A stretch of DNA of 64,000 nucleotides from Daphnia pulex (taxonomy: Eukaryota > Arthropoda > Branchiopoda > Diplostraca > Daphniidae): NCBI RefSeq assembly GCF_021134715.1, contig NC_060024.1, positions 13,814,974 to 13,878,973 on the forward strand. Direction: 5' to 3'. A program made the position numbers and the translations under genes. This document shows positions 1 to 64,000 of the stretch, in pieces. A model generated the notes under the pieces. The model was not told the origin of the DNA. It did not search any database and was given only the letters and a program-made list of their open reading frames with translations. Position 1 is the stretch's first letter; every line of letters begins with the position of its first letter.

Positions 1-1
1 G

Positions 2-3000
2 CTGCTGACCGTGGCCACCAGCCAGAAGTATCCTCAGCAAAAGTCGCCCGGTTATCCCAACGAACGGATCCCGCCTGCTAGATATTATTCCGACCGGCCC
101 ATTACGCAAGATGACTATATTCCCGTCAAGCCCGTCTATGGCTCCAATTTTCACGAGGAAGGAAATGATTACAAATATCCCAACAGCCATTTGGCCGGCG
201 GAGGAAGTTACAACAAATACCCACCCAAGGATTACAATGTCCCGTTGAGTTATTGCCCAGAAGTTGGCGGTTTGGAATCGCGTTGCCGCCCGGCCAAAGA
301 TTGCGCCGTGTGGTACGACCTCGTTCGGAAGACTCCCGGAACTTCCTGCACGCTAGAAAACGGACAAGGCAAAGGCATCTGCTGTCCCGATCTGCCCTAC
401 AATGGTCAGTGCCTACAATTTGAATTCATTTGTATATTCCATTCCATTCCAATTCAATTTTTCGGGTATTATTATTATAGGCCGTCATGGGGTGCCGTTC
501 AGTAAGCTGAGCTCGTGCCCGAAAGGCCTCCAGCTGGACCATCACCTTGACCGAATCAACGTGATGTCGGTGAACGAAGCCGTCGAATTGGGTAAAGTGC
601 AAATGGTGTCCATGATCGAAACGGAGAAGCAACTCGTCCGCAAAAATATCCGAGTCCGACCCGGATCGCAGCGCCACACCCACAGTTGGGTCTTTTTCCA
701 CTCGACACCCGAAGCCGTTCGAATCAGCAACAGTTCACTCTACGGAGTTTACACGGCCCTGCAATTGACTAAAAGGTGATTTTCAAATGGATATTTTCAT
801 CATCTGTCTGGAATTTGGTGAAAATATTTAAATGTTTTTTAATTTATTAGATTTCAAATCAAACCGGAGCAGGTCGAATGCGCTTTGAACCGATTCGAAC
901 TGAAGGACACGATCATAGCCGACATGTGTCCCACCCATCCGGACTGCGATCACAAGACGTTCAATTCCCCGTTTCGAACGATTACGGGCATTTGCAACAA
1001 CATTCATCCACCTGGCCACGTTCCTTGGGGTTTGCCGAAAACCCAATACCAACGGGCCCTCGCCCCAAATTACTACGACGGTAATGTCAAGGAAACTCAA
1101 GAACATTTCCAAAAGTAGAATAATTGATTCATGTTATCCAACAGGTGTCTGGATGCCCCGACGAGCTAAAAATGGTGGCCAACTTCCCCTGTAATTACTT
1201 CACATCCAATTTTACAATTTGATTTCACATTTCCTAATTATAATTCAATCATTTGATAGTCCCCGTTTGCTATCACTGTTGCTGGTTCGTGACCTCGACG
1301 TTCCCAGCGATACCGACACCACCTTCGTCATGCAGTACGGCCAGTTTGTCGATCGTAAGTGCATTAGTTTACAGTTGACTAGCAGTCATACCACAAACAA
1401 TTGCGATTTATCATTTGCCAATTGTTTTTTGTTTGTTTTTCAGACGACATGTTGGAAACCATGGAATCTAAATCAGGTATTATTTCTTTAAAAAATGATT
1501 ATGCAATGAGAGGGAACGCTGGGTCCAATTCTTAACATTATTCTCTGGTTGTTGTTTAAGCGAACGGATCGGCCGTGCCTTGTTGCACGGAAGATGGTGA
1601 ATTCCTCGAAGAGAACGACCTTAGTCACGGCAAATGTATCCCCATCGAAATTCCCAAGGACGACCCTTTTTACGCCAAGTTTCGCCAGCGCTGCATGCAA
1701 TTTGCCCGTTCCGCTCCCGCGTGTAGAACTGACGGCCGTCTCGGACATGTAGAGCAGGTCAGTCGGGTGTTGTTTTAGGGGGGGATTGACGAGGGCACGT
1801 TGTGAAAGTGCGGCTGATAATCGTTCGTTTCTGTTCTTATTTTGTTTTCGCTTTGTGATTTGATTGCAGATGAATCAAAACACTCACTTTCTGGATCTCT
1901 CGGGCCTTTATGGCTCCGACGATCAAGTGGCCGGCGAGTTGAGGACGTTTGAGAAAGGCGCCCTCAAGGTGTTTGCTCGCAAAGGCTACCACCAGCACGA
2001 CATGGACTTGCATCCGCCCGACAACGACACGGACGTCGATTGCGCCTTGTCCAAAGCCGTGACCGGAATCCATCCACCTCCCGAAATCAAATGTTTCAAA
2101 GCAGGTATAGTACTAAAGAAATGCTGAAAAACCCAGATTGATTTGACATTGACTATATTTATCTTTGATGCATGTACTAATAATACAGGTGATAATCGAA
2201 TCAACGTCAGTCCCTACATGGTCGCCTCGCAAACGGTTTTCATGCGGGAACACAACGGAGTTGCCGAACTGCTGATGGAACTCAATCCGCACTGGAGCGA
2301 CGAGCGTCTCTACCAGGAGGCCAGACGCATTCTCATCGCCCAAATGCAGCACATCACCTACAACGAATTTCTACCGATTCTCATCGGACGGGAGAAGATG
2401 CAGGAGCTCGGCCTCTTGCCGCTCCAGCACGGATTCAGCCGCGATTACGACGAAACTGTCAATCCGTCCGTTTTGAACGAATTTGCCGCCGCCGCTTTCC
2501 GTTTCGGCCATTCCCTGGTTCCTGGAAAACAAGAGTAGGCATTAACATGTCTACATTATTGTGAATAGCTTGAAATTAATTCATTTTTAATTGCTATACA
2601 GCCTCATCAACCAGCGAAGAGTGAAGGAGCGAGACATTTTGTTGCGCCAACACTTTTTCAAGACGACAGAGACGTACACGCCCGGCAATTTGGACAAGTT
2701 TCTCATCGCCTTGGCAACGGTACCCGGCCAAAGGGTCGACACCTATTTCACCGAAGAGGTAATTAATAATATGAAAGGCTGATGTCGATTGTTTCGGATT
2801 GTTGTCTAGCCCAATCACCTCCATTCTCATAATAGATGACCAATCACTTGTTTGAAGAGGAGGGCAAGGGCTTCGGCATGGATATAGTTTCGCTCAACAT
2901 TCAGCGCGGTCGTGATCACGGTATGTTCTTCTCATGAATAACCGACATGTGTGCCCATATACATAATGTGACTATCGATTCATTTCATGGTTCAATGATT

Positions 3001-3924
3001 ATAGGTTTGCCTGGATACAATTCTTACCGCGAACTTTGCGGACTCTCACGTGCCAGAGATTTCCGCGACCTTCTCGATGTGATTCCTCCTAGGGTACGTC
3101 ATCTCTTTGCCAGCAATAGCTACTAAGCGAAAAAATATGATTCAAAACTTTTGATTTTCGATTTGACAGATTGTCGAGAAATTCGAGTCCGTGTACGACT
3201 CTGTGGACGATGTTGATTTGTTCATTGCCGGTGTGTCCGAGAGGCCGACCAAAGGCGCCATGATAGGCCCCACCTTCCAGTGTATCATCGCCGACCAGTT
3301 TCTGAGGTTGAAACGGGGTGATCGCTACTTTTACGATCTCGGTGGTCAGTCCGGCTCGTTCACTGAAGGTAGAGAACCGCAAATATTTTTCGTTTCAATT
3401 TTTTAAGATCCAATTATTTGTCGTTCCAGAACAATTGGACGAAATCCGGAAAACCAGTTACTCGCGCATCGTCTGTGACAACAGCTTCGTCCAGTTTATT
3501 CAACCTCTTTTCTTCAAAGCCGAATCTGAACTGTAAGTTAATACCTAATTCCCACCGCCAATCAATTCGACCCGCAATCAACTGGGTTTGTTTTTTCTTT
3601 AGGAATCCCATCGTCAGTTGCGAATCCTTCGACTCGATTCCTCGTATGAATCTCTACCCGTGGAAAGAGATTGGCAATTCCGACTGGCAAATCGCCGAGG
3701 ACGGCGTCAAATGGGCGCAGAATTGCGACTTTGAGGGCCACGACATTGACGCCCCTTTGAATCTCATCGACGGTGGCCAGTGCGGAAGGATATGCATCGA
3801 CACACCCGGCTGCAACGCCTTCTGGTCTAAAGAAGGTTCCTGTTCTATCAAGAGCATCCCGGAAGGCTTCCGTCGGACGCATTTCATTGGCGGCGTTTGC
3901 GGAATTATTCCGTGGAAATTTTAA
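2..3924 (+). CDS. secreted animal heme peroxidase with clip-like N-terminus and PAN-like C-terminus (5' end outside window)
   Basis: Fifteen exons can be chained by GT-AG sites in one frame: 2-404, 481-775, 851-1080, 1145-1190, 1260-1354, 1444-1476, 1561-1757, 1870-2104, 2189-2534, 2602-2758, 2836-2920, 3005-3093, 3170-3368, 3430-3532 and 3603-3924 (944 codons plus stop). Exon 1 is open to the window edge, so the start and signal peptide lie upstream. Exon 1 encodes a Pro/Tyr-rich stretch, then a cysteine module ending GICCP, as clip domains do. The peroxidase domain follows: NGRHG, TGICNN, DGVWMPRR, GQFVDHD (distal His split between exons 5 and 6, with the heme-linking Asp), [16 protein letters not shown] (catalytic Arg 2197-2199), MREHNG, FRFGHS (proximal His 2509-2511), [14 protein letters not shown] and RIVCDN. 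The last exon adds a six-cysteine PAN/apple-like domain. By family, such enzymes use H2O2 in immunity, adhesion or matrix cross-linking. Odd point: Val (2206-2208) stands where myeloperoxidase has the second heme-linking Glu. Confidence 0.93.
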
Positions 3925-4407
3925 TTTAAAATTTGTTTTCAAGCCTCCGAAAACCCTCATCCCTCAAGGCTTGCAAAGACAACATTTCCCAAATGAAGTT
4001 GTATGCAATTCGTAGGATTTTCGACTTGTTCCGTTCGGAATACTAAATTAACTTAATTTATTTTGGAAATAATGACGAGCTAGAGCTTCTGTTATTTGGT
4101 ATTTTCGAAAGTAAGCCTAGCAATGTGTATAGGCATCGTTATTTAAAACAAAAATTAAACGTTTTCTCATCCACAGTGAAAATAATTTTTAAAAAAGGTT
4201 TTCAATTGTTTTCAGTCTGTCGACTTCTGATAACACGCGCAAGTTTGTTATACTATTGTGTATTTTATGACCTTCTTATCTATTAGGATGATCAATGGGG
4301 CGATGAGATAATTGAGTATCGGTTGCTATCGGGATATGAGTGAAATATGTTTGGATAATAAAACTAAATGACCAAGAGTCGACGCATTTCTTTGTAGAAG
4401 CAACAAC
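3925..4407. other. intergenic spacer between peroxidase and LRR gene 1
   Basis: AT-rich spacer with no convincing coding sequence. The peroxidase 3' UTR is here; an ATTAAA-type variant poly(A) signal near 4154 is the best candidate, with no canonical AATAAA close to the stop. The last 60 bases before the LRR start are presumably promoter and leader, with a weak TATA-like ATAATAAAA near 4356. Confidence 0.5.
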
Positions 4408-5769
4408 ATGATGAAAGACTCCTTTGCAACTTCACCCTTTCTGGGTGTTTTAATTTTATTCGGTTCAAGTTTCATCGCTACTGCCAGGAATATCGAATGG
4501 AACGATTTGAAAATTGCCAACGGCCATCACCTGGAAGTCGGCCGAGAATCCTGCGTGGAAGATTATTCACCGTGCACTTGCATCAACAGTCCTTCTTACG
4601 GATTGGAGATCATCTGTGACAGCGTCGACACCCAAACAATTCAACAAGTTTTCAGCCGGACCACCTCCAGCGATTTGTTCTCATTTCAACTGACAGTCCC
4701 TCCGCCGTCTGCGGGAAACGTCGTGGCCATTCCGGCCGATTTGCTGAGCGGCAAACGAGCCGGCAACATCCTCGTGACTTGCCCAGTTCCGCAGTGGCAA
4801 TTGACGATAGATGCCGACGCTTTCCGTCCGTCCAGCGACTTTGCTTTCTTCTTCTTCAGCGCCGGATGCGATCAGAGTCAACTCGACTTTTCTTCCTTTC
4901 TAAATAGTTTCCTCAAATTGAGCACCATCTTCATCAGCCAGTCGTCCAACGTCCAAAACATTCACAATCTGCCCGCTCTGCCTAGTCTGACCCAACTGGC
5001 CATCACTTACAGCACAGGGCTGGACCAGATTGCCGATTTCTCCCGTCTTGGGCGCACTCAGCTGAAACGTCTCTGGCTCAATGGCAACCAACTGGGCGAC
5101 CAAATCGTCGGCGACATGTTGAACGCCATCGCTTCTTCCCCATCGGCTGCTTCCGCCCTAGAGATGCTGTGGTTGACGACCAATCAGTTGACGCAGATTC
5201 CTACCCAGATGGATTCGTTCTCTCAGCTGATGCAGCTGGATTTGTCCAACAACAGTTTACCAGCACTCATTGCTAGTGGCTCTTTCGTTTTCAACGCTCC
5301 TGTCGATTATTTGTACCTGGAATCCGACGGTATTAGCAGCATCGAACCTGATGCCTTTCAAGGTGATTGCCCATTTTAATATAGGTTCACATCAACTTTG
5401 ATTTCTTTATACTTTTTTGTTGATATACAAGGTGATTTTAGCCGAGGACAAATTTACCTTCGCTCCAACAGTTTGACCCGGTTCGAGGAAGCCGTTTTCA
5501 AGTCGCTACTGGAGCAGATGGTCGTCACTAACGGCGGTGGTCTAGTCAATCTCGAGTCTAGTAAGAGCCTATTCAATTTATTTGATTTATTTGATGGGAA
5601 ATGTTTTATCATTTTTTGTTGATTAGACCCAGTGAATTGCGGCGATTGCCATCTGGCCTGGCTGATTCGCGACAACCCGAATTTGCTCAGCGCTGTCAAA
5701 TCGGCCACTTGTTCCGATGGAACTCCGTTCGCATCTCTGAGCCCATCCATTTTCTCCAGTTGCCCGTAA
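4408..5769 (+). CDS. secreted leucine-rich-repeat protein, crustacean luciferase non-catalytic-subunit-like (paralogue 1)
   Basis: Three exons, 4408-5362, 5432-5560 and 5627-5769, join in frame to 408 codons. The N-terminus is a clear signal peptide (hydrophobic stretch about residues 9-25, ending in an Ala-rich site). A cysteine-rich LRRNT cap follows (Cys 49, 56, 58, 70), then irregular LRRs including LKRLWLNGNQL, LEMLWLTTNQLTQIP and LMQLDLSNNSL. An LRRCT cap occupies roughly residues 362-408, with the NPVNCGDC...AWLIRDNP motif. The cap pattern and size match the many crustacean proteins named after the 35-kDa LRR subunit of Oplophorus luciferase; a light-producing role should not be assumed. 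Introns 2 and 3 fall at the same protein positions as in the next gene, showing tandem duplication. The leader intron of the paralogue is absent here. ATG 4408 is chosen because it starts the signal peptide. Confidence 0.9.
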
Positions 5770-5790
5770 AAACCTCCAATCATGCAGAGA

Positions 5791-5796
5791 AATAAA
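5791..5796 (+). promoter_or_regulatory. poly(A) signal of LRR gene 1
   Basis: AATAAA lies 22 bases after the stop codon of LRR gene 1, a normal distance for a short invertebrate 3' UTR. No competing signal is nearer. Confidence 0.65.
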
Positions 5797-6324
5797 CCAG
5801 TTATTCAATCTAGAACAATGAGAACAACAACAGATAATTATTTTATAATTCATCTTATCAACAGAAATCAACGGTCGCCTGCCCACCTATAGTTTCAGTT
5901 CCTGTTTTGAATGACACTCGTCTGTATGTGCGTGTCGGGCTAAAGACTGAACGCATTTTGTGGCTTTATCAATCAGCACGTTTGTTTGTTTGGTTGCTAT
6001 CCTGCTGTAATTTTAAAATCCCCTCAACATTTCGTCATCGACAAATCAATTTCGTTATTATCGATCAGAATGGGAAATGTTTCTGTTTTCGGCTTCGATT
6101 TCTCAACTTTATTGAATGCAACTGGATTCAATTTCAAACTGCAGCGGGAATTACTTTAAATGTTACATTCGTCGGTATTTGCATTACTACACAAAGGTTG
6201 AATTTTAACGTTAATGTCAAAACCATTGGAAAATGTCGCTCATGTAACCTGTCAGATAACGAAATCTGTGAGACTTTGTTTAAGCAATGCTCATTATCTC
6301 GTTATCGTTGATGGAAAACGAGGC
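5797..6324. other. intergenic spacer between the two LRR genes
   Basis: AT-rich spacer. A 134-codon open frame covers 5907-6311, but it has no recognisable domain, and its cysteine- and phenylalanine-rich composition looks like translated intergenic sequence. Near 6285-6305 there is a short palindrome (TGCTCATTATCTCGTTATCG) just upstream of the TATA box. A related GATGAGATAATTGAG string occurs upstream of LRR gene 1 near 4301, so it may be a shared promoter element. Confidence 0.4.
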
Positions 6325-6332
6325 TTTATAAT
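6325..6332 (+). promoter_or_regulatory. TATA box of LRR gene 2
   Basis: TTTATAAT lies 78 bases before the ATG at 6403. The same octamer lies 79 bases before the ATG of the truncated paralogue at 45,250, and the following GTCGTCGTC...CACTGAGCTTC stretch is also shared. Conservation between the two copies supports a core promoter with transcription starting about 30 bases downstream. Confidence 0.6.
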
Positions 6333-6402
6333 GAAGGTGAATCGTTAGTCGTCGTCGTGTGCCCACTGAGCTTCCAATTGTGAACAACATTTTCAATTCA
6401 AG

Positions 6403-7837
6403 ATGCCAGCATTTCATCACTCTCTTTTGCAGGTTAGATTTTCTTTTACATAAAAATGGCATTATTTTTTAATTTATTGTTGCTATTAGGTTTTAGTACT
6501 CGGGTTTTTGTTGACGGCTGTTGTAGCCGATCCCCGCAGACAATTTGATACCAATGACGTAAGACCAACAGTACATAACAGTAAGGGCGCATTGCGCCAA
6601 CAACGGGCTGCCTGCCCGGAAGATTATTCGCCTTGCCTTTGCGAATTGACTGCCAACGGGATCGAAGTCACTTGCGTCGATATTCCCGTCGCCGATATTG
6701 CCAACGTCTTTTACCGCACCCGAAACATCGACCTATACCAGGTCGTCCTGACGGCCTCTGGTTCGGGATCTGTCGATTTGCCCGCCGACCTCTTGAAAGA
6801 CAAACGCGTTGAACGCATTTACCTGGGCTGCCAGGTCAACGCTTCCCCCAAACTCGGCCTCACTATTGCGCCTTCGACTTTTGAATTCACGCGGTTCAAC
6901 ACGACCGTCTTTGGCATCTTGAACTGCGATCTGGCCGGACAGACGGACATGCAATACCTGAACGATTTTTTAATTCTCAACACTTTGAGAATTGACGATT
7001 GCGATAACATTGAAGCCATCGAAAGCCTACCCACTTCTACCTTACCCGCCCTCAAGGAAATGATTGTCGTCAACTGCACAGGACTGGAAAATGTCACCTT
7101 TCCCGATTTGACTCCGGCCAGATTGGAGCTGTTGCAATTGGAAGGCAACGGGTTGACCGATGCGGCCGTCAACAGCATTTTAGTTTCCGTCGCCAGTTCC
7201 TCGTCGTCCAGTTCATTGCAGAAATTGGTTCTGTCAAATGAGTACACGATGACCAAAGTGCCCAGGATTGCTTCTTTTTCTAAATTGGCTTTGTATGACG
7301 TCAGTTTCAACGCCATCCCTTTCATGAGCCAATCAAATTTGATTTTCAACGCGCCTGTTAACTTGGTCGGCCTCAAAAATATCGGATTGACCGCCATCGA
7401 AGGAGGGGCTTTCTTGGGTAAGCCTGTGTTTAAGTAACGCAAATAAAATGTCTTTCTCTGTTTATCTTTTTTTACATCTTTTTGGGCAGGTGACTACTCA
7501 AAGGCATTTGTCTACTTGGAGAACAATAAACTGACCGAGTTTAGGGAGGACGTCTTCAAATCGATGCTGCAGCAGATGGCCGCTCAGCCTGTCGGTTCTG
7601 GAGGTCAACTTTTCGTCACTGGAAGTAATTTCAAAATTGATTGAGACTGATATGGCCGTATGTTGCTGACATGATATACTGACTCGCATTTTTCTATCAG
7701 ATCCTTTTGATTGCGGTTGCGGTTTGGCCTGGCTGATTCGAGACAATCCAGCTCTCCTGCCCAGTATCAAGGACGGAGTTTGCGGCGGATTCTTTGGTTT
7801 CGAGGACCTCAATCCTGATTCCTATGCAAACTGTTAA
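6403..7837 (+). CDS. secreted leucine-rich-repeat protein, crustacean luciferase non-catalytic-subunit-like (paralogue 2)
   Basis: Four exons, 6403-6432, 6490-7417, 7490-7624 and 7701-7837, join in frame to 409 codons. The tiny first exon (MPAFHHSLLQ) supplies the only good ATG; spliced to exon 2 it completes a signal peptide (VLVLGFLLTAVVADP). LRRNT cysteines are at 52, 59, 61 and 72. The middle has degenerate LRRs with LELLQLEGNGLTD and LQKLVLSNEY. The LRRCT at about residues 365-409 has NPFDCGCGLAWLIRDNP and a terminal Cys. Length, caps and the last two intron positions match LRR gene 1, so the two are tandem paralogues that have diverged considerably. The product is expected outside the cell, perhaps as a binding partner or scaffold; ligands are unknown. 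A broken copy of this gene's 5' end lies at 45,250-45,458, at the edge of the second repeat array. Confidence 0.9.
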
Positions 7838-8317
7838 ATTGGGTCAAACTGCTGAAATTTATTTTTATAGAATTTGGTAATCCCCTTCAGCGTCTTGCTT
7901 TATTAATTACTTAAACATTATGGTAAGCAATATACGATTCATTCCTGTCAACATCAAAATTATTGTCTTTGATTATTTATCGACACTATTGTTCCCGTAT
8001 CAGTTAGATGAATTTAGTTTTTTACGAGTTGGAGTTGACCCCCCACCCCCACTCTTTGCGGCTTCATTTTCGTTTCATAAGAAAAAAAATTAGTATTTTA
8101 AGCGGAAAAATTAAGAAAAGTTGATGGACTCTGTATTCACCCTTTTCTGAATCCCGTTGTTAATTACCTAGCTCTCATTAACTCCATTCCACTCATGTGG
8201 AATTTTGCATCAATTCTACTGGTACACATTGCTTGCTTGCTTGATTGTCTACGTTTAATAGTTTAGGAGATTTTTGTAAAAAAATAGTGAGTAGTCTAAA
8301 ATTAAATTTTTCAGATG
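7838..8317. other. intergenic sequence between LRR gene 2 and the left array
   Basis: The 3' flank of LRR gene 2, AT-rich, with a short C-rich run near 8039-8050. I see no gene, hairpin or repeat family here. The repeat array begins abruptly at about 8318. Confidence 0.5.
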
Positions 8318-10169
8318 AAAAAAAATGCGTTTAGAACAGAAATTTCTTTATTAAATTTACAAAATCATGTATGTAATATTTTCCAACTTCATAAAACTTC
8401 CTTAAAAATTAAAAAAAAAAAGCCTTACCCCTGGTATTGAACAGCTGGCTCACGGCACTCTAGCACTTGACGCAAGGCACAAGGCTCATACCACTGGCGC
8501 AACTGTTCCCGATAGAGAAGCGAATTTTTGGTCATTATAAATGCATATTTTATCAGTTGAGTACATAATGTACAAAATATGGTTATTCTCACTATACTCA
8601 CTCTTATTCCTTGCCAAGGTAATCTCCCTATGCAAATTCAATCAAGATGGTCTTGCCCTGTCTTGATTGACTGTATGTGCGAATTACAGCAAGTAAACCT
8701 GCTAAAGAATGAGAAAAACAAACAATAGTTAAATGGATCTGTTAAAACTTGCACAGAAAAAAAAATTGCGTCTAGAACAGGAATATCTGTTTATTAAATT
8801 TACAAAATGATGTATGTAATATTTTCCAAGTTAAAAAAACTTATTAAAAAATAAAAAAAACAAACAAAAGATTTACCCCGGTATGGAACAGCTGGCTCAC
8901 GGTACCGTAACATAAGGCACAAGGCTCCAACCACTGGCACAACTGTTCCTCTTAGTTAAGCGAATTTTTGGTCATTATATATGCGTATTTTAATCAGTTT
9001 AGTCTATAACGGACAAAATATGGTTATTCTCACTATACTCAAACTTATTCCTTGCCAAGGTAATCTCTCTATGCAAATTCAATCAAGATGGTCTTGCCCT
9101 GTCTTGATTGACTGTATGTGCGAATTACAGCAAGTAATCCGCTAAAGAATGAGGAAAACAAACAAAAGTTAAATGGATCTTTTAAAACTTGCACAGAAAA
9201 AAAAATTGCGTCTAGAACAGGAAAATCTGTTTATTAAATTGACAAAATCATGTATATAATATTTTCCAACTTCAGAAAACTTCCTTAAAAAAAAAAAAAC
9301 GCTTACCTGGGTATTGAACAGAAGGCGTGCGGCACCGTAGCACAAGACACAAGGCACAAGGCTCCAGCCACTCGGCCAACTGTTCCTCTTAGATAAGCGT
9401 TTTTTTTGTCATTATGTATGCGTATTTTATCAGTTTAAATAATGCACCATATGTGGTTATTCTCACTACGCACTCTTCTTCCTTGCCCAGGAAATCTCTC
9501 TAAGCAAAGCTAATCAAGATGGACTTGCCCTGTCTTAATTGACTAAGTGTGCTAATTACAGCAAGTAATCCGCTAAATAATTAGGAAAAACAATCAATAG
9601 TAAAATCACTTAAATGGATCTGTTAAAACTCTCACAAAAAAAATTGCGTTTAGAATAGAAATTTTTTAAATTAAACTTACTAAATCTTGTATATAGTATT
9701 TTCCTACTTCATAAAACTTCGTTAAAAATAAAAAATAAAAAAAGTCTTACCCGGGTATTGAACAGATGGCGTGCGGCACCGTAGCACAAGGCACAAGGCA
9801 CAAGGCTCCAGCCACTCGGCCAACTGTTCCTCTTAGATAAGCGTTTTTTTTGTCATTATGTATGCGTATTTTATCAGTTTAAATAATGCACCATATATGG
9901 TTATTCTCACTACGCACTCTTCTTCCTTGCCCAGGAAATCTCTCTAAGCAAAGCTAATCAAGATGGACTTGCCCTGTCTTAATTGACTGTGTGTGCTAAT
10001 TACAGCAAGTAATCCGCTAAATAATGAGGAAAAACAATCAATAGTAAAATCACTTAAATGGATCTGTTAAAACTCTCACAAAAAAAATTGCGTTTAGAAT
10101 AGAAATTTTTTAAATTAAACTTACTAAATCTTGTATATAGTATTTTCCTACTTCATAAAACTTCGTTAA

Positions 10170-10266
10170 AAATAAAAAATAAAAAAAGTCTTACCCGGGT
10201 ATTGAACAGATGGCGTGCGGCACCGTAGCACAAGGCACAAGGCACAAGGCTCCAGCCACTCGGCCA
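10170..10266 (-). ncRNA. tRNA-like Pol III cassette in an array unit (representative copy)
   Basis: Read on the - strand, TGGCCGAGTGG (10256-10266) matches the A-box consensus TRGYNNARNGG exactly. GTTCAATACC (10198-10207) matches the B-box consensus GTTCRANNCY exactly. A T-rich tract with a run of seven T follows within about 15 bases, as a Pol III terminator would. A-to-B spacing is about 59 bases, long but within the range of Ser/Leu-type tRNAs with an extra arm. The acceptor and T stems do not pair, so this is not a working tRNA. It is a tRNA-derived or SINE-like promoter, repeated in nearly every unit. Transcription is inferred, not shown. Confidence 0.45.
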
Positions 10267-13200
10267 ACTGTTCCTCTTAGATAAGCGTTTTTTTTGTCAT
10301 TATGTATGCGTATTTTATCAGTTTAAATAATGCACCATATGTGGTTATTCTCACTACGCACTCTTCTTCCTTGCCCAGGAAATCTCTCTAAGCAAAGCTA
10401 ATCAAGATGGACTTGCCCTGTCTTAATTGACTGTGTTTGCTAATTACAGCAAGTAATCCGCTAAATAATGAGAAAAACAAACAATAGTAAAATCACTTAA
10501 ATGGATCTGTTAAAACTCTCACAAAAAAAATTGCGTTAAGAATAGAAATTTTTTAAATTAAACTTACTAAATCTTGTATATAATATTTTCCTACTTCATA
10601 AAACTTCCTTAAAAATTAAAAATAAAAAAAGTCTTACCCGGGTATTGAACAGATGGCGTGCGGCACCGTAGCACAAGGCACAAGGCACAAGGCTCCAGCC
10701 ACTCGGCCAACTGTTCCTCTTACATAAGCGTATTTTTTGTCATTATGTATGCGTATTTTATCAGTTTAAATAATGCACCATATGTCGTTATTCTCACTAC
10801 GCACTCTTCTTCCTTGCCCAGGAAATCTCTCTAAGCAAAGCTAATCAAGATGGACTTTCCCTGTCTTAATTGACTGTGTTTGCTAATTACAGCAAGTAAT
10901 CCGCTAAATAATGAGAAAAACAAACAATAGTAAAATCACTTAAATGGATCTGTTAAAACTCTCACAAAAAAAATTGCGTTTAGAATAGAAATTTTTTAAA
11001 TTAAACTTACTAAATCTTGTATATAGTATTTTCCTACTTCATAAAACTTCCTTAAAAATTAAAAATAAAAAAAGTCTTACCCGGGTATTGAACAGATGGC
11101 GTGCGGCACCGTAGCACAAGGCACAAGGCACAAGGCTCCAGCCACTCGGCCAACTGTTCCTCTTAGATAAGCGTTTTTTTGTCATTATGTATGCGAATTT
11201 TATCAGTTTAAATAATGCACCATATGTGGTTATTCTCACTACGCACTCTTCTTCCTTGCCCAGGAAATCTCTCTAAGCAAAGCTAATCAAGATGGACTTG
11301 CCCTGTCTTAATTGACTGTGTGTGCTAATTACAGCAAGTAATCCGCTAAATAATGAGGAAAAACAAACAATAGTAAAATCACTTAAATGGATCTGTTAAA
11401 ACTCTCACAAAAAAAAATTGCGTTTAGAATAGAATTTTTTTTAATTAAACTTACTAAATCTTGTATATAATATTTTCCTACTTCATAAAACTTCGTTAAA
11501 AATAAAAAATAAAAAAAGTCTTACCCGGGTATTGAACAGATGGCGTGCGGCACCGTAGCACAAGGCACAAGGCACAAGGCTCCAGCCACTCGGCCAACTG
11601 TTCCTCTTAGATAAGCGTTTTTTTTGTCATTATGTATGCGTATTTTATCAGTTTAAATAATGCACCATATGTGGTTATTCTCACTACGCACTCTTCTTCC
11701 TTGCCCAGGAAATCTCTCTAAGCAAAGCTAATCAAGATGGACTTGCCCTGTCTTAATTGACTGTGTTTGCTAATTACAGCAAGTAATCCGCTAAATAATG
11801 AGAAAAACAAACAATAGTAAAATCACTTAAATGGATCTGTTAAAACTCTCACAAAAAAAATTGCGTTAAGAATAGAAATTTTTTTAATTAAACTTACTAA
11901 ATCTTGTATATAATATTTTCCTACTTCATAAAACTTCCTTAAAAATTAAAAATAAAAAAAGTCTTACCCGGGTATTGAACAGATGGCGTGCGGCACCGTA
12001 GCACAAGGCACAAGGCACAAGGCTCCAGCCACTCGGCCAACTGTTCCTCTTACATAAGCGTTTTTTTTGTCATTATGTATGCGTATTTTATCAGTTTAAA
12101 TAATGCACCATATGTCGTTATTCTCACAACGCACTCTTCTTCCTTGCCCAGGAAATCTCTCTAAGCAAAGCTAATCAAGATGGACTTGCCCTGTCTTAAT
12201 TGACTGTGTGTGCTAATTACAGCAAGTAATCCGCTAAATAATGAGAAAAACAAACAATAGTAAAATCACTTAAATGGATCTGTTAAAACTCTCACAAAAA
12301 AAATTGCGTTAAGAATAGAAATTTTTTAAATTAAACTTACTAAATTTTGTATATAATATTTTCCTACTTCATAAAACTTCGTTAAAAATAAAAAATAAAA
12401 AAAGTCTTACCCGGGTATTGAACAGATGGCGTGCGGCACCGTAGCACAAGGCACAAGGCACAAGGCTCCAGCCACTCGGCCAACTGTTCCTCTTAGATAA
12501 GCGTTTTTTTTGTCATTATGTATGCGTATTTTATCAGTTTAAATAATGCACCATATGTGGTTATTCTCACTACGCACTCTTCTTCCTTGCCCAGGAAATC
12601 TCTCTAAGCAAAGCTAATCAAGATGGACTTGCCCTGTCTTAATTGACTGTGTTTGCTAATTACAGCAAGTAATCCGCTAAATAATGAGAAAAACAAACAA
12701 TAGTAAAATCACTTAAATGGATCTGTTAAAACTCTCACAAAAAAAATTGCGTTAAGAATAGAAATTTTTTAAATTAAACTTACTAAATTTTGTATATAAT
12801 ATTTTCCTACTTCATAAAACTTCGTTAAAAATAAAAAATAAAAAAAGTCTTACCCGGGTATTGAACAGATGGCGTGCGGCACCGTAGCACAAGGCACAAG
12901 GCACAAGGCTCCAGCCACTCGGCCAACTGTTCCTCTTAGATAAGCGTTTTTTTTGTCATTATGTATGCGTATTTTATCAGTTTAAATAATGCACCATATG
13001 TGGTTATTCTCACTACGCACTCTTCTTCCTTGCCCAGGAAATCTCTCTAAGCAAAGCTAATCAAGATGGACTTGCCCTGTCTTAATTGACTGTGTTTGCT
13101 AATTACAGCAAGTAATCCGCTAAATAATGAGAAAAACAAACAATAGTAAAATCACTTAAATGGATCTGTTAAAACTCTCACAAAAAAAATTGCGTTAAGA

Positions 13201-13860
13201 ATAGAAATTTTTTAAATTAAACTTACTAAATCTTGTATATAATATTTTCCTACTTCATAAAACTTCGTTAAAAATAAAAAATAAAAAAAGTCTTACCCGG
13301 GTATTGAACAGATGGCGTGCGGCACCGTAGCACAAGGCACAAGGCACAAGGCTCCAGCCACTCGGCCAACTGTTCCTCTTAGATAAGCGTATTTTTTGTC
13401 ATTATGTATGCGTATTTTATCAGTTTAAATAATGCACCATATGTCGTTATTCTCACTACGCACTCTTCTTCCTTGCCCAGGAAATCTCTCTAAGCAAAGC
13501 TAATCAAGATGGACTTTCCCTGTCTTAATTGACTGTGTTTGCTAATTACAGCAAGTAATCCGCTAAATAATGAGAAAAACAAACAATAGTAAAATCACTT
13601 AAATGGATCTGTTAAAACTCTCAAAAAAAAATTGCGTTAAGAATAGAAATTTTTTAAATTAAACTTACTAAATCTTGTATATAATATTTTCCTACTTCAT
13701 AAAACTTCCTTAAAAATTAAAAATAAAAAAAGTCTTACCCGGGTATTGAACAGATGGCGTGCGGCACCGTAGCACAAGGCACAAGGCACAAGGCTCCAGC
13801 CACTCGGCCAACTGTTCCTCTTACATAAGCGTATTTTTTGTCATTATGTATGCGTATTTT

Positions 13861-14455
13861 TGCGAGCCCGAAGGTCGAAGCTAATAATCGCATACGCAGA
13901 AAAAAAAAGCCATGTCACTTTGTCTGTCTGTCTGTATGTAACGCTCCATAGCTCGGGTGTTTCACGACAGATTTCAGACTTTTTGGTCTTAAAAATTACA
14001 CAAAAAATATGCGGTGCGACCAGAACAAAAATAATTCCATTTACTTAATTAGTTCTCCTGTAATTAATGAAAAACTGCTAAAATAATTGCTGAACGACTA
14101 GTGACATCTGGCGGTTGCGACTACAACTTTTTCACTTTCACATCAAATCACCACCAGATGTTATTTATGTTTTGTAGTTATTTGACTAAATGATGGTTAT
14201 TTTTAAATTCAATTATTGAACTTTATGTGTAAAAATTGGAAAATATGAGTTGATCAAACCAAACGTAAATAACTTGCAAGGATATTGAACTGCGTCAGAA
14301 AAATCCCGTTTTAAGACCTAAAAGTCTGTGAAAAAAGCGTGAATTGTGAACAAGTCCGACTTAACAATAGGCCCTGAATTTGTCATTTAAGACAGTTTTC
14401 AACTGGCTTACGACTATCCATTCGCGGCGAGCTGATAAGCTTGCTTTTCTATCTT
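13861..14455. mobile_element. 595-bp insertion in the left array, family not recognised
   Basis: The 443-bp periodicity is broken between landmarks 13735 and 14774 by about 596 extra bases, and flanking unit sequence resumes exactly (TATGCGTATTTT before, ATCAGTTTAAATAATG after). The insert starts TGCGAGCCCGAAGG and has GTCTGTCTGTCTGT near 13,922. About ten bases from its right end it carries an imperfect hairpin, GCGAGCT-GATA-AGCTTGC (14427-14444). It has no significant coding sequence and at most a 2-bp TT target duplication. A subterminal 3' hairpin and negligible duplication are reminiscent of a non-autonomous Helitron, but the CTRR end is not present, so the class stays open. Confidence 0.55.
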
Positions 14456-17400
14456 ATCAGTTTAAATAATGCACCATATGTCGTTATTCTCACTACGCAC
14501 TCTTCTTCCTTGCCCAGGAAATCTCTCTAAGCAAAGCTAATCAAGAGTGACTTTCCCTGTCTTAATTGACTGTGTTTGCTAATTACAGCAAGTAATCCGC
14601 TAAATAATGAGAAAAACAAACAATAGTAAAATCACTTAAATGGATCTGTTAAAACTCTCACAAAAAAAATTTGCGTTTAGAATAGAAATTTTTTTAATTA
14701 AACTTACTAAATCTTGTATATAATATTTTCCTACTTCATAAAACTTCGTTAAAAATAAAAAATAAAAAAAGTCTTACCCGGGTATTGAACAGATGGCGTG
14801 CGGCACCGTAGCACAAGGCACAAGGCACAAGGCTCCAGCCACTCGGCCAACTGTTCCTCTTAGATAAGCGTTTTTTTTGTCATTATGTATGCGTATTTTA
14901 TCAGTTTAAATAATGCACCATATGTGGTTATTCTCACTACGCACTCTTCTTCCTTGCCCAGGAAATCTCTCTAAGCAAAGCTAATCAAGATGGACTTGCC
15001 CTGTCTTAATTGACTGTGTTTGCTAATTACAGCAAGTAATCCGCTAAATAATGAGAAAAACAAACAATAGTAAAATCACTTAAATGGATCTGTTAAAACT
15101 CTCACAAAAAAAATTGCGTTAAGAATAGAAATTTTTTAAATTAAACTTACTAAATTTTGTATATAATATTTTCCTACTTCATAAAACTTCGTTAAAAATA
15201 AAAAATAAAAAAAGTCTTACCCGGGTATTGAACAGATGGCGTGCGGCACCGTAGCACAAGGCACAAGGCACAAGGCTCCAGCCACTCGGCCAACTGTTCC
15301 TCTTAGATAAGCGTTTTTTTTGTCATTATGTATGCGTATTTTATCAGTTTAAATAATGCACCATATGTGGTTATTCTCACTACGCACTCTTCTTCCTTGC
15401 CCAGGAAATCTCTCTAAGCAAAGCTAATCAAGATGGACTTGCCCTGTCTTAATTGACTGTGTTTGCTAATTACAGCAAGTAATCCGCTAAATAATGAGAA
15501 AAACAAACAATAGTAAAATCACTTAAATGGATCTGTTAAAACTCTCACAAAAAAAATTGCGTTTAGAATAGAAATTTTTTAAATTAAACTTACTAAATCT
15601 TGTATATAATATTTTCCTACTTCATAAAACTTCGTTAAAAATAAAAAATAAAAAAAGTCTTACCCGGGTATTGAACAGATGGCGTGCGGCACCGTAGCAC
15701 AAGGCACAAGGCACAAGGCTCCAGCCACTCGGCCAACTGTTCCTCTTACATAAGCGTATTTTTTGTCATTATGTATGCGTATTTTATCAGTTTAAATAAT
15801 GCACCATATGTGGTTATTCTCACTACGCACTCTTCTTCCTTGCCCAGGAAATCTCTCTAAGCAAAGCTAATCAAGATGGACTTGCCCTGTCTTAATTGAC
15901 TGTGTTTGCTAATTACAGCAAGTAATCCGCTAAATAATGAGAAAAACAAACAATAGTAAAATCACTTAAATGGATCTGTTAAAACTCTCACAAAAAAAAT
16001 TGCGTTAAGAATAGAAATTTTTTAAATTAAACTTACTAAATCTTGTATATAATATTTTCCTACTTCATAAAACTTCGTTAAAAATTAAAAATAAAAAAAG
16101 TCTTACCCGGGTATTGAACAGATGGCGTGCGGCACCGTAGCACAAGGCACAAGGCACAAGGCTCCAGCCACTCGGCCAACTGTTCCTCTTACATAAGCGT
16201 ATTTTTTGTCATTATGTATGCGTATTTTATCAGTTTAAATAATGCACCATATGTCGTTATTCTCACTACGCACTCTTCTTCCTTGCCCAGGAAATCTCTC
16301 TAAGCAAAGCTAATCAAGATGGACTTTCCCTGTCTTAATTGACTGTGTTTGCTAATTACAGCAAGTAATCCGCTAAATAATGAGAAAAACAAACAATAGT
16401 AAAATCACTTAAATGGATCTGTTAAAACTCTCACAAAAAAAATTGCGTTTAGAATAGAAATTTTTAAAATTAAACTTACTAAATCTTGTATATAGTATTT
16501 TCCTACTTCATAAAACTTCCTTAAAAATTAAAAATAAAAAAAGTCTTACCCGGGTATTGAACAGATGGCGTGCGGCACCGTAGCACAAGGCACAAGGCAC
16601 AAGGCTCCAGCCACTCGGCCAACTGTTCCTCTTAGATAAGCGTTTTTTTTTGTCATTATGTATGCGTATTTTATCAGTTTAAATAATGCACCATATGTGG
16701 TTATTCTCACTACGCACCCTTCATCCTTGCCCAGGAAATCTCTCTAAGCAAAGCTAATCAAGATGGACTTGCCCTGTCTTAATTGACTGTGTTTGCTAAT
16801 TACAGCAAGTAATCCGCTAAATAATGAGAAAAACAAACAATAGTAAAATCACTTAAATGGATCTGTTAAAACTCTCAAAAAAAAATTGCGTTAAGAATAG
16901 AAATTTTTTAAATTAAACTTACTAAATCTTGTATATAATATTTTCCTACTTCATAAAACTTCCTTAAAAATTAAAAATAAAAAAAGTCTTACCCGGGTAT
17001 TGAACAGATGGCGTGCGGCACCCTAGCACAAGGCACAAGGCACAAGGCTCCAGCCACTCGGCCAACTGTTCCTCTTACATAAGCGTATTTTTTGTCATTA
17101 TGTATGCGTATTTTATCAGTTTAAATAATGCACCATATGTCGTTATTCTCACTACGCACTCTTCTTCCTTGCCCAGGAAATCTCTCTAAGCAAAGCTAAT
17201 CAAGATGGACTTTCCCTGTCTTAATTGACTGTGTTTGCTAATTACAGCAAGTAATCCGCTAAATAATGAGAAAAACAAACAATAGTAAAATCACTTAAAT
17301 GGATCTGTTAAAACTCTCACAAAAAAAATTTGCGTTTAGAATAGAAATTTTTTAAATTAAACTTACTAAATTTTGTATATAATATTTTCCTACTTCATAA

Positions 17401-19489
17401 AACTTCGTTAAAAATAAAAAATAAAAAAGTCTTACCCGGGTATTGAACAGATGGCGTGCGGCACCGTAGCACAAGGCACAAGGCTCCAGCCACTCGGCCA
17501 ACTGTTCCTCTTACATAAGCGTATTTTTTGTCATTATGTATGCGTATTTTATCAGTTTAAATAATGCACCATATGTCGTTATTCTCACTACGCACTCTTC
17601 TTCCTTGCCCAGGAAATCTCTCTAAGCAAAGCTAATCAAGATGGACTTTCCCTGTCTTAATTGACTGTGTTTGCTAATTACAGCAAGTAATCCGCTAAAT
17701 AATGAGAAAAACAAACAATAGTAAAATCACTTAAATGGATCTGTTAAAACTCTCACAAAAAAAATTTGCGTTTAGAATAGAAATTTTTTAAATTAAACTT
17801 ACTAAATTTTGTATATAATATTTTCCTACTTCATAAAACTTCGTTAAAAATAAAAAATAAAAAAGTCTTACCCGGGTATTGAACAGATGGCGTGCGGCAC
17901 CGTAGCACAAGGCACAAGGCACAAGGCTCCAGCCACTCGGCCAACTGTTCCTCTTAGATAAGCGTTTTTTTTGTCATTATGTATGCGTATTTTATCAGTT
18001 TAAATAATGCACCATATGTGGTTATTCTCACTACGCACTCTTCATCCTTGCCCAGGAAATCTCTCTAAGCAAAGCTAATCAAGATGGACTTGCCCTGTCT
18101 TAATTGACTGTGTTTGCTAATTACAGCAAGTAATCCGCTAAATAATGAGAAAAACAAACAATAGTAAAATCGCTTAAATGGATCTGTTAAAACTCTCACA
18201 AAAAAAATTGCGTTTAGAATAGAAATTTTTTAAATTAAACTTACTAAATTTTGTATATAATATTTTCCTACTTCATAAAACTTCGTTAAAAATAAAAAAT
18301 AAAAAAAGTCTTACCCGGGTATTGAACAGATGGCGTGCGGCACCGTAGCACAAGGCACAAGGCACAAGGCTCCAGCCACTCGGCCAACTGTTCCTCTTAC
18401 ATAAGCGTATTTTTTGTCATTATGTATGCGTATTTTATCAGTTTAAATAATGCACCATATGTCATTATTCTCACTACGCACTCTTCTTCCTTGCCCAGGA
18501 AATCTCTCTAAGCAAAGCTAATCAAGATGGACTTTCCCTGTCTTAATTGACTGTGTTTGCTAATTACAGCAAGTAATCCGCTAAATAATGAGAAAAACAA
18601 ACAATAGTAAAATCACTTAAATGGATCTGTTAAAACTCTCACAAAAAAAATTGCGTTTAGAATAGAAATTTTTTAAATTAAACTTACTAAATTTTGTATA
18701 TAATATTTTCCTACTTCATAAAACTTCCTTAAAAATAAAAAATAAAAAAATTTTACCCGGGTATTGAACAGATGGCGTGCGGCACCGTAGCACAAGGCAC
18801 AAGGCACAAGGCTCCAGCCACTCGGCCAACTGTTCCTATTACATAAGCGGATTTTTCGTCATTATAAATGCGTATTTTATCAGTTTAGTCCATAATGTAT
18901 AATATATGGTTATTCTCACTACGCACTTCTCTCTTCTTCCTTGCCCAGGAAATATCTCTATGCAAAGCTAATCAAGATGGACCTGCCCTGTCTTGATTGA
19001 CTGTATGTCATTTTTATCGAAAATCTTTTTTGTTTTGAGATAAAGAAGACGAAATCCGGACTTTTTGTCCGATCGGAAAATGTTGGTAAAATAAAATATT
19101 ATTGGTTTATTTATATTTTTAAAAATTAATTATTATTATTAAAGAGGCGTCTACTTTGATACGACAAATGAATTTAATTGAGACTGTTTTGATTGACTCT
19201 CTGATTGACTTATCAAAATTTGATTAAACTCCGTCGAGCTAAAATGGCATCGCTGTTAAAACGGAAGTTCGTCTGCATTCTCCACCCTGCCAGTCTGCCA
19301 CTCTGATGCTGTTCTGAAGAGAGCGTGATTGAAACAGATTGTGGCTGAGTGACCGGCCTTTACAATTTACGTTAACCAGTCGTGGGGAGAGGAGTAGTTT
19401 TACAAAGTAGAGTGAAATTGAATTAATTGCCTAAAAAGTTCATTGACGTTAGTATTCTTTTGTTTGTTCTAAATTGCCTGATCTAAAAA

Positions 19490-20115
19490 TCATGTGTTGC
19501 TATCACAAGTATCCCGTCCCCTTACGCGTAATTGAAAATGTGTAGGTAGTAACCGATAAAATGTGAGAAAACAGTTAAGCATTCGACATCTCTTAGAATA
19601 AGATCTCATCGGTACGAGAGGTGAGGCGTCGATGGTTTCTCTTGCATATGACTTTCAATATCTCCATACTGAAAATGGTGGAACTATTGGGAAATTTTTC
19701 GTGTGATTCTTAGCCAATGTTACAGCATCATTTAGCTGATGCACGACAAGACTATACTTTCCAAGTACTGTGTGACTTTTATAATTGTCTGTGCCTTTGG
19801 AAGAATCCGTTTAAGAAGAATATCTTGTAACAAGGTTGAACTAGCTGTAGCCACTGTAACCTATTCCTGAAGCTATAGACACAATGCGTGGTTAATATAG
19901 CAATTTCTCCAATTTACATGTGGATAGTCATGGATCATAGCTTCACAATGTATAACAAAATATCCCAGCTTAAGAAAAGTTAGTAGCCAATGAGAAAAAT
20001 GTAAAAGTTAATGGAAGCCTGAATTTTGCCTACACGTTCCAGATTCAAAGGAGAGGGTTGAAATTGATGACCTGATCATTCTCACCCAGCTGATCACTGA
20101 CTTTCTATTAAATAC
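19490..20115 (-). pseudogene. chemoreceptor-like (gustatory receptor-like) gene relic, arm 1 copy
   Basis: Diverged copy of the relic at 43,829-44,437. On the - strand it retains the equivalent of the KYRLVVHQLNDAVTLAKN stretch, but with several disruptions. A stop codon occurs at the same place as in the other copies (TAA here, TAG there), which could instead mark a GT splice donor. Identification as a gustatory receptor fragment rests on a membrane helix followed by this loop pattern and is tentative. Confidence 0.3.
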
Positions 20116-20792
20116 TTTTTAACAATCAATCTTTTTATTATTATCCAGTAAAATTTGTGTATTTCTAGAATGAAAGTGTAAAGAACAAATTCAAATTGAG
20201 ACTAATTTACTGTTTTATTTCCGAAGTTGTTATCCTAACTGCTGTGCAATCTTTTTTTGTTCCAGTTTGAAGGTGTGCCAACATTGGGGCTCACCACCGC
20301 ATCCCGCGTGAATTTGTCTACCCTTTTCAACAAGCAGTTGGTGACCAAACAGCAGTAAAGTTAGACGGTTGGCTGACTGCAATTTCATGATGGAGAATGC
20401 CACTATGTCTTCCACAGTATCTAACGGGTATGTATCTGACAATTTCCCTTGTATTTGTTTGGAAGTGCCAAGTGTGTGTTGTTTGGCTCTTTGTTATACC
20501 AGCCCCAGTTGGGAAACAAATTTGTTCAGTGAGGATCGATAGAATTCTGAGATATGTGAGATTAGACTGGCTTTCTTGTCAGATCATTTTAGCGCTTCGT
20601 ATTTTTGCTTCTCATGAGTTATCCATTTAATTTTTAGTACAGCATTGATTTATTCATAACTAATTGCAACTGAATGAAAGACGAGACTAGATAGAAAATT
20701 TTCAAATCGACAACTTTTGTATTCAGAATTACGATCAACGTATCAGCGACTTAGCAGCAACAATCAAGAGAATTTAGAGAATCGAAATTCGG

Positions 20793-21959
20793 TTAATGAA
20801 GAATCTTGTGAACCTTGTTCTTGAGTCGGAATCTAAAGGCGTCCCCGATCGTTTGGGACGGACACATTCCTTTCAACCATCGACTATTAGGCCTCGGCCA
20901 CTTTCCTGGCTTACCTTTGAGTTGGGGCGATTTTTTGGCTTGCAGGAAGCTGCGATGGACGGTAGTGACGCGGCGAGCTGTTAATGCAGAGAATTGCTGA
21001 TTGGCCTGGTCTCTGGATGCGATGAGGCGATCAAGGCGTTTCTGGACGCGTGCGGCTGCTTCTGGACAGTGAATCGCTGTCAGGATATAAACACAATCCT
21101 TTAAGTATATTTCCCAATTATAGAAGACGTTCTCTTGCATATCATGACTTACCGCATGCCGCCCCTCCATCGCTCCTTCCAGTCTTGTTATCAATTCATC
21201 TTCATCTTGCGTCCCGGGCGGAACGAAAAAGCAGTCTGCGCTGCATTTGTCCAAAATGAACTTACTCAGCTCATATGCGTCCAACACGGAAGTCCAATTC
21301 GCTCTGATGTTATTTGAATCGATGAATGTGCGAAGATTCGGCGCCACATCTTGAAGAAAAGTGTCAAACACTATGTGCCCAATCGCTATGGCGGCCGATC
21401 GTTTGGAGGATGTCCATTTAGTCGTCTGTTCCGAAGCCATACTCATGAAAATAGTGTTTTTCGACACGGTGTAGGGTCGTCGTCCGTGCGAGGAAAGTAG
21501 ACGCGTCTTCATTTTTCGTAACTTTTGGGCTAGCGACTTTGCCCCAATCATGTTCGCAACTGCAATCCAAGCTCGTAGAAACTGCTGCCATTCCCTCCAG
21601 ACAACGGGTAAAACACCGTGGAAGACGGCGTTTCTGCCATAATTGGCCTTACGTAGTGTTGCGGTAGCGACTTCCACTCGACGTTTGGTTGTTCCAAAGA
21701 AATTCGGTATCTGTTGATTATAGTCAATCATTTTCTTGAGAAGGGTGGACGTGTCTTGATATTTGCGAGGGGCCAATCCCCATGACTTGAGAAACTGCTT
21801 TAATTCTCGTTTGAAAAGGAGGAGGGCTCTAGCCAAATGTTTTGTAATAAAAATGGCTTTTTTTTCTTGAACGCGGGTAAGCCTGTTCAGTGCAAGTTTC
21901 TTCCTTTTCGACAACTTTCCCCTGCGGGCTCCATTTCGGTTCTGCTGTTCTGTTACCAT
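20793..21959 (-). CDS. putative tandem-HEPN protein, arm 1 copy (388 aa, unrecognised family)
   Basis: Intronless frame of 388 codons. It is a divergent paralogue of the identical pair at 41,960-43,132 and 52,217-53,389. The first ~30 residues differ heavily, and a further nine or so substitutions lie before residue ~185. The C-terminal ~200 residues are identical to the other copies, suggesting gene conversion. Both R-x4-H motifs (GRNAVFH and GRHAVSH) are intact. The start is ATG 21959, preceded by ATACAAAT, and an AATAAA signal lies on the - strand near 20,655. The product is basic, Trp-rich and without signal peptide or membrane helices, so probably cytosolic or nuclear. Function is unknown; HEPN proteins are often RNases or RNA/nucleotide-binding factors, so a role in RNA cleavage is only an inference. 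Confidence 0.72.
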   Translation of the reverse strand: MVTEQQNRNGARRGKLSKRKKLALNRLTRVQEKKAIFITKHLARALLLFKRELKQFLKSWGLAPRKYQDTSTLLKKMIDYNQQIPNFFGTTKRRVEVATATLRKANYGRNAVFHGVLPVVWREWQQFLRAWIAVANMIGAKSLAQKLRKMKTRLLSSHGRRPYTVSKNTIFMSMASEQTTKWTSSKRSAAIAIGHIVFDTFLQDVAPNLRTFIDSNNIRANWTSVLDAYELSKFILDKCSADCFFVPPGTQDEDELITRLEGAMEGRHAVSHDMQENVFYNWEIYLKDCVYILTAIHCPEAAARVQKRLDRLIASRDQANQQFSALTARRVTTVHRSFLQAKKSPQLKGKPGKWPRPNSRWLKGMCPSQTIGDAFRFRLKNKVHKILH

Positions 21960-22208
21960 ATTTGTATTTCAAAGTTAAAGCTGGAGGTTTCTAGTAGAAG
22001 ATGGAAGATCTATCATTTAACTGAACTTTCCATTAACTGCCGGTCTTTATCAAGGTTTGGGTGTGTCGTAGGTTGTTAGCAACCGCCAATCGGGCTTGTT
22101 TTTGCATAATTTGATTTGATTTAAAATCTATTGACTTTAAATGATTACTGCTAATGAAATAACCACATAATTACAAACAATGATCAATTATTATGATACT
22201 GATATTGT

Positions 22209-22356
22209 TTCTCCTTAATTAAGAATTTCTACTCTTACGTTGAGCAGTCCTGAATTCAACCCCTCTCTATTCGAGTTCTATTCTAAACGAATTTTCATGT
22301 CACCCCCGATGGTTGATTGATCAACATAAAAGTAGAAATTTCTTAATAAAGGAGAA
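22209..22356. mobile_element. 148-bp MITE with ~33-bp terminal inverted repeats, arm 1 copy
   Basis: The left end TTCTCCTTAATTAAGAATTT is mirrored at the right end (AAATTTCTTAATAAAGGAGAA), with pairing continuing through TCTACTCTTACGTTG and CAACATAAAAGTAGA. The core of about 75 bp has no coding capacity. The same element is present in all three arms, so it inserted before the arm duplications. No clear target duplication beyond short T/A runs is visible, so the superfamily is not assigned. Confidence 0.7.
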
Positions 22357-23186
22357 AAAAACACCAGTTACATATTATTAATTTCGTAATATTATAGATT
22401 TGAAGCTTAAAGAAAAAAATATTTAGTCACAAATCATAGTGTAAGCTGTGATTAATGTTCATGTTGCTTGTGTATTAAAGTGAAGTCGAGGTTGAGTAAA
22501 TAATTATTTTTATTTCACTGACAATTTAGCTGTTTAAATTTTTCAAAAAATACTGATCTAGGCGGAGTTATTGTCATAGAGGGAGGACGTCGTAAGAAGG
22601 CAGTATGGGGTCCCATTGATTTTTAAGATTCGTAACTTGGTAACTTCAACAAGGAAGGCAAAGAAAACAGTGGCTGGCACAATTTGATAGTGGAGCGAAA
22701 AATTTATGCTGATATCAACACGACGAATTTTGCTGCAGTTTCTAGATCGATTGCCTTTTTACAAGATAAACTTTAATGAGTGGACCTCATGCCGCAGGAC
22801 AGCGCCTTTGTCCAGTCTTTTTTTTGGGGGGGGGGGGGGGGGTTTTCGAACGGTCTCAACAGCGTTGGAATCGGCGGGAAGTTTTTTCCGCCAGGGTAAA
22901 TGCCTAAATGTCAAACCGTCTCTGTTATGTTCACTCTCAGTGGACCCCAAACGCTACCTCACGGACGTATATTTTCTTGCTTCCCTGACACCTTTCCCCC
23001 TTTTGAATTCCGCTCCTTTTACCCGAATGTGATGTCAGTGAGGATTTTATTTTATTTTTTTAATGGGAGCAACAACAGGGACTACAAAGTGAGATCGGTG
23101 TGAATGCCCAGCCGCCCGTATGGCTGTCGATGTGGATCAATTATTAGAAATAAACACTGTTGATCAATTACAGTGAAGAAGCGAAA
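22357..23186. other. arm 1 sequence between MITE and LRR relic, no recognised gene
   Basis: AT-rich sequence followed by a more GC-balanced stretch (22,560-23,060) with overlapping short frames on both strands; none has a recognisable domain. It contains a 17-G homopolymer (22,826-22,842) that the other two arms replace with a short T-rich run. The 22,900-23,050 part is conserved in all arms and may be upstream exons or promoter of the LRR relic that follows. Confidence 0.35.
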
Positions 23187-23545
23187 CAATGAGACCTTTC
23201 ATCTCCATGGGAATTGAACTAACCACCGACCTTGTAAGTCTGTTCTATCGAACACGAGCTGCGGACATCGAGAAACTAAGGTTTGGTCTGATTTGTTATA
23301 TAGATATTATGTATGTTATGTTGTAGGTACTGATAAGATTGGTGATACACATTTGTTATATTTGACAGTATGTAGGTAGAGAATCCGTTGGCTTTTATCA
23401 AACTTGCTGGTCTAGAAGGAAACGTACCTCGCTTGGAACACATCTTTGTCTACAACCTCCAGCAATAACATTTCAACTTGGAACGACTCGACGGCATGAG
23501 CGAACTGAGCGTTTGTCATCTAATCACGGATAGCTGTGATGTTGA
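23187..23545 (+). pseudogene. LRR gene relic, arm 1 copy
   Basis: The + strand reads MGIELTTDLVSLFYRTRAAD, matching GIEVTCVDIPVADIANVFYR of LRR gene 2. After an interruption rich in TATGTAGGTA-like repeats comes FIKLAGLEGNVP, then an LEHIFVYNLQQ and LERLDGMSELSVCHL stretch, matching the LRR core of the intact paralogues. A stop codon follows the LQQ and the LRRNT cysteines are lost, so this is a broken member of the same family. Confidence 0.55.
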
Positions 23546-24409
23546 TTTTTTAAAATCAAAACTTTGTCGTTGGTTGATCCCTTATTTACGTCGACTGGAT
23601 ACCCCTACAGCCTGATCGTATCAAGGAGTTATTACGAGGCTTACTTACGTATCAGGCCAGCCCGATTGTCGTCGACGCAAACTTTCCAAGCCCTGGAATG
23701 CATATGCCTGCCAGAAGAACGACCAACTTGTAGTGGACATTACATTTTTCGATTGCTAGCCTGAGCGACCGCCTGGCTCCAAAGCAGATTCCCTACTTAC
23801 CCATTTACACCATCAGTTGGATTAGCTCCAATCTCATTTAGAGGCAGCTAATGTTTTATTGTTGTCTGTAAGTGGAGTGTCTTTTCAGTCCGTTTCACTC
23901 CTCAACAAAAGAGCTATAGATTAACATCCTATTCTATAATGTCTGTAATGCTTTTGAAAAATTATCCTATGCAACTAACTTTCCCAAGTAACTAATTCCT
24001 AAGAAACATTCCTACTCTTATAGAGAGAAAAAAAAACAGTGATTTTAATCTGTAATTAATCTAGGAATTCATATTTTGAAAAACAAAAATTATATATTGG
24101 AAGAGTTGCAAAATATATTTTATTAGACGGCCGAAATTGGCAACGCCAACCACTCATCTTCCACCAAAGAACGTTTGGCGTTTTCTGCTGTCTGCACTCT
24201 GCAGTCTCTGCTGTTCATTTGCAGATTTGCTCCTAGGACTTCGAAAGGTGTAATGAGAATTTGCTGTTCGTCGCGTCAAACTTTGAAGAAAATTTATTGA
24301 AATCGTAGATTTAATTCATAGATCTAGAAAAGGTAACAAGGATTTTATTTGTTAAACAAGTATATCAAATAGAAGATGTTTACTTAAAACATTTCTGGCT
24401 GCATTACAG

Positions 24410-26308
24410 TGGGAAGGAAATTCCATTACCATCACGTGATCGATCCAGGTCGACGGTTCGCCAGATCTCCGTGGATTCCAACAAGGTAACTGGAAATTTA
24501 GCTGTCCAATTATTGTCCTTTGGAAAATGTGTATCTAAATGTGTGACTTAATTGCAGTGGTTTCTATTAATGTCTTACCTTGGTATGTGGTTGATGGCAA
24601 TTGAAGTAAACCTTATCTACTTGCCTGTGTGGGAAGACTAGCAAACAGGTAAATTGAGTTGAAATTGTAGTTTTATTCAATATTTATCGAGTGAATTGTT
24701 TTCTAATGGATCTTCCTAGTTACAAATTTTCTCTAGTCCATTACCTGGGTGATTTTGTTTTGATCTTTATTTAAGTAGAACAATATCTTCATCAATTTAA
24801 GCTTGAACTCTTTAATTTATTCTGTTGGGTTGTGCCAGTTGATGCTCCCTTTAGTGTAGCGTTTCACTTTAAACTAATAACATTTTAAAAATTGTATTAT
24901 TTCACTTTGCTTTGAAGCAGGTGGTTGGTGTTTGTTGGAGCAGTCTCTGGTAAAGCAATCTAATGTGCTTGCTGTTCTCAGCTTTTCATGGTGCTGACAT
25001 TTTGGCATGGTTTCACTTGATTTGTGTCTGCTCAGTGTTTGTGTGTATTTTATTGATAAGTATTTTTGGGTTGATATTCAGAGAAAACCAAAAATGTTGA
25101 GAACATAGAAGACCATGTCCTGCCAAAGAAATCTGTCATTCTGTCCTCCAACCCACTAAATGTGGTATGGTATCACGTCAGATTTGTTAAGTTTGCATTC
25201 CCTTCTTGCATCCTAAGAAAGGTTACCATTTTATTGAAACATAGGCATGCTTTATTTTACCTAACTTCCGTTCTTGCCTCTTAGCATGTGTTCAGGCATG
25301 TTTATTGTTCATATTGTTAGTGGTTTATTTCTTACATTCATAGCATTTTCCACTTCGGAATGAAAAGCATGCAACCAATTTCCATTTTCCAGCTCCAGAC
25401 AGGTATCAGTATGCCTTGCATAAGGTAGCTTATGTCCTCCGGCCGCCAGGTGGCGCGAGCGTCGCGTCAAAACTCGGGACATTTTCACATTTTCCAGCCA
25501 ACTGAAAATGTCTTCCAAATTCATCATGGTCATAAAAACTAATTGGTAATTCTAGTTTGAAACTTTTTCTTCAATTTACTAAATGTTACATATTAATGTG
25601 TGATTCTATAGGCAATGCGTAATCCATCCTCCTGTAATTTCCTTTTGGCGAAATAATCTGATCACGTGGGCCAAAACTGCTGTCCATTTTGCCGAATGCC
25701 GTCTAGGCGTCTATTGTTACCTGTACCTGCTGTACGAGTTTGCTGTACGTCTCGTCCCGTGAAGAAGCACTTCAGACCAATTTAAGTAAATTTATTGATC
25801 AATATCCCTGCAATAATGCAATAGATTTTAAAGATTTTATTAGTTTATGTTCAGGTCTCAGACTGCTTTGCTGATATATTGCAGAAATCGAGAACACAGC
25901 CAAGTCAGAGCTACATTGATGTTGTGGGACCACTTGCTACTAAATTACTTCTTGCCTAAACATGTAATAAAAAAAAAAACCGTAGTTTTTTCAGAGTACT
26001 TGACTTGAAATTGTGTCTCATGTTGCCAAAAATATGTCTTCTCCTGCTCTACATAGCATCCTATGAACAGATAACAGCATAGTGGACAAGGTAATAATGT
26101 TTGTGTATTCATTGAACTTGCAGTAAGATGTGGCTAACTTTCTTCATTAACTTTAAAAAAGTCCTTTGATGTCATTAAATAATTTCTGTCTGAAACTCAA
26201 TCTGTCTTTTTCCCTGTAGGTTTCGATAGCCATTTGACGTTGACGGTGTCAATGGAGATGCTGAATTTCACAATTCAACTCTGCCAAACAATTTTTCACA
26301 TGGCCTGA
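24410..26308 (+). pseudogene. relic or unrecognised spliced gene of unknown function, arm 1 copy
   Basis: Several short segments bounded by good splice signals read as protein. A 76-bp exon lies at 24410-24485. An EKTKNVENIEDHVLPKKS segment lies near 25,081. A Trp/Tyr-rich segment containing HPPVISFWRNNLITW lies near 25,617. An exon-like segment contains NREHSQV near 25,891. A last segment at 26220-26308 ends at a stop (FDSHLTLTVSMEMLNF...), followed by AATAAA near 26,500. I cannot chain the pieces into one uninterrupted gene or name the family. The same segments, with a few amino-acid changes, occur in the other two arms. It may be a live gene with many small exons, or a decayed one. Confidence 0.3.
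25439..25461 (+). promoter_or_regulatory. CTCF-like motif, arm 1
   Basis: CCGGCCGCCAGGTGGCGCG matches the CTCF core (CCAGGTGGCGC), which is shared by insects and vertebrates. It stands out in AT-rich surroundings and is kept in all three arms. Binding is inferred from the motif only. Confidence 0.45.
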
Positions 26309-26602
26309 ATCTGAAGATTAATTTAAGTTGATTTTGTTTCTAGATTATGCTCCCATAGCTGCTGTCTAATTTGATACGTTGTTGCAGCCATATGCTGGTA
26401 AAAGACTTTTTGCATAAAGTTCAACTGTGATTGTACCTTGATGATGGTTTCATGTTGCGGAAGTTTTAAACAGTATGTTAAATTGTCCTTTTGCCAAATA
26501 ATAAACAAATCATCGCGATCGGGAAAGCAACGAGGAGGTGGGAGGGAGACTTAAATATTTAAAAGAAATGTTGAGGTGTTTTGTCGAAGAAATTGACTCG
26601 GT

Positions 26603-29470
26603 AATTATAAATATCTTCAACTTTATTAATCAATAATCTTATAAACATACACATATACATTTATTCCTTACACCATATAACCACATTTCTATGAAATATA
26701 TTGATAAATAATCCTGTTACATAACTCTCCTGCTCATAACTACTTATTCATGAATAATAACATAATAAACAATATGCTTCAAAGCGAAATTTTCCTTGTT
26801 TCATGCTAGCTAAATAAATAATCTAACATAAAATGAAATAAATTATATACTGCTGAAGTTGAAATTACCAAACGCAGATTTCCATTAGTTGTTAGGCCTC
26901 GCACATCCAATCTAGATAGGGGGAGACTACCTTGATTGACTCTGCCCAGAGAGATTACCCGGACAAGGAAGAAGAAAGAAGAGTGCGAGGCAACTTTTGC
27001 TTGGGATCATAGTAGACTGCCTGATTAGACTCTTGTCCCTCCAAAAATTTTCCTCAGAACATGAACCGTCCAAGTCCCCGTTCGACCAGAGCCCTCCGTA
27101 GGTGGTTAGTTAGGGAAACGGGGCCACAGAATAGAAGGGAGCCCATGCACTTGTAATTTATCTACATCTACCTAATTTATTGTTATTGATCGAAAGCAAG
27201 CTCTTCTTTAACCGTCAACTTCTATAGCACGATGGCGAAGGGTTAACCTGAAATGAAAGAAAATGACTAACTAAGAATGCAGTAAAAAAAAAGATAATGA
27301 GAAGATACCTGGAATAAGTTCAACATCTCTCGGCATATTCCACTAGTGGATAAGGTCTGGAACAGCGGCGAGAGATTAAACTAAAAAGTGTATTTAGATG
27401 TCAATTTTAAAACAAGATTGCAGTGACAGCAAGCAATACCTCAAATGAATCAATTGAAAGGAACCACAAAAAGGAAGAGATCTCCGGTAAGTTCTTGCAA
27501 TTTATCATCTAGAAAAATCAAACAGAAACCTCAAGACAAACACAATGAATTGTAGGTGTAGAAAATGTTATTAAGTTGACATGTTCAAACTGCAGCTCAC
27601 CAATATTAAAATGGGAAGAGAAAGTCAATGAAGTGAAATGACAAGTTCTTTGATTAATTTGAGATTCACCATTTACAAAACGTGCATCTGAAAGACAAGA
27701 TAAGAAATTTTGTAAGATTACTGTGATATTACAATTATTGATTCCATTTTTAGCTGCAGGATTAATGACAGCTTAGAATTCCTGTGGCCAGCTTCAACAA
27801 TGGTCGTCATTACGTGGCAAATGATGACAAATAAACTGGTCAATATGTGTGAAAACATTTAGTTAACATACTACCAAGTTCCTTCAAATTTTAGTTTCAA
27901 AAACATAAATGTTAACTTATGCTGAATATTGATTTCACTTTTCGAATTCTTTCAATTTCCACATTTCAGCTCCTACCTCGGGACCATGTTTGGGAACATT
28001 CATCTCGTCTGCATGAAAGCACTGGCATCATCTAGTGGTTGTTTTTAACGATTCAGACGATTATCCAGTGTGCCGCTAGATGATGTTGGTATTGTTTTTT
28101 AAAATGGCGAAATGTGTTAAAAGTTATGTCATCTTCTGTATTCGAATTTTCAATGTTTTACTGCCCAAAATCAAACAATTATTTACATGTAAGATTATTG
28201 TGATTATTCTATCTACATAGTAGCAAATTTTCTATAATTCACTCTCACTGTGTACTTGACCAATCGACTAATTGTGTACTGTACTTGGAATTCTAGACAA
28301 TGTACCTGCCGTCTAGTCATCAGATTAAATGTGGACCCCATTTAAAGAAAAAATTGATCAGCACTTCCTAAACTCACAGCTTCATCTGCATCATCCTCTC
28401 ACATCGTAGACAAAACTTCAAGCTGTTTTGCCCAATAGTTGTGGCATTGGACCTATGGTTACAGGTAAAAAGCATAACTTTCCGATTTTACAACCTCGTC
28501 ATCCATCAATGCAATAAAATAATCTCAAAATTCACACCCATTTGATTAACAGGTTTGTTCTTGCCTGAAAGATGTTTACACCTTTGAACACTTGACGGTG
28601 TTGTTGCGTCATGAAATTGTATTGCTGCCATTCCCTGTATCTCCCACTTCACAGAGCTCTGCAAGAAATGAGTAATAGGAAGCCTACAACAGATTGAGGT
28701 AAAGGTGGGCTTCCATGTTCTTGCTGTATCATGTAATAAACTTTGTATTCCACCTTGGTCATGGGTATTTATGGGCCTCACTGCAATGTTAAAACCTTTT
28801 TCTGTTCTTTGCTTTAGGAATTAAACAATTAATAGGTTCCGTGATATGCCATTGGATTTCGCGAGTAGCCGCCAATGTCAAACTACAACGCAGTTTCTTT
28901 ATTGGAATTGTGTGGTCCTGGCACAGAAATCCTTGATGCTGGCCTTTGTTCATAACAGAAGAGTGACTTCTACCACTTTTCTGCTCCATCCTAATCTTCG
29001 CTACCCACACTCATCTAGCTTCTCTGCATATTATGCTGCTAAACAATTTGCCGTACTTCACTGACGAGTTAGACTAGTCGCTTCCGTCCGCAGCGACACA
29101 TGTACTGTCACTTACCACGGGATTATGCCCAGATACGGAGGTACCCGACAATTGACTTATTTTCTTAGATCATCTACTAGTAATCTACCTGCGTGTTAAA
29201 CTCTGTGTCTGTGTAATAATTCCAAAATCAGGCCCTTCTTGCGCGCAAACGAAGTGTTACTTAGACGTTGTTTTTTTCTAATGCTAGATGGATTTTCGAT
29301 AATTTTCAGCTGTCAAAACAGTCAGTTCCAGTTACTTTGCAAATCTCTTTAAACATTTATCGGCAGCTGTTGTGTGGAAAATTTTTAGTGAAAACTGACG
29401 ATAACTATTCCACCAACAAAGCTCACTTGTTAGATTTTTAAAAATGAGTTTTTTTTCTACTTCCGGTTTA
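26603..29470. other. inner part of arm 1, mostly non-coding
   Basis: AT-rich sequence without a gene I can support. Short open frames occur on both strands at 28,506-29,064 and overlap each other. One stretch after a good acceptor near 28,818 reads GIKQLIGSVICHWISR on the + strand and ends after about 39 codons, so it may be a leftover exon. The region also contains a diverged copy of the array hairpin module (26,896-26,991) and an inverted pair of CTAGATG sites (28,026-28,085). Confidence 0.4.
26896..26991. repeat. solitary diverged copy of the array's hairpin module
   Basis: This 96-bp segment aligns with the start of the 443-bp unit: CGCACAT..CAATC..AGA.AGGG, then CTTGATTGACT, then GAGATTACC..G.CAAGGAAGAAGA, then AGTGCG. 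Here it is closed by a perfect 9-bp inverted pair, GCCTCGCAC and GTGCGAGGC. The same module lies in the other arms at 34,158-34,253 and 58,325-58,420. The rest of the unit, including the Pol III boxes, is absent. Confidence 0.6.
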
Positions 29471-31678
29471 TTTTCCGAAACTTCTACTATCTAAGCTCAG
29501 ATTGGTGATACTCAAACTCAACCTTAACTTCAAGTGTCAAGTGTCAAGATTGGAGTTGTTTAGATTGGAGTGCAATTAAAGCTAACCCGGCTAAACATTG
29601 AACAGAGGTAAGTTATGTTATACATGACTCTTTCAAGAAAACTTTACTAATAACTTATTTTAAAGAATGCAGTTTAATATAAGCTACTAAGCAACCATAA
29701 TCAGACAAGGATTTAACACCAAAAGAAAGTGTGGTGTTTCTTTTGGTTAGTAAGTTCACTCCATTTTTCTTTTATTTAGCAGACAAATGATGTTATTAAT
29801 ATTGTTACCATAACATTGACATGTTGTAACATTTCAAGTGTGAATAACCTTTGCCTTTTTTTCATTTAGGGACTTTCAATAAGGATGGAGTCGGTACAAT
29901 TGTATAATTAAGGAATAATTTGGGTAATTTGGTTATTTCAGATAATATATAGTGATTTGATTTTATACAATTTTTTTTTTTTTTTTAAATTGGTGATCTT
30001 TAGGCAATGGCGCAATGCTATTCTTTTTTGACACAGCACAGAATTTACAACACTTCAACCAATTTTGACATCTTCGAGGCAGAGGGCTAGATGCCCACCC
30101 CATTGGCATTTCCATATCTCTGACATTGTTTGAAAACTTCGTAGGCTGATTACTTTGCAGTAATTATCATTGGGCACTTCACAAAGTGTTCACATTTACT
30201 TCATTGACAACTTTTTTTAGGCCTGCCCCTGTACCTACACTGACTTTGCAGAGATTTGGATAGATGTGTTGCTGTTTCAGAGGTTTTCTGTTAATTCAAA
30301 CATATTTTTAATATATTTTCCTTCATAAATAGTAAAAGTTTTTGAAAACTGATATTGTATCCAAATTCTTATCCATATCCATGTAATTGTGTTTGATTTT
30401 ACGGTGGGGTTCGATTAGATAGTGAATAATAAATAACATAAAGATTAATTTTGTAAGGAATTGCTTATATTGTCCCACCTCCACCCACAATTCCTCCACA
30501 TTTTACAAACATAACATGACATGAATACGTACACATATACACACACATACACTTAAGTTAACCCGTTGGCTGCCACGCCATACAACCCGTAGGTTGTTTT
30601 CTACTATCTACGCGCCACGTCTGAAGGATCCATGGCCAAGGTGGGACTTGCCATTGCTGACAAGTCCGGGCTGACACGGTGACAGGAGAAGATGGAATGC
30701 ACAACCTCTAGAATCCATCACCGCATCGACAAGGGGGAAGTCCCTATGGTGCATTGCCTAACAGGGCCTTTCGGCGAATCTGGGGCTGGTGCGACTGTCC
30801 GACCCCGCGGCATGTAAACCACGAGAACGAACAGCGCGGCCCGTGCTAAGGAGCTAGGGGAGAACAAAGGCGTGGCAGCCAACGGGTTAACTAGCAAAAC
30901 ATATACCAGCAATAAATGATGATCCACGTTGAACCGCTCGTAAATCTGCCAGGAAGTTCTTGTAGTGGGACCCATAGCGATCGTGTCTCTGACCACATGA
31001 TGGGAGACATCTAAATTCGATAACAAATCAAGTAAGATTACTATGAACGAAAATATTCTATCGTCATATCACCTTAGGTTGTTAGTTGGTGTCCACGAAT
31101 AATGAAGAAAAATAAAAAGCTGCTGCTGTTCCGTTGATTTTTTTCAGATACCGGCAACCTTCTGGTGTCCATCTTCTCAACGTCTTCTCTGCATTACCTG
31201 AATAAAGACAAAACAATTCTTATTAAGTGACATGACAATGAAACTTGCAGATAGGTAACATTGATCAGGTTTTTTGGCTCAAAACTTTAACAGCGCGATT
31301 TTATTTGCTTAAATCCTAACTAACGATACTCAGAACTGTACATGTAACAAAGTTCACTTTCTGGTTTCATGCAAATTTTCCGGAAGTATACCGGAAGTAT
31401 GCAATAGCTCCTCAACTGTTGGGCTGTCTTCAAATCAAACCAGATATTCGTGATCCCCATGAAATTAAGGGTCGATTTGATATGTTTCAAACGAAATCCA
31501 AAATTTGGCCAAAATCGAGAATTTTCCTGAACTATAGTTGAGGAAAGTTTTCGAAACCGGAAGTACGCGTACGTAAAAATAAAAACATATACTTTACCAC
31601 AAAATTGACGAGGATCACGAATATGTGGTTCTTTTGTGCGTCGAATGAATATTTACTGAACTACTGACTGAAATGAGA
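29471..31678. other. spacer of palindrome 1
   Basis: Single-copy loop between the arms, repeated as reverse complement at 60,889-63,095 as part of palindrome 2. It contains a poly-T run (29,970-29,987), a CA/TA-rich microsatellite (30,510-30,555), a piggyBac-type MITE, and four CCGGAAG-type motifs near its two ends. On the - strand, segments near 31,190 (RRWTPEGCRYLKK) and 31,020-30,905 (SWQIYERFNVDHH) look exon-like, but I cannot assign them. Confidence 0.5.
30558..30890. mobile_element. non-autonomous piggyBac-type MITE
   Basis: A 325-bp element (30562-30886) has perfect 18-bp terminal inverted repeats, CCCGTTGGCTGCCACGCC and its complement, flanked by TTAA on both sides (30558-30561, 30887-30890). 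A TTAA target with ends starting CCC is the hallmark of piggyBac. The interior is GC-rich relative to its surroundings and encodes no transposase. It sits close to the palindrome 1 axis. Confidence 0.85.
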
Positions 31679-34563
31679 AAACCGGAAGAAGAAAAAAAAA
31701 CTCATTTTTAAAAATCTAACAAGTGAGCTTTGTTGGTGGAATAGTTATCGTCAGTTTTCACTAAAAATTTTCCACACAACAGCTGCCGATAAATGTTTAA
31801 AGAGATTTGCAAAGTAACTGGAACTGACTGTTTTGACAGCTGAAAATTATCGAAAATCCATCTAGCATTAGAAAAAAACAACGTCTAAGTAACACTTCGT
31901 TTGCGCGCAAGAAGGGCCTGATTTTGGAATTATTACACAGACACAGAGTTTAACACGCAGGTAGATTACTAGTAGATGATCTAAGAAAATAAGTCAATTG
32001 TCGGGTACCTCCGTATCTGGGCATAATCCCGTGGTAAGTGACAGTACATGTGTCGCTGCGGACGGAAGCGACTAGTCTAACTCGTCAGTGAAGTACGGCA
32101 AATTGTTTAGCAGCATAATATGCAGAGAAGCTAGATGAGTGTGGGTAGCGAAGATTAGGATGGAGCAGAAAAGTGGTAGAAGTCACTCTTCTGTTATGAA
32201 CAAAGGCCAGCATCAAGGATTTCTGTGCCAGGACCACACAATTCCAATAAAGAAACTGCGTTGTAGTTTGACATTGGCGGCTACTCGCGAAATCCAATGG
32301 CATATCACGGAACCTATTAATTGTTTAATTCCTAAAGCAAAGAACAGAAAAAGGTTTTAACATTGCAGTGAGGCCCATAAATACCCATGACCAAGGTGGA
32401 ATACAAAGTTTATTACATGATACAGCAAGAACATGGAAGCCCACCTTTACCTCAATCTGTTGTAGGCTTCCTATTACTCATTTCTTGCAGAGCTCTGTGA
32501 AGTGGGAGATACAGGGAATGGCAGCAATACAATTTCATGACGCAACAACACCGTCAAGTGTTCAAAGGTGTAAACATCTTTCAGGCAAGAACAAACCTGT
32601 TAATCAAATGGGTGTGAATTTTGAGATTATTTTATTGCATTGATGGATGACGAGGTTGTAAAATCGGAAAGTTATGCTTTTTACCTGTAACCATAGGTCC
32701 AATGCCACAACTATTGGGCAAAACAGCTTGAAGTTTTGTCTACGATGTGAGAGGATGATGCAGATGAAGCTGTGAGTTTAGGAAGTGCTGATCAATTTTT
32801 TCTTTAAATGGGGTCCACATTTAATCTGATGACTAGACGGCAGGTACATTGTCTAGAATTCCAAGTACAGTACACAATTAGTCGATTGGTCAAGTACACA
32901 GTGAGAGTGAATTATAGAAAATTTGCTACTATGTAGATAGAATAATCACAATAATCTTACATGTAAATAATTGTTTGATTTTGGGCAGTAAAACATTGAA
33001 AATTCGAATACAGAAGATGACATAACTTTTAACACATTTCGCCATTTTAAAAAACAATACCAACATCATCTAGCGGCACACTGGATAATCGTCTGAATCG
33101 TTAAAAACAACCACTAGATGATGCCAGTGCTTTCATGCAGACGAGATGAATGTTCCCAAACATGGTCCCGAGGTAGGAGCTGAAATGTGGAAATTGAAAG
33201 AATTCGAAAAGTGAAATCAATATTCAGCATAAGTTAACATTTATGTTTTTGAAACTAAAATTTGAAGGAACTTGGTAGTATGTTAACTAAATGTTTTCAC
33301 ACATATTGACCAGTTTATTTGTCATCATTTGCCACGTAATGACGACCATTGTTGAAGCTGGCCACAGGAATTCTAAGCTGTCATTAATCCTGCAGCTAAA
33401 AATGGAATCAATAATTGTAATATCACAGTAATCTTACAAAATTTCTTATCTTGTCTTTCAGATGCACGTTTTGTAAATGGTGAATCTCAAATTAATCAAA
33501 GAACTTGTCATTTCACTTCATTGACTTTCTCTTCCCATTTTAATATTGGTGAGCTGCAGTTTGAACATGTCAACTTAATAACATTTTCTACACCTACAAT
33601 TCATTGTGTTTGTCTTGAGGTTTCTGTTTGATTTTTCTAGATGATAAATTGCAAGAACTTACCGGAGATCTCTTCCTTTTTGTGGTTCCTTTCAATTGAT
33701 TCATTTGAGGTATTGCTTGCTGTCACTGCAATCTTGTTTTAAAATTGACATCTAAATACACTTTTTAGTTTAATCTCTCGCCGCTGTTCCAGACCTTATC
33801 CACTAGTGGAATATGCCGAGAGATGTTGAACTTATTCCAGGTATCTTCTCATTATCTTTTTTTTTACTGCATTCTTAGTTAGTCATTTTCTTTCATTTCA
33901 GGTTAACCCTTCGCCATCGTGCTATAGAAGTTGACGGTTAAAGAAGAGCTTGCTTTCGATCAATAACAATAAATTAGGTAGATGTAGATAAATTACAAGT
34001 GCATGGGCTCCCTTCTATTCTGTGGCCCCGTTTCCCTAACTAACCACCTACGGAGGGCTCTGGTCGAACGGGGACTTGGACGGTTCATGTTCTGAGGAAA
34101 ATTTTTGGAGGGACAAGAGTCTAATCAGGCAGTCTACTATGATCCCAAGCAAAAGTTGCCTCGCACTCTTCTTTCTTCTTCCTTGTCCGGGTAATCTCTC
34201 TGGGCAGAGGCAATCAAGGTAGTCTCCCCCTATCTAGATTGAATGTGCGAGGCCTAACAACTAATGGAAATTTGCGTTTGGTAATTTCAACTTCAGCAGT
34301 ATATCATTTATTTCATTTTATGTTAGATTATTTATTTAGCTAGCATGAAACAAAAAAAATTTCGCTTTGAAGCATATTGTTTATTATGTTATTATTCATG
34401 AATAAGTAGTTATGAGCAGGAGAGTTATGTAACAGGATTATTTATCAATTTTTTTCATAGAAATGTGGTTATATGGTGTAAGGAATAAATGTATAGGTGT
34501 ATGTTTATAAGATTATTGATTAATAAAGTTGAAGATATTTATAATTGTCGGTAAATTCGTTCG

Positions 34564-34685
34564 ACATTGACTGTGTGCGACCTCTATATTTCAGCTGCTT
34601 CTCAGCAAACAAAAGAACAACAAAAACGGGGGATAGGTGAGAGATGGCGCTCAGGTGGGCGGACCTTTCTCTTAGACACATCAGA
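34564..34685. repeat. left inverted terminal repeat of the DIRS-like element
   Basis: About 122 bp, matching the reverse complement of 37,122-37,243 with no difference I could see. A short unique tip (34,547-34,563) lies outside it; its complement reappears in the internal complementary region. Confidence 0.85.
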
Positions 34686-34714
34686 TCTCTTTTCGCTCTC
34701 GTTGTGCAAACATC

Positions 34715-35506
34715 ATGTCGGATCCCGAACAGTCAAGCGATTCTAGCTCAAATTCTAGTAGTTCAGGCTCCGACTCATCAAGAAGAGGAGGCGTAAAGAA
34801 ATTTCGTCTCTCAAGTGAAAAGTCAGCTAGTTTGGCCGACTGGGTCGTATCGGGTTTAGATGACACTCGAGCGAAAAGTGCTAGAGAGGCCTTTAGACCC
34901 AAGCTAAAGAAGAACGCCGACCTGCTGATCAACCCCAATCTAGATGATGCATTCTACATCCGGCTGAAGGCAGTTAAGTCATCTTCGGCAGCCAAGGTCA
35001 ACATCGACCCAATCGAGAAAATCTACAGAAATCAAACCTTCAAGATCCTTGACTTAGTCAAGCCCATCATGTTTCTAGCAAGTCGGCTCAAGAAAAAGAA
35101 GAAATCCCGAGCCGACGCCAAGGCGGTCAAAACAGCTCTGAAGCTCTGGGCGGTGGTGTACCACGACATCACGAACGCGCGACGCCGCAACATTCTGGCC
35201 CAAATCTACCCGCAGAATATTGGACTGCTAGACGACAAAGCTGTCCTGCCAACGGGTGGAGAACACCTCTTCGGTCCGAAGTTCACCCAGGCCCTGGTCG
35301 AGCAAGTGAAAACTCTGAACGCTCTCGAAAACGCGGGAGCCCCTCGCGCGCCCGGATCTAAAGGTGGTCATGATCAACGCCAATCGAATCGCGAATTCAG
35401 CCACCCCCCTTCATCTTCAGGCGGTCGCTATTCCAATTTTAAAGGATCTCGGTATGTCCAATCTATTCTCCTTTCCTTTTATGGGTTTTTTCTCTTGGAC
35501 GCATAG
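34715..35506 (+). pseudogene. gag-like ORF1 part of the DIRS-like element
   Basis: A Ser-rich acidic N-terminus is followed by a basic helical region and the GEHLFGPKF motif with an RRRNILAQIYP stretch. This resembles the first ORF of DIRS elements, which often has LFG.GF and RR..L..N signatures. A Gly/Ser/Arg-rich tail follows. It is read as the remains of a fossil gag-like protein. Confidence 0.6.
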
Positions 35507-35806
35507 CGCGTTTTTATGTTAAATTGTCAAGACCGGCTTTCGATCGGTGGAATTTATCAACGGTGGCCCCATATCTACAACTAAATTCTATTTGTGATCC
35601 CGTCCAATTATTTGGGAGCGGGTTGGCTCACCAAGTTGAACTTGATTGACTCATACTTGTCGGTCTCAATTTTTTTTTCCTATTTTTGAAGGCCTTTTGA
35701 AATTCCTTCAGTTTAAATGGGGGCGTTTTCTTCGAATCCGTGCCCCCCCCCCCCCTCCTTCGTTTTAAACTCAATGTGATGGGCGTTCACCAGACTAGTA
35801 AGGGGA

Positions 35807-36496
35807 GTGGTAACCTTCCTGCGAAAGAACGACCTTCGCCTCGAACTTTATTGGGATGAGATTTTAATCTCGGCGCACGGGTATAGCATTGCCCCAGCAC
35901 ACTTCCGTGCTCTTCGGATCCCCTTAGATTCCAAACCGGATGATCATCTGATCAGGTCAAGAGAGCAATTTACGCTTTCGGCACGTTTACAAGAGGCTCT
36001 TAGAAATCCTTCTTGGGTGGTTTCAAAGGCAGATTTTACATCTGGCCGTCCGCTCAGTTTTCCCGACGACGGATTTGTCCAGGGCGTCGGATGCATCCTT
36101 TTTAAAGAAGGGAGGGGGGCAGTATGAAACGAATAAGGACTAGGAAACTAGCCGAGATTGCCCTAGCAACACCACTGACCTCCCGTCCCTGATAGAGCTA
36201 GCAACGGAAATTCCGCTCCTTCTCTTCCCATCCAAGTAGGCTGATCTCCCCGTTGGGGGAGGGTCATCCATTGACAGGAACGAATCCATCTGTTTTATCG
36301 CTCGGTGGTTCTCCGGAGTTGTCTGGAAGAACGAACCTTTCCGAAGGAAATTATCGAGCTCATACTGGGAGCAATTCGATCGAATACGCACCCTGCATAC
36401 CAGTCCGCTGAGGTCGCTTGGAGCAGTTGGTGTAAGCAACGGAACCACAACTCTCTGTTGTCTGGCGTCAAGGAGGTATTAGCTTTTCCTTGTTAA
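35807..36496 (+). pseudogene. pol-region remnants of the DIRS-like element
   Basis: Fragments reminiscent of the DIRS reverse transcriptase/RNase H region (35,807-36,127) and of the N-terminal part of its tyrosine recombinase (36,305-36,496, with an AW.SWC pattern). They are short and incomplete, and most of the pol region is missing. Confidence 0.45.
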
Positions 36497-36728
36497 TTTT
36501 CATTCCAGCAAGAGCTGCAGCACGGTGGGAAGGAACCCTCCGACAACTATTCGTATGAAAGAGTATTGACGCCTTTTTAGACGAAATGCCGATTTGGTGG
36601 CGCATCCATGTTACACAGTCCAGCAGGGCTCCCACGAGCTCCAATTTTCAATCAGGCGTTGGTAACTGTCGACCATCAGGGGGTCTTATCTTATATCTTA
36701 TTATATCTGATTATATCTTGCTTTAAAG

Positions 36729-36840
36729 ACACAGTCAATGTCGAACGAATTTACCGACAATTTGTAAATTGTTCGAGCGAGCTTTAGCTCGCGATGAGCA
36801 ATTTGGATTGTTGGGGGAATGGAGTGAAGACATTGACTGT
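36729..36840. repeat. internal complementary region of the DIRS-like element
   Basis: Bases 36,729-36,762 are the complement of the element's left tip, and 36,759-36,840 are the complement of its right end including the right outer extension (37,233-37,314). The two halves share one AATT (36,759-36,762), which is therefore the circle-junction core. Confidence 0.85.
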
Positions 36841-37121
36841 CTTCTAACCACCCATCCCGCCCACTTCATTCCCGTTATCATTATGTTATTTAACTTGAAT
36901 TAGGTGCAGCATCCGATTATTGACGGCCCACTAATTCCTCTTTCCTTCTATCTTTTTGCTAGATACAACAATGATAGCCGCAGATCCAATTTCGACCGTG
37001 GCTCACCCAATCCCGCCAATAAAGGCGATCAGAACAACAACAACAAATAGGCCATTTGAACCATGGATCACCTTACACATTTTCCGTTAAGCCAGATCCA
37101 CAGTTTGTTTTTGCTTCCAAT

Positions 37122-37243
37122 TCTGATGTGTCTAAGAGAAAGGTCCGCCCACCTGAGCGCCATCTCTCACCTATCCCCCGTTTTTGTTGTTCTTTTGTTT
37201 GCTGAGAAGCAGCTGAAATATAGAGGTCGCACACAGTCAATGT
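37122..37243. repeat. right inverted terminal repeat of the DIRS-like element
   Basis: Complement of 34,564-34,685. It is followed by a right-hand extension (37,244-37,310) that is present otherwise only in the internal complementary region, the usual asymmetric arrangement of DIRS ends. Confidence 0.85.
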
Positions 37244-37611
37244 CTTCACTCCATTCCCCCAACAATCCAAATTGCTCATCGCGAGCTAAAGCTCGCTCGA
37301 ACAATTTACAAATTACCGAGTCAATTTCTTCGACAAAACACCTCAACATTTCTTTTAAATATTTAAGTCTCCCTCCCACCTCCTCGTTGCTTTCCCAATC
37401 GCGATGATTTGTTTATTATTTGGCAAAATGACAATTTAACATACTGTTCTAAACTTCCGCAACATGAAACCGTCATCAAGGTACAATCACAGTTCAACTT
37501 TATGCAAAAAGACTTTTACCACCAGCATATGGCTGCAACAACGTATCAAATTAGACAGCAGCTATGGGAGCATAATCTAGAAACAAAATCAAATTAAATT
37601 AATCTTCAGAT

Positions 37612-39507
37612 TCAGGCCATATGAAAAACTGTTTGGCAGAGTTGAATTGTGAAATTCAGCATCTCCATTGACACCGTCAACGTCAAATGGCTATCGAAAC
37701 CTACAGGGAAAAAGACAGATTGAGTTTCAGACAGAAATTATTTAATGACATCAAAGGACTTTTTTAAAGTTAATGAAGAAAGTTAGCCACATCTTACTGC
37801 AAGTTCAATGAATACACAAACATTATTACCTTGTCCACTATGCTGTTACCTGTTCATAGGATGCTATGTAGAACAAGCAGGAGAAGACATATTTCGGCAA
37901 CGTGAGACATAAATTTCAAGTCAAGTACTCTGAAAAAACTACTGTTTTTTTTTTATTACATGTTTAGGCAAGAAGTAATTTAGTAGCATGTGGTCCCACG
38001 ACATCAATGTAGCTATGACTTGGCTGTGTTCTCGATTTCTGCAATATATCAGCACAGCAGTCTGAGACCTGAACATAAACTAATAAAATCTTTAAAATCT
38101 ATTGCATTATTGCAGAGATATTGATCAATAAATTTACTTAAATTGGTCTGAAGTGCTTCTTCATGGGACGAGACGTACAGCAAACTCGTACAGCAGGTAC
38201 AGGTAATAATAGACGCCTAGACGGCATTCGGCAAAATGGACAGCAGTTTTGGCCCACGTGATCAGATTATTTCGCCAAAAGGAAATTACAGGAGGATGGA
38301 TTACGCATTGCCTATAGAATCACACATTAATATGTAACATTTAGTAAATTGAAGAAAAAGTTTCAAACAAGAATTACCAATTAGCCAATTAGTTTTTATG
38401 ACCATGATGAATTTGGAAGACATTTTCAGTCGGTGGCTGGAAAATGTGAAAATGTCTGAGTTTTGACGCGACGCTCTCGCCACCTGGCGGCCGGAGGACA
38501 TAAGCGCTACCGCGTATGCAAGGCATACTGATACCTGTCTGGAGCTGGAAATTGGTTGCATGCTTTTCATTCCGAAGTGGAAAATGCTATGAATGTAAGA
38601 AATAAATCACTAACAATATGAACAATAAACATGCCTGAACACATGCTTAGAGGCAAGAACGGAAGTTAGGTATAATAAAGCATGCCTATGTTTCAATAAA
38701 ATGGTAACCTTTCTTAGGATGCAAGAAGGGAATGCAAACTTAACAAATCTGACGTGATACCATACCACATTTAGTGGGTTGGAGGACAGAATGACAGATT
38801 TCTTTGGCAGGACATGGTCTTCTATGTTCTCAACATTTTTGGTTTTCTCTGAATATCAACCCAAAAATACTTATCAATAAAATACACACAAACACTGAGC
38901 AGACGCAAATCAAGTGAAACAATGCCAAAATGTCAGCACCATGAAAAGCTGAGAACAGCAAGCACATTAGATTGCTTTACCATAGACTGCTCCAACAAAC
39001 ACCAACCACCTGCTTCAAAGCAAAGTGAAATAATACAATTTTTAAAATGTTATTAGTTTAAAGTGAAACGCTACACTAAAGGGAGCATCAATTGGCACAA
39101 CCCAACAGAATAAATTAAAGAGTTCAAGCTTAAATTGATGAAGATATTGTTCTACTTAAATAAAGATCAAAACAAAATCACCCAGGTAATGGACTAGAGA
39201 AAATTTGTAACTAGGAAGATCCATTAGAAAACAATTCACTTGATAAATATTGAATAAAACTACAATTTCAACTCAATTTACCAATTGCTAGTCTTCCCAC
39301 ACAGGCAAGTAGATAAGGTTTACTTCAATTGCCATCAACCACATACCAAGGTAAGACATTAATAGAAACCACTGTAATTAAGTCACACATTTTCCAAAGG
39401 ACAATAACTGACAGCTAAATTTCCAGTTACCTTGTTGTAATCCACGGAGATCTGGCGAACCGTCGACCTGGATCGATCACGTGCTGGTAATGGAATGTCC
39501 TTCCCAC
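37612..39507 (-). pseudogene. relic or unrecognised spliced gene of unknown function, central-arm copy
   Basis: Reverse-complement counterpart of the segments described at 24,410-26,308 and 55,843-57,734, with the same exon-like pieces and terminal stop on the - strand. It is nearly identical to the third-arm copy. Identity is unknown. Confidence 0.3.
38472..38494 (-). promoter_or_regulatory. CTCF-like motif, central arm
   Basis: On the - strand it reads CCGGCCGCCAGGTGGCGAG, the same as in the third arm. One base differs from arm 1 (GGCGAG against GGCGCG), just outside the strongest core positions. Confidence 0.42.
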
Positions 39508-40398
39508 TGTAATGCAGTCAGAAATGTTTTAAGTAAACATCTTCTATTTGATATACTTGTTTAACAAATAAAATCCTTGTTACCTTTTCTAGATCTATGA
39601 ATTAAATCTACAATTTCAATAAATTTTCTTCAAAGTTTGACGCGACGAACTGCAAATTCTCATTACACCTTTCGAAGTCCTATGAGAAAATTTGCAAATG
39701 AACAGCAGAGAGCAGGGCCAAGGCCAAGGCCAAACGTTCTTTGGTGGAAGATGAGTGGCGTTGGCGTTGCCAATTTGGTGCAACTCGGCCGTCTAATAAA
39801 ATATATTTTGCAACTCTTCCAATATATAATTTTTGTTTTAAAAAATATGAATTCCAAGATTAATTACAGATTAAAATCACTGTTTTTTTTTCTCTCTATA
39901 AGAGTAGGAATGTTTCTTAGGAATTAGTTACTTGGGAATGTTAGTTGCATTGGATAACTTTTCGAAAGCATTACAGACATAGGATGTTAATCTATAGCTC
40001 GTTGAGGAGTGAAACGGACTGAAAAAGACACTCCACTTACAGACAACAATAAAACATTAGCTGCCTCTAAATGAGATTGGAGCTAATCCAACTGATGGTG
40101 TAAATGGGTAAGTAGGGAATCTGCTTTGGAGCCAGGCGGTCGCTCAGGCTAGCAATCGAAAAATGTAATGTCCACTTCAAGTTGGTCGTTCTTCTGGCAG
40201 GCATATGCATTCCAGGGCTTGGAAAGTTTGCGTCGACGACAATCGGGCTGGCGTGATTTACGTTTTTGAATTGACCCAGTCCAGATTTTCTTGACTCCTG
40301 AGTCCTGACTACGAGTAAGCCTCGTAAATAACTCCTTGATACGATCAGGCTGTAGGGGTATCCAGTCGACGTAAATAAGGGATCAACCAACGACAAAG

Positions 40399-40772
40399 TT
40401 TTGGTTTAAAAAAATCAACATCACAGCTATCCGTGATTAAATGACAAACACTCAGTTCGCTCATGGCGTCGAGTCTTTCCAAGTTGAAATGTTATTGCTG
40501 GAGGTTGTAGACAAAGATGTGTTCCAAGTGAGGTACGTTTCCTTCTAGACCAGCAAGTTTGATAAAAGCCAACGGGTTCTCTACCTACATACTATCAAAT
40601 ATAACAAATGTGTATCACCAATATTATCAGTACCTACAACATAACATACATACTACCTACATAACAAATCAAACCAAACCTTAGTTTCTCGATGTCCGCA
40701 GCTCGTGTTCGATAGAACAGACTTACAAGGTCGGTGGTTAGTTCAATTCCCATGGAGATGAAAGGTCTCATT
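40399..40772 (-). pseudogene. LRR gene relic, central-arm copy
   Basis: Reverse-complement counterpart of 54,577-54,950. It carries the MGIELTTDLVSLFYRTRAAD segment and the LRR-core segment LEHIFVYNLQQ on the - strand, separated by non-coding sequence. Broken as in the other arms. Confidence 0.55.
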
Positions 40773-41588
40773 GTTTCGCTTCTTCACTGTAATTGATCAA
40801 CAGTGTTTATTTCTAATAATTGATCCACATCGACAGCCATACGGGCGGCTGGGCATTCACACCGATCTCACTTTGTAGTCCCTGTTGTTGCTCCCATTAA
40901 AAAAATAAAATAAAATCCTCACCGACATCACATTCGGGTAAAAGGAGCGGAATTCAAAAGGCGGAAAGGTGTCAGGGAAGCAAGAACATATACGTCCGTG
41001 AGGTAGCGTTTGGGGTCCACTGAGAGTGAACATAACAGAGACGGTTTGCCATTTAGGCATTTACCCTGGCGGAAAAAACCTCCCGCCGATTCCAACGCTG
41101 TTGAGACCGTTCGAAAAACAAAAAAAAAAGACTGGACAAAGGCGCTGTCCTGCGGCATGAGGTCCACTCATTAAAGTTTATCTTGTAAAAAAGCAATCGA
41201 TCTAGAAACTGCAGCAAAATTCGTCGTGTTGATATCAGCATAAATTTTTCGCTCCACTATCAAATTGTGCCAGCCTCTGTTTTCTTTGCCTTCCTTGTTG
41301 ATGTTACCAAGTTACGAATCTTAAAAATCAATGGGACCCCATACTGCCTTATTACGACGTCCTCCCTCTATGACAATAACTCCGCCTAGATCAGTATTTT
41401 TTGAAAAATTTAAACAGCTAAATTGTCAGTGAAATAAAAATAATTATTTACTCAATCTCGACTTCACTTTAATACACAACATGAACATTAATCACAGCTT
41501 ACACTATGATTTGTGACTAAATATTTTTTTCTTTAAGCTTCAAATCTATAATATTACGAAATTAATAATATGTAACTAGTGTTTTTTT

Positions 41589-41736
41589 TCTCCTTTATTA
41601 AGAAATTTCTACTTTTATGTTGATCAATAAACCATCGGGGGTCACATGAAAATTCGTTTAGAATAGAACTCGAATAGAGAGGGGTTGAATTCAGGACTGC
41701 CCAACGTAAGAGTAGAAATTCTTAATTAAGGAGAAA
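41589..41736. mobile_element. 148-bp MITE, central-arm copy
   Basis: Same element as at 22,209-22,356, in reverse orientation, with both ~33-bp terminal inverted repeats retained. Its presence at the equivalent place in each arm shows insertion before duplication. Confidence 0.7.
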
Positions 41737-41959
41737 CAATATCAGTATCATAATAATTGATCATTGTTTGTAATTATGTAGTTATTTCATTAGCAGTAAT
41801 CATTTAAAGTCAATAGATTTTAAATCAAATCAAATTATGCAAAAACAAGCCCGATTGGCGGTTGCTAACAACCTACGACACACCCAAACCTTGATAAAGA
41901 CCGGCAGTTAATGGAAAGTTCAGTTAACGATTGATTTTCATCATCTTTGAAATACAAAA

Positions 41960-43132
41960 ATGGCACGAGGACAGCAAAACCGAAATGGAACCGGCACGAG
42001 AAAATTGACGAAAAAGCAGAAGCTGGCGCTTGCATCGAAAAGGCTTACCCGCGTTCAAGAAAAAAAAGCCATTTTTATTACAAAACATTTGGCTAGAGCC
42101 CTCCTCCTTTTCAAACGAGAATTAAGGCAGTTTCTCAAGTCATGGGGATTGGCCCCTCGCAAATATCAAGACACGTCCACCCTTCTCAAGAAAATGATTA
42201 ACTATAATCAACAGATACCGAATTTCTTTGGAACAACCAAACGTCGAGTGGAAGTCGCTACCGCAACCCTACGTAAGGCCAATTATGGCAGAAACGCCGT
42301 CTTCCACGGTGTTTTACCCGTTGTCTGGAGGGAATGGAAAAAGTTTCTACGAGCTTGGATTACAGTGGCGAACATGATTGGGGCCAAGTCGCTAGTCCAA
42401 AAGTTACGAAAAATGATGACGCGTCTACTTTCCTCGCACGGACGACGACCCTACACCGTGTCGAAAAACACTATTTTCATGAGTGTGGCTTCAGAAGAAA
42501 CGACTAAATGGACATCCTCCAAACGATCGGCCGCCATCGCGATTGGGCACATAGTTTTCGACACTTTTCTTCAAGATGTGGCACCGAACCTTCGCACATT
42601 CATCGATTCAAATAACATCAGAGCGAATTGGACTTCCGTGTTGGACGCATATGAGCTGAGTAAGTTCATTTTGGACAAATGCAGCGCAGACTGCTTTTTC
42701 GTTCCGCCCGGGACGCAAGATGAAGATGAATTGATAACAAGACTGGAAGGAGCGATGGAGGGGCGGCATGCGGTAAGTCATGATATGCAAGAGAACGTCT
42801 TCTATAATTGGGAAATATACTTAAAGGATTGTGTTTATATCCTGACAGCGATTCACTGTCCAGAAGCAGCCGCACGCGTCCAGAAACGCCTTGATCGCCT
42901 CATCGCATCCAGAGACCAGGCCAATCAGCAATTCTCTGCATTAACAGCTCGCCGCGTCACTACCGTCCATCGCAGCTTCCTGCAAGCCAAAAAATCGCCC
43001 CAACTCAAAGGTAAGCCAGGAAAGTGGCCGAGGCCTAATAGTCGATGGTTGAAAGGAATGTGTCCGTCCCAAACGATCGGGGACGCCTTTAGATTCCGAC
43101 TCAAGAACAAGGTTCACAAGATTCTTCATTAA
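41960..43132 (+). CDS. putative tandem-HEPN protein, central-arm copy (390 aa, unrecognised family)
   Basis: One uninterrupted frame of 390 codons from ATG 41960 (context ACAAAAATGG), with AATAAA at 43,271-43,276, about 140 bases after the stop. The N-terminus (1-50) is very basic. The protein has two similar halves. Gly110-Arg111-Asn112-Ala-Val-Phe-His116 is followed by Trp126 and Phe129-Leu130. Gly268-Arg269-His270-Ala-Val-Ser-His274 is followed by Trp284 and Tyr287-Leu288. Both motifs fit the HEPN RNase signature R-(N/D/H)-x3-H, and the spacing of the downstream aromatics is the same, which suggests an internal duplication. No signal peptide or membrane helix is visible. HEPN domains in known proteins cut RNA or bind nucleotides; that this one does is inference. 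It is identical in protein sequence to the copy at 52,217-53,389. Confidence 0.75.
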   Translation: MARGQQNRNGTGTRKLTKKQKLALASKRLTRVQEKKAIFITKHLARALLLFKRELRQFLKSWGLAPRKYQDTSTLLKKMINYNQQIPNFFGTTKRRVEVATATLRKANYGRNAVFHGVLPVVWREWKKFLRAWITVANMIGAKSLVQKLRKMMTRLLSSHGRRPYTVSKNTIFMSVASEETTKWTSSKRSAAIAIGHIVFDTFLQDVAPNLRTFIDSNNIRANWTSVLDAYELSKFILDKCSADCFFVPPGTQDEDELITRLEGAMEGRHAVSHDMQENVFYNWEIYLKDCVYILTAIHCPEAAARVQKRLDRLIASRDQANQQFSALTARRVTTVHRSFLQAKKSPQLKGKPGKWPRPNSRWLKGMCPSQTIGDAFRFRLKNKVHKILH

Positions 43133-43828
43133 CCGAATTTCGATTCTCTAAATTCTCTTGATTGTTGCTGCTAAGTCGCTGATACGTTGATCGTAATTCT
43201 GAATACAAAAGTTGTCGATTTGAAAATTTTCTATCTAGTCTCGTCTTTCATTCAGTTGCAATTAGTTATGAATAAATCAATGCTGTACTAAAAATTAAAT
43301 GGATAACTCGTGAGAAGCAAAAATACGAAGCGCTAAAATGATCTGACAAGAAAGCCAGTCTAATCTCACATATCTCAGAATTCTATCGATCCTCACTGAA
43401 CAAATTTGTTTCCCAACTGGGGCTGGTATAACAAAGAGCAAAACAACACACACTTGGCACTTCCAAACAAATACAAGGGAAATTGTCAGATACATACCCG
43501 TTAGATATACTGTTGAAGACATAGTGGCATTCTCCATCATGAAATTGCAGTCAGCCAACCATCTAACTTTACTGCTGTTTGGTCACCATCCAACTGCTTG
43601 TTGAAAAGGGTAGACAAATTCACGCGGGATGTGGTGGTGAGCCCCAATGTTGGCACACCTTCAAACCTGGAACACAAAAAGATTGCACAGCAGTTAGGAT
43701 AACAACTTTGGAAATAAAACAGTAAATTAGTCTCAATTTGAATTTGTTCTTTACGCTTGCATTCTAAAAACACAAAAATCTTACTGGATAATAATAAAAG
43801 ATTGATTTAAGAAAAAAAAAAGGTTTTC

Positions 43829-44437
43829 ATGGAAAGTCATCGCTGTGTGAGAATGATCAAGTCAAGATCATCAATCCAGCCCTCTCCTTCCAATCTGGAA
43901 CGTGTAGGCAAAATTCAGGCTTCCATTAACTTTTACATTTTTCTCATTGGCTTCTCACTTTTCTTCATCTGGGATATTTTGTTATACATTGTGGAGCTAT
44001 GGTCCATGACGATTCACATGTAGACTGAGGAAATTGCTATTTCAACACACATTGTGTCTAGCTTCAGGAGTACAGCTAGTTCAACCTTGTTACGAGATAC
44101 TACTGTTTGTTCTTCAACGGATTCTTCCAAAGGCACAGACAATTCTAAAAGTCAAACAGTACTTGGAAAGTATAGACTTGTCGTGCATCAGCTAAATGAT
44201 GCTGTAACTTTGGCTAAGAATCACACGAAAAATTTCCCAATAGTTCCACCATTTTCAGTATGGAGATATTATAAGTCATATGCAAGAGAAACCATCGACG
44301 CCTCACCTCTCGTACCGATGAGATCTTATTCTAAGAGATGTAGAATGCTTAACTGTTTTCTCACATTTTATCGGTTACTACCTACACATTTTCAACCACG
44401 CGTAAGGGGACGGGATATTTGTGATAACAACACATGA
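43829..44437 (+). pseudogene. chemoreceptor-like (gustatory receptor-like) gene relic, central-arm copy
   Basis: One frame runs through 43,829-44,437 with a single interruption (TAG 44,021-44,023). Before it lies a strong membrane helix (FYIFLIGFSLFFIWDILLYI). After it come a Ser/Thr-rich loop and KYRLVVHQLNDAVTLAKN, like the region before the late helices of arthropod gustatory receptors. GTAGAC/GTAAAT at the interruption in different arms could be a splice donor with a very short intron. The other helices and the C-terminal TYhhhhhQF motif were not found. It may be a fragment or a non-homologous look-alike. Confidence 0.33.
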
Positions 44438-44930
44438 TTTTTAGATCAGGCAATTTAGAACAAACAAAAGAATACTAACGTCAATGAACTTTTTAGGCAA
44501 TTAATTCAATTTCACTCTACTTTGTAAAACTACTCCTCTCCCCACGACTGGTTAATGTAAAGGTAACACCGGCGGTCACCCAGCCACAATTTGTTTCAAT
44601 CACGATCTCTGCAGAACAACAGCAGAGTGGCAGATTGGCAGGGTGGTGGGTGGAGAATGCATGCAGACGAACTTCCGTCTTAACAGCGATGCCATTTTAG
44701 CTCGACGGAGTTTAATCAAATGTTTGATAAGTCAATCAGAGAGTCAATCAAAACAATCTCAATTAAATTCATGTGTCGTATCAAAGTAGACTTAAATAAT
44801 AATAATTAATTTAAAAAAATAGAAATACATCAATAATATTTTATTTTACCAACATTTTCCGATCGGACAAAAAGTTTCGATTTCGTCTTCTTTATCTCAA
44901 AACAAATAAGATTTTCGATAAGAATGACAT

Positions 44931-45170
44931 GAGTTCCACTCTGCTGGTTTCTCTGTGGGTAAACCTGAGAAAATATGAAAATGGACTAGAAGTGACTGAA
45001 GAGATTGCCTTGCATGTTTTGATCGTAAAGGATTATTGCTGTCTATGGAAATCTGAAATGAATCCGGATTTGTTATGTTAGAAAGTGGAAACGTCCAATG
45101 TCTCACAGCAGATAACGGAATAAATAAACAGTCCAAAAAAACTCGCTATCTTATATTGACTTAAAATATC
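44931..45170. other. unique sequence between the central arm and the LRR pseudogene
   Basis: A 240-bp stretch with no counterpart at the ends of the other arms. It contains an AATAAATAAA run near 45,118 and no coding signal. It is probably the upstream flank that came with the truncated LRR gene. Confidence 0.4.
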
Positions 45171-45178
45171 TTTATAAT
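45171..45178 (+). promoter_or_regulatory. TATA box of the truncated LRR gene
   Basis: TTTATAAT lies 79 bases before the ATG, as in LRR gene 2 (78 bases), and is followed by the conserved GTCGTCGTC...CACTGAGCTTC leader. The promoter is therefore kept although the gene is lost. Confidence 0.5.
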
Positions 45179-45249
45179 AAAGGCATTTGGGCCGTCGTCG
45201 TCAAGTGCGCACTGAGCTTCAGCAGCGAACAACATTTCTCAGTCCCAAC

Positions 45250-45458
45250 ATGCAAGCGTTTTAATCCATTTTTCAGGTCAGCTAATATTATCCATTACGT
45301 AAACATTTTCCCATGCGTTATTGCTTATTTAAATAAATAATTCGTACATAGGTATTAGCCCTCGGGCATCTGCTGACGGCTGTCCTAGCCGATGCACAGC
45401 AGAGGAAATACGACACCAACTTCGATGACGTCAGGCCGGGAATGACTTTTTCGAATAA
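45250..45458 (+). pseudogene. truncated 5' end of a third LRR paralogue
   Basis: Exon 1 (45,250-45,276) matches the leader exon of LRR gene 2 but has TAA as its fifth codon and is 3 bp shorter. The intron and its splice sites are kept. Exon 2 (from 45,352) reads VLALGHLLTAVLADAQQRKY, against VLVLGFLLTAVVADPRRQFD in gene 2, and continues for a few codons. Then the sequence stops abruptly at 45,458, where the right repeat array begins. All LRRs are missing. Confidence 0.85.
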
Positions 45459-48400
45459 CGCACATACAGTCAATCAAGACAGGGCAGGTCCATTATTAAT
45501 TGACTTTGAATAGGGAGATTTCCTGGGCAAGGAAGAAGAGATAATAGTGCGTTGTGCTGAGTATTACCGTATTACGTACATATGGATGTCACAAAATTCG
45601 CATATATAATGACCAAAAATTGTACAAATAATAGGAACAGTTGGCCGAAAAGTGGAAGCCAGGTGCTACGGAACCGTAAGTCAACTGTTCGATCCTCGGG
45701 GACAACATTTTATTTATTTATTTTTTAAGATAGTTATTTAGAGTTTGAAAATAATAAATACACGATTTTGTAAATTTAATAAAAAGAGATTCCTGTTCTA
45801 AACGCAATTGATTTTTTCGGTGCAAGTTTTAACAGATCCATATAACTATTTTTTGTTTTCCTCATTCTTTAGCGGATTACTTGTTGTAATTCGCACATAC
45901 AGTCAATCAAGACAGGGCAAGACCATCTTTATTGAATTTGCATAGGGAGATTACCTTGGTAAGGAATAAGAGTGAGTATAGTGAGAATAACCATATTTTG
46001 TACATAATGGACTAAACTGATAAAATACGCATATATAATGACCAAAAATTCGCTAAACTAAGAGGAACAGTTGTGCCAGTGGTTGGAGCCTTGTGCTACG
46101 GTACCGTGAGCCAGCTGTTCCATACCCGGGATAAGACTTTTATTTTTTTATTTTTTAGTAAGTTTTTTGAACTTGGAAAATATTATATACATGATTTTGT
46201 CAATTTAATAAGCAGATATTCCTTTTCTAGACGCAATTTTTTTTGTGCAAGTTTTAACAGATCCATCTATTTTTTGTTTTCCTCATTATTTAGCGGATTA
46301 CTTGTTGTAATTCGCACCTACAGTCAATCAAGACAGGGCAAGTCCATCTTGATTGACTTTGCATAGGGAGATTACCTTGGCAAGGTAGAAGAGAGAAGAG
46401 TGCGTAGTGAGAATAACAATATTTTGTATGTTATAGACTAAACTGATAAAATACGCATATATAATGACCAAAAATTCGCTTAACTAAGAGGAACAGTTGT
46501 GCCAGTGGTTGGAGCCTTGTGCCTTGTGCCTTGTGCTACGGTACCGTGAGCCAGCTGTTCCATACCCGGGGTAAGACTTTTTTTTTTATTATTTTTTAGT
46601 AAGTTTTTTGAACTTGGAAAATATTATATACATGATTTTGTCAATTTAATAAACAGATATTCCTGTTCTAGACGCAATTTTTTTTTTCTGTGCAAGAATT
46701 AACAGATCCATTTAACTATTTTTTGTTTTCCTCATTATTTAGCGGATTACTTGTTGTAATTCGCACATACAGTCAATCAAGACAGGGCAGACCATCTTGA
46801 TTGAATTTGTATAGGGAGATTACCTTGGCAAGGAATAAGAGTGAATATAGTGAGAATAACCATATTTTGTCCGTTATAGACTAAACTGATAAAATACGCA
46901 TATATAATGACCAAAAATTCGCTTAACTAAGAGGAACAGTTGTGCCAGTGGTTGGAGCCTTGTGCCTTGTGCCTTGTGCTACGGTACCGTGAGCCAGCTG
47001 TTCCATACCCGGGGTAAGACTTTTTTTTTATTATTTTTTAGTAAGTTTTTTGAACTTGGAAAATATTATATACATGATTTTGTCAATTTAATAAACAGAT
47101 ATTCCTGTTCTAGACGCAATTTTTTTTTTCTGTGCAAGAATTAACAGATCCATTTAACTATTTTTGGTTTTCCTCATTATTTAGCGGATTACTTGTTGTA
47201 ATTCGCACATACAGTCAATCAAGACAGGGCAGACCATCTTGATTGAATTTGTATAGGGAGATTACCTTGGCAAGGAATAAGAGTGAATATAGTGAGAATA
47301 ACCATATTTTGTATGTTATAGACTAAACTGATAAAATACGCATATATAATGACCAAAAATTCGCTTAACTAAGAGGAACAGTTGTGCCAGTGGTTGGAGC
47401 CTTGTGCCTTGTGCCTTGTGCTACGGTACCGTGAGCCAGCTGTTCCATACCCGGGGTAAGACTTTTTATTTTTTTTATTTTTTAGTAAGTTTTTTGAACT
47501 TGGAAAATATTATATACATGATTTTGTAAATTTAATAAACAGATATTCCTGTTCTAGACGCAATTTTTTTTTCTGTGCAAGTTTTAACAGATCCATTTAA
47601 CTATTTTTTGTTTTCCTCATTATTTAGCGGATTACTTGTTGTAATTCGCACCTACAGTCAATCAAGACAGGGCAAGTCCATCTTGATTGACTTTGCATAG
47701 GGAGATTACCTTGGCAAGGTAGAAGAGAGAAGAGTGCGTAGTGAGAATAACAATATTTTGTATGTTATAGACTAAACTGATAAAATACGCATATATAATG
47801 ACCAAAAATTCGCTTAACTAAGAGGAACAGTTGTGCCAGTGGTTGGAGCCTTGTGCCTTGTGCCTTGTGCTACGGTACCGTGAGCCAGCTGTTCCATACC
47901 CGGGGTAAGACTTTTTTTTTATTATTTTTTAGTAAGTTTTTTGAACTTGGAAAATATTCTATACATGATTTTGTCAATTTAATAAGCAGATATTCCTTTT
48001 CTAGACGCAATTTTTTTTGTGCAAGTTTTAACAGATCCATCTATTTTTTGTTTTCCTCATTATTTAGCGGATTACTTGTTGTAATTCGCACCTACAGTCA
48101 ATCAAGACAGGGCAGACCATCTTGATTGAATTTGTATAGGGAGATTACCTTGGCAAGGAATAAGAGTGAATATAGTGAGAATAACCATATTTTGTATGTT
48201 ATAGACTAAACTGATAAAATACGCATATATAATGACCAAAAATTCGCTTAACTAAGAGGAACAGTTGTGCCAGTGGTTGGAGCCTTGTGCCTTGTGCTAC
48301 GGTACCGTGAGCCAGCTGTTCCATACCCGGGGTAAGACTTTTTATTTTTTTTATTTTTTAGTAAGTTTTTTGAACTTGGAAAATATTATATACATGATTT

Positions 48401-50309
48401 TGTAAATTTAATAAACAGATATTCCTGTTCTAGACGCAATTTTTTTTTCTGTGCAAGTTTTAACAGATCCATTTAACTATTTTTTGTTTTCCTCATTATT
48501 TAGCGGATTACTTGTTGTAATTCGCACCTACAGTCAATCAAGACAGGGCAAGTCCATCTTGATTTACTTTGCATAGGGAGATTACCTTGGCAAGGTAGAA
48601 GAGAGAAGAGTGCGTAGTGAGAATAACAATATTTTGTATGTTATAGACTAAACTGATAAAATACGCATATATAATGACCAAAAATTCGCTTAACTAAGAG
48701 GAACAGTTGTGCCAGTGGTTGGAGCCTTGTGCCTTGTGCCTTGTGCTACGGTACCGTGAGCCAGCTGTTCCATACCCGGGGTAAGACTTTTTATTTTTTT
48801 TATTTTTTAGTAAGTTTTTTGAACTTGGAAAATATTATATACATGATTTTGTAAATTTAATAAACAGATATTCCTGTTCTAGACGCAATTTTTTTTTCTG
48901 TGCAAGTTTTAACAGATCCATTTAACTATTTTTTGTTTTCCTCATTATTTAGCGGATTACTTGTTGTAATTCGCACCTACAGTCAATCAAGACAGGGCAA
49001 GTCCATCTTGATTTACTTTGCATAGGGAGATTACCTTGGCAAGGTAGAAGAGAGAAGAGTGCGTAGTGAGAATAACAATATTTTGTATGTTATAGACTAA
49101 ACTGATAAAATACGCATATATAATGACCAAAAATTCGCTTAACTAAGAGGAACAGTTGTGCCAGTGGTTGGAGCCTTGTGCCTTGTGCCTTGTGCTACGG
49201 TACCGTGAGCCAGCTGTTCCATACCCGGGGTAAGACTTTTTATTTTTTTTATTTTTTAGTAAGTTTTTTTAACTTGGAAAATATTATATACATGATTTTG
49301 TAAATTTAATAAACAGATATTCCTGTTCTAGACGCAATTTTTTTTTCTGTGCAAGTTTTAACAGATCCATTTAACTATTTTTTGTTTTCCTCATTATTTA
49401 GCGGATTACTTGTTGTAATTCGCACCTACAGTCAATCAAGACAGGGCAAGTCCATCTTGATTGACTTTGCATAGGGAGATTACCTTGGCAAGGTAGAAGA
49501 GAGAAGAGTGCGTAGTGAGAATAACAATATTTTGTATGTTATAGACTAAACTGATAAAATACGCATATATAATGACCAAAAATTCGCTTAACTAAGAGGA
49601 ACAGTTGTGCCAGTGGTTGGAGCCTTGTGCCTTGTGCCTTGTGCTACGGTACCGTGAGCCAGCTGTTCCATACCCGGGGTAAGACTTTTTTTTTATTATT
49701 TTTTAGTAAGTTTTTTGAACTTGGAAAATATTATATACATGATTTTGTCAATTTAATAAGCAGATATTCCTTTTCTAGACGCAATTTTTTTTGTGCAAGT
49801 TTTAACAGATCCATCTATTTTTTGTTTTCCTCATTATTTAGCGGATTACTTGTTGTAATTCGCACCTACAGTCAATCAAGACAGGGCAGACCATCTTGAT
49901 TGAATTTGTATAGGGAGATTACCTTGGCAAGGAATAAGAGTGAATATAGTGAGAATAACCATATTTTGTATGTTATAGACTAAACTGATAAAATACGCAT
50001 ATATAATGACCAAAAATTCGCTTAACTAAGAGGAACAGTTGTGCCAGTGGTTGGAGCCTTGTGCCTTGTGCCTTGTGCTACGGTACCGTGAGCCAGCTGT
50101 TCCATACCCGGGGTAAGACTTTTGTTTTTTTTTAAATTTTTTTGTAAGTTTTTTGAACTTGGAAAATATTATATACATGATTTTGTCAATTTAATAAGCA
50201 GATATTCCTGTTCTAGACGCATTTTTTTTTCTGTGCAAGTTTTAACAGATCCATTTAACTATTGTTTGTTTTCCTCATTCTTCAGCGGATTACTTGCTGT
50301 AATTCGCAC
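45459..50309 (+). repeat. right tandem array, about 11 copies of the tRNA/SINE-like unit, inverted relative to the left array
   Basis: CATACCCGGG occurs at 46121, 46561, 47004, 47446, 47895, 48322, 48771, 49220, 49669 and 50103, plus a diverged first unit near 45,690, giving periods of 427-449 bp. On the + strand each unit has hairpin 2, a TATATAATG stretch, a degenerate A-box (TGTGCCAGTGG), CCTTGTG repeats, a B-box-like element and a long T-run. It ends with hairpin 1 (GCGGATTAC / GTAATTCGC). The first unit has the best B-box (GTTCGATCCT). The units match the outer units of the left array better than its homogenised core. Confidence 0.95.
46742..46804. repeat. paired hairpins at the array unit boundary (representative)
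   Basis: Hairpin 1 has arms GCGGATTAC (46,742-46,750) and GTAATTCGC (46,756-46,764), 9 bp with one G-T pair and a 5-base loop. After eight bases, hairpin 2 has arms TCAATCAAGA (46,773-46,782) and TCTTGATTGA (46,795-46,804), a perfect 10-bp stem with a 12-base loop. The pair recurs in every right-array unit. Hairpin 2 is weakened in the left-array core. Confidence 0.75.
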
Positions 50310-50545
50310 ATTTTATATTTCTTGTAAAAACCCTTCTCAGAAATAATTATTTTTACTATAAAAAAAATGTAAAACAAAATGTAAAAATAATAAAATGAAT
50401 AAGAATTGTGATAAGAAATATACTGTGAGGGACTAATCCTCAAATTTTATAAAATCACCAAAAGGTGTTATTATTATATTATATCTAGTCATGTAGTTGT
50501 CCTAAAATTATTGTATTAAAATTAAATTAAAGAGGCCTCTACTAG
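50310..50545. other. AT-rich sequence between right array and third arm
   Basis: Very AT-rich 236 bp with runs such as AAAAATAATAAAATG and no counterpart at the outer ends of the other arms. No gene is visible. It separates the last array unit (ending AATTCGCACA) from the point where arm homology starts (CTACTTTGATACGAC). Confidence 0.5.
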
Positions 50546-50886
50546 TCTACTTTGATACGACAAATGAATTTAATGGTGATTGTTTTGATTCACTTATCAA
50601 ACATTTGATTAAACTCCGTCGAGCTAAAATGGCATCGCTGTTAAGACGGAAGTTCGTCTGCATGCATTCTCCACCCACCACCCTGCCAATCTGCCACTCT
50701 GCTGTTGTTCTGCAGAGATCGTGATTGAAACAAATTGTGGCTGGGTGACCGCCGGTGTTACCTTTACATTAACCAGTCGTGGGGAGAGGAGTAGTTTTAC
50801 AAAGTAGAGTGAAATTGAATTAATTGCCTAAAAAGTTCATTGACGTTAGTATTCTTTTGTTTGTTCTAAATTGCCTGATCTAAAAA

Positions 50887-51520
50887 TCATGTGTTGTTAT
50901 CACAAATATCCCGTCCCCTTACGCGTGGTTGAAAATGTGTAGGTAGTAACCGATAAAATGTGAGAAAACAGTTAAGCATTCTACATCTCTTAGAATAAGA
51001 TCTCATCGGTACGAGAGGTGAGGCGTCGATGGTTTCTCTTGCATATGACTTATTATATCTCCTGGAGATATTATAGTATGGAGATAATCTCCATACTGAA
51101 AATGGTGGAACTATTGGGAAATTTTTCGTGTGATTCTTAGCCAAAGTTACAGCATCATTTAGCTGATGCACGACAAGTCTATACTTTCCAAGTACTGTTT
51201 GACTTTTAGAATTGTCTGTGCCTTTGGAAGAATCCGTTGAAGAACAAACAGTAGTATCTCGTAACAAGGTTGAACTAGCTGTACTCCTGAAGCTAGACAC
51301 AATGTGTGTTGAAATAGCAATTTCCTCAGTCTACATGTGAATCGTCATGGACCATAGCTCCACAATGTATAACAAAATATCCCAGATGAAGAAAAGTGAG
51401 AAGCCAATGAGAAAAATGTAAAAGTTAATGGAAGCCTGAATTTTGCCTACACGTTCCAGATTGAAAGGAGAGGGCTGATGATCTTGACTTGATCATTCTC
51501 ACACAGCGATGACTTTCCAT
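50887..51520 (-). pseudogene. chemoreceptor-like relic, third-arm copy
   Basis: Counterpart of 43,829-44,437 on the - strand, almost identical. It differs by a small insertion near 51,060-51,085 of ATATCTCC/GGAGATAT-type sequence just after the putative coding segment. The same in-frame interruption is present. Confidence 0.32.
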
Positions 51521-52216
51521 GAAAACCTTTTTTTTTTCTTAAATCAATCTTTTATTATTATCCAGTAAGATTTGTGTGTTTTTAGAATGCAAGCGTAAAG
51601 AACAAATTCAAATTGAGACTAATTTACTGTTTTATTTCCAAAGTTGTTATCCTAACTGCTGTGCAATCTTTTTGTGTTCCAGGTTTGAAGGTGTGCCAAC
51701 ATTGGGGCTCACCACCACATCCCGCGTGAATTTGTCTACCCTTTTCAACAAGCAGTTGGATGGTGACCAAACAGCAGTAAAGTTAGATGGTTGGCTGACT
51801 GCAATTTCATGATGGAGAATGCCACTATGTCTTCAACAGTATATCTAACGGGTATGTATCTGACAATTTCCCTTGTATTTGTTTGGAAGTGCCAAGTGTG
51901 TGTTGTTTTGCTCTTTGTTATACCAGCCCCAGTTGGGAAACAAATTTGTTCAGTGAGGATCGATAGAATTCTGAGATATGTGAGATTAGACTGGCTTTCT
52001 TGTCAGATCATTTTAGCGCTTCGTATTTTTGCTTCTCACGAGTTATCCATTTAATTTTTAGTACAGCATTGATTTATTCATAACTAATTGCAACTGAATG
52101 AAAGACGAGACTAGATAGAAAATTTTCAAATCGACAACTTTTGTATTCAGAATTACGATCAACGTATCAGCGACTTAGCAGCAACAATCAAGAGAATTTA
52201 GAGAATCGAAATTCGG

Positions 52217-53389
52217 TTAATGAAGAATCTTGTGAACCTTGTTCTTGAGTCGGAATCTAAAGGCGTCCCCGATCGTTTGGGACGGACACATTCCTTTCAA
52301 CCATCGACTATTAGGCCTCGGCCACTTTCCTGGCTTACCTTTGAGTTGGGGCGATTTTTTGGCTTGCAGGAAGCTGCGATGGACGGTAGTGACGCGGCGA
52401 GCTGTTAATGCAGAGAATTGCTGATTGGCCTGGTCTCTGGATGCGATGAGGCGATCAAGGCGTTTCTGGACGCGTGCGGCTGCTTCTGGACAGTGAATCG
52501 CTGTCAGGATATAAACACAATCCTTTAAGTATATTTCCCAATTATAGAAGACGTTCTCTTGCATATCATGACTTACCGCATGCCGCCCCTCCATCGCTCC
52601 TTCCAGTCTTGTTATCAATTCATCTTCATCTTGCGTCCCGGGCGGAACGAAAAAGCAGTCTGCGCTGCATTTGTCCAAAATGAACTTACTCAGCTCATAT
52701 GCGTCCAACACGGAAGTCCAATTCGCTCTGATGTTATTTGAATCGATGAATGTGCGAAGGTTCGGTGCCACATCTTGAAGAAAAGTGTCGAAAACTATGT
52801 GCCCAATCGCGATGGCGGCCGATCGTTTGGAGGATGTCCATTTAGTCGTTTCTTCTGAAGCCACACTCATGAAAATAGTGTTTTTCGACACGGTGTAGGG
52901 TCGTCGTCCGTGCGAGGAAAGTAGACGCGTCATCATTTTTCGTAACTTTTGGACTAGCGACTTGGCCCCAATCATGTTCGCCACTGTAATCCAAGCTCGT
53001 AGAAACTTTTTCCATTCCCTCCAGACAACGGGTAAAACACCGTGGAAGACGGCGTTTCTGCCATAATTGGCCTTACGTAGGGTTGCGGTAGCGACTTCCA
53101 CTCGACGTTTGGTTGTTCCAAAGAAATTCGGTATCTGTTGATTATAGTTAATCATTTTCTTGAGAAGGGTGGACGTGTCTTGATATTTGCGAGGGGCCAA
53201 TCCCCATGACTTGAGAAACTGCCTTAATTCTCGTTTGAAAAGGAGGAGGGCTCTAGCCAAATGTTTTGTAATAAAAATGGCTTTTTTTTCTTGAACGCGG
53301 GTAAGCCTTTTCGATGCAAGCGCCAGCTTCTGCTTTTTCGTCAATTTTCTCGTGCCGGTTCCATTTCGGTTTTGCTGTCCTCGTGCCAT
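52217..53389 (-). CDS. putative tandem-HEPN protein, third-arm copy (390 aa, unrecognised family)
   Basis: Mirror image of 41,960-43,132 about the axis at 47,674. The 390-residue translation is identical, including both R-x4-H motifs (Arg111/His116 and Arg269/His274). Upstream, leader and poly(A) regions (AATAAA on the - strand near 52,078) are also conserved, so the copy should be expressible if its partner is. The identity of the pair reflects recent duplication or ongoing conversion, so sequence identity alone is not evidence of selection. Divergence from the arm 1 copy is informative, because both motifs survive there too. Confidence 0.75.
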   Translation of the reverse strand: MARGQQNRNGTGTRKLTKKQKLALASKRLTRVQEKKAIFITKHLARALLLFKRELRQFLKSWGLAPRKYQDTSTLLKKMINYNQQIPNFFGTTKRRVEVATATLRKANYGRNAVFHGVLPVVWREWKKFLRAWITVANMIGAKSLVQKLRKMMTRLLSSHGRRPYTVSKNTIFMSVASEETTKWTSSKRSAAIAIGHIVFDTFLQDVAPNLRTFIDSNNIRANWTSVLDAYELSKFILDKCSADCFFVPPGTQDEDELITRLEGAMEGRHAVSHDMQENVFYNWEIYLKDCVYILTAIHCPEAAARVQKRLDRLIASRDQANQQFSALTARRVTTVHRSFLQAKKSPQLKGKPGKWPRPNSRWLKGMCPSQTIGDAFRFRLKNKVHKILH

Positions 53390-53612
53390 TTTTGTATTTC
53401 AAAGATGATGAAAATCAATCGTTAACTGAACTTTCCATTAACTGCCGGTCTTTATCAAGGTTTGGGTGTGTCGTAGGTTGTTAGCAACCGCCAATCGGGC
53501 TTGTTTTTGCATAATTTGATTTGATTTAAAATCTATTGACTTTAAATGATTACTGCTAATGAAATAACTACATAATTACAAACAATGATCAATTATTATG
53601 ATACTGATATTG

Positions 53613-53762
53613 TTTCTCCTTAATTAAGAATTTCTACTCTTACGTTGGGCAGTCCTGAATTCAACCCCTCTCTATTCGAGTTCTATTCTAAACGAATTTT
53701 CATGTGACCCCCGATGGTTTATTGATCAACATAAAAGTAGAAATTTCTTAATAAAGGAGAAA
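53613..53762. mobile_element. 148-bp MITE, third-arm copy
   Basis: Same element and orientation as at 22,209-22,356, with both terminal inverted repeats kept. No coding capacity. Confidence 0.7.
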
Positions 53763-54576
53763 AAAAACACTAGTTACATATTATTAATTTCGTAATATTA
53801 TAGATTTGAAGCTTAAAGAAAAAAATATTTAGTCACAAATCATAGTGTAAGCTGTGATTAATGTTCATGTTGTGTATTAAAGTGAAGTCGAGATTGAGTA
53901 AATAATTATTTTTATTTCACTGACAATTTAGCTGTTTAAATTTTTCAAAAAATACTGATCTAGGCGGAGTTATTGTCATAGAGGGAGGACGTCGTAATAA
54001 GGCAGTATGGGGTCCCATTGATTTTTAAGATTCGTAACTTGGTAACATCAACAAGGAAGGCAAAGAAAACAGAGGCTGGCACAATTTGATAGTGGAGCGA
54101 AAAATTTATGCTGATATCAACACGACGAATTTTGCTGCAGTTTCTAGATCGATTGCTTTTTTACAAGATAAACTTTAATGAGTGGACCTCATGCCGCAGG
54201 ACAGCGCCTTTGTCCAGTCTTTTTTTTTTGTTTTTCGAACGGTCTCAACAGCGTTGGAATCGGCGGGAGGTTTTTTCCGCCAGGGTAAATGCCTAAATGG
54301 CAAACCGTCTCTGTTATGTTCACTCTCAGTGGACCCCAAACGCTACCTCACGGACGTATATGTTCTTGCTTCCCTGACACCTTTCCGCCTTTTGAATTCC
54401 GCTCCTTTTACCCGAATGTGATGTCGGTGAGGATTTTATTTTATTTTTTTAATGGGAGCAACAACAGGGACTACAAAGTGAGATCGGTGTGAATGCCCAG
54501 CCGCCCGTATGGCTGTCGATGTGGATCAATTATTAGAAATAAACACTGTTGATCAATTACAGTGAAGAAGCGAAAC

Positions 54577-54950
54577 AATGAGACCTTTCATCTCCATGGG
54601 AATTGAACTAACCACCGACCTTGTAAGTCTGTTCTATCGAACACGAGCTGCGGACATCGAGAAACTAAGGTTTGGTTTGATTTGTTATGTAGGTAGTATG
54701 TATGTTATGTTGTAGGTACTGATAATATTGGTGATACACATTTGTTATATTTGATAGTATGTAGGTAGAGAACCCGTTGGCTTTTATCAAACTTGCTGGT
54801 CTAGAAGGAAACGTACCTCACTTGGAACACATCTTTGTCTACAACCTCCAGCAATAACATTTCAACTTGGAAAGACTCGACGCCATGAGCGAACTGAGTG
54901 TTTGTCATTTAATCACGGATAGCTGTGATGTTGATTTTTTTAAACCAAAA
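54577..54950 (+). pseudogene. LRR gene relic, third-arm copy
   Basis: Reads MGIELTTDLVSLFYRTRAAD, then after an intron-like or degenerate stretch FIKLAGLEGNVPHLEHIF and LERLDAMSELSVCHL. Alignment with LRR genes 1 and 2 is clear at the VFYRTR and LRR-core segments. A stop codon lies after LQQ and no signal peptide or LRRNT cysteine pattern remains. Short frames that follow to about 55,280 may be further decayed LRR sequence. Confidence 0.55.
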
Positions 54951-55842
54951 CTTTGTCGTTGGTTGATCCCTTATTTACGTCGACTGGATACCCCTACAGC
55001 CTGATCGTATCAAGGAGTTATTTACGAGGCTTACTCGTAGTCAGGACTCAGGAGTCAAGAAAATCTGGACTGGGTCAATTCAAAAACGTAAATCACGCCA
55101 GCCCGATTGTCGTCGACGCAAACTTTCCAAGCCCTGGAATGCATATGCCTGCCAGAAGAACGACCAACTTGAAGTGGACATTACATTTTTCGATTGCTAG
55201 CCTGAGCGACCGCCTGGCTCCAAAGCAGATTCCCTACTTACCCATTTACACCATCAGTTGGATTAGCTCCAATCTCATTTAGAGGCAGCTAATGTTTTAT
55301 TGTTGTCTGTAAGTGGAGTGTCTTTTTCAGTCCGTTTCACTCCTCAACGAGCTATAGATTAACATCCTATGTCTGTAATGCTTTCGAAAAGTTATCCAAT
55401 GCAACTAACATTCCCAAGTAACTAATTCCTAAGAAACATTCCTACTCTTATAGAGAGAAAAAAAAACAGTGATTTTAATCTGTAATTAATCTTGGAATTC
55501 ATATTTTTTAAAACAAAAATTATATATTGGAAGAGTTGCAAAATATATTTTATTAGACGGCCGAGTTGCACCAAATTGGCAACGCCAACGCCACTCATCT
55601 TCCACCAAAGAACGTTTGGCCTTGGCCTTGGCCCTGCTCTCTGCTGTTCATTTGCAAATTTTCTCATAGGACTTCGAAAGGTGTAATGAGAATTTGCAGT
55701 TCGTCGCGTCAAACTTTGAAGAAAATTTATTGAAATTGTAGATTTAATTCATAGATCTAGAAAAGGTAACAAGGATTTTATTTGTTAAACAAGTATATCA
55801 AATAGAAGATGTTTACTTAAAACATTTCTGACTGCATTACAG

Positions 55843-57734
55843 TGGGAAGGACATTCCATTACCAGCACGTGATCGATCCAGGTCGACGGTTCGCCAGATC
55901 TCCGTGGATTACAACAAGGTAACTGGAAATTTAGCTGTCAGTTATTGTCCTTTGGAAAATGTGTGACTTAATTACAGTGGTTTCTATTAATGTCTTACCT
56001 TGGTATGTGGTTGATGGCAATTGAAGTAAACCTTATCTACTTGCCTGTGTGGGAAGACTAGCAATTGGTAAATTGAGTTGAAATTGTAGTTTTATTCAAT
56101 ATTTATCAAGTGAATTGTTTTCTAATGGATCTTCCTAGTTACAAATTTTCTCTAGTCCATTACCTGGGTGATTTTGTTTTGATCTTTATTTAAGTAGAAC
56201 AATATCTTCATCAATTTAAGCTTGAACTCTTTAATTTATTCTGTTGGGTTGTGCCAATTGATGCTCCCTTTAGTGTAGCGTTTCACTTTAAACTAATAAC
56301 ATTTTAAAAATTGTATTATTTCACTTTGCTTTGAAGCAGGTGGTTGGTGTTTGTTGGAGCAGTCTATGGTAAAGCAATCTAATGTGCTTGCTGTTCTCAG
56401 CTTTTCATGGTGCTGACATTTTGGCATTGTTTCACTTGATTTGCGTCTGCTCAGTGTTTGTGTGTATTTTATTGATAAGTATTTTTGGGTTGATATTCAG
56501 AGAAAACCAAAAATGTTGAGAACATAGAAGACCATGTCCTGCCAAAGAAATCTGTCATTCTGTCCTCCAACCCACTAAATGTGGTATGGTATCACGTCAG
56601 ATTTGTTAAGTTTGCATTCCCTTCTTGCATCCTAAGAAAGGTTACCATTTTATTGAAACATAGGCATGCTTTATTATACCTAACTTCCGTTCTTGCCTCT
56701 AAGCATGTGTTCAGGCATGTTTATTGTTCATATTGTTAGTGATTTATTTCTTACATTCATAGCATTTTCCACTTCGGAATGAAAAGCATGCAACCAATTT
56801 CCAGCTCCAGACAGGTATCAGTATGCCTTGCATACGCGGTAGCGCTTATGTCCTCCGGCCGCCAGGTGGCGAGAGCGTCGCGTCAAAACTCAGACATTTT
56901 CACATTTTCCAGCCACCGACTGAAAATGTCTTCCAAATTCATCATGGTCATAAAAACTAATTGGCTAATTGGTAATTCTTGTTTGAAACTTTTTCTTCAA
57001 TTTACTAAATGTTACATATTAATGTGTGATTCTATAGGCAATGCGTAATCCATCCTCCTGTAATTTCCTTTTGGCGAAATAATCTGATCACGTGGGCCAA
57101 AACTGCTGTCCATTTTGCCGAATGCCGTCTAGGCGTCTATTATTACCTGTACCTGCTGTACGAGTTTGCTGTACGTCTCGTCCCATGAAGAAGCACTTCA
57201 GACCAATTTAAGTAAATTTATTGATCAATATCTCTGCAATAATGCAATAGATTTTAAAGATTTTATTAGTTTATGTTCAGGTCTCAGACTGCTGTGCTGA
57301 TATATTGCAGAAATCGAGAACACAGCCAAGTCATAGCTACATTGATGTCGTGGGACCACATGCTACTAAATTACTTCTTGCCTAAACATGTAATAAAAAA
57401 AAAAACAGTAGTTTTTTCAGAGTACTTGACTTGAAATTTGTGTCTCACGTTGCCGAAATATGTCTTCTCCTGCTTGTTCTACATAGCATCCTATGAACAG
57501 GTAACAGCATAGTGGACAAGGTAATAATGTTTGTGTATTCATTGAACTTGCAGTAAGATGTGGCTAACTTTCTTCATTAACTTTAATTCCTTTGATGTCA
57601 TTAACCAATTTCTGTCTGAAACTAAATCTGTCTTTTTCCCTGTAGGTTTCGATAGCCATTTGACGTTGACGGTGTCAATGGAGATGCTGAATTTCACAAT
57701 TCAACTCTGCCAAACAGTTTTTCATATGGCCTGA
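55843..57734 (+). pseudogene. relic or unrecognised spliced gene of unknown function, third-arm copy
   Basis: Exon-like segments with splice borders occur at 55,843-55,918 (GKDIPLPARDRSRSTVRQ), near 56,502 (EKTKNVENIEDHVLPKKS), 57,038-57,186 (HPPVISFWRNNLITW ... CRLGVYYYLYLLYEF), near 57,311 (NREHSQVIATLMSWDHM) and 57,646-57,734 (last exon with TGA). AATAAA follows near 57,927. The Tyr/Leu-rich segment could be a membrane helix. Family not recognised; I could not confirm one continuous frame. Confidence 0.3.
56855..56877 (+). promoter_or_regulatory. CTCF-like motif, third arm
   Basis: CCGGCCGCCAGGTGGCGAG at the position equivalent to 25,439 and 38,472. It lies inside the unknown spliced gene, in the arm, away from any annotated promoter. 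Confidence 0.42.
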
Positions 57735-58030
57735 ATCTGAAGATTAATTTAATTTGATTTTGTTTCTAGATTATGCTCCCATAGCTGCTGTCTAATTTGA
57801 TACGTTGTTGCAGCCATATGCTGGTGGTAAAAGTCTTTTTGCATAAAGTTTAACTGTGATTGTACCTTGATGACGGTTTCATGTTGCGGAAGTTTAGAAC
57901 AGTATGTTAAATTGTCATTTTGCCAAATAATAAACAAATCATCGCGATTGGGAAAGCAACGAGGAGGTGGGAGGGAGACTTAAATATTTAAAAGAAATGT
58001 TGAGGTGTTTTGTCGAAGAAATTGACTCGG

Positions 58031-60888
58031 TAATTATAAATATCTTCAACTTTATTAATCAATAATCTTATAAACATACACCTATACATTTATTCCTTAC
58101 ACCATATAACCACATTTCTATGAAAAAAATTGATAAATAATCCTGTTACATAACTCTCCTGCTCATAACTACTTATTCATGAATAATAACATAATAAACA
58201 ATATGCTTCAAAGCGAAATTTTTTTTGTTTCATGCTAGCTAAATAAATAATCTAACATAAAATGAAATAAATGATATACTGCTGAAGTTGAAATTACCAA
58301 ACGCAAATTTCCATTAGTTGTTAGGCCTCGCACATTCAATCTAGATAGGGGGAGACTACCTTGATTGACTCTGCCCAGAGAGATTACCCGGACAAGGAAG
58401 AAGAAAGAAGAGTGCGAGGCAACTTTTGCTTGGGATCATAGTAGACTGCCTGATTAGACTCTTGTCCCTCAAAAAATTTTCCTCAGAACATGAACCGTTC
58501 AAGTCCCCGTTCGACCAGAGCCCTCCGTAGGTGGTTAGTTAGGGAAACGGGGCCACAGAATAGAAGGGAGCCCATGCACTTGTTATTTATCTACATCTAC
58601 CTAATTTATTGTTATTGATCGAAAGCAAGCTCTTGTTTAACCGTCAACTTCTATAGCACGATGGCGAAGGGTTAACCTGAAATGAAAGAAAATGACTAAC
58701 TAAGAATGCAGTAAAAAAAAAGATAATGAGAAGATACCTGGAATAAGTTCAACATCTCTCGGCATATTCCGCTAGTGGATAAGGTCTGGAACAGCGGCGA
58801 GAGATTAAACTAAAAAGTGTATTTAGATGTCAATTTTAAAACAAGATTGCAGTGACAGCAAGCAATACCTCAAAGGAATCAATTGAAAGGAACCACAGAA
58901 AGGAAGAGATCTCCGGTAAGTTCTTGCAATTTATCATCTAGAAAAATCAAACAGAAACCTCAAGACAAACACAATGAATTGTAGGTGTAGAAAATGTTAT
59001 TAAGTTGACGTGTTCAAACTGCAGCTCACCATTATTAAAATGGGAAGAGAAAGTCAATGAAGTGAAATGACGAGTTCTTTGATTAATTTGAGATTCACCA
59101 TTTACAAAACGTGCATCTGAAAGACAAGATAAGAAATTTTGTAAGATTACTGTGATATTACAATTATTGATTCCATTTTTAGCTGCAGGATTAGTGACAG
59201 CTTAGAATTCCTGTGGCCAGCTTCAACAATGGTCGTCATTACGTGGCAAATGATGACAAATAAACTGGTCAATATGTGTGAAAACATTTAGTTAACATAA
59301 GTTCATTCAAATTTCAGTTTCAAAAACATAAATGTTAACTTATGCTGAATATTGATTTCACTTTTCGAATTCTTTCAATTTTCCACATTTCAGCTCCTAC
59401 CTTGGGACCATGTTTGGGGACAATCGTCTCGTCTTTCGTCTGCATGAAGCACTGGCACCATCTAGCGGTTGTTTTTATAGACGATTATCCAGTTTGCCGC
59501 TAGATGGTGTTGGTATTGTTTTTAAAAATGGCGAAATGTGTATAAAAGTTATGTCATCTTCTGTATTCGAATTTTCAATGTTTTACTGCCCAAAATCAAA
59601 CAATTATTTACATGTAAGATTATTGTGATTATTCTATCTACATAGTAGCAAATTTTCTATAATTCACTGTGTACTTGACCAATCGACTAATTGTGTACTG
59701 TACTTGGAATTCTAGACAATGTACCTGCCATCTAGTCATTAGATTAAATGTGGACCCCATTTAAAGAAAAAATTTATCAGCACTTCCTAAACTCACAGCT
59801 TCATCTGCATCATCCTCTCACATCGTAGACAAAACTTCAAGCTGTTTTGCCCAATAGTTGTGGCATTGGACCTATGGTTACAGGTAAAAAGCATAACTTT
59901 CCGATTTTACAACCTCGTCATCCATCAATGCAATAAAATAATCTCAAAATTCACACCCATTTGATTAACAGGTTTGTTCTTGCCTGAAAGATGTTTACAC
60001 CTTTGAACACTTGACGGTGTTGTTGCGTCATGAAATTGTATTGCTGCCATTCCCTGTATCTCCCACTTCACAGAGCTCTGCAAGAAATGAGTAATAGGAA
60101 GCCTACAACAGATTGAGGTAAAGGTGGGCTTCCATGTTCTTGCTGTATCATGTAATAAACTTTGTATTCCACCTTGGTCATGGGTATTTATGGGCCTCAC
60201 TGCAATGTTAAAACCTTTTTCTGTTCTTTGCTTTAGGAATTAAACAATTAATAGGTTCCGTGATATGCCATTGGATTTCGCGAGTAGCCGCCAATGTCAA
60301 ACTACAACGCAGTTTCTTTATTGGAATTGTGTGGTCCTGGCACAGAAATCCTTGATGCTGGCCTTTGTTCATAACAGAAGAGTGACTTCTACCACTTTTC
60401 TGCTCCATCCTAATCTTCGCTACCCACACTCATCTAGCTTCTCTGCATATTATGCTGCTAAACAATTTGCCGTACTTCACTGACGAGTTAGACTAGTCGC
60501 TTCCGTCCGCAGCGACACATGTACTGTCACTTACCACGGGATTATGCCCAGATACGGAGGTACCCGACAATTGACTTATTTTCTTAGATCATCTACTAGT
60601 AATCTACCTGCGTGTTAAACTCTGTGTCTGTGTAATAATTCCAAAATCAGGCCCTTCTTGCGCGCAAACGAAGTGTTACTTAGACGTTGTTTTTTTCTAA
60701 TGCTAGATGGATTTTCGATAATTTTCAGCTGTCAAAACAGTCAGTTCCAGTTACTTTGCAAATCTCTTTAAACATTTATCGGCAGCTGTTGTGTGGAAAA
60801 TTTTTAGTGAAAACTGACGATAACTATTCCACCAACAAAGCTCACTTGTTAGATTTTTAAAAATGATTTTTTTTTTCTTCTTCCGGTT
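58031..60888. other. inner part of third arm, mostly non-coding
   Basis: Counterpart of 26,603-29,470 with no supportable gene. It holds the hairpin-module relic at 58,325-58,420. In the stretch 58.47-59.77 kb it differs from both other copies, which agree with each other. The empty target site of the DIRS-like element is at its left edge (GGTAATTATAAAT near 58,029). Confidence 0.45.
59456..59509. promoter_or_regulatory. inverted pair of CCGCTAGATGG sites
   Basis: CACCATCTAGCGG (59,456-59,468) and CCGCTAGATGGTG (59,497-59,509) are perfect 13-bp complements 28 bases apart. The half site resembles the CTCF core. In the other copies (28,026-28,085 and its mirror in the central arm) both halves carry matching changes. 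Confidence 0.4.
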
Positions 60889-63095
60889 TTCTCATTTCAG
60901 TCAGTAGTTCAGTAAATATTCATTCGACGCACAAAAGAACCACATATTCGTGATCCTCGTCAATTTTGTGGTAAAGTATATGTTTTTATTTTTACGTACG
61001 CGTACTTCCGGTTTCGAAAACTTTCCTCAACTATAGTTCAGGAAAATTCTCGATTTTGGCCAAATTTTGGATTTCGTTTGAAACATATCAAATCGACCCT
61101 AAATTTCATGGGGATCACGAATATCTGGTTTGATTTGAAGACAGCCCAACAGTTGAGGAGCTATTGCATACTTCCGGTATACTTCCGGAAAATTTGCATG
61201 AAACCAGAAAGTGAACTTTGTTACATGTACAGTTCTGAGTATCGTTAGTTAGGATTTAAGCAAATAAAATCGCGCTGTTAAAGTTTTGAGCCAAAAAACC
61301 TGATCAATGTTACCTATCTGCAAGTTTCATTGTCATGTCACTTAATAAGAATTGTTTTGTCTTTATTCAGGTAATGCAGAGAAGACGTTGAGAAGATGGA
61401 CACCAGAAGGTTGCCGGTATCTGAAAAAAATCAACGGAACAGCAGCAGCTTTTTATTTTTCTTCATTATTCGTGGACACCAACTAACAACCTAAGGTGAT
61501 ATGACGATAGAATATTTTCGTTCCTAGTAATCTTACTTGATTTGTTATCGAATTTAGATGTCTCCCATCATGTGGTCAGAGACACGATCGCTGTGGGTCC
61601 CACTACAAGAACTTCCTGGCAGATTTACGAGCGGTTCAACGTGGATCATCATTTATTGCTGGTATATGTTTTGCTAGTTAACCCGTTGGCTGCCACGCCT
61701 TTGTTCTCCCCTAGCTCCTTAGCACGGGCCGCGCTGTTCGTTCTCGTGGTTTACATGCCGCGGGGTCGGACAGTCGCACCAGCCCCAGATTCGCCGAAAG
61801 GCCCTGTTAGGCAATGCACCATAGGGACTTCCCCCTTGTCGATGCGGTGATGGATTCTAGAGGTTGTGCATTCCATCTTCTCCTGTCACCGTGTCAGCCC
61901 GGACTTGTCAGCAATGGCAAGTCCCACCTTGGCCATGGATCCTTCAGACGTGGCGCGTAGATAGTAGAAAACAACCTACGGGTTGTATGGCGTGGCAGCC
62001 AACGGGTTAACTTAAGTGTATGTGTGTGTATATGTGTACGTATTCATGTCATGTTATGTTTGTAAAATGTGGAGGAATTGTGGGTGGAGGTGGGACAATA
62101 TAAGCAATTCCTTACAAAATTAATCTTTATGTTATTTATTATTCACTATCTAATCGAACCCCACCGTAAAATCAAACACAATTACATGGATATGGATAAG
62201 AATTTGGATACAATATCAGTTTTCAAAAACTTTTACTATTTATGAAGGAAAATATATTAAAAATATGTTTGAATTAACAGAAAACCTCTGCAACAGCAAC
62301 ACATCTATCCAAATCTCTGCAAAGTCAGTGTAGGTACAGGGGCAGGCCTAAAAAAAGTTGTCAATGAAGTAAATGTGAACACTTTGTGAAGTGCCCAATG
62401 ATAATTACTGCAAAGTAATCAGCCTACGAAGTTTTCAAACAATGTCAGAGATATGGAATGCCAATGGGGTGGGCATCTAGCCCTCTGCCTCGAAGATGTC
62501 AAAATTGGTTGAAGGGTTGTAAATTCTGTGCTGTGTCAAAAAAGAATAGCATTGCGCCATTGCCTAAAGATCACCAATTTAAAAAAAAAAAAAAAAAAAA
62601 TTGTATAAAATCAAATCACTATATATTATCTGAAATAACCAAATTACCCAAATTATTCCTTAATTATACAATTGTACCGACTCCATCCTTATTGAAAGTC
62701 CCTAAATGAAAAAAAGGCAAAGGTTATTCACACTTGAAATGTTACAACATGTCAATGTTATGGTAACAATATTAATAACATCATTTGTCTGCTAAATAAA
62801 AGAAAAATGGAGTGAACTTACTAACCAAAAGAAACACCACACTTTCTTTTGGTGTTAAATCCTTGTCTGATTATGGTTGCTTAGTAGCTTAAATTAAACT
62901 GCATTCTTTAAAATAAGTTTTTAGTAAAGTTTTCTTGAAAGAGTCATGTATAACATAACTTACCTCTGTTCAATGTTTAGCCGGGTTAGCTTTAATTGCA
63001 CTCCAATCTAAACAACTCCAATCTTGACACTTGAAGTTAAGGTTGAGTTTGAGTATCACCAATCTGAGCTTAGATAGTAGAAGTTTCGGAAAATA
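60889..63095. other. inverted copy of the palindrome 1 spacer
   Basis: Reverse complement of 29,471-31,678 with scattered differences, including the poly-A run at 62,581-62,600, the CCGGAAG motifs and a MITE. No supportable gene; the frame at 61,542-61,850 runs across the MITE boundary. Confidence 0.55.
61678..62010. mobile_element. non-autonomous piggyBac-type MITE, second copy
   Basis: Same 325-bp element (61,682-62,006) in the opposite orientation, with 18-bp terminal inverted repeats and flanking TTAA. It was duplicated with its host segment rather than inserted independently, since the flanks match those at 30,558-30,890. Confidence 0.85.
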
Positions 63096-64000
63096 AACCG
63101 GAAGTAGAAAAAAAACTCATTTTTAAAAATCTAACAAGTGAGCTTTGTTGGTGGAATAGTTATCGTCAGTTTTCACTAAAAATTTTCCACACAACAGCTG
63201 CCGATAAATGTTTAAAGAGATTTGCAAAGTAACTGGAACTGACTGTTTTGACAGCTGAAAATTATCGAAAATCCATCTAGCATTAGAAAAAAACAACGTC
63301 TAAGTAACACTTCGTTTGCGCGCAAGAAGGGCCTGATTTTGGAATTATTACACAGACACAGAGTTTAACACGCAGGTAGATTACTAGTAGATGATCTAAG
63401 AAAATAAGTCAATTGTCGGGTACCTCCGTATCTGGGCATAATCCCGTGGTAAGTGACAGTACATGTGTCGCTGCGGACGGAAGCGACTAGTCTAACTCGT
63501 CAGTGAAGTACGGCAAATTGTTTAGCAGCATAATATGCAGAGAAGCTAGATGAGTGTGGGTAGCGAAGATTAGGATGGAGCAGAAAAGTGGTAGAAGTCA
63601 CTCTTCTGTTATGAACAAAGGCCAGCATCAAGGATTTCTGTGCCAGGACCACACAATTCCAATAAAGAAACTGCGTTGTAGTTTGACATTGGCGGCTACT
63701 CGCGAAATCCAATGGCATATCACGGAACCTATTAATTGTTTAATTCCTAAAGCAAAGAACAGAAAAAGGTTTTAACATTGCAGTGAGGCCCATAAATACC
63801 CATGACCAAGGTGGAATACAAAGTTTATTACATGATACAGCAAGAACATGGAAGCCCACCTTTACCTCAATCTGTTGTAGGCTTCCTATTACTCATTTCT
63901 TGCAGAGCTCTGTGAAGTGGGAGATACAGGGAATGGCAGCAATACAATTTCATGACGCAACAACACCGTCAAGTGTTCAAAGGTGTAAACATCTTTCAGG
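63096..64000. other. start of a fourth inner-arm copy, cut by the window end
   Basis: Reverse complement of about 59,984-60,888, equivalent to the beginning of the central arm at 31,679. Sequence matches the other copies closely. If the pattern holds, a fourth outer arm with another HEPN-like gene follows outside the window. Confidence 0.8.

Follow-up and report, generated by a model that had tools for sequence, protein, structure and literature searches.

The window considered here is a stretch of 64,000 nucleotides of the Daphnia pulex genome (contig NC_060024.1, assembly GCF_021134715.1), in which a 390-codon open reading frame (ORF) is found within one arm of a palindrome. The ORF, its copies and the features related to them are the following:

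41960-43132, plus strand: gene copy of arm 2, a single-exon ORF of 390 aa, the ORF under study
52217-53389, minus strand: gene copy of arm 3, an ORF of 390 aa whose DNA is identical to the arm 2 copy
20793-21959, minus strand: gene copy of arm 1, an ORF of 388 aa whose protein is 94% identical to that of arm 2
37945-43886, plus strand: core of palindrome arm 2, containing the gene, 100% complementary to 51463-57404
51463-57404, minus strand: core of palindrome arm 3, containing the identical gene, complementary to the arm 2 core
19005-26612, minus strand: arm 1, about 94-95% identical to arm 2 (44930-37304)
41893-41925, plus strand: promoter-like GATAAAG ... TCAGTT, starts 27 bases apart, common to all three arms, as read from the sequence
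42065-42454, plus strand: HEPN-like domain A, about residues 36-165, from the repeat, profile comparison and half-domain model; computed pI 11.8
42290-42307, plus strand: motif 1, R111-N-A-V-F-H116, a pattern match
42482-42949, plus strand: HEPN-like domain B, about residues 175-330, from the repeat and profile comparison; computed pI 5.0
42764-42781, plus strand: motif 2, R269-H-A-V-S-H274, a pattern match
43271-43276, plus strand: AATAAA, a possible polyadenylation signal, 139 bases beyond the stop codon

All three copies of the gene sit in inverted arms, and arms 2 and 3 form perfect complements (100%) of each other along 5942 bases. The original prediction had described an intronless gene for a 390-residue product carried by each palindrome arm, and this is borne out by the identical copy in arm 3 and the 94%-identical copy in arm 1. 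In the promoter-like segment, we take GATAAAG to be a TATA-like box and TCAGTT to be initiator-like, both being consensus names for elements of putative function. Between arms 1 and 2, the reading frame contains 38 base differences and one 6-base gap. Seventeen of the 38 differences are synonymous, where about 23% would be expected (binomial P 0.002, with the classes counted by hand, transition bias ignored, and gene conversion having acted on the copies), an excess that fits weak purifying selection. Eighteen of the 38 lie in roughly the first 27 codons, which together with the 5' leader form a patch (41928-42028 vs 21897-22016) far more diverged between these two arms than the flanks on both sides; its sharp edges suggest that recombination or conversion took place with a third, unseen copy. 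The DNA of arms 1 and 2 shows zero differences between codon 211 and the stop codon, so the fact that arm 1 retains motif 2 is not evidence of constraint, and none of the 38 differences lies inside motif 1, which spans six codons only. The claim that both motifs persist in the diverged arm 1 is thus true, but weak for these same reasons.

Proteins of the HEPN superfamily carry an R-x4-6-H motif, commonly in the form R-N/D/H-x3-H. The pattern R[NDH]xxxH has just two matches in the 390-residue protein, R111-H116 and R269-H274, both of which are kept in the three copies (3/3) and conform to the R-x4-6-H spacing. The surroundings of the two motifs are shared exactly as had been described, with a Gly before the Arg, Ala-Val after it, a Trp ten residues beyond the His (W126 and W284) and an aromatic-Leu pair at +13/+14 (F129-L130 and Y287-L288). 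When the protein is shuffled, two or more R[NDH]xxxH matches appear in 760 of 200,000 cases, so that the number of motifs by itself is suggestive, not decisive; even one GR[NDH]AVxH appears in 5 of 200,000, the latter pattern having been picked after the sequence was seen. Compared with each other, the two halves of the protein give a Smith-Waterman score of 65, which none of 5000 shuffles reaches (maximum 57). Among the ungapped offsets from 60 to 329 the best is 158 (score 65, runner-up 35), which superposes both motifs, and the hhalign score between the halves is 28.9 with a shuffle maximum of 19.5 (200 runs). The ancient internal duplication proposed from the equal spacing of the motifs is therefore upheld by a repeat score beyond all the shuffles and with the motifs in register. 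Identity between the halves is 21% overall, which argues that the duplication is old and that both motifs outlasted it. The origin of the two motifs by chance was ruled out as an explanation, on account of the internal repeat (0/5000 shuffles) and of the profile shuffles described below, in which the motif was kept and the scores nonetheless stayed below the real one.

The two halves were merged into one profile and compared with HEPN families by means of hhalign. The Swt1 set comprised 16 bacterial Swt1-family domains from plasmids (52 plasmid records carry a Swt1 match, and 16 of them were used), while the other families were represented by bacterial genome loci taken by Pfam family, among the matches listed; for HEPN, HepT and Abi_2 the matching places outnumber the loci in the sets. 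Rows that were short or had an internal stop were dropped (DUF4145 1 of 7, HEPN 4 of 20, RiboL-PSP 1 of 13, HepT 3 of 20), and one locus below the cut-off (L168) was left out of the Apea set. Against the 16 Swt1 domains the merged profile scores 28.7 (P 4.6e-4) over 81 columns, and in this alignment GR(N/H)AVxH falls on RNxwAH, motif on motif. The score is 26.5 with the combined Swt1 set (n=44), 22.7 (P 0.006) with 28 PF18731 sequences alone, and 19.7 with the five most divergent PF18731 sequences. The seven non-Swt1 families range, among the matches listed, from 7.8 to 19.8, that is, RiboL-PSP 19.8, HepT 15.0, Apea 12.5, HEPN (PF05168) 12.5, Abi_2 11.3, AbiU2 10.7 and DUF4145 7.8. It is important to note that Swt1 stands out in this way for the merged halves only. 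Taken singly, half A scores 11.5 and half B 15.9 with Swt1, neither in register, and HMMER comparison of the halves with the 16-sequence Swt1 profile is marginal, at best 7.7 bits.

Several controls bear on the merged result. In a set-up where the real Swt1 profile scores 24.3, its column-shuffled versions reach a maximum of 18.9 in 150 runs, and 19.2 in another 150 runs in which the motif block was kept (0/150 reach the real score). When half B is shuffled outside the motif within the merged profile, the maximum is 23.4 against 28.2 for the real one (0/120). The way of merging the halves has some influence, since three of four alignment modes lead to 28.2 and the fourth, globalpair, to 24.1, and to 19.6 with the combined Swt1 set. 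The eight HEPN family sets score between 9 and 34 against one another (among the matches listed), which places the Swt1 match within the upper part of the accepted HEPN-HEPN range; many accepted HEPN pairs do no better than shuffles, so a low score does not exclude the other families. That both halves are HEPN domains, as first proposed, is supported by the in-register match of the merged profile to bacterial Swt1 HEPN. The profile-profile search suggested as a check on that proposal thus gave a positive answer for the merged halves, but not for single halves, and the HEPN reading is unproven because no curated HEPN model matches the protein and the structure models, discussed below, are of low confidence.

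The Swt1 family has already been treated in these animals. In a 2013 survey, the sections on this family describe catalytically active Swt1-family HEPN domains close to the bacterial versions in Daphnia, dictyostelids and Naegleria, and an expansion of Swt1-type HEPN to 46 copies in Daphnia, Ava_2192-like in bacterial terms, which are predicted to be active, defensive RNases; eukaryotic members of the group are termed 'solos' (PMC3710099). The statement that no known family has this layout was consequently an overstatement. What holds of it is that a two-HEPN layout from Daphnia does not appear in those sections, and no description of such a protein was found in the open-licence PubMed Central literature. 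The protein resembles the reported expansion in that it comes from Daphnia, is multicopy, has intact motifs and no other detected domain, and has Swt1 HEPN as its best profile match; it differs in having two HEPN domains, whereas the members of the expansion are called solos, the comparison being one of descriptions only (PMC3710099). Canonical Swt1, a eukaryotic PIN-domain endonuclease, also has two Swt1-family HEPN domains per chain according to the same sections, but its HEPN motifs are described as inactive, whereas those of the 390-aa protein are intact (PMC3710099). Moreover, canonical Swt1 has a PIN domain N-terminal to the dyad, whereas neither PIN nor WW was detected here. Bacterial Swt1/DUF499 proteins (Ava_2192 type, PF18731) share the motif register and the 81-column profile match, and differ in that 21 of the 28 PF18731-matched open frames are 1089-1237 aa long whereas the dyad stands alone here, and in that the Pfam model itself gives no match. 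Since the closest resemblance is to a bacterial-type family whose expansion in water fleas is on record, the gene would be a variant of something known and not a new system; its newest part is the two-domain layout with both motifs retained. The reading that we favor, with a confidence somewhat above even, is that the ORF represents a genuine animal gene, amplified recently, and that its product is a tandem HEPN pair derived from internal duplication of a domain of ~155 residues, with Swt1 as the nearest of the families tested. Its place is most likely within the Daphnia Swt1-type HEPN expansion.

Half A and both tails of the protein are strongly basic, while half B is acidic (computed pI 11.8 for half A and 5.0 for half B), and this charge contrast would suit packing of one half against the other as well as binding of RNA. 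HEPN RNases act as dimers, in which the R-x4-H motif of each partner contributes to one composite active site. By analogy with them, the 390-aa protein is probably an RNase acting as an intramolecular pseudo-dimer. Within the single chain, the basic half A would pack against the acidic half B to give a permanent pseudo-dimer of this presumed geometry, and the composite active site built from both domains would then cut RNA gripped by the basic tails, both activity and target being putative. Its role, to judge from other expanded HEPN families, may be RNA cleavage in defence or stress. A protein that works in a comparable manner is Cas13, in which one polypeptide contains two R-x4-H HEPN domains and a single composite active site; the 390-aa protein differs from it in lacking guide-RNA domains, and no sequence relation is claimed.

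An unlikely alternative is that the HEPN-fold dyad has lost its RNA-cutting activity and binds or senses RNA instead, the motifs being retained because the copies are of recent origin and have undergone gene conversion. The strongly basic character of the tails and of half A would suit RNA binding, and the sole divergence available, that of arm 1, does not probe the motifs, owing to the identity from codon 211 onward. The sections of the survey devoted to Swt1 proper indicate that it likewise has a HEPN dyad, judged inactive, and binding or sensing rather than cutting has been proposed there for canonical Swt1 and for nematode expansions (PMC3710099). Against this, the full R-x4-H is retained in both halves despite their 21% identity, which argues for selection on the motifs since the ancient duplication.

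Somewhat less probable still is that the product is an alpha-helical protein of another fold, in which the conserved GR-AV-H pattern of the repeat resembles HEPN by chance. In favor of this, no HEPN match for the protein was found in Pfam (including HEPN_Swt1), NCBIfam, PADLOC or PHROGs, and PF18731, the Swt1 HEPN model, matches neither the whole protein nor its halves, its curated cut-off not being reached. Besides the HEPN-like halves no domain was detected; neither PIN nor WW was found in the ORF, and PIN, at E<=0.05, in none of the frames of 37305-45200. DMP19 and similar models gave sub-threshold matches (best E 0.0054, arm 1 copy, below its cut-off), which were rejected as unrelated. Direct relatives were found neither in viral contigs, genome contigs nor plasmids (the last with three chance matches, E 6-9), and 299 genomes of one phylum yielded a single short match at E 0.07 and no usable relative. 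A PDB search with the half profile gave TAL-effector matches with whole-sequence E down to 1.3e-6, and these were dismissed because they sum over many repeats and no single stretch passes alone.

The structure models, which are poor for want of crustacean relatives, are divided on the matter. A HEPN domain is a bundle of four to five helices, one of which begins with the motif. The whole-protein model is all-helical with a pLDDT of 44.5, and the model of half A, computed with both halves as alignment, is also all-helical (pLDDT 52.7, pTM 0.47). In this low-confidence half model the helices span 6-36, 47-59, 69-84, 94-114 and 118-135, and the motif, at 85-91, lies between the third and the fourth, as would fit HEPN. 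Modelling of the whole protein, in contrast, runs a single helix, 94-140, through motif 1, which does not fit HEPN, while motif 2 falls where one helix (253-271) gives way to the next (274-297). The structure prediction that had been proposed as a check thus points both ways at low confidence, towards HEPN for motif 1 in the half model and for motif 2, and away from it for motif 1 in the full-length model. A Foldseek search of the PDB with the low-confidence model returned nothing at E<=0.001. The lack of curated HEPN matches, the poor models, one of them with motif 1 inside a long helix, and the absence of a significant structural match, together with the failure of single halves to match Swt1, are the points in favor of another fold; nevertheless, the Swt1 match takes in 81 columns rather than the motif alone, and its score exceeds those of the motif-kept shuffles and of the half-B shuffles without exception.

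The arms carrying the gene adjoin tandem arrays, located at 8318-13860, 14450-19004 and 45459-50309, the last inverted relative to the other two. Their units measure 443-449 bp (34 anchor matches), and the array consensus has an A-box-like TTGGCCGAGTGG, a B-box-like CTGTTCAATACCC and then a T-run; we take the former to be a tRNA Leu/Ser-like A-box and the latter a B-box-like element. No tRNA was found in the arrays by ARAGORN, nor by Rfam at E<=1. The arrangement of all three gene copies in inverted arms beside such arrays would suit a gene carried as payload by a selfish amplified element, the harm of its RNase being neutralised by tRNA-like Pol III transcripts acting as decoys or antidotes, but this idea is very improbable, given that the link to the arrays is one of proximity only, that no canonical tRNA was found, and that Pfam detects no transposase in a six-frame search of arm 2 (37305-45200). 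For the element-control system that the original prediction had put forward as a candidate, physical proximity to the palindromes and arrays is likewise the one link, and it speaks neither for nor against the idea. Equally improbable as the payload idea is the wider proposal of a self-contained selfish or regulatory module, in which a tandem HEPN RNase would be amplified in gene-converted palindromes together with tRNA Leu/Ser-like Pol III arrays whose transcripts are substrate, decoy or antidote.

If the favored reading of a tandem HEPN pair is true, the protein would be a compact two-domain HEPN protein from an animal, a single-chain counterpart of the HEPN dimer that occurs in nature, and would supply the HEPN defence expansion predicted in water fleas with a concrete candidate member. 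It would also represent such a gene caught in the course of being copied and homogenised within palindromes.

Other elements of the window, and of the sequences compared, may be recorded here. An insertion at 34567-37303 interrupts arm 2; it has rearranged repeat ends and a 263-aa ORF (34715-35506) that resembles a DIRS-type retrotransposon gag and gives no Pfam match. Across all frames of 37305-45200 and 26400-37304, Pfam detected no transposon protein (E<=0.05). A nested second set of perfect inverted repeats is formed by 26603-34546 and 59664-62458 (2854 and 2795 bases, 100%), and 26400-34560 gave no Pfam match at E<=0.05. Among the bacterial PF18731 matches, three divergent ones (L123, L124 and L125), with open frames of 195, 222 and 411 aa, have a distinct N-terminal helix sequence and possibly constitute a separate Swt1-like HEPN subfamily. 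Finally, leucine-rich-repeat ORFs are located outside the palindromes, at 4408-5379 and 6949-7437, the first of them above the Pfam LRR_8 cut-off.
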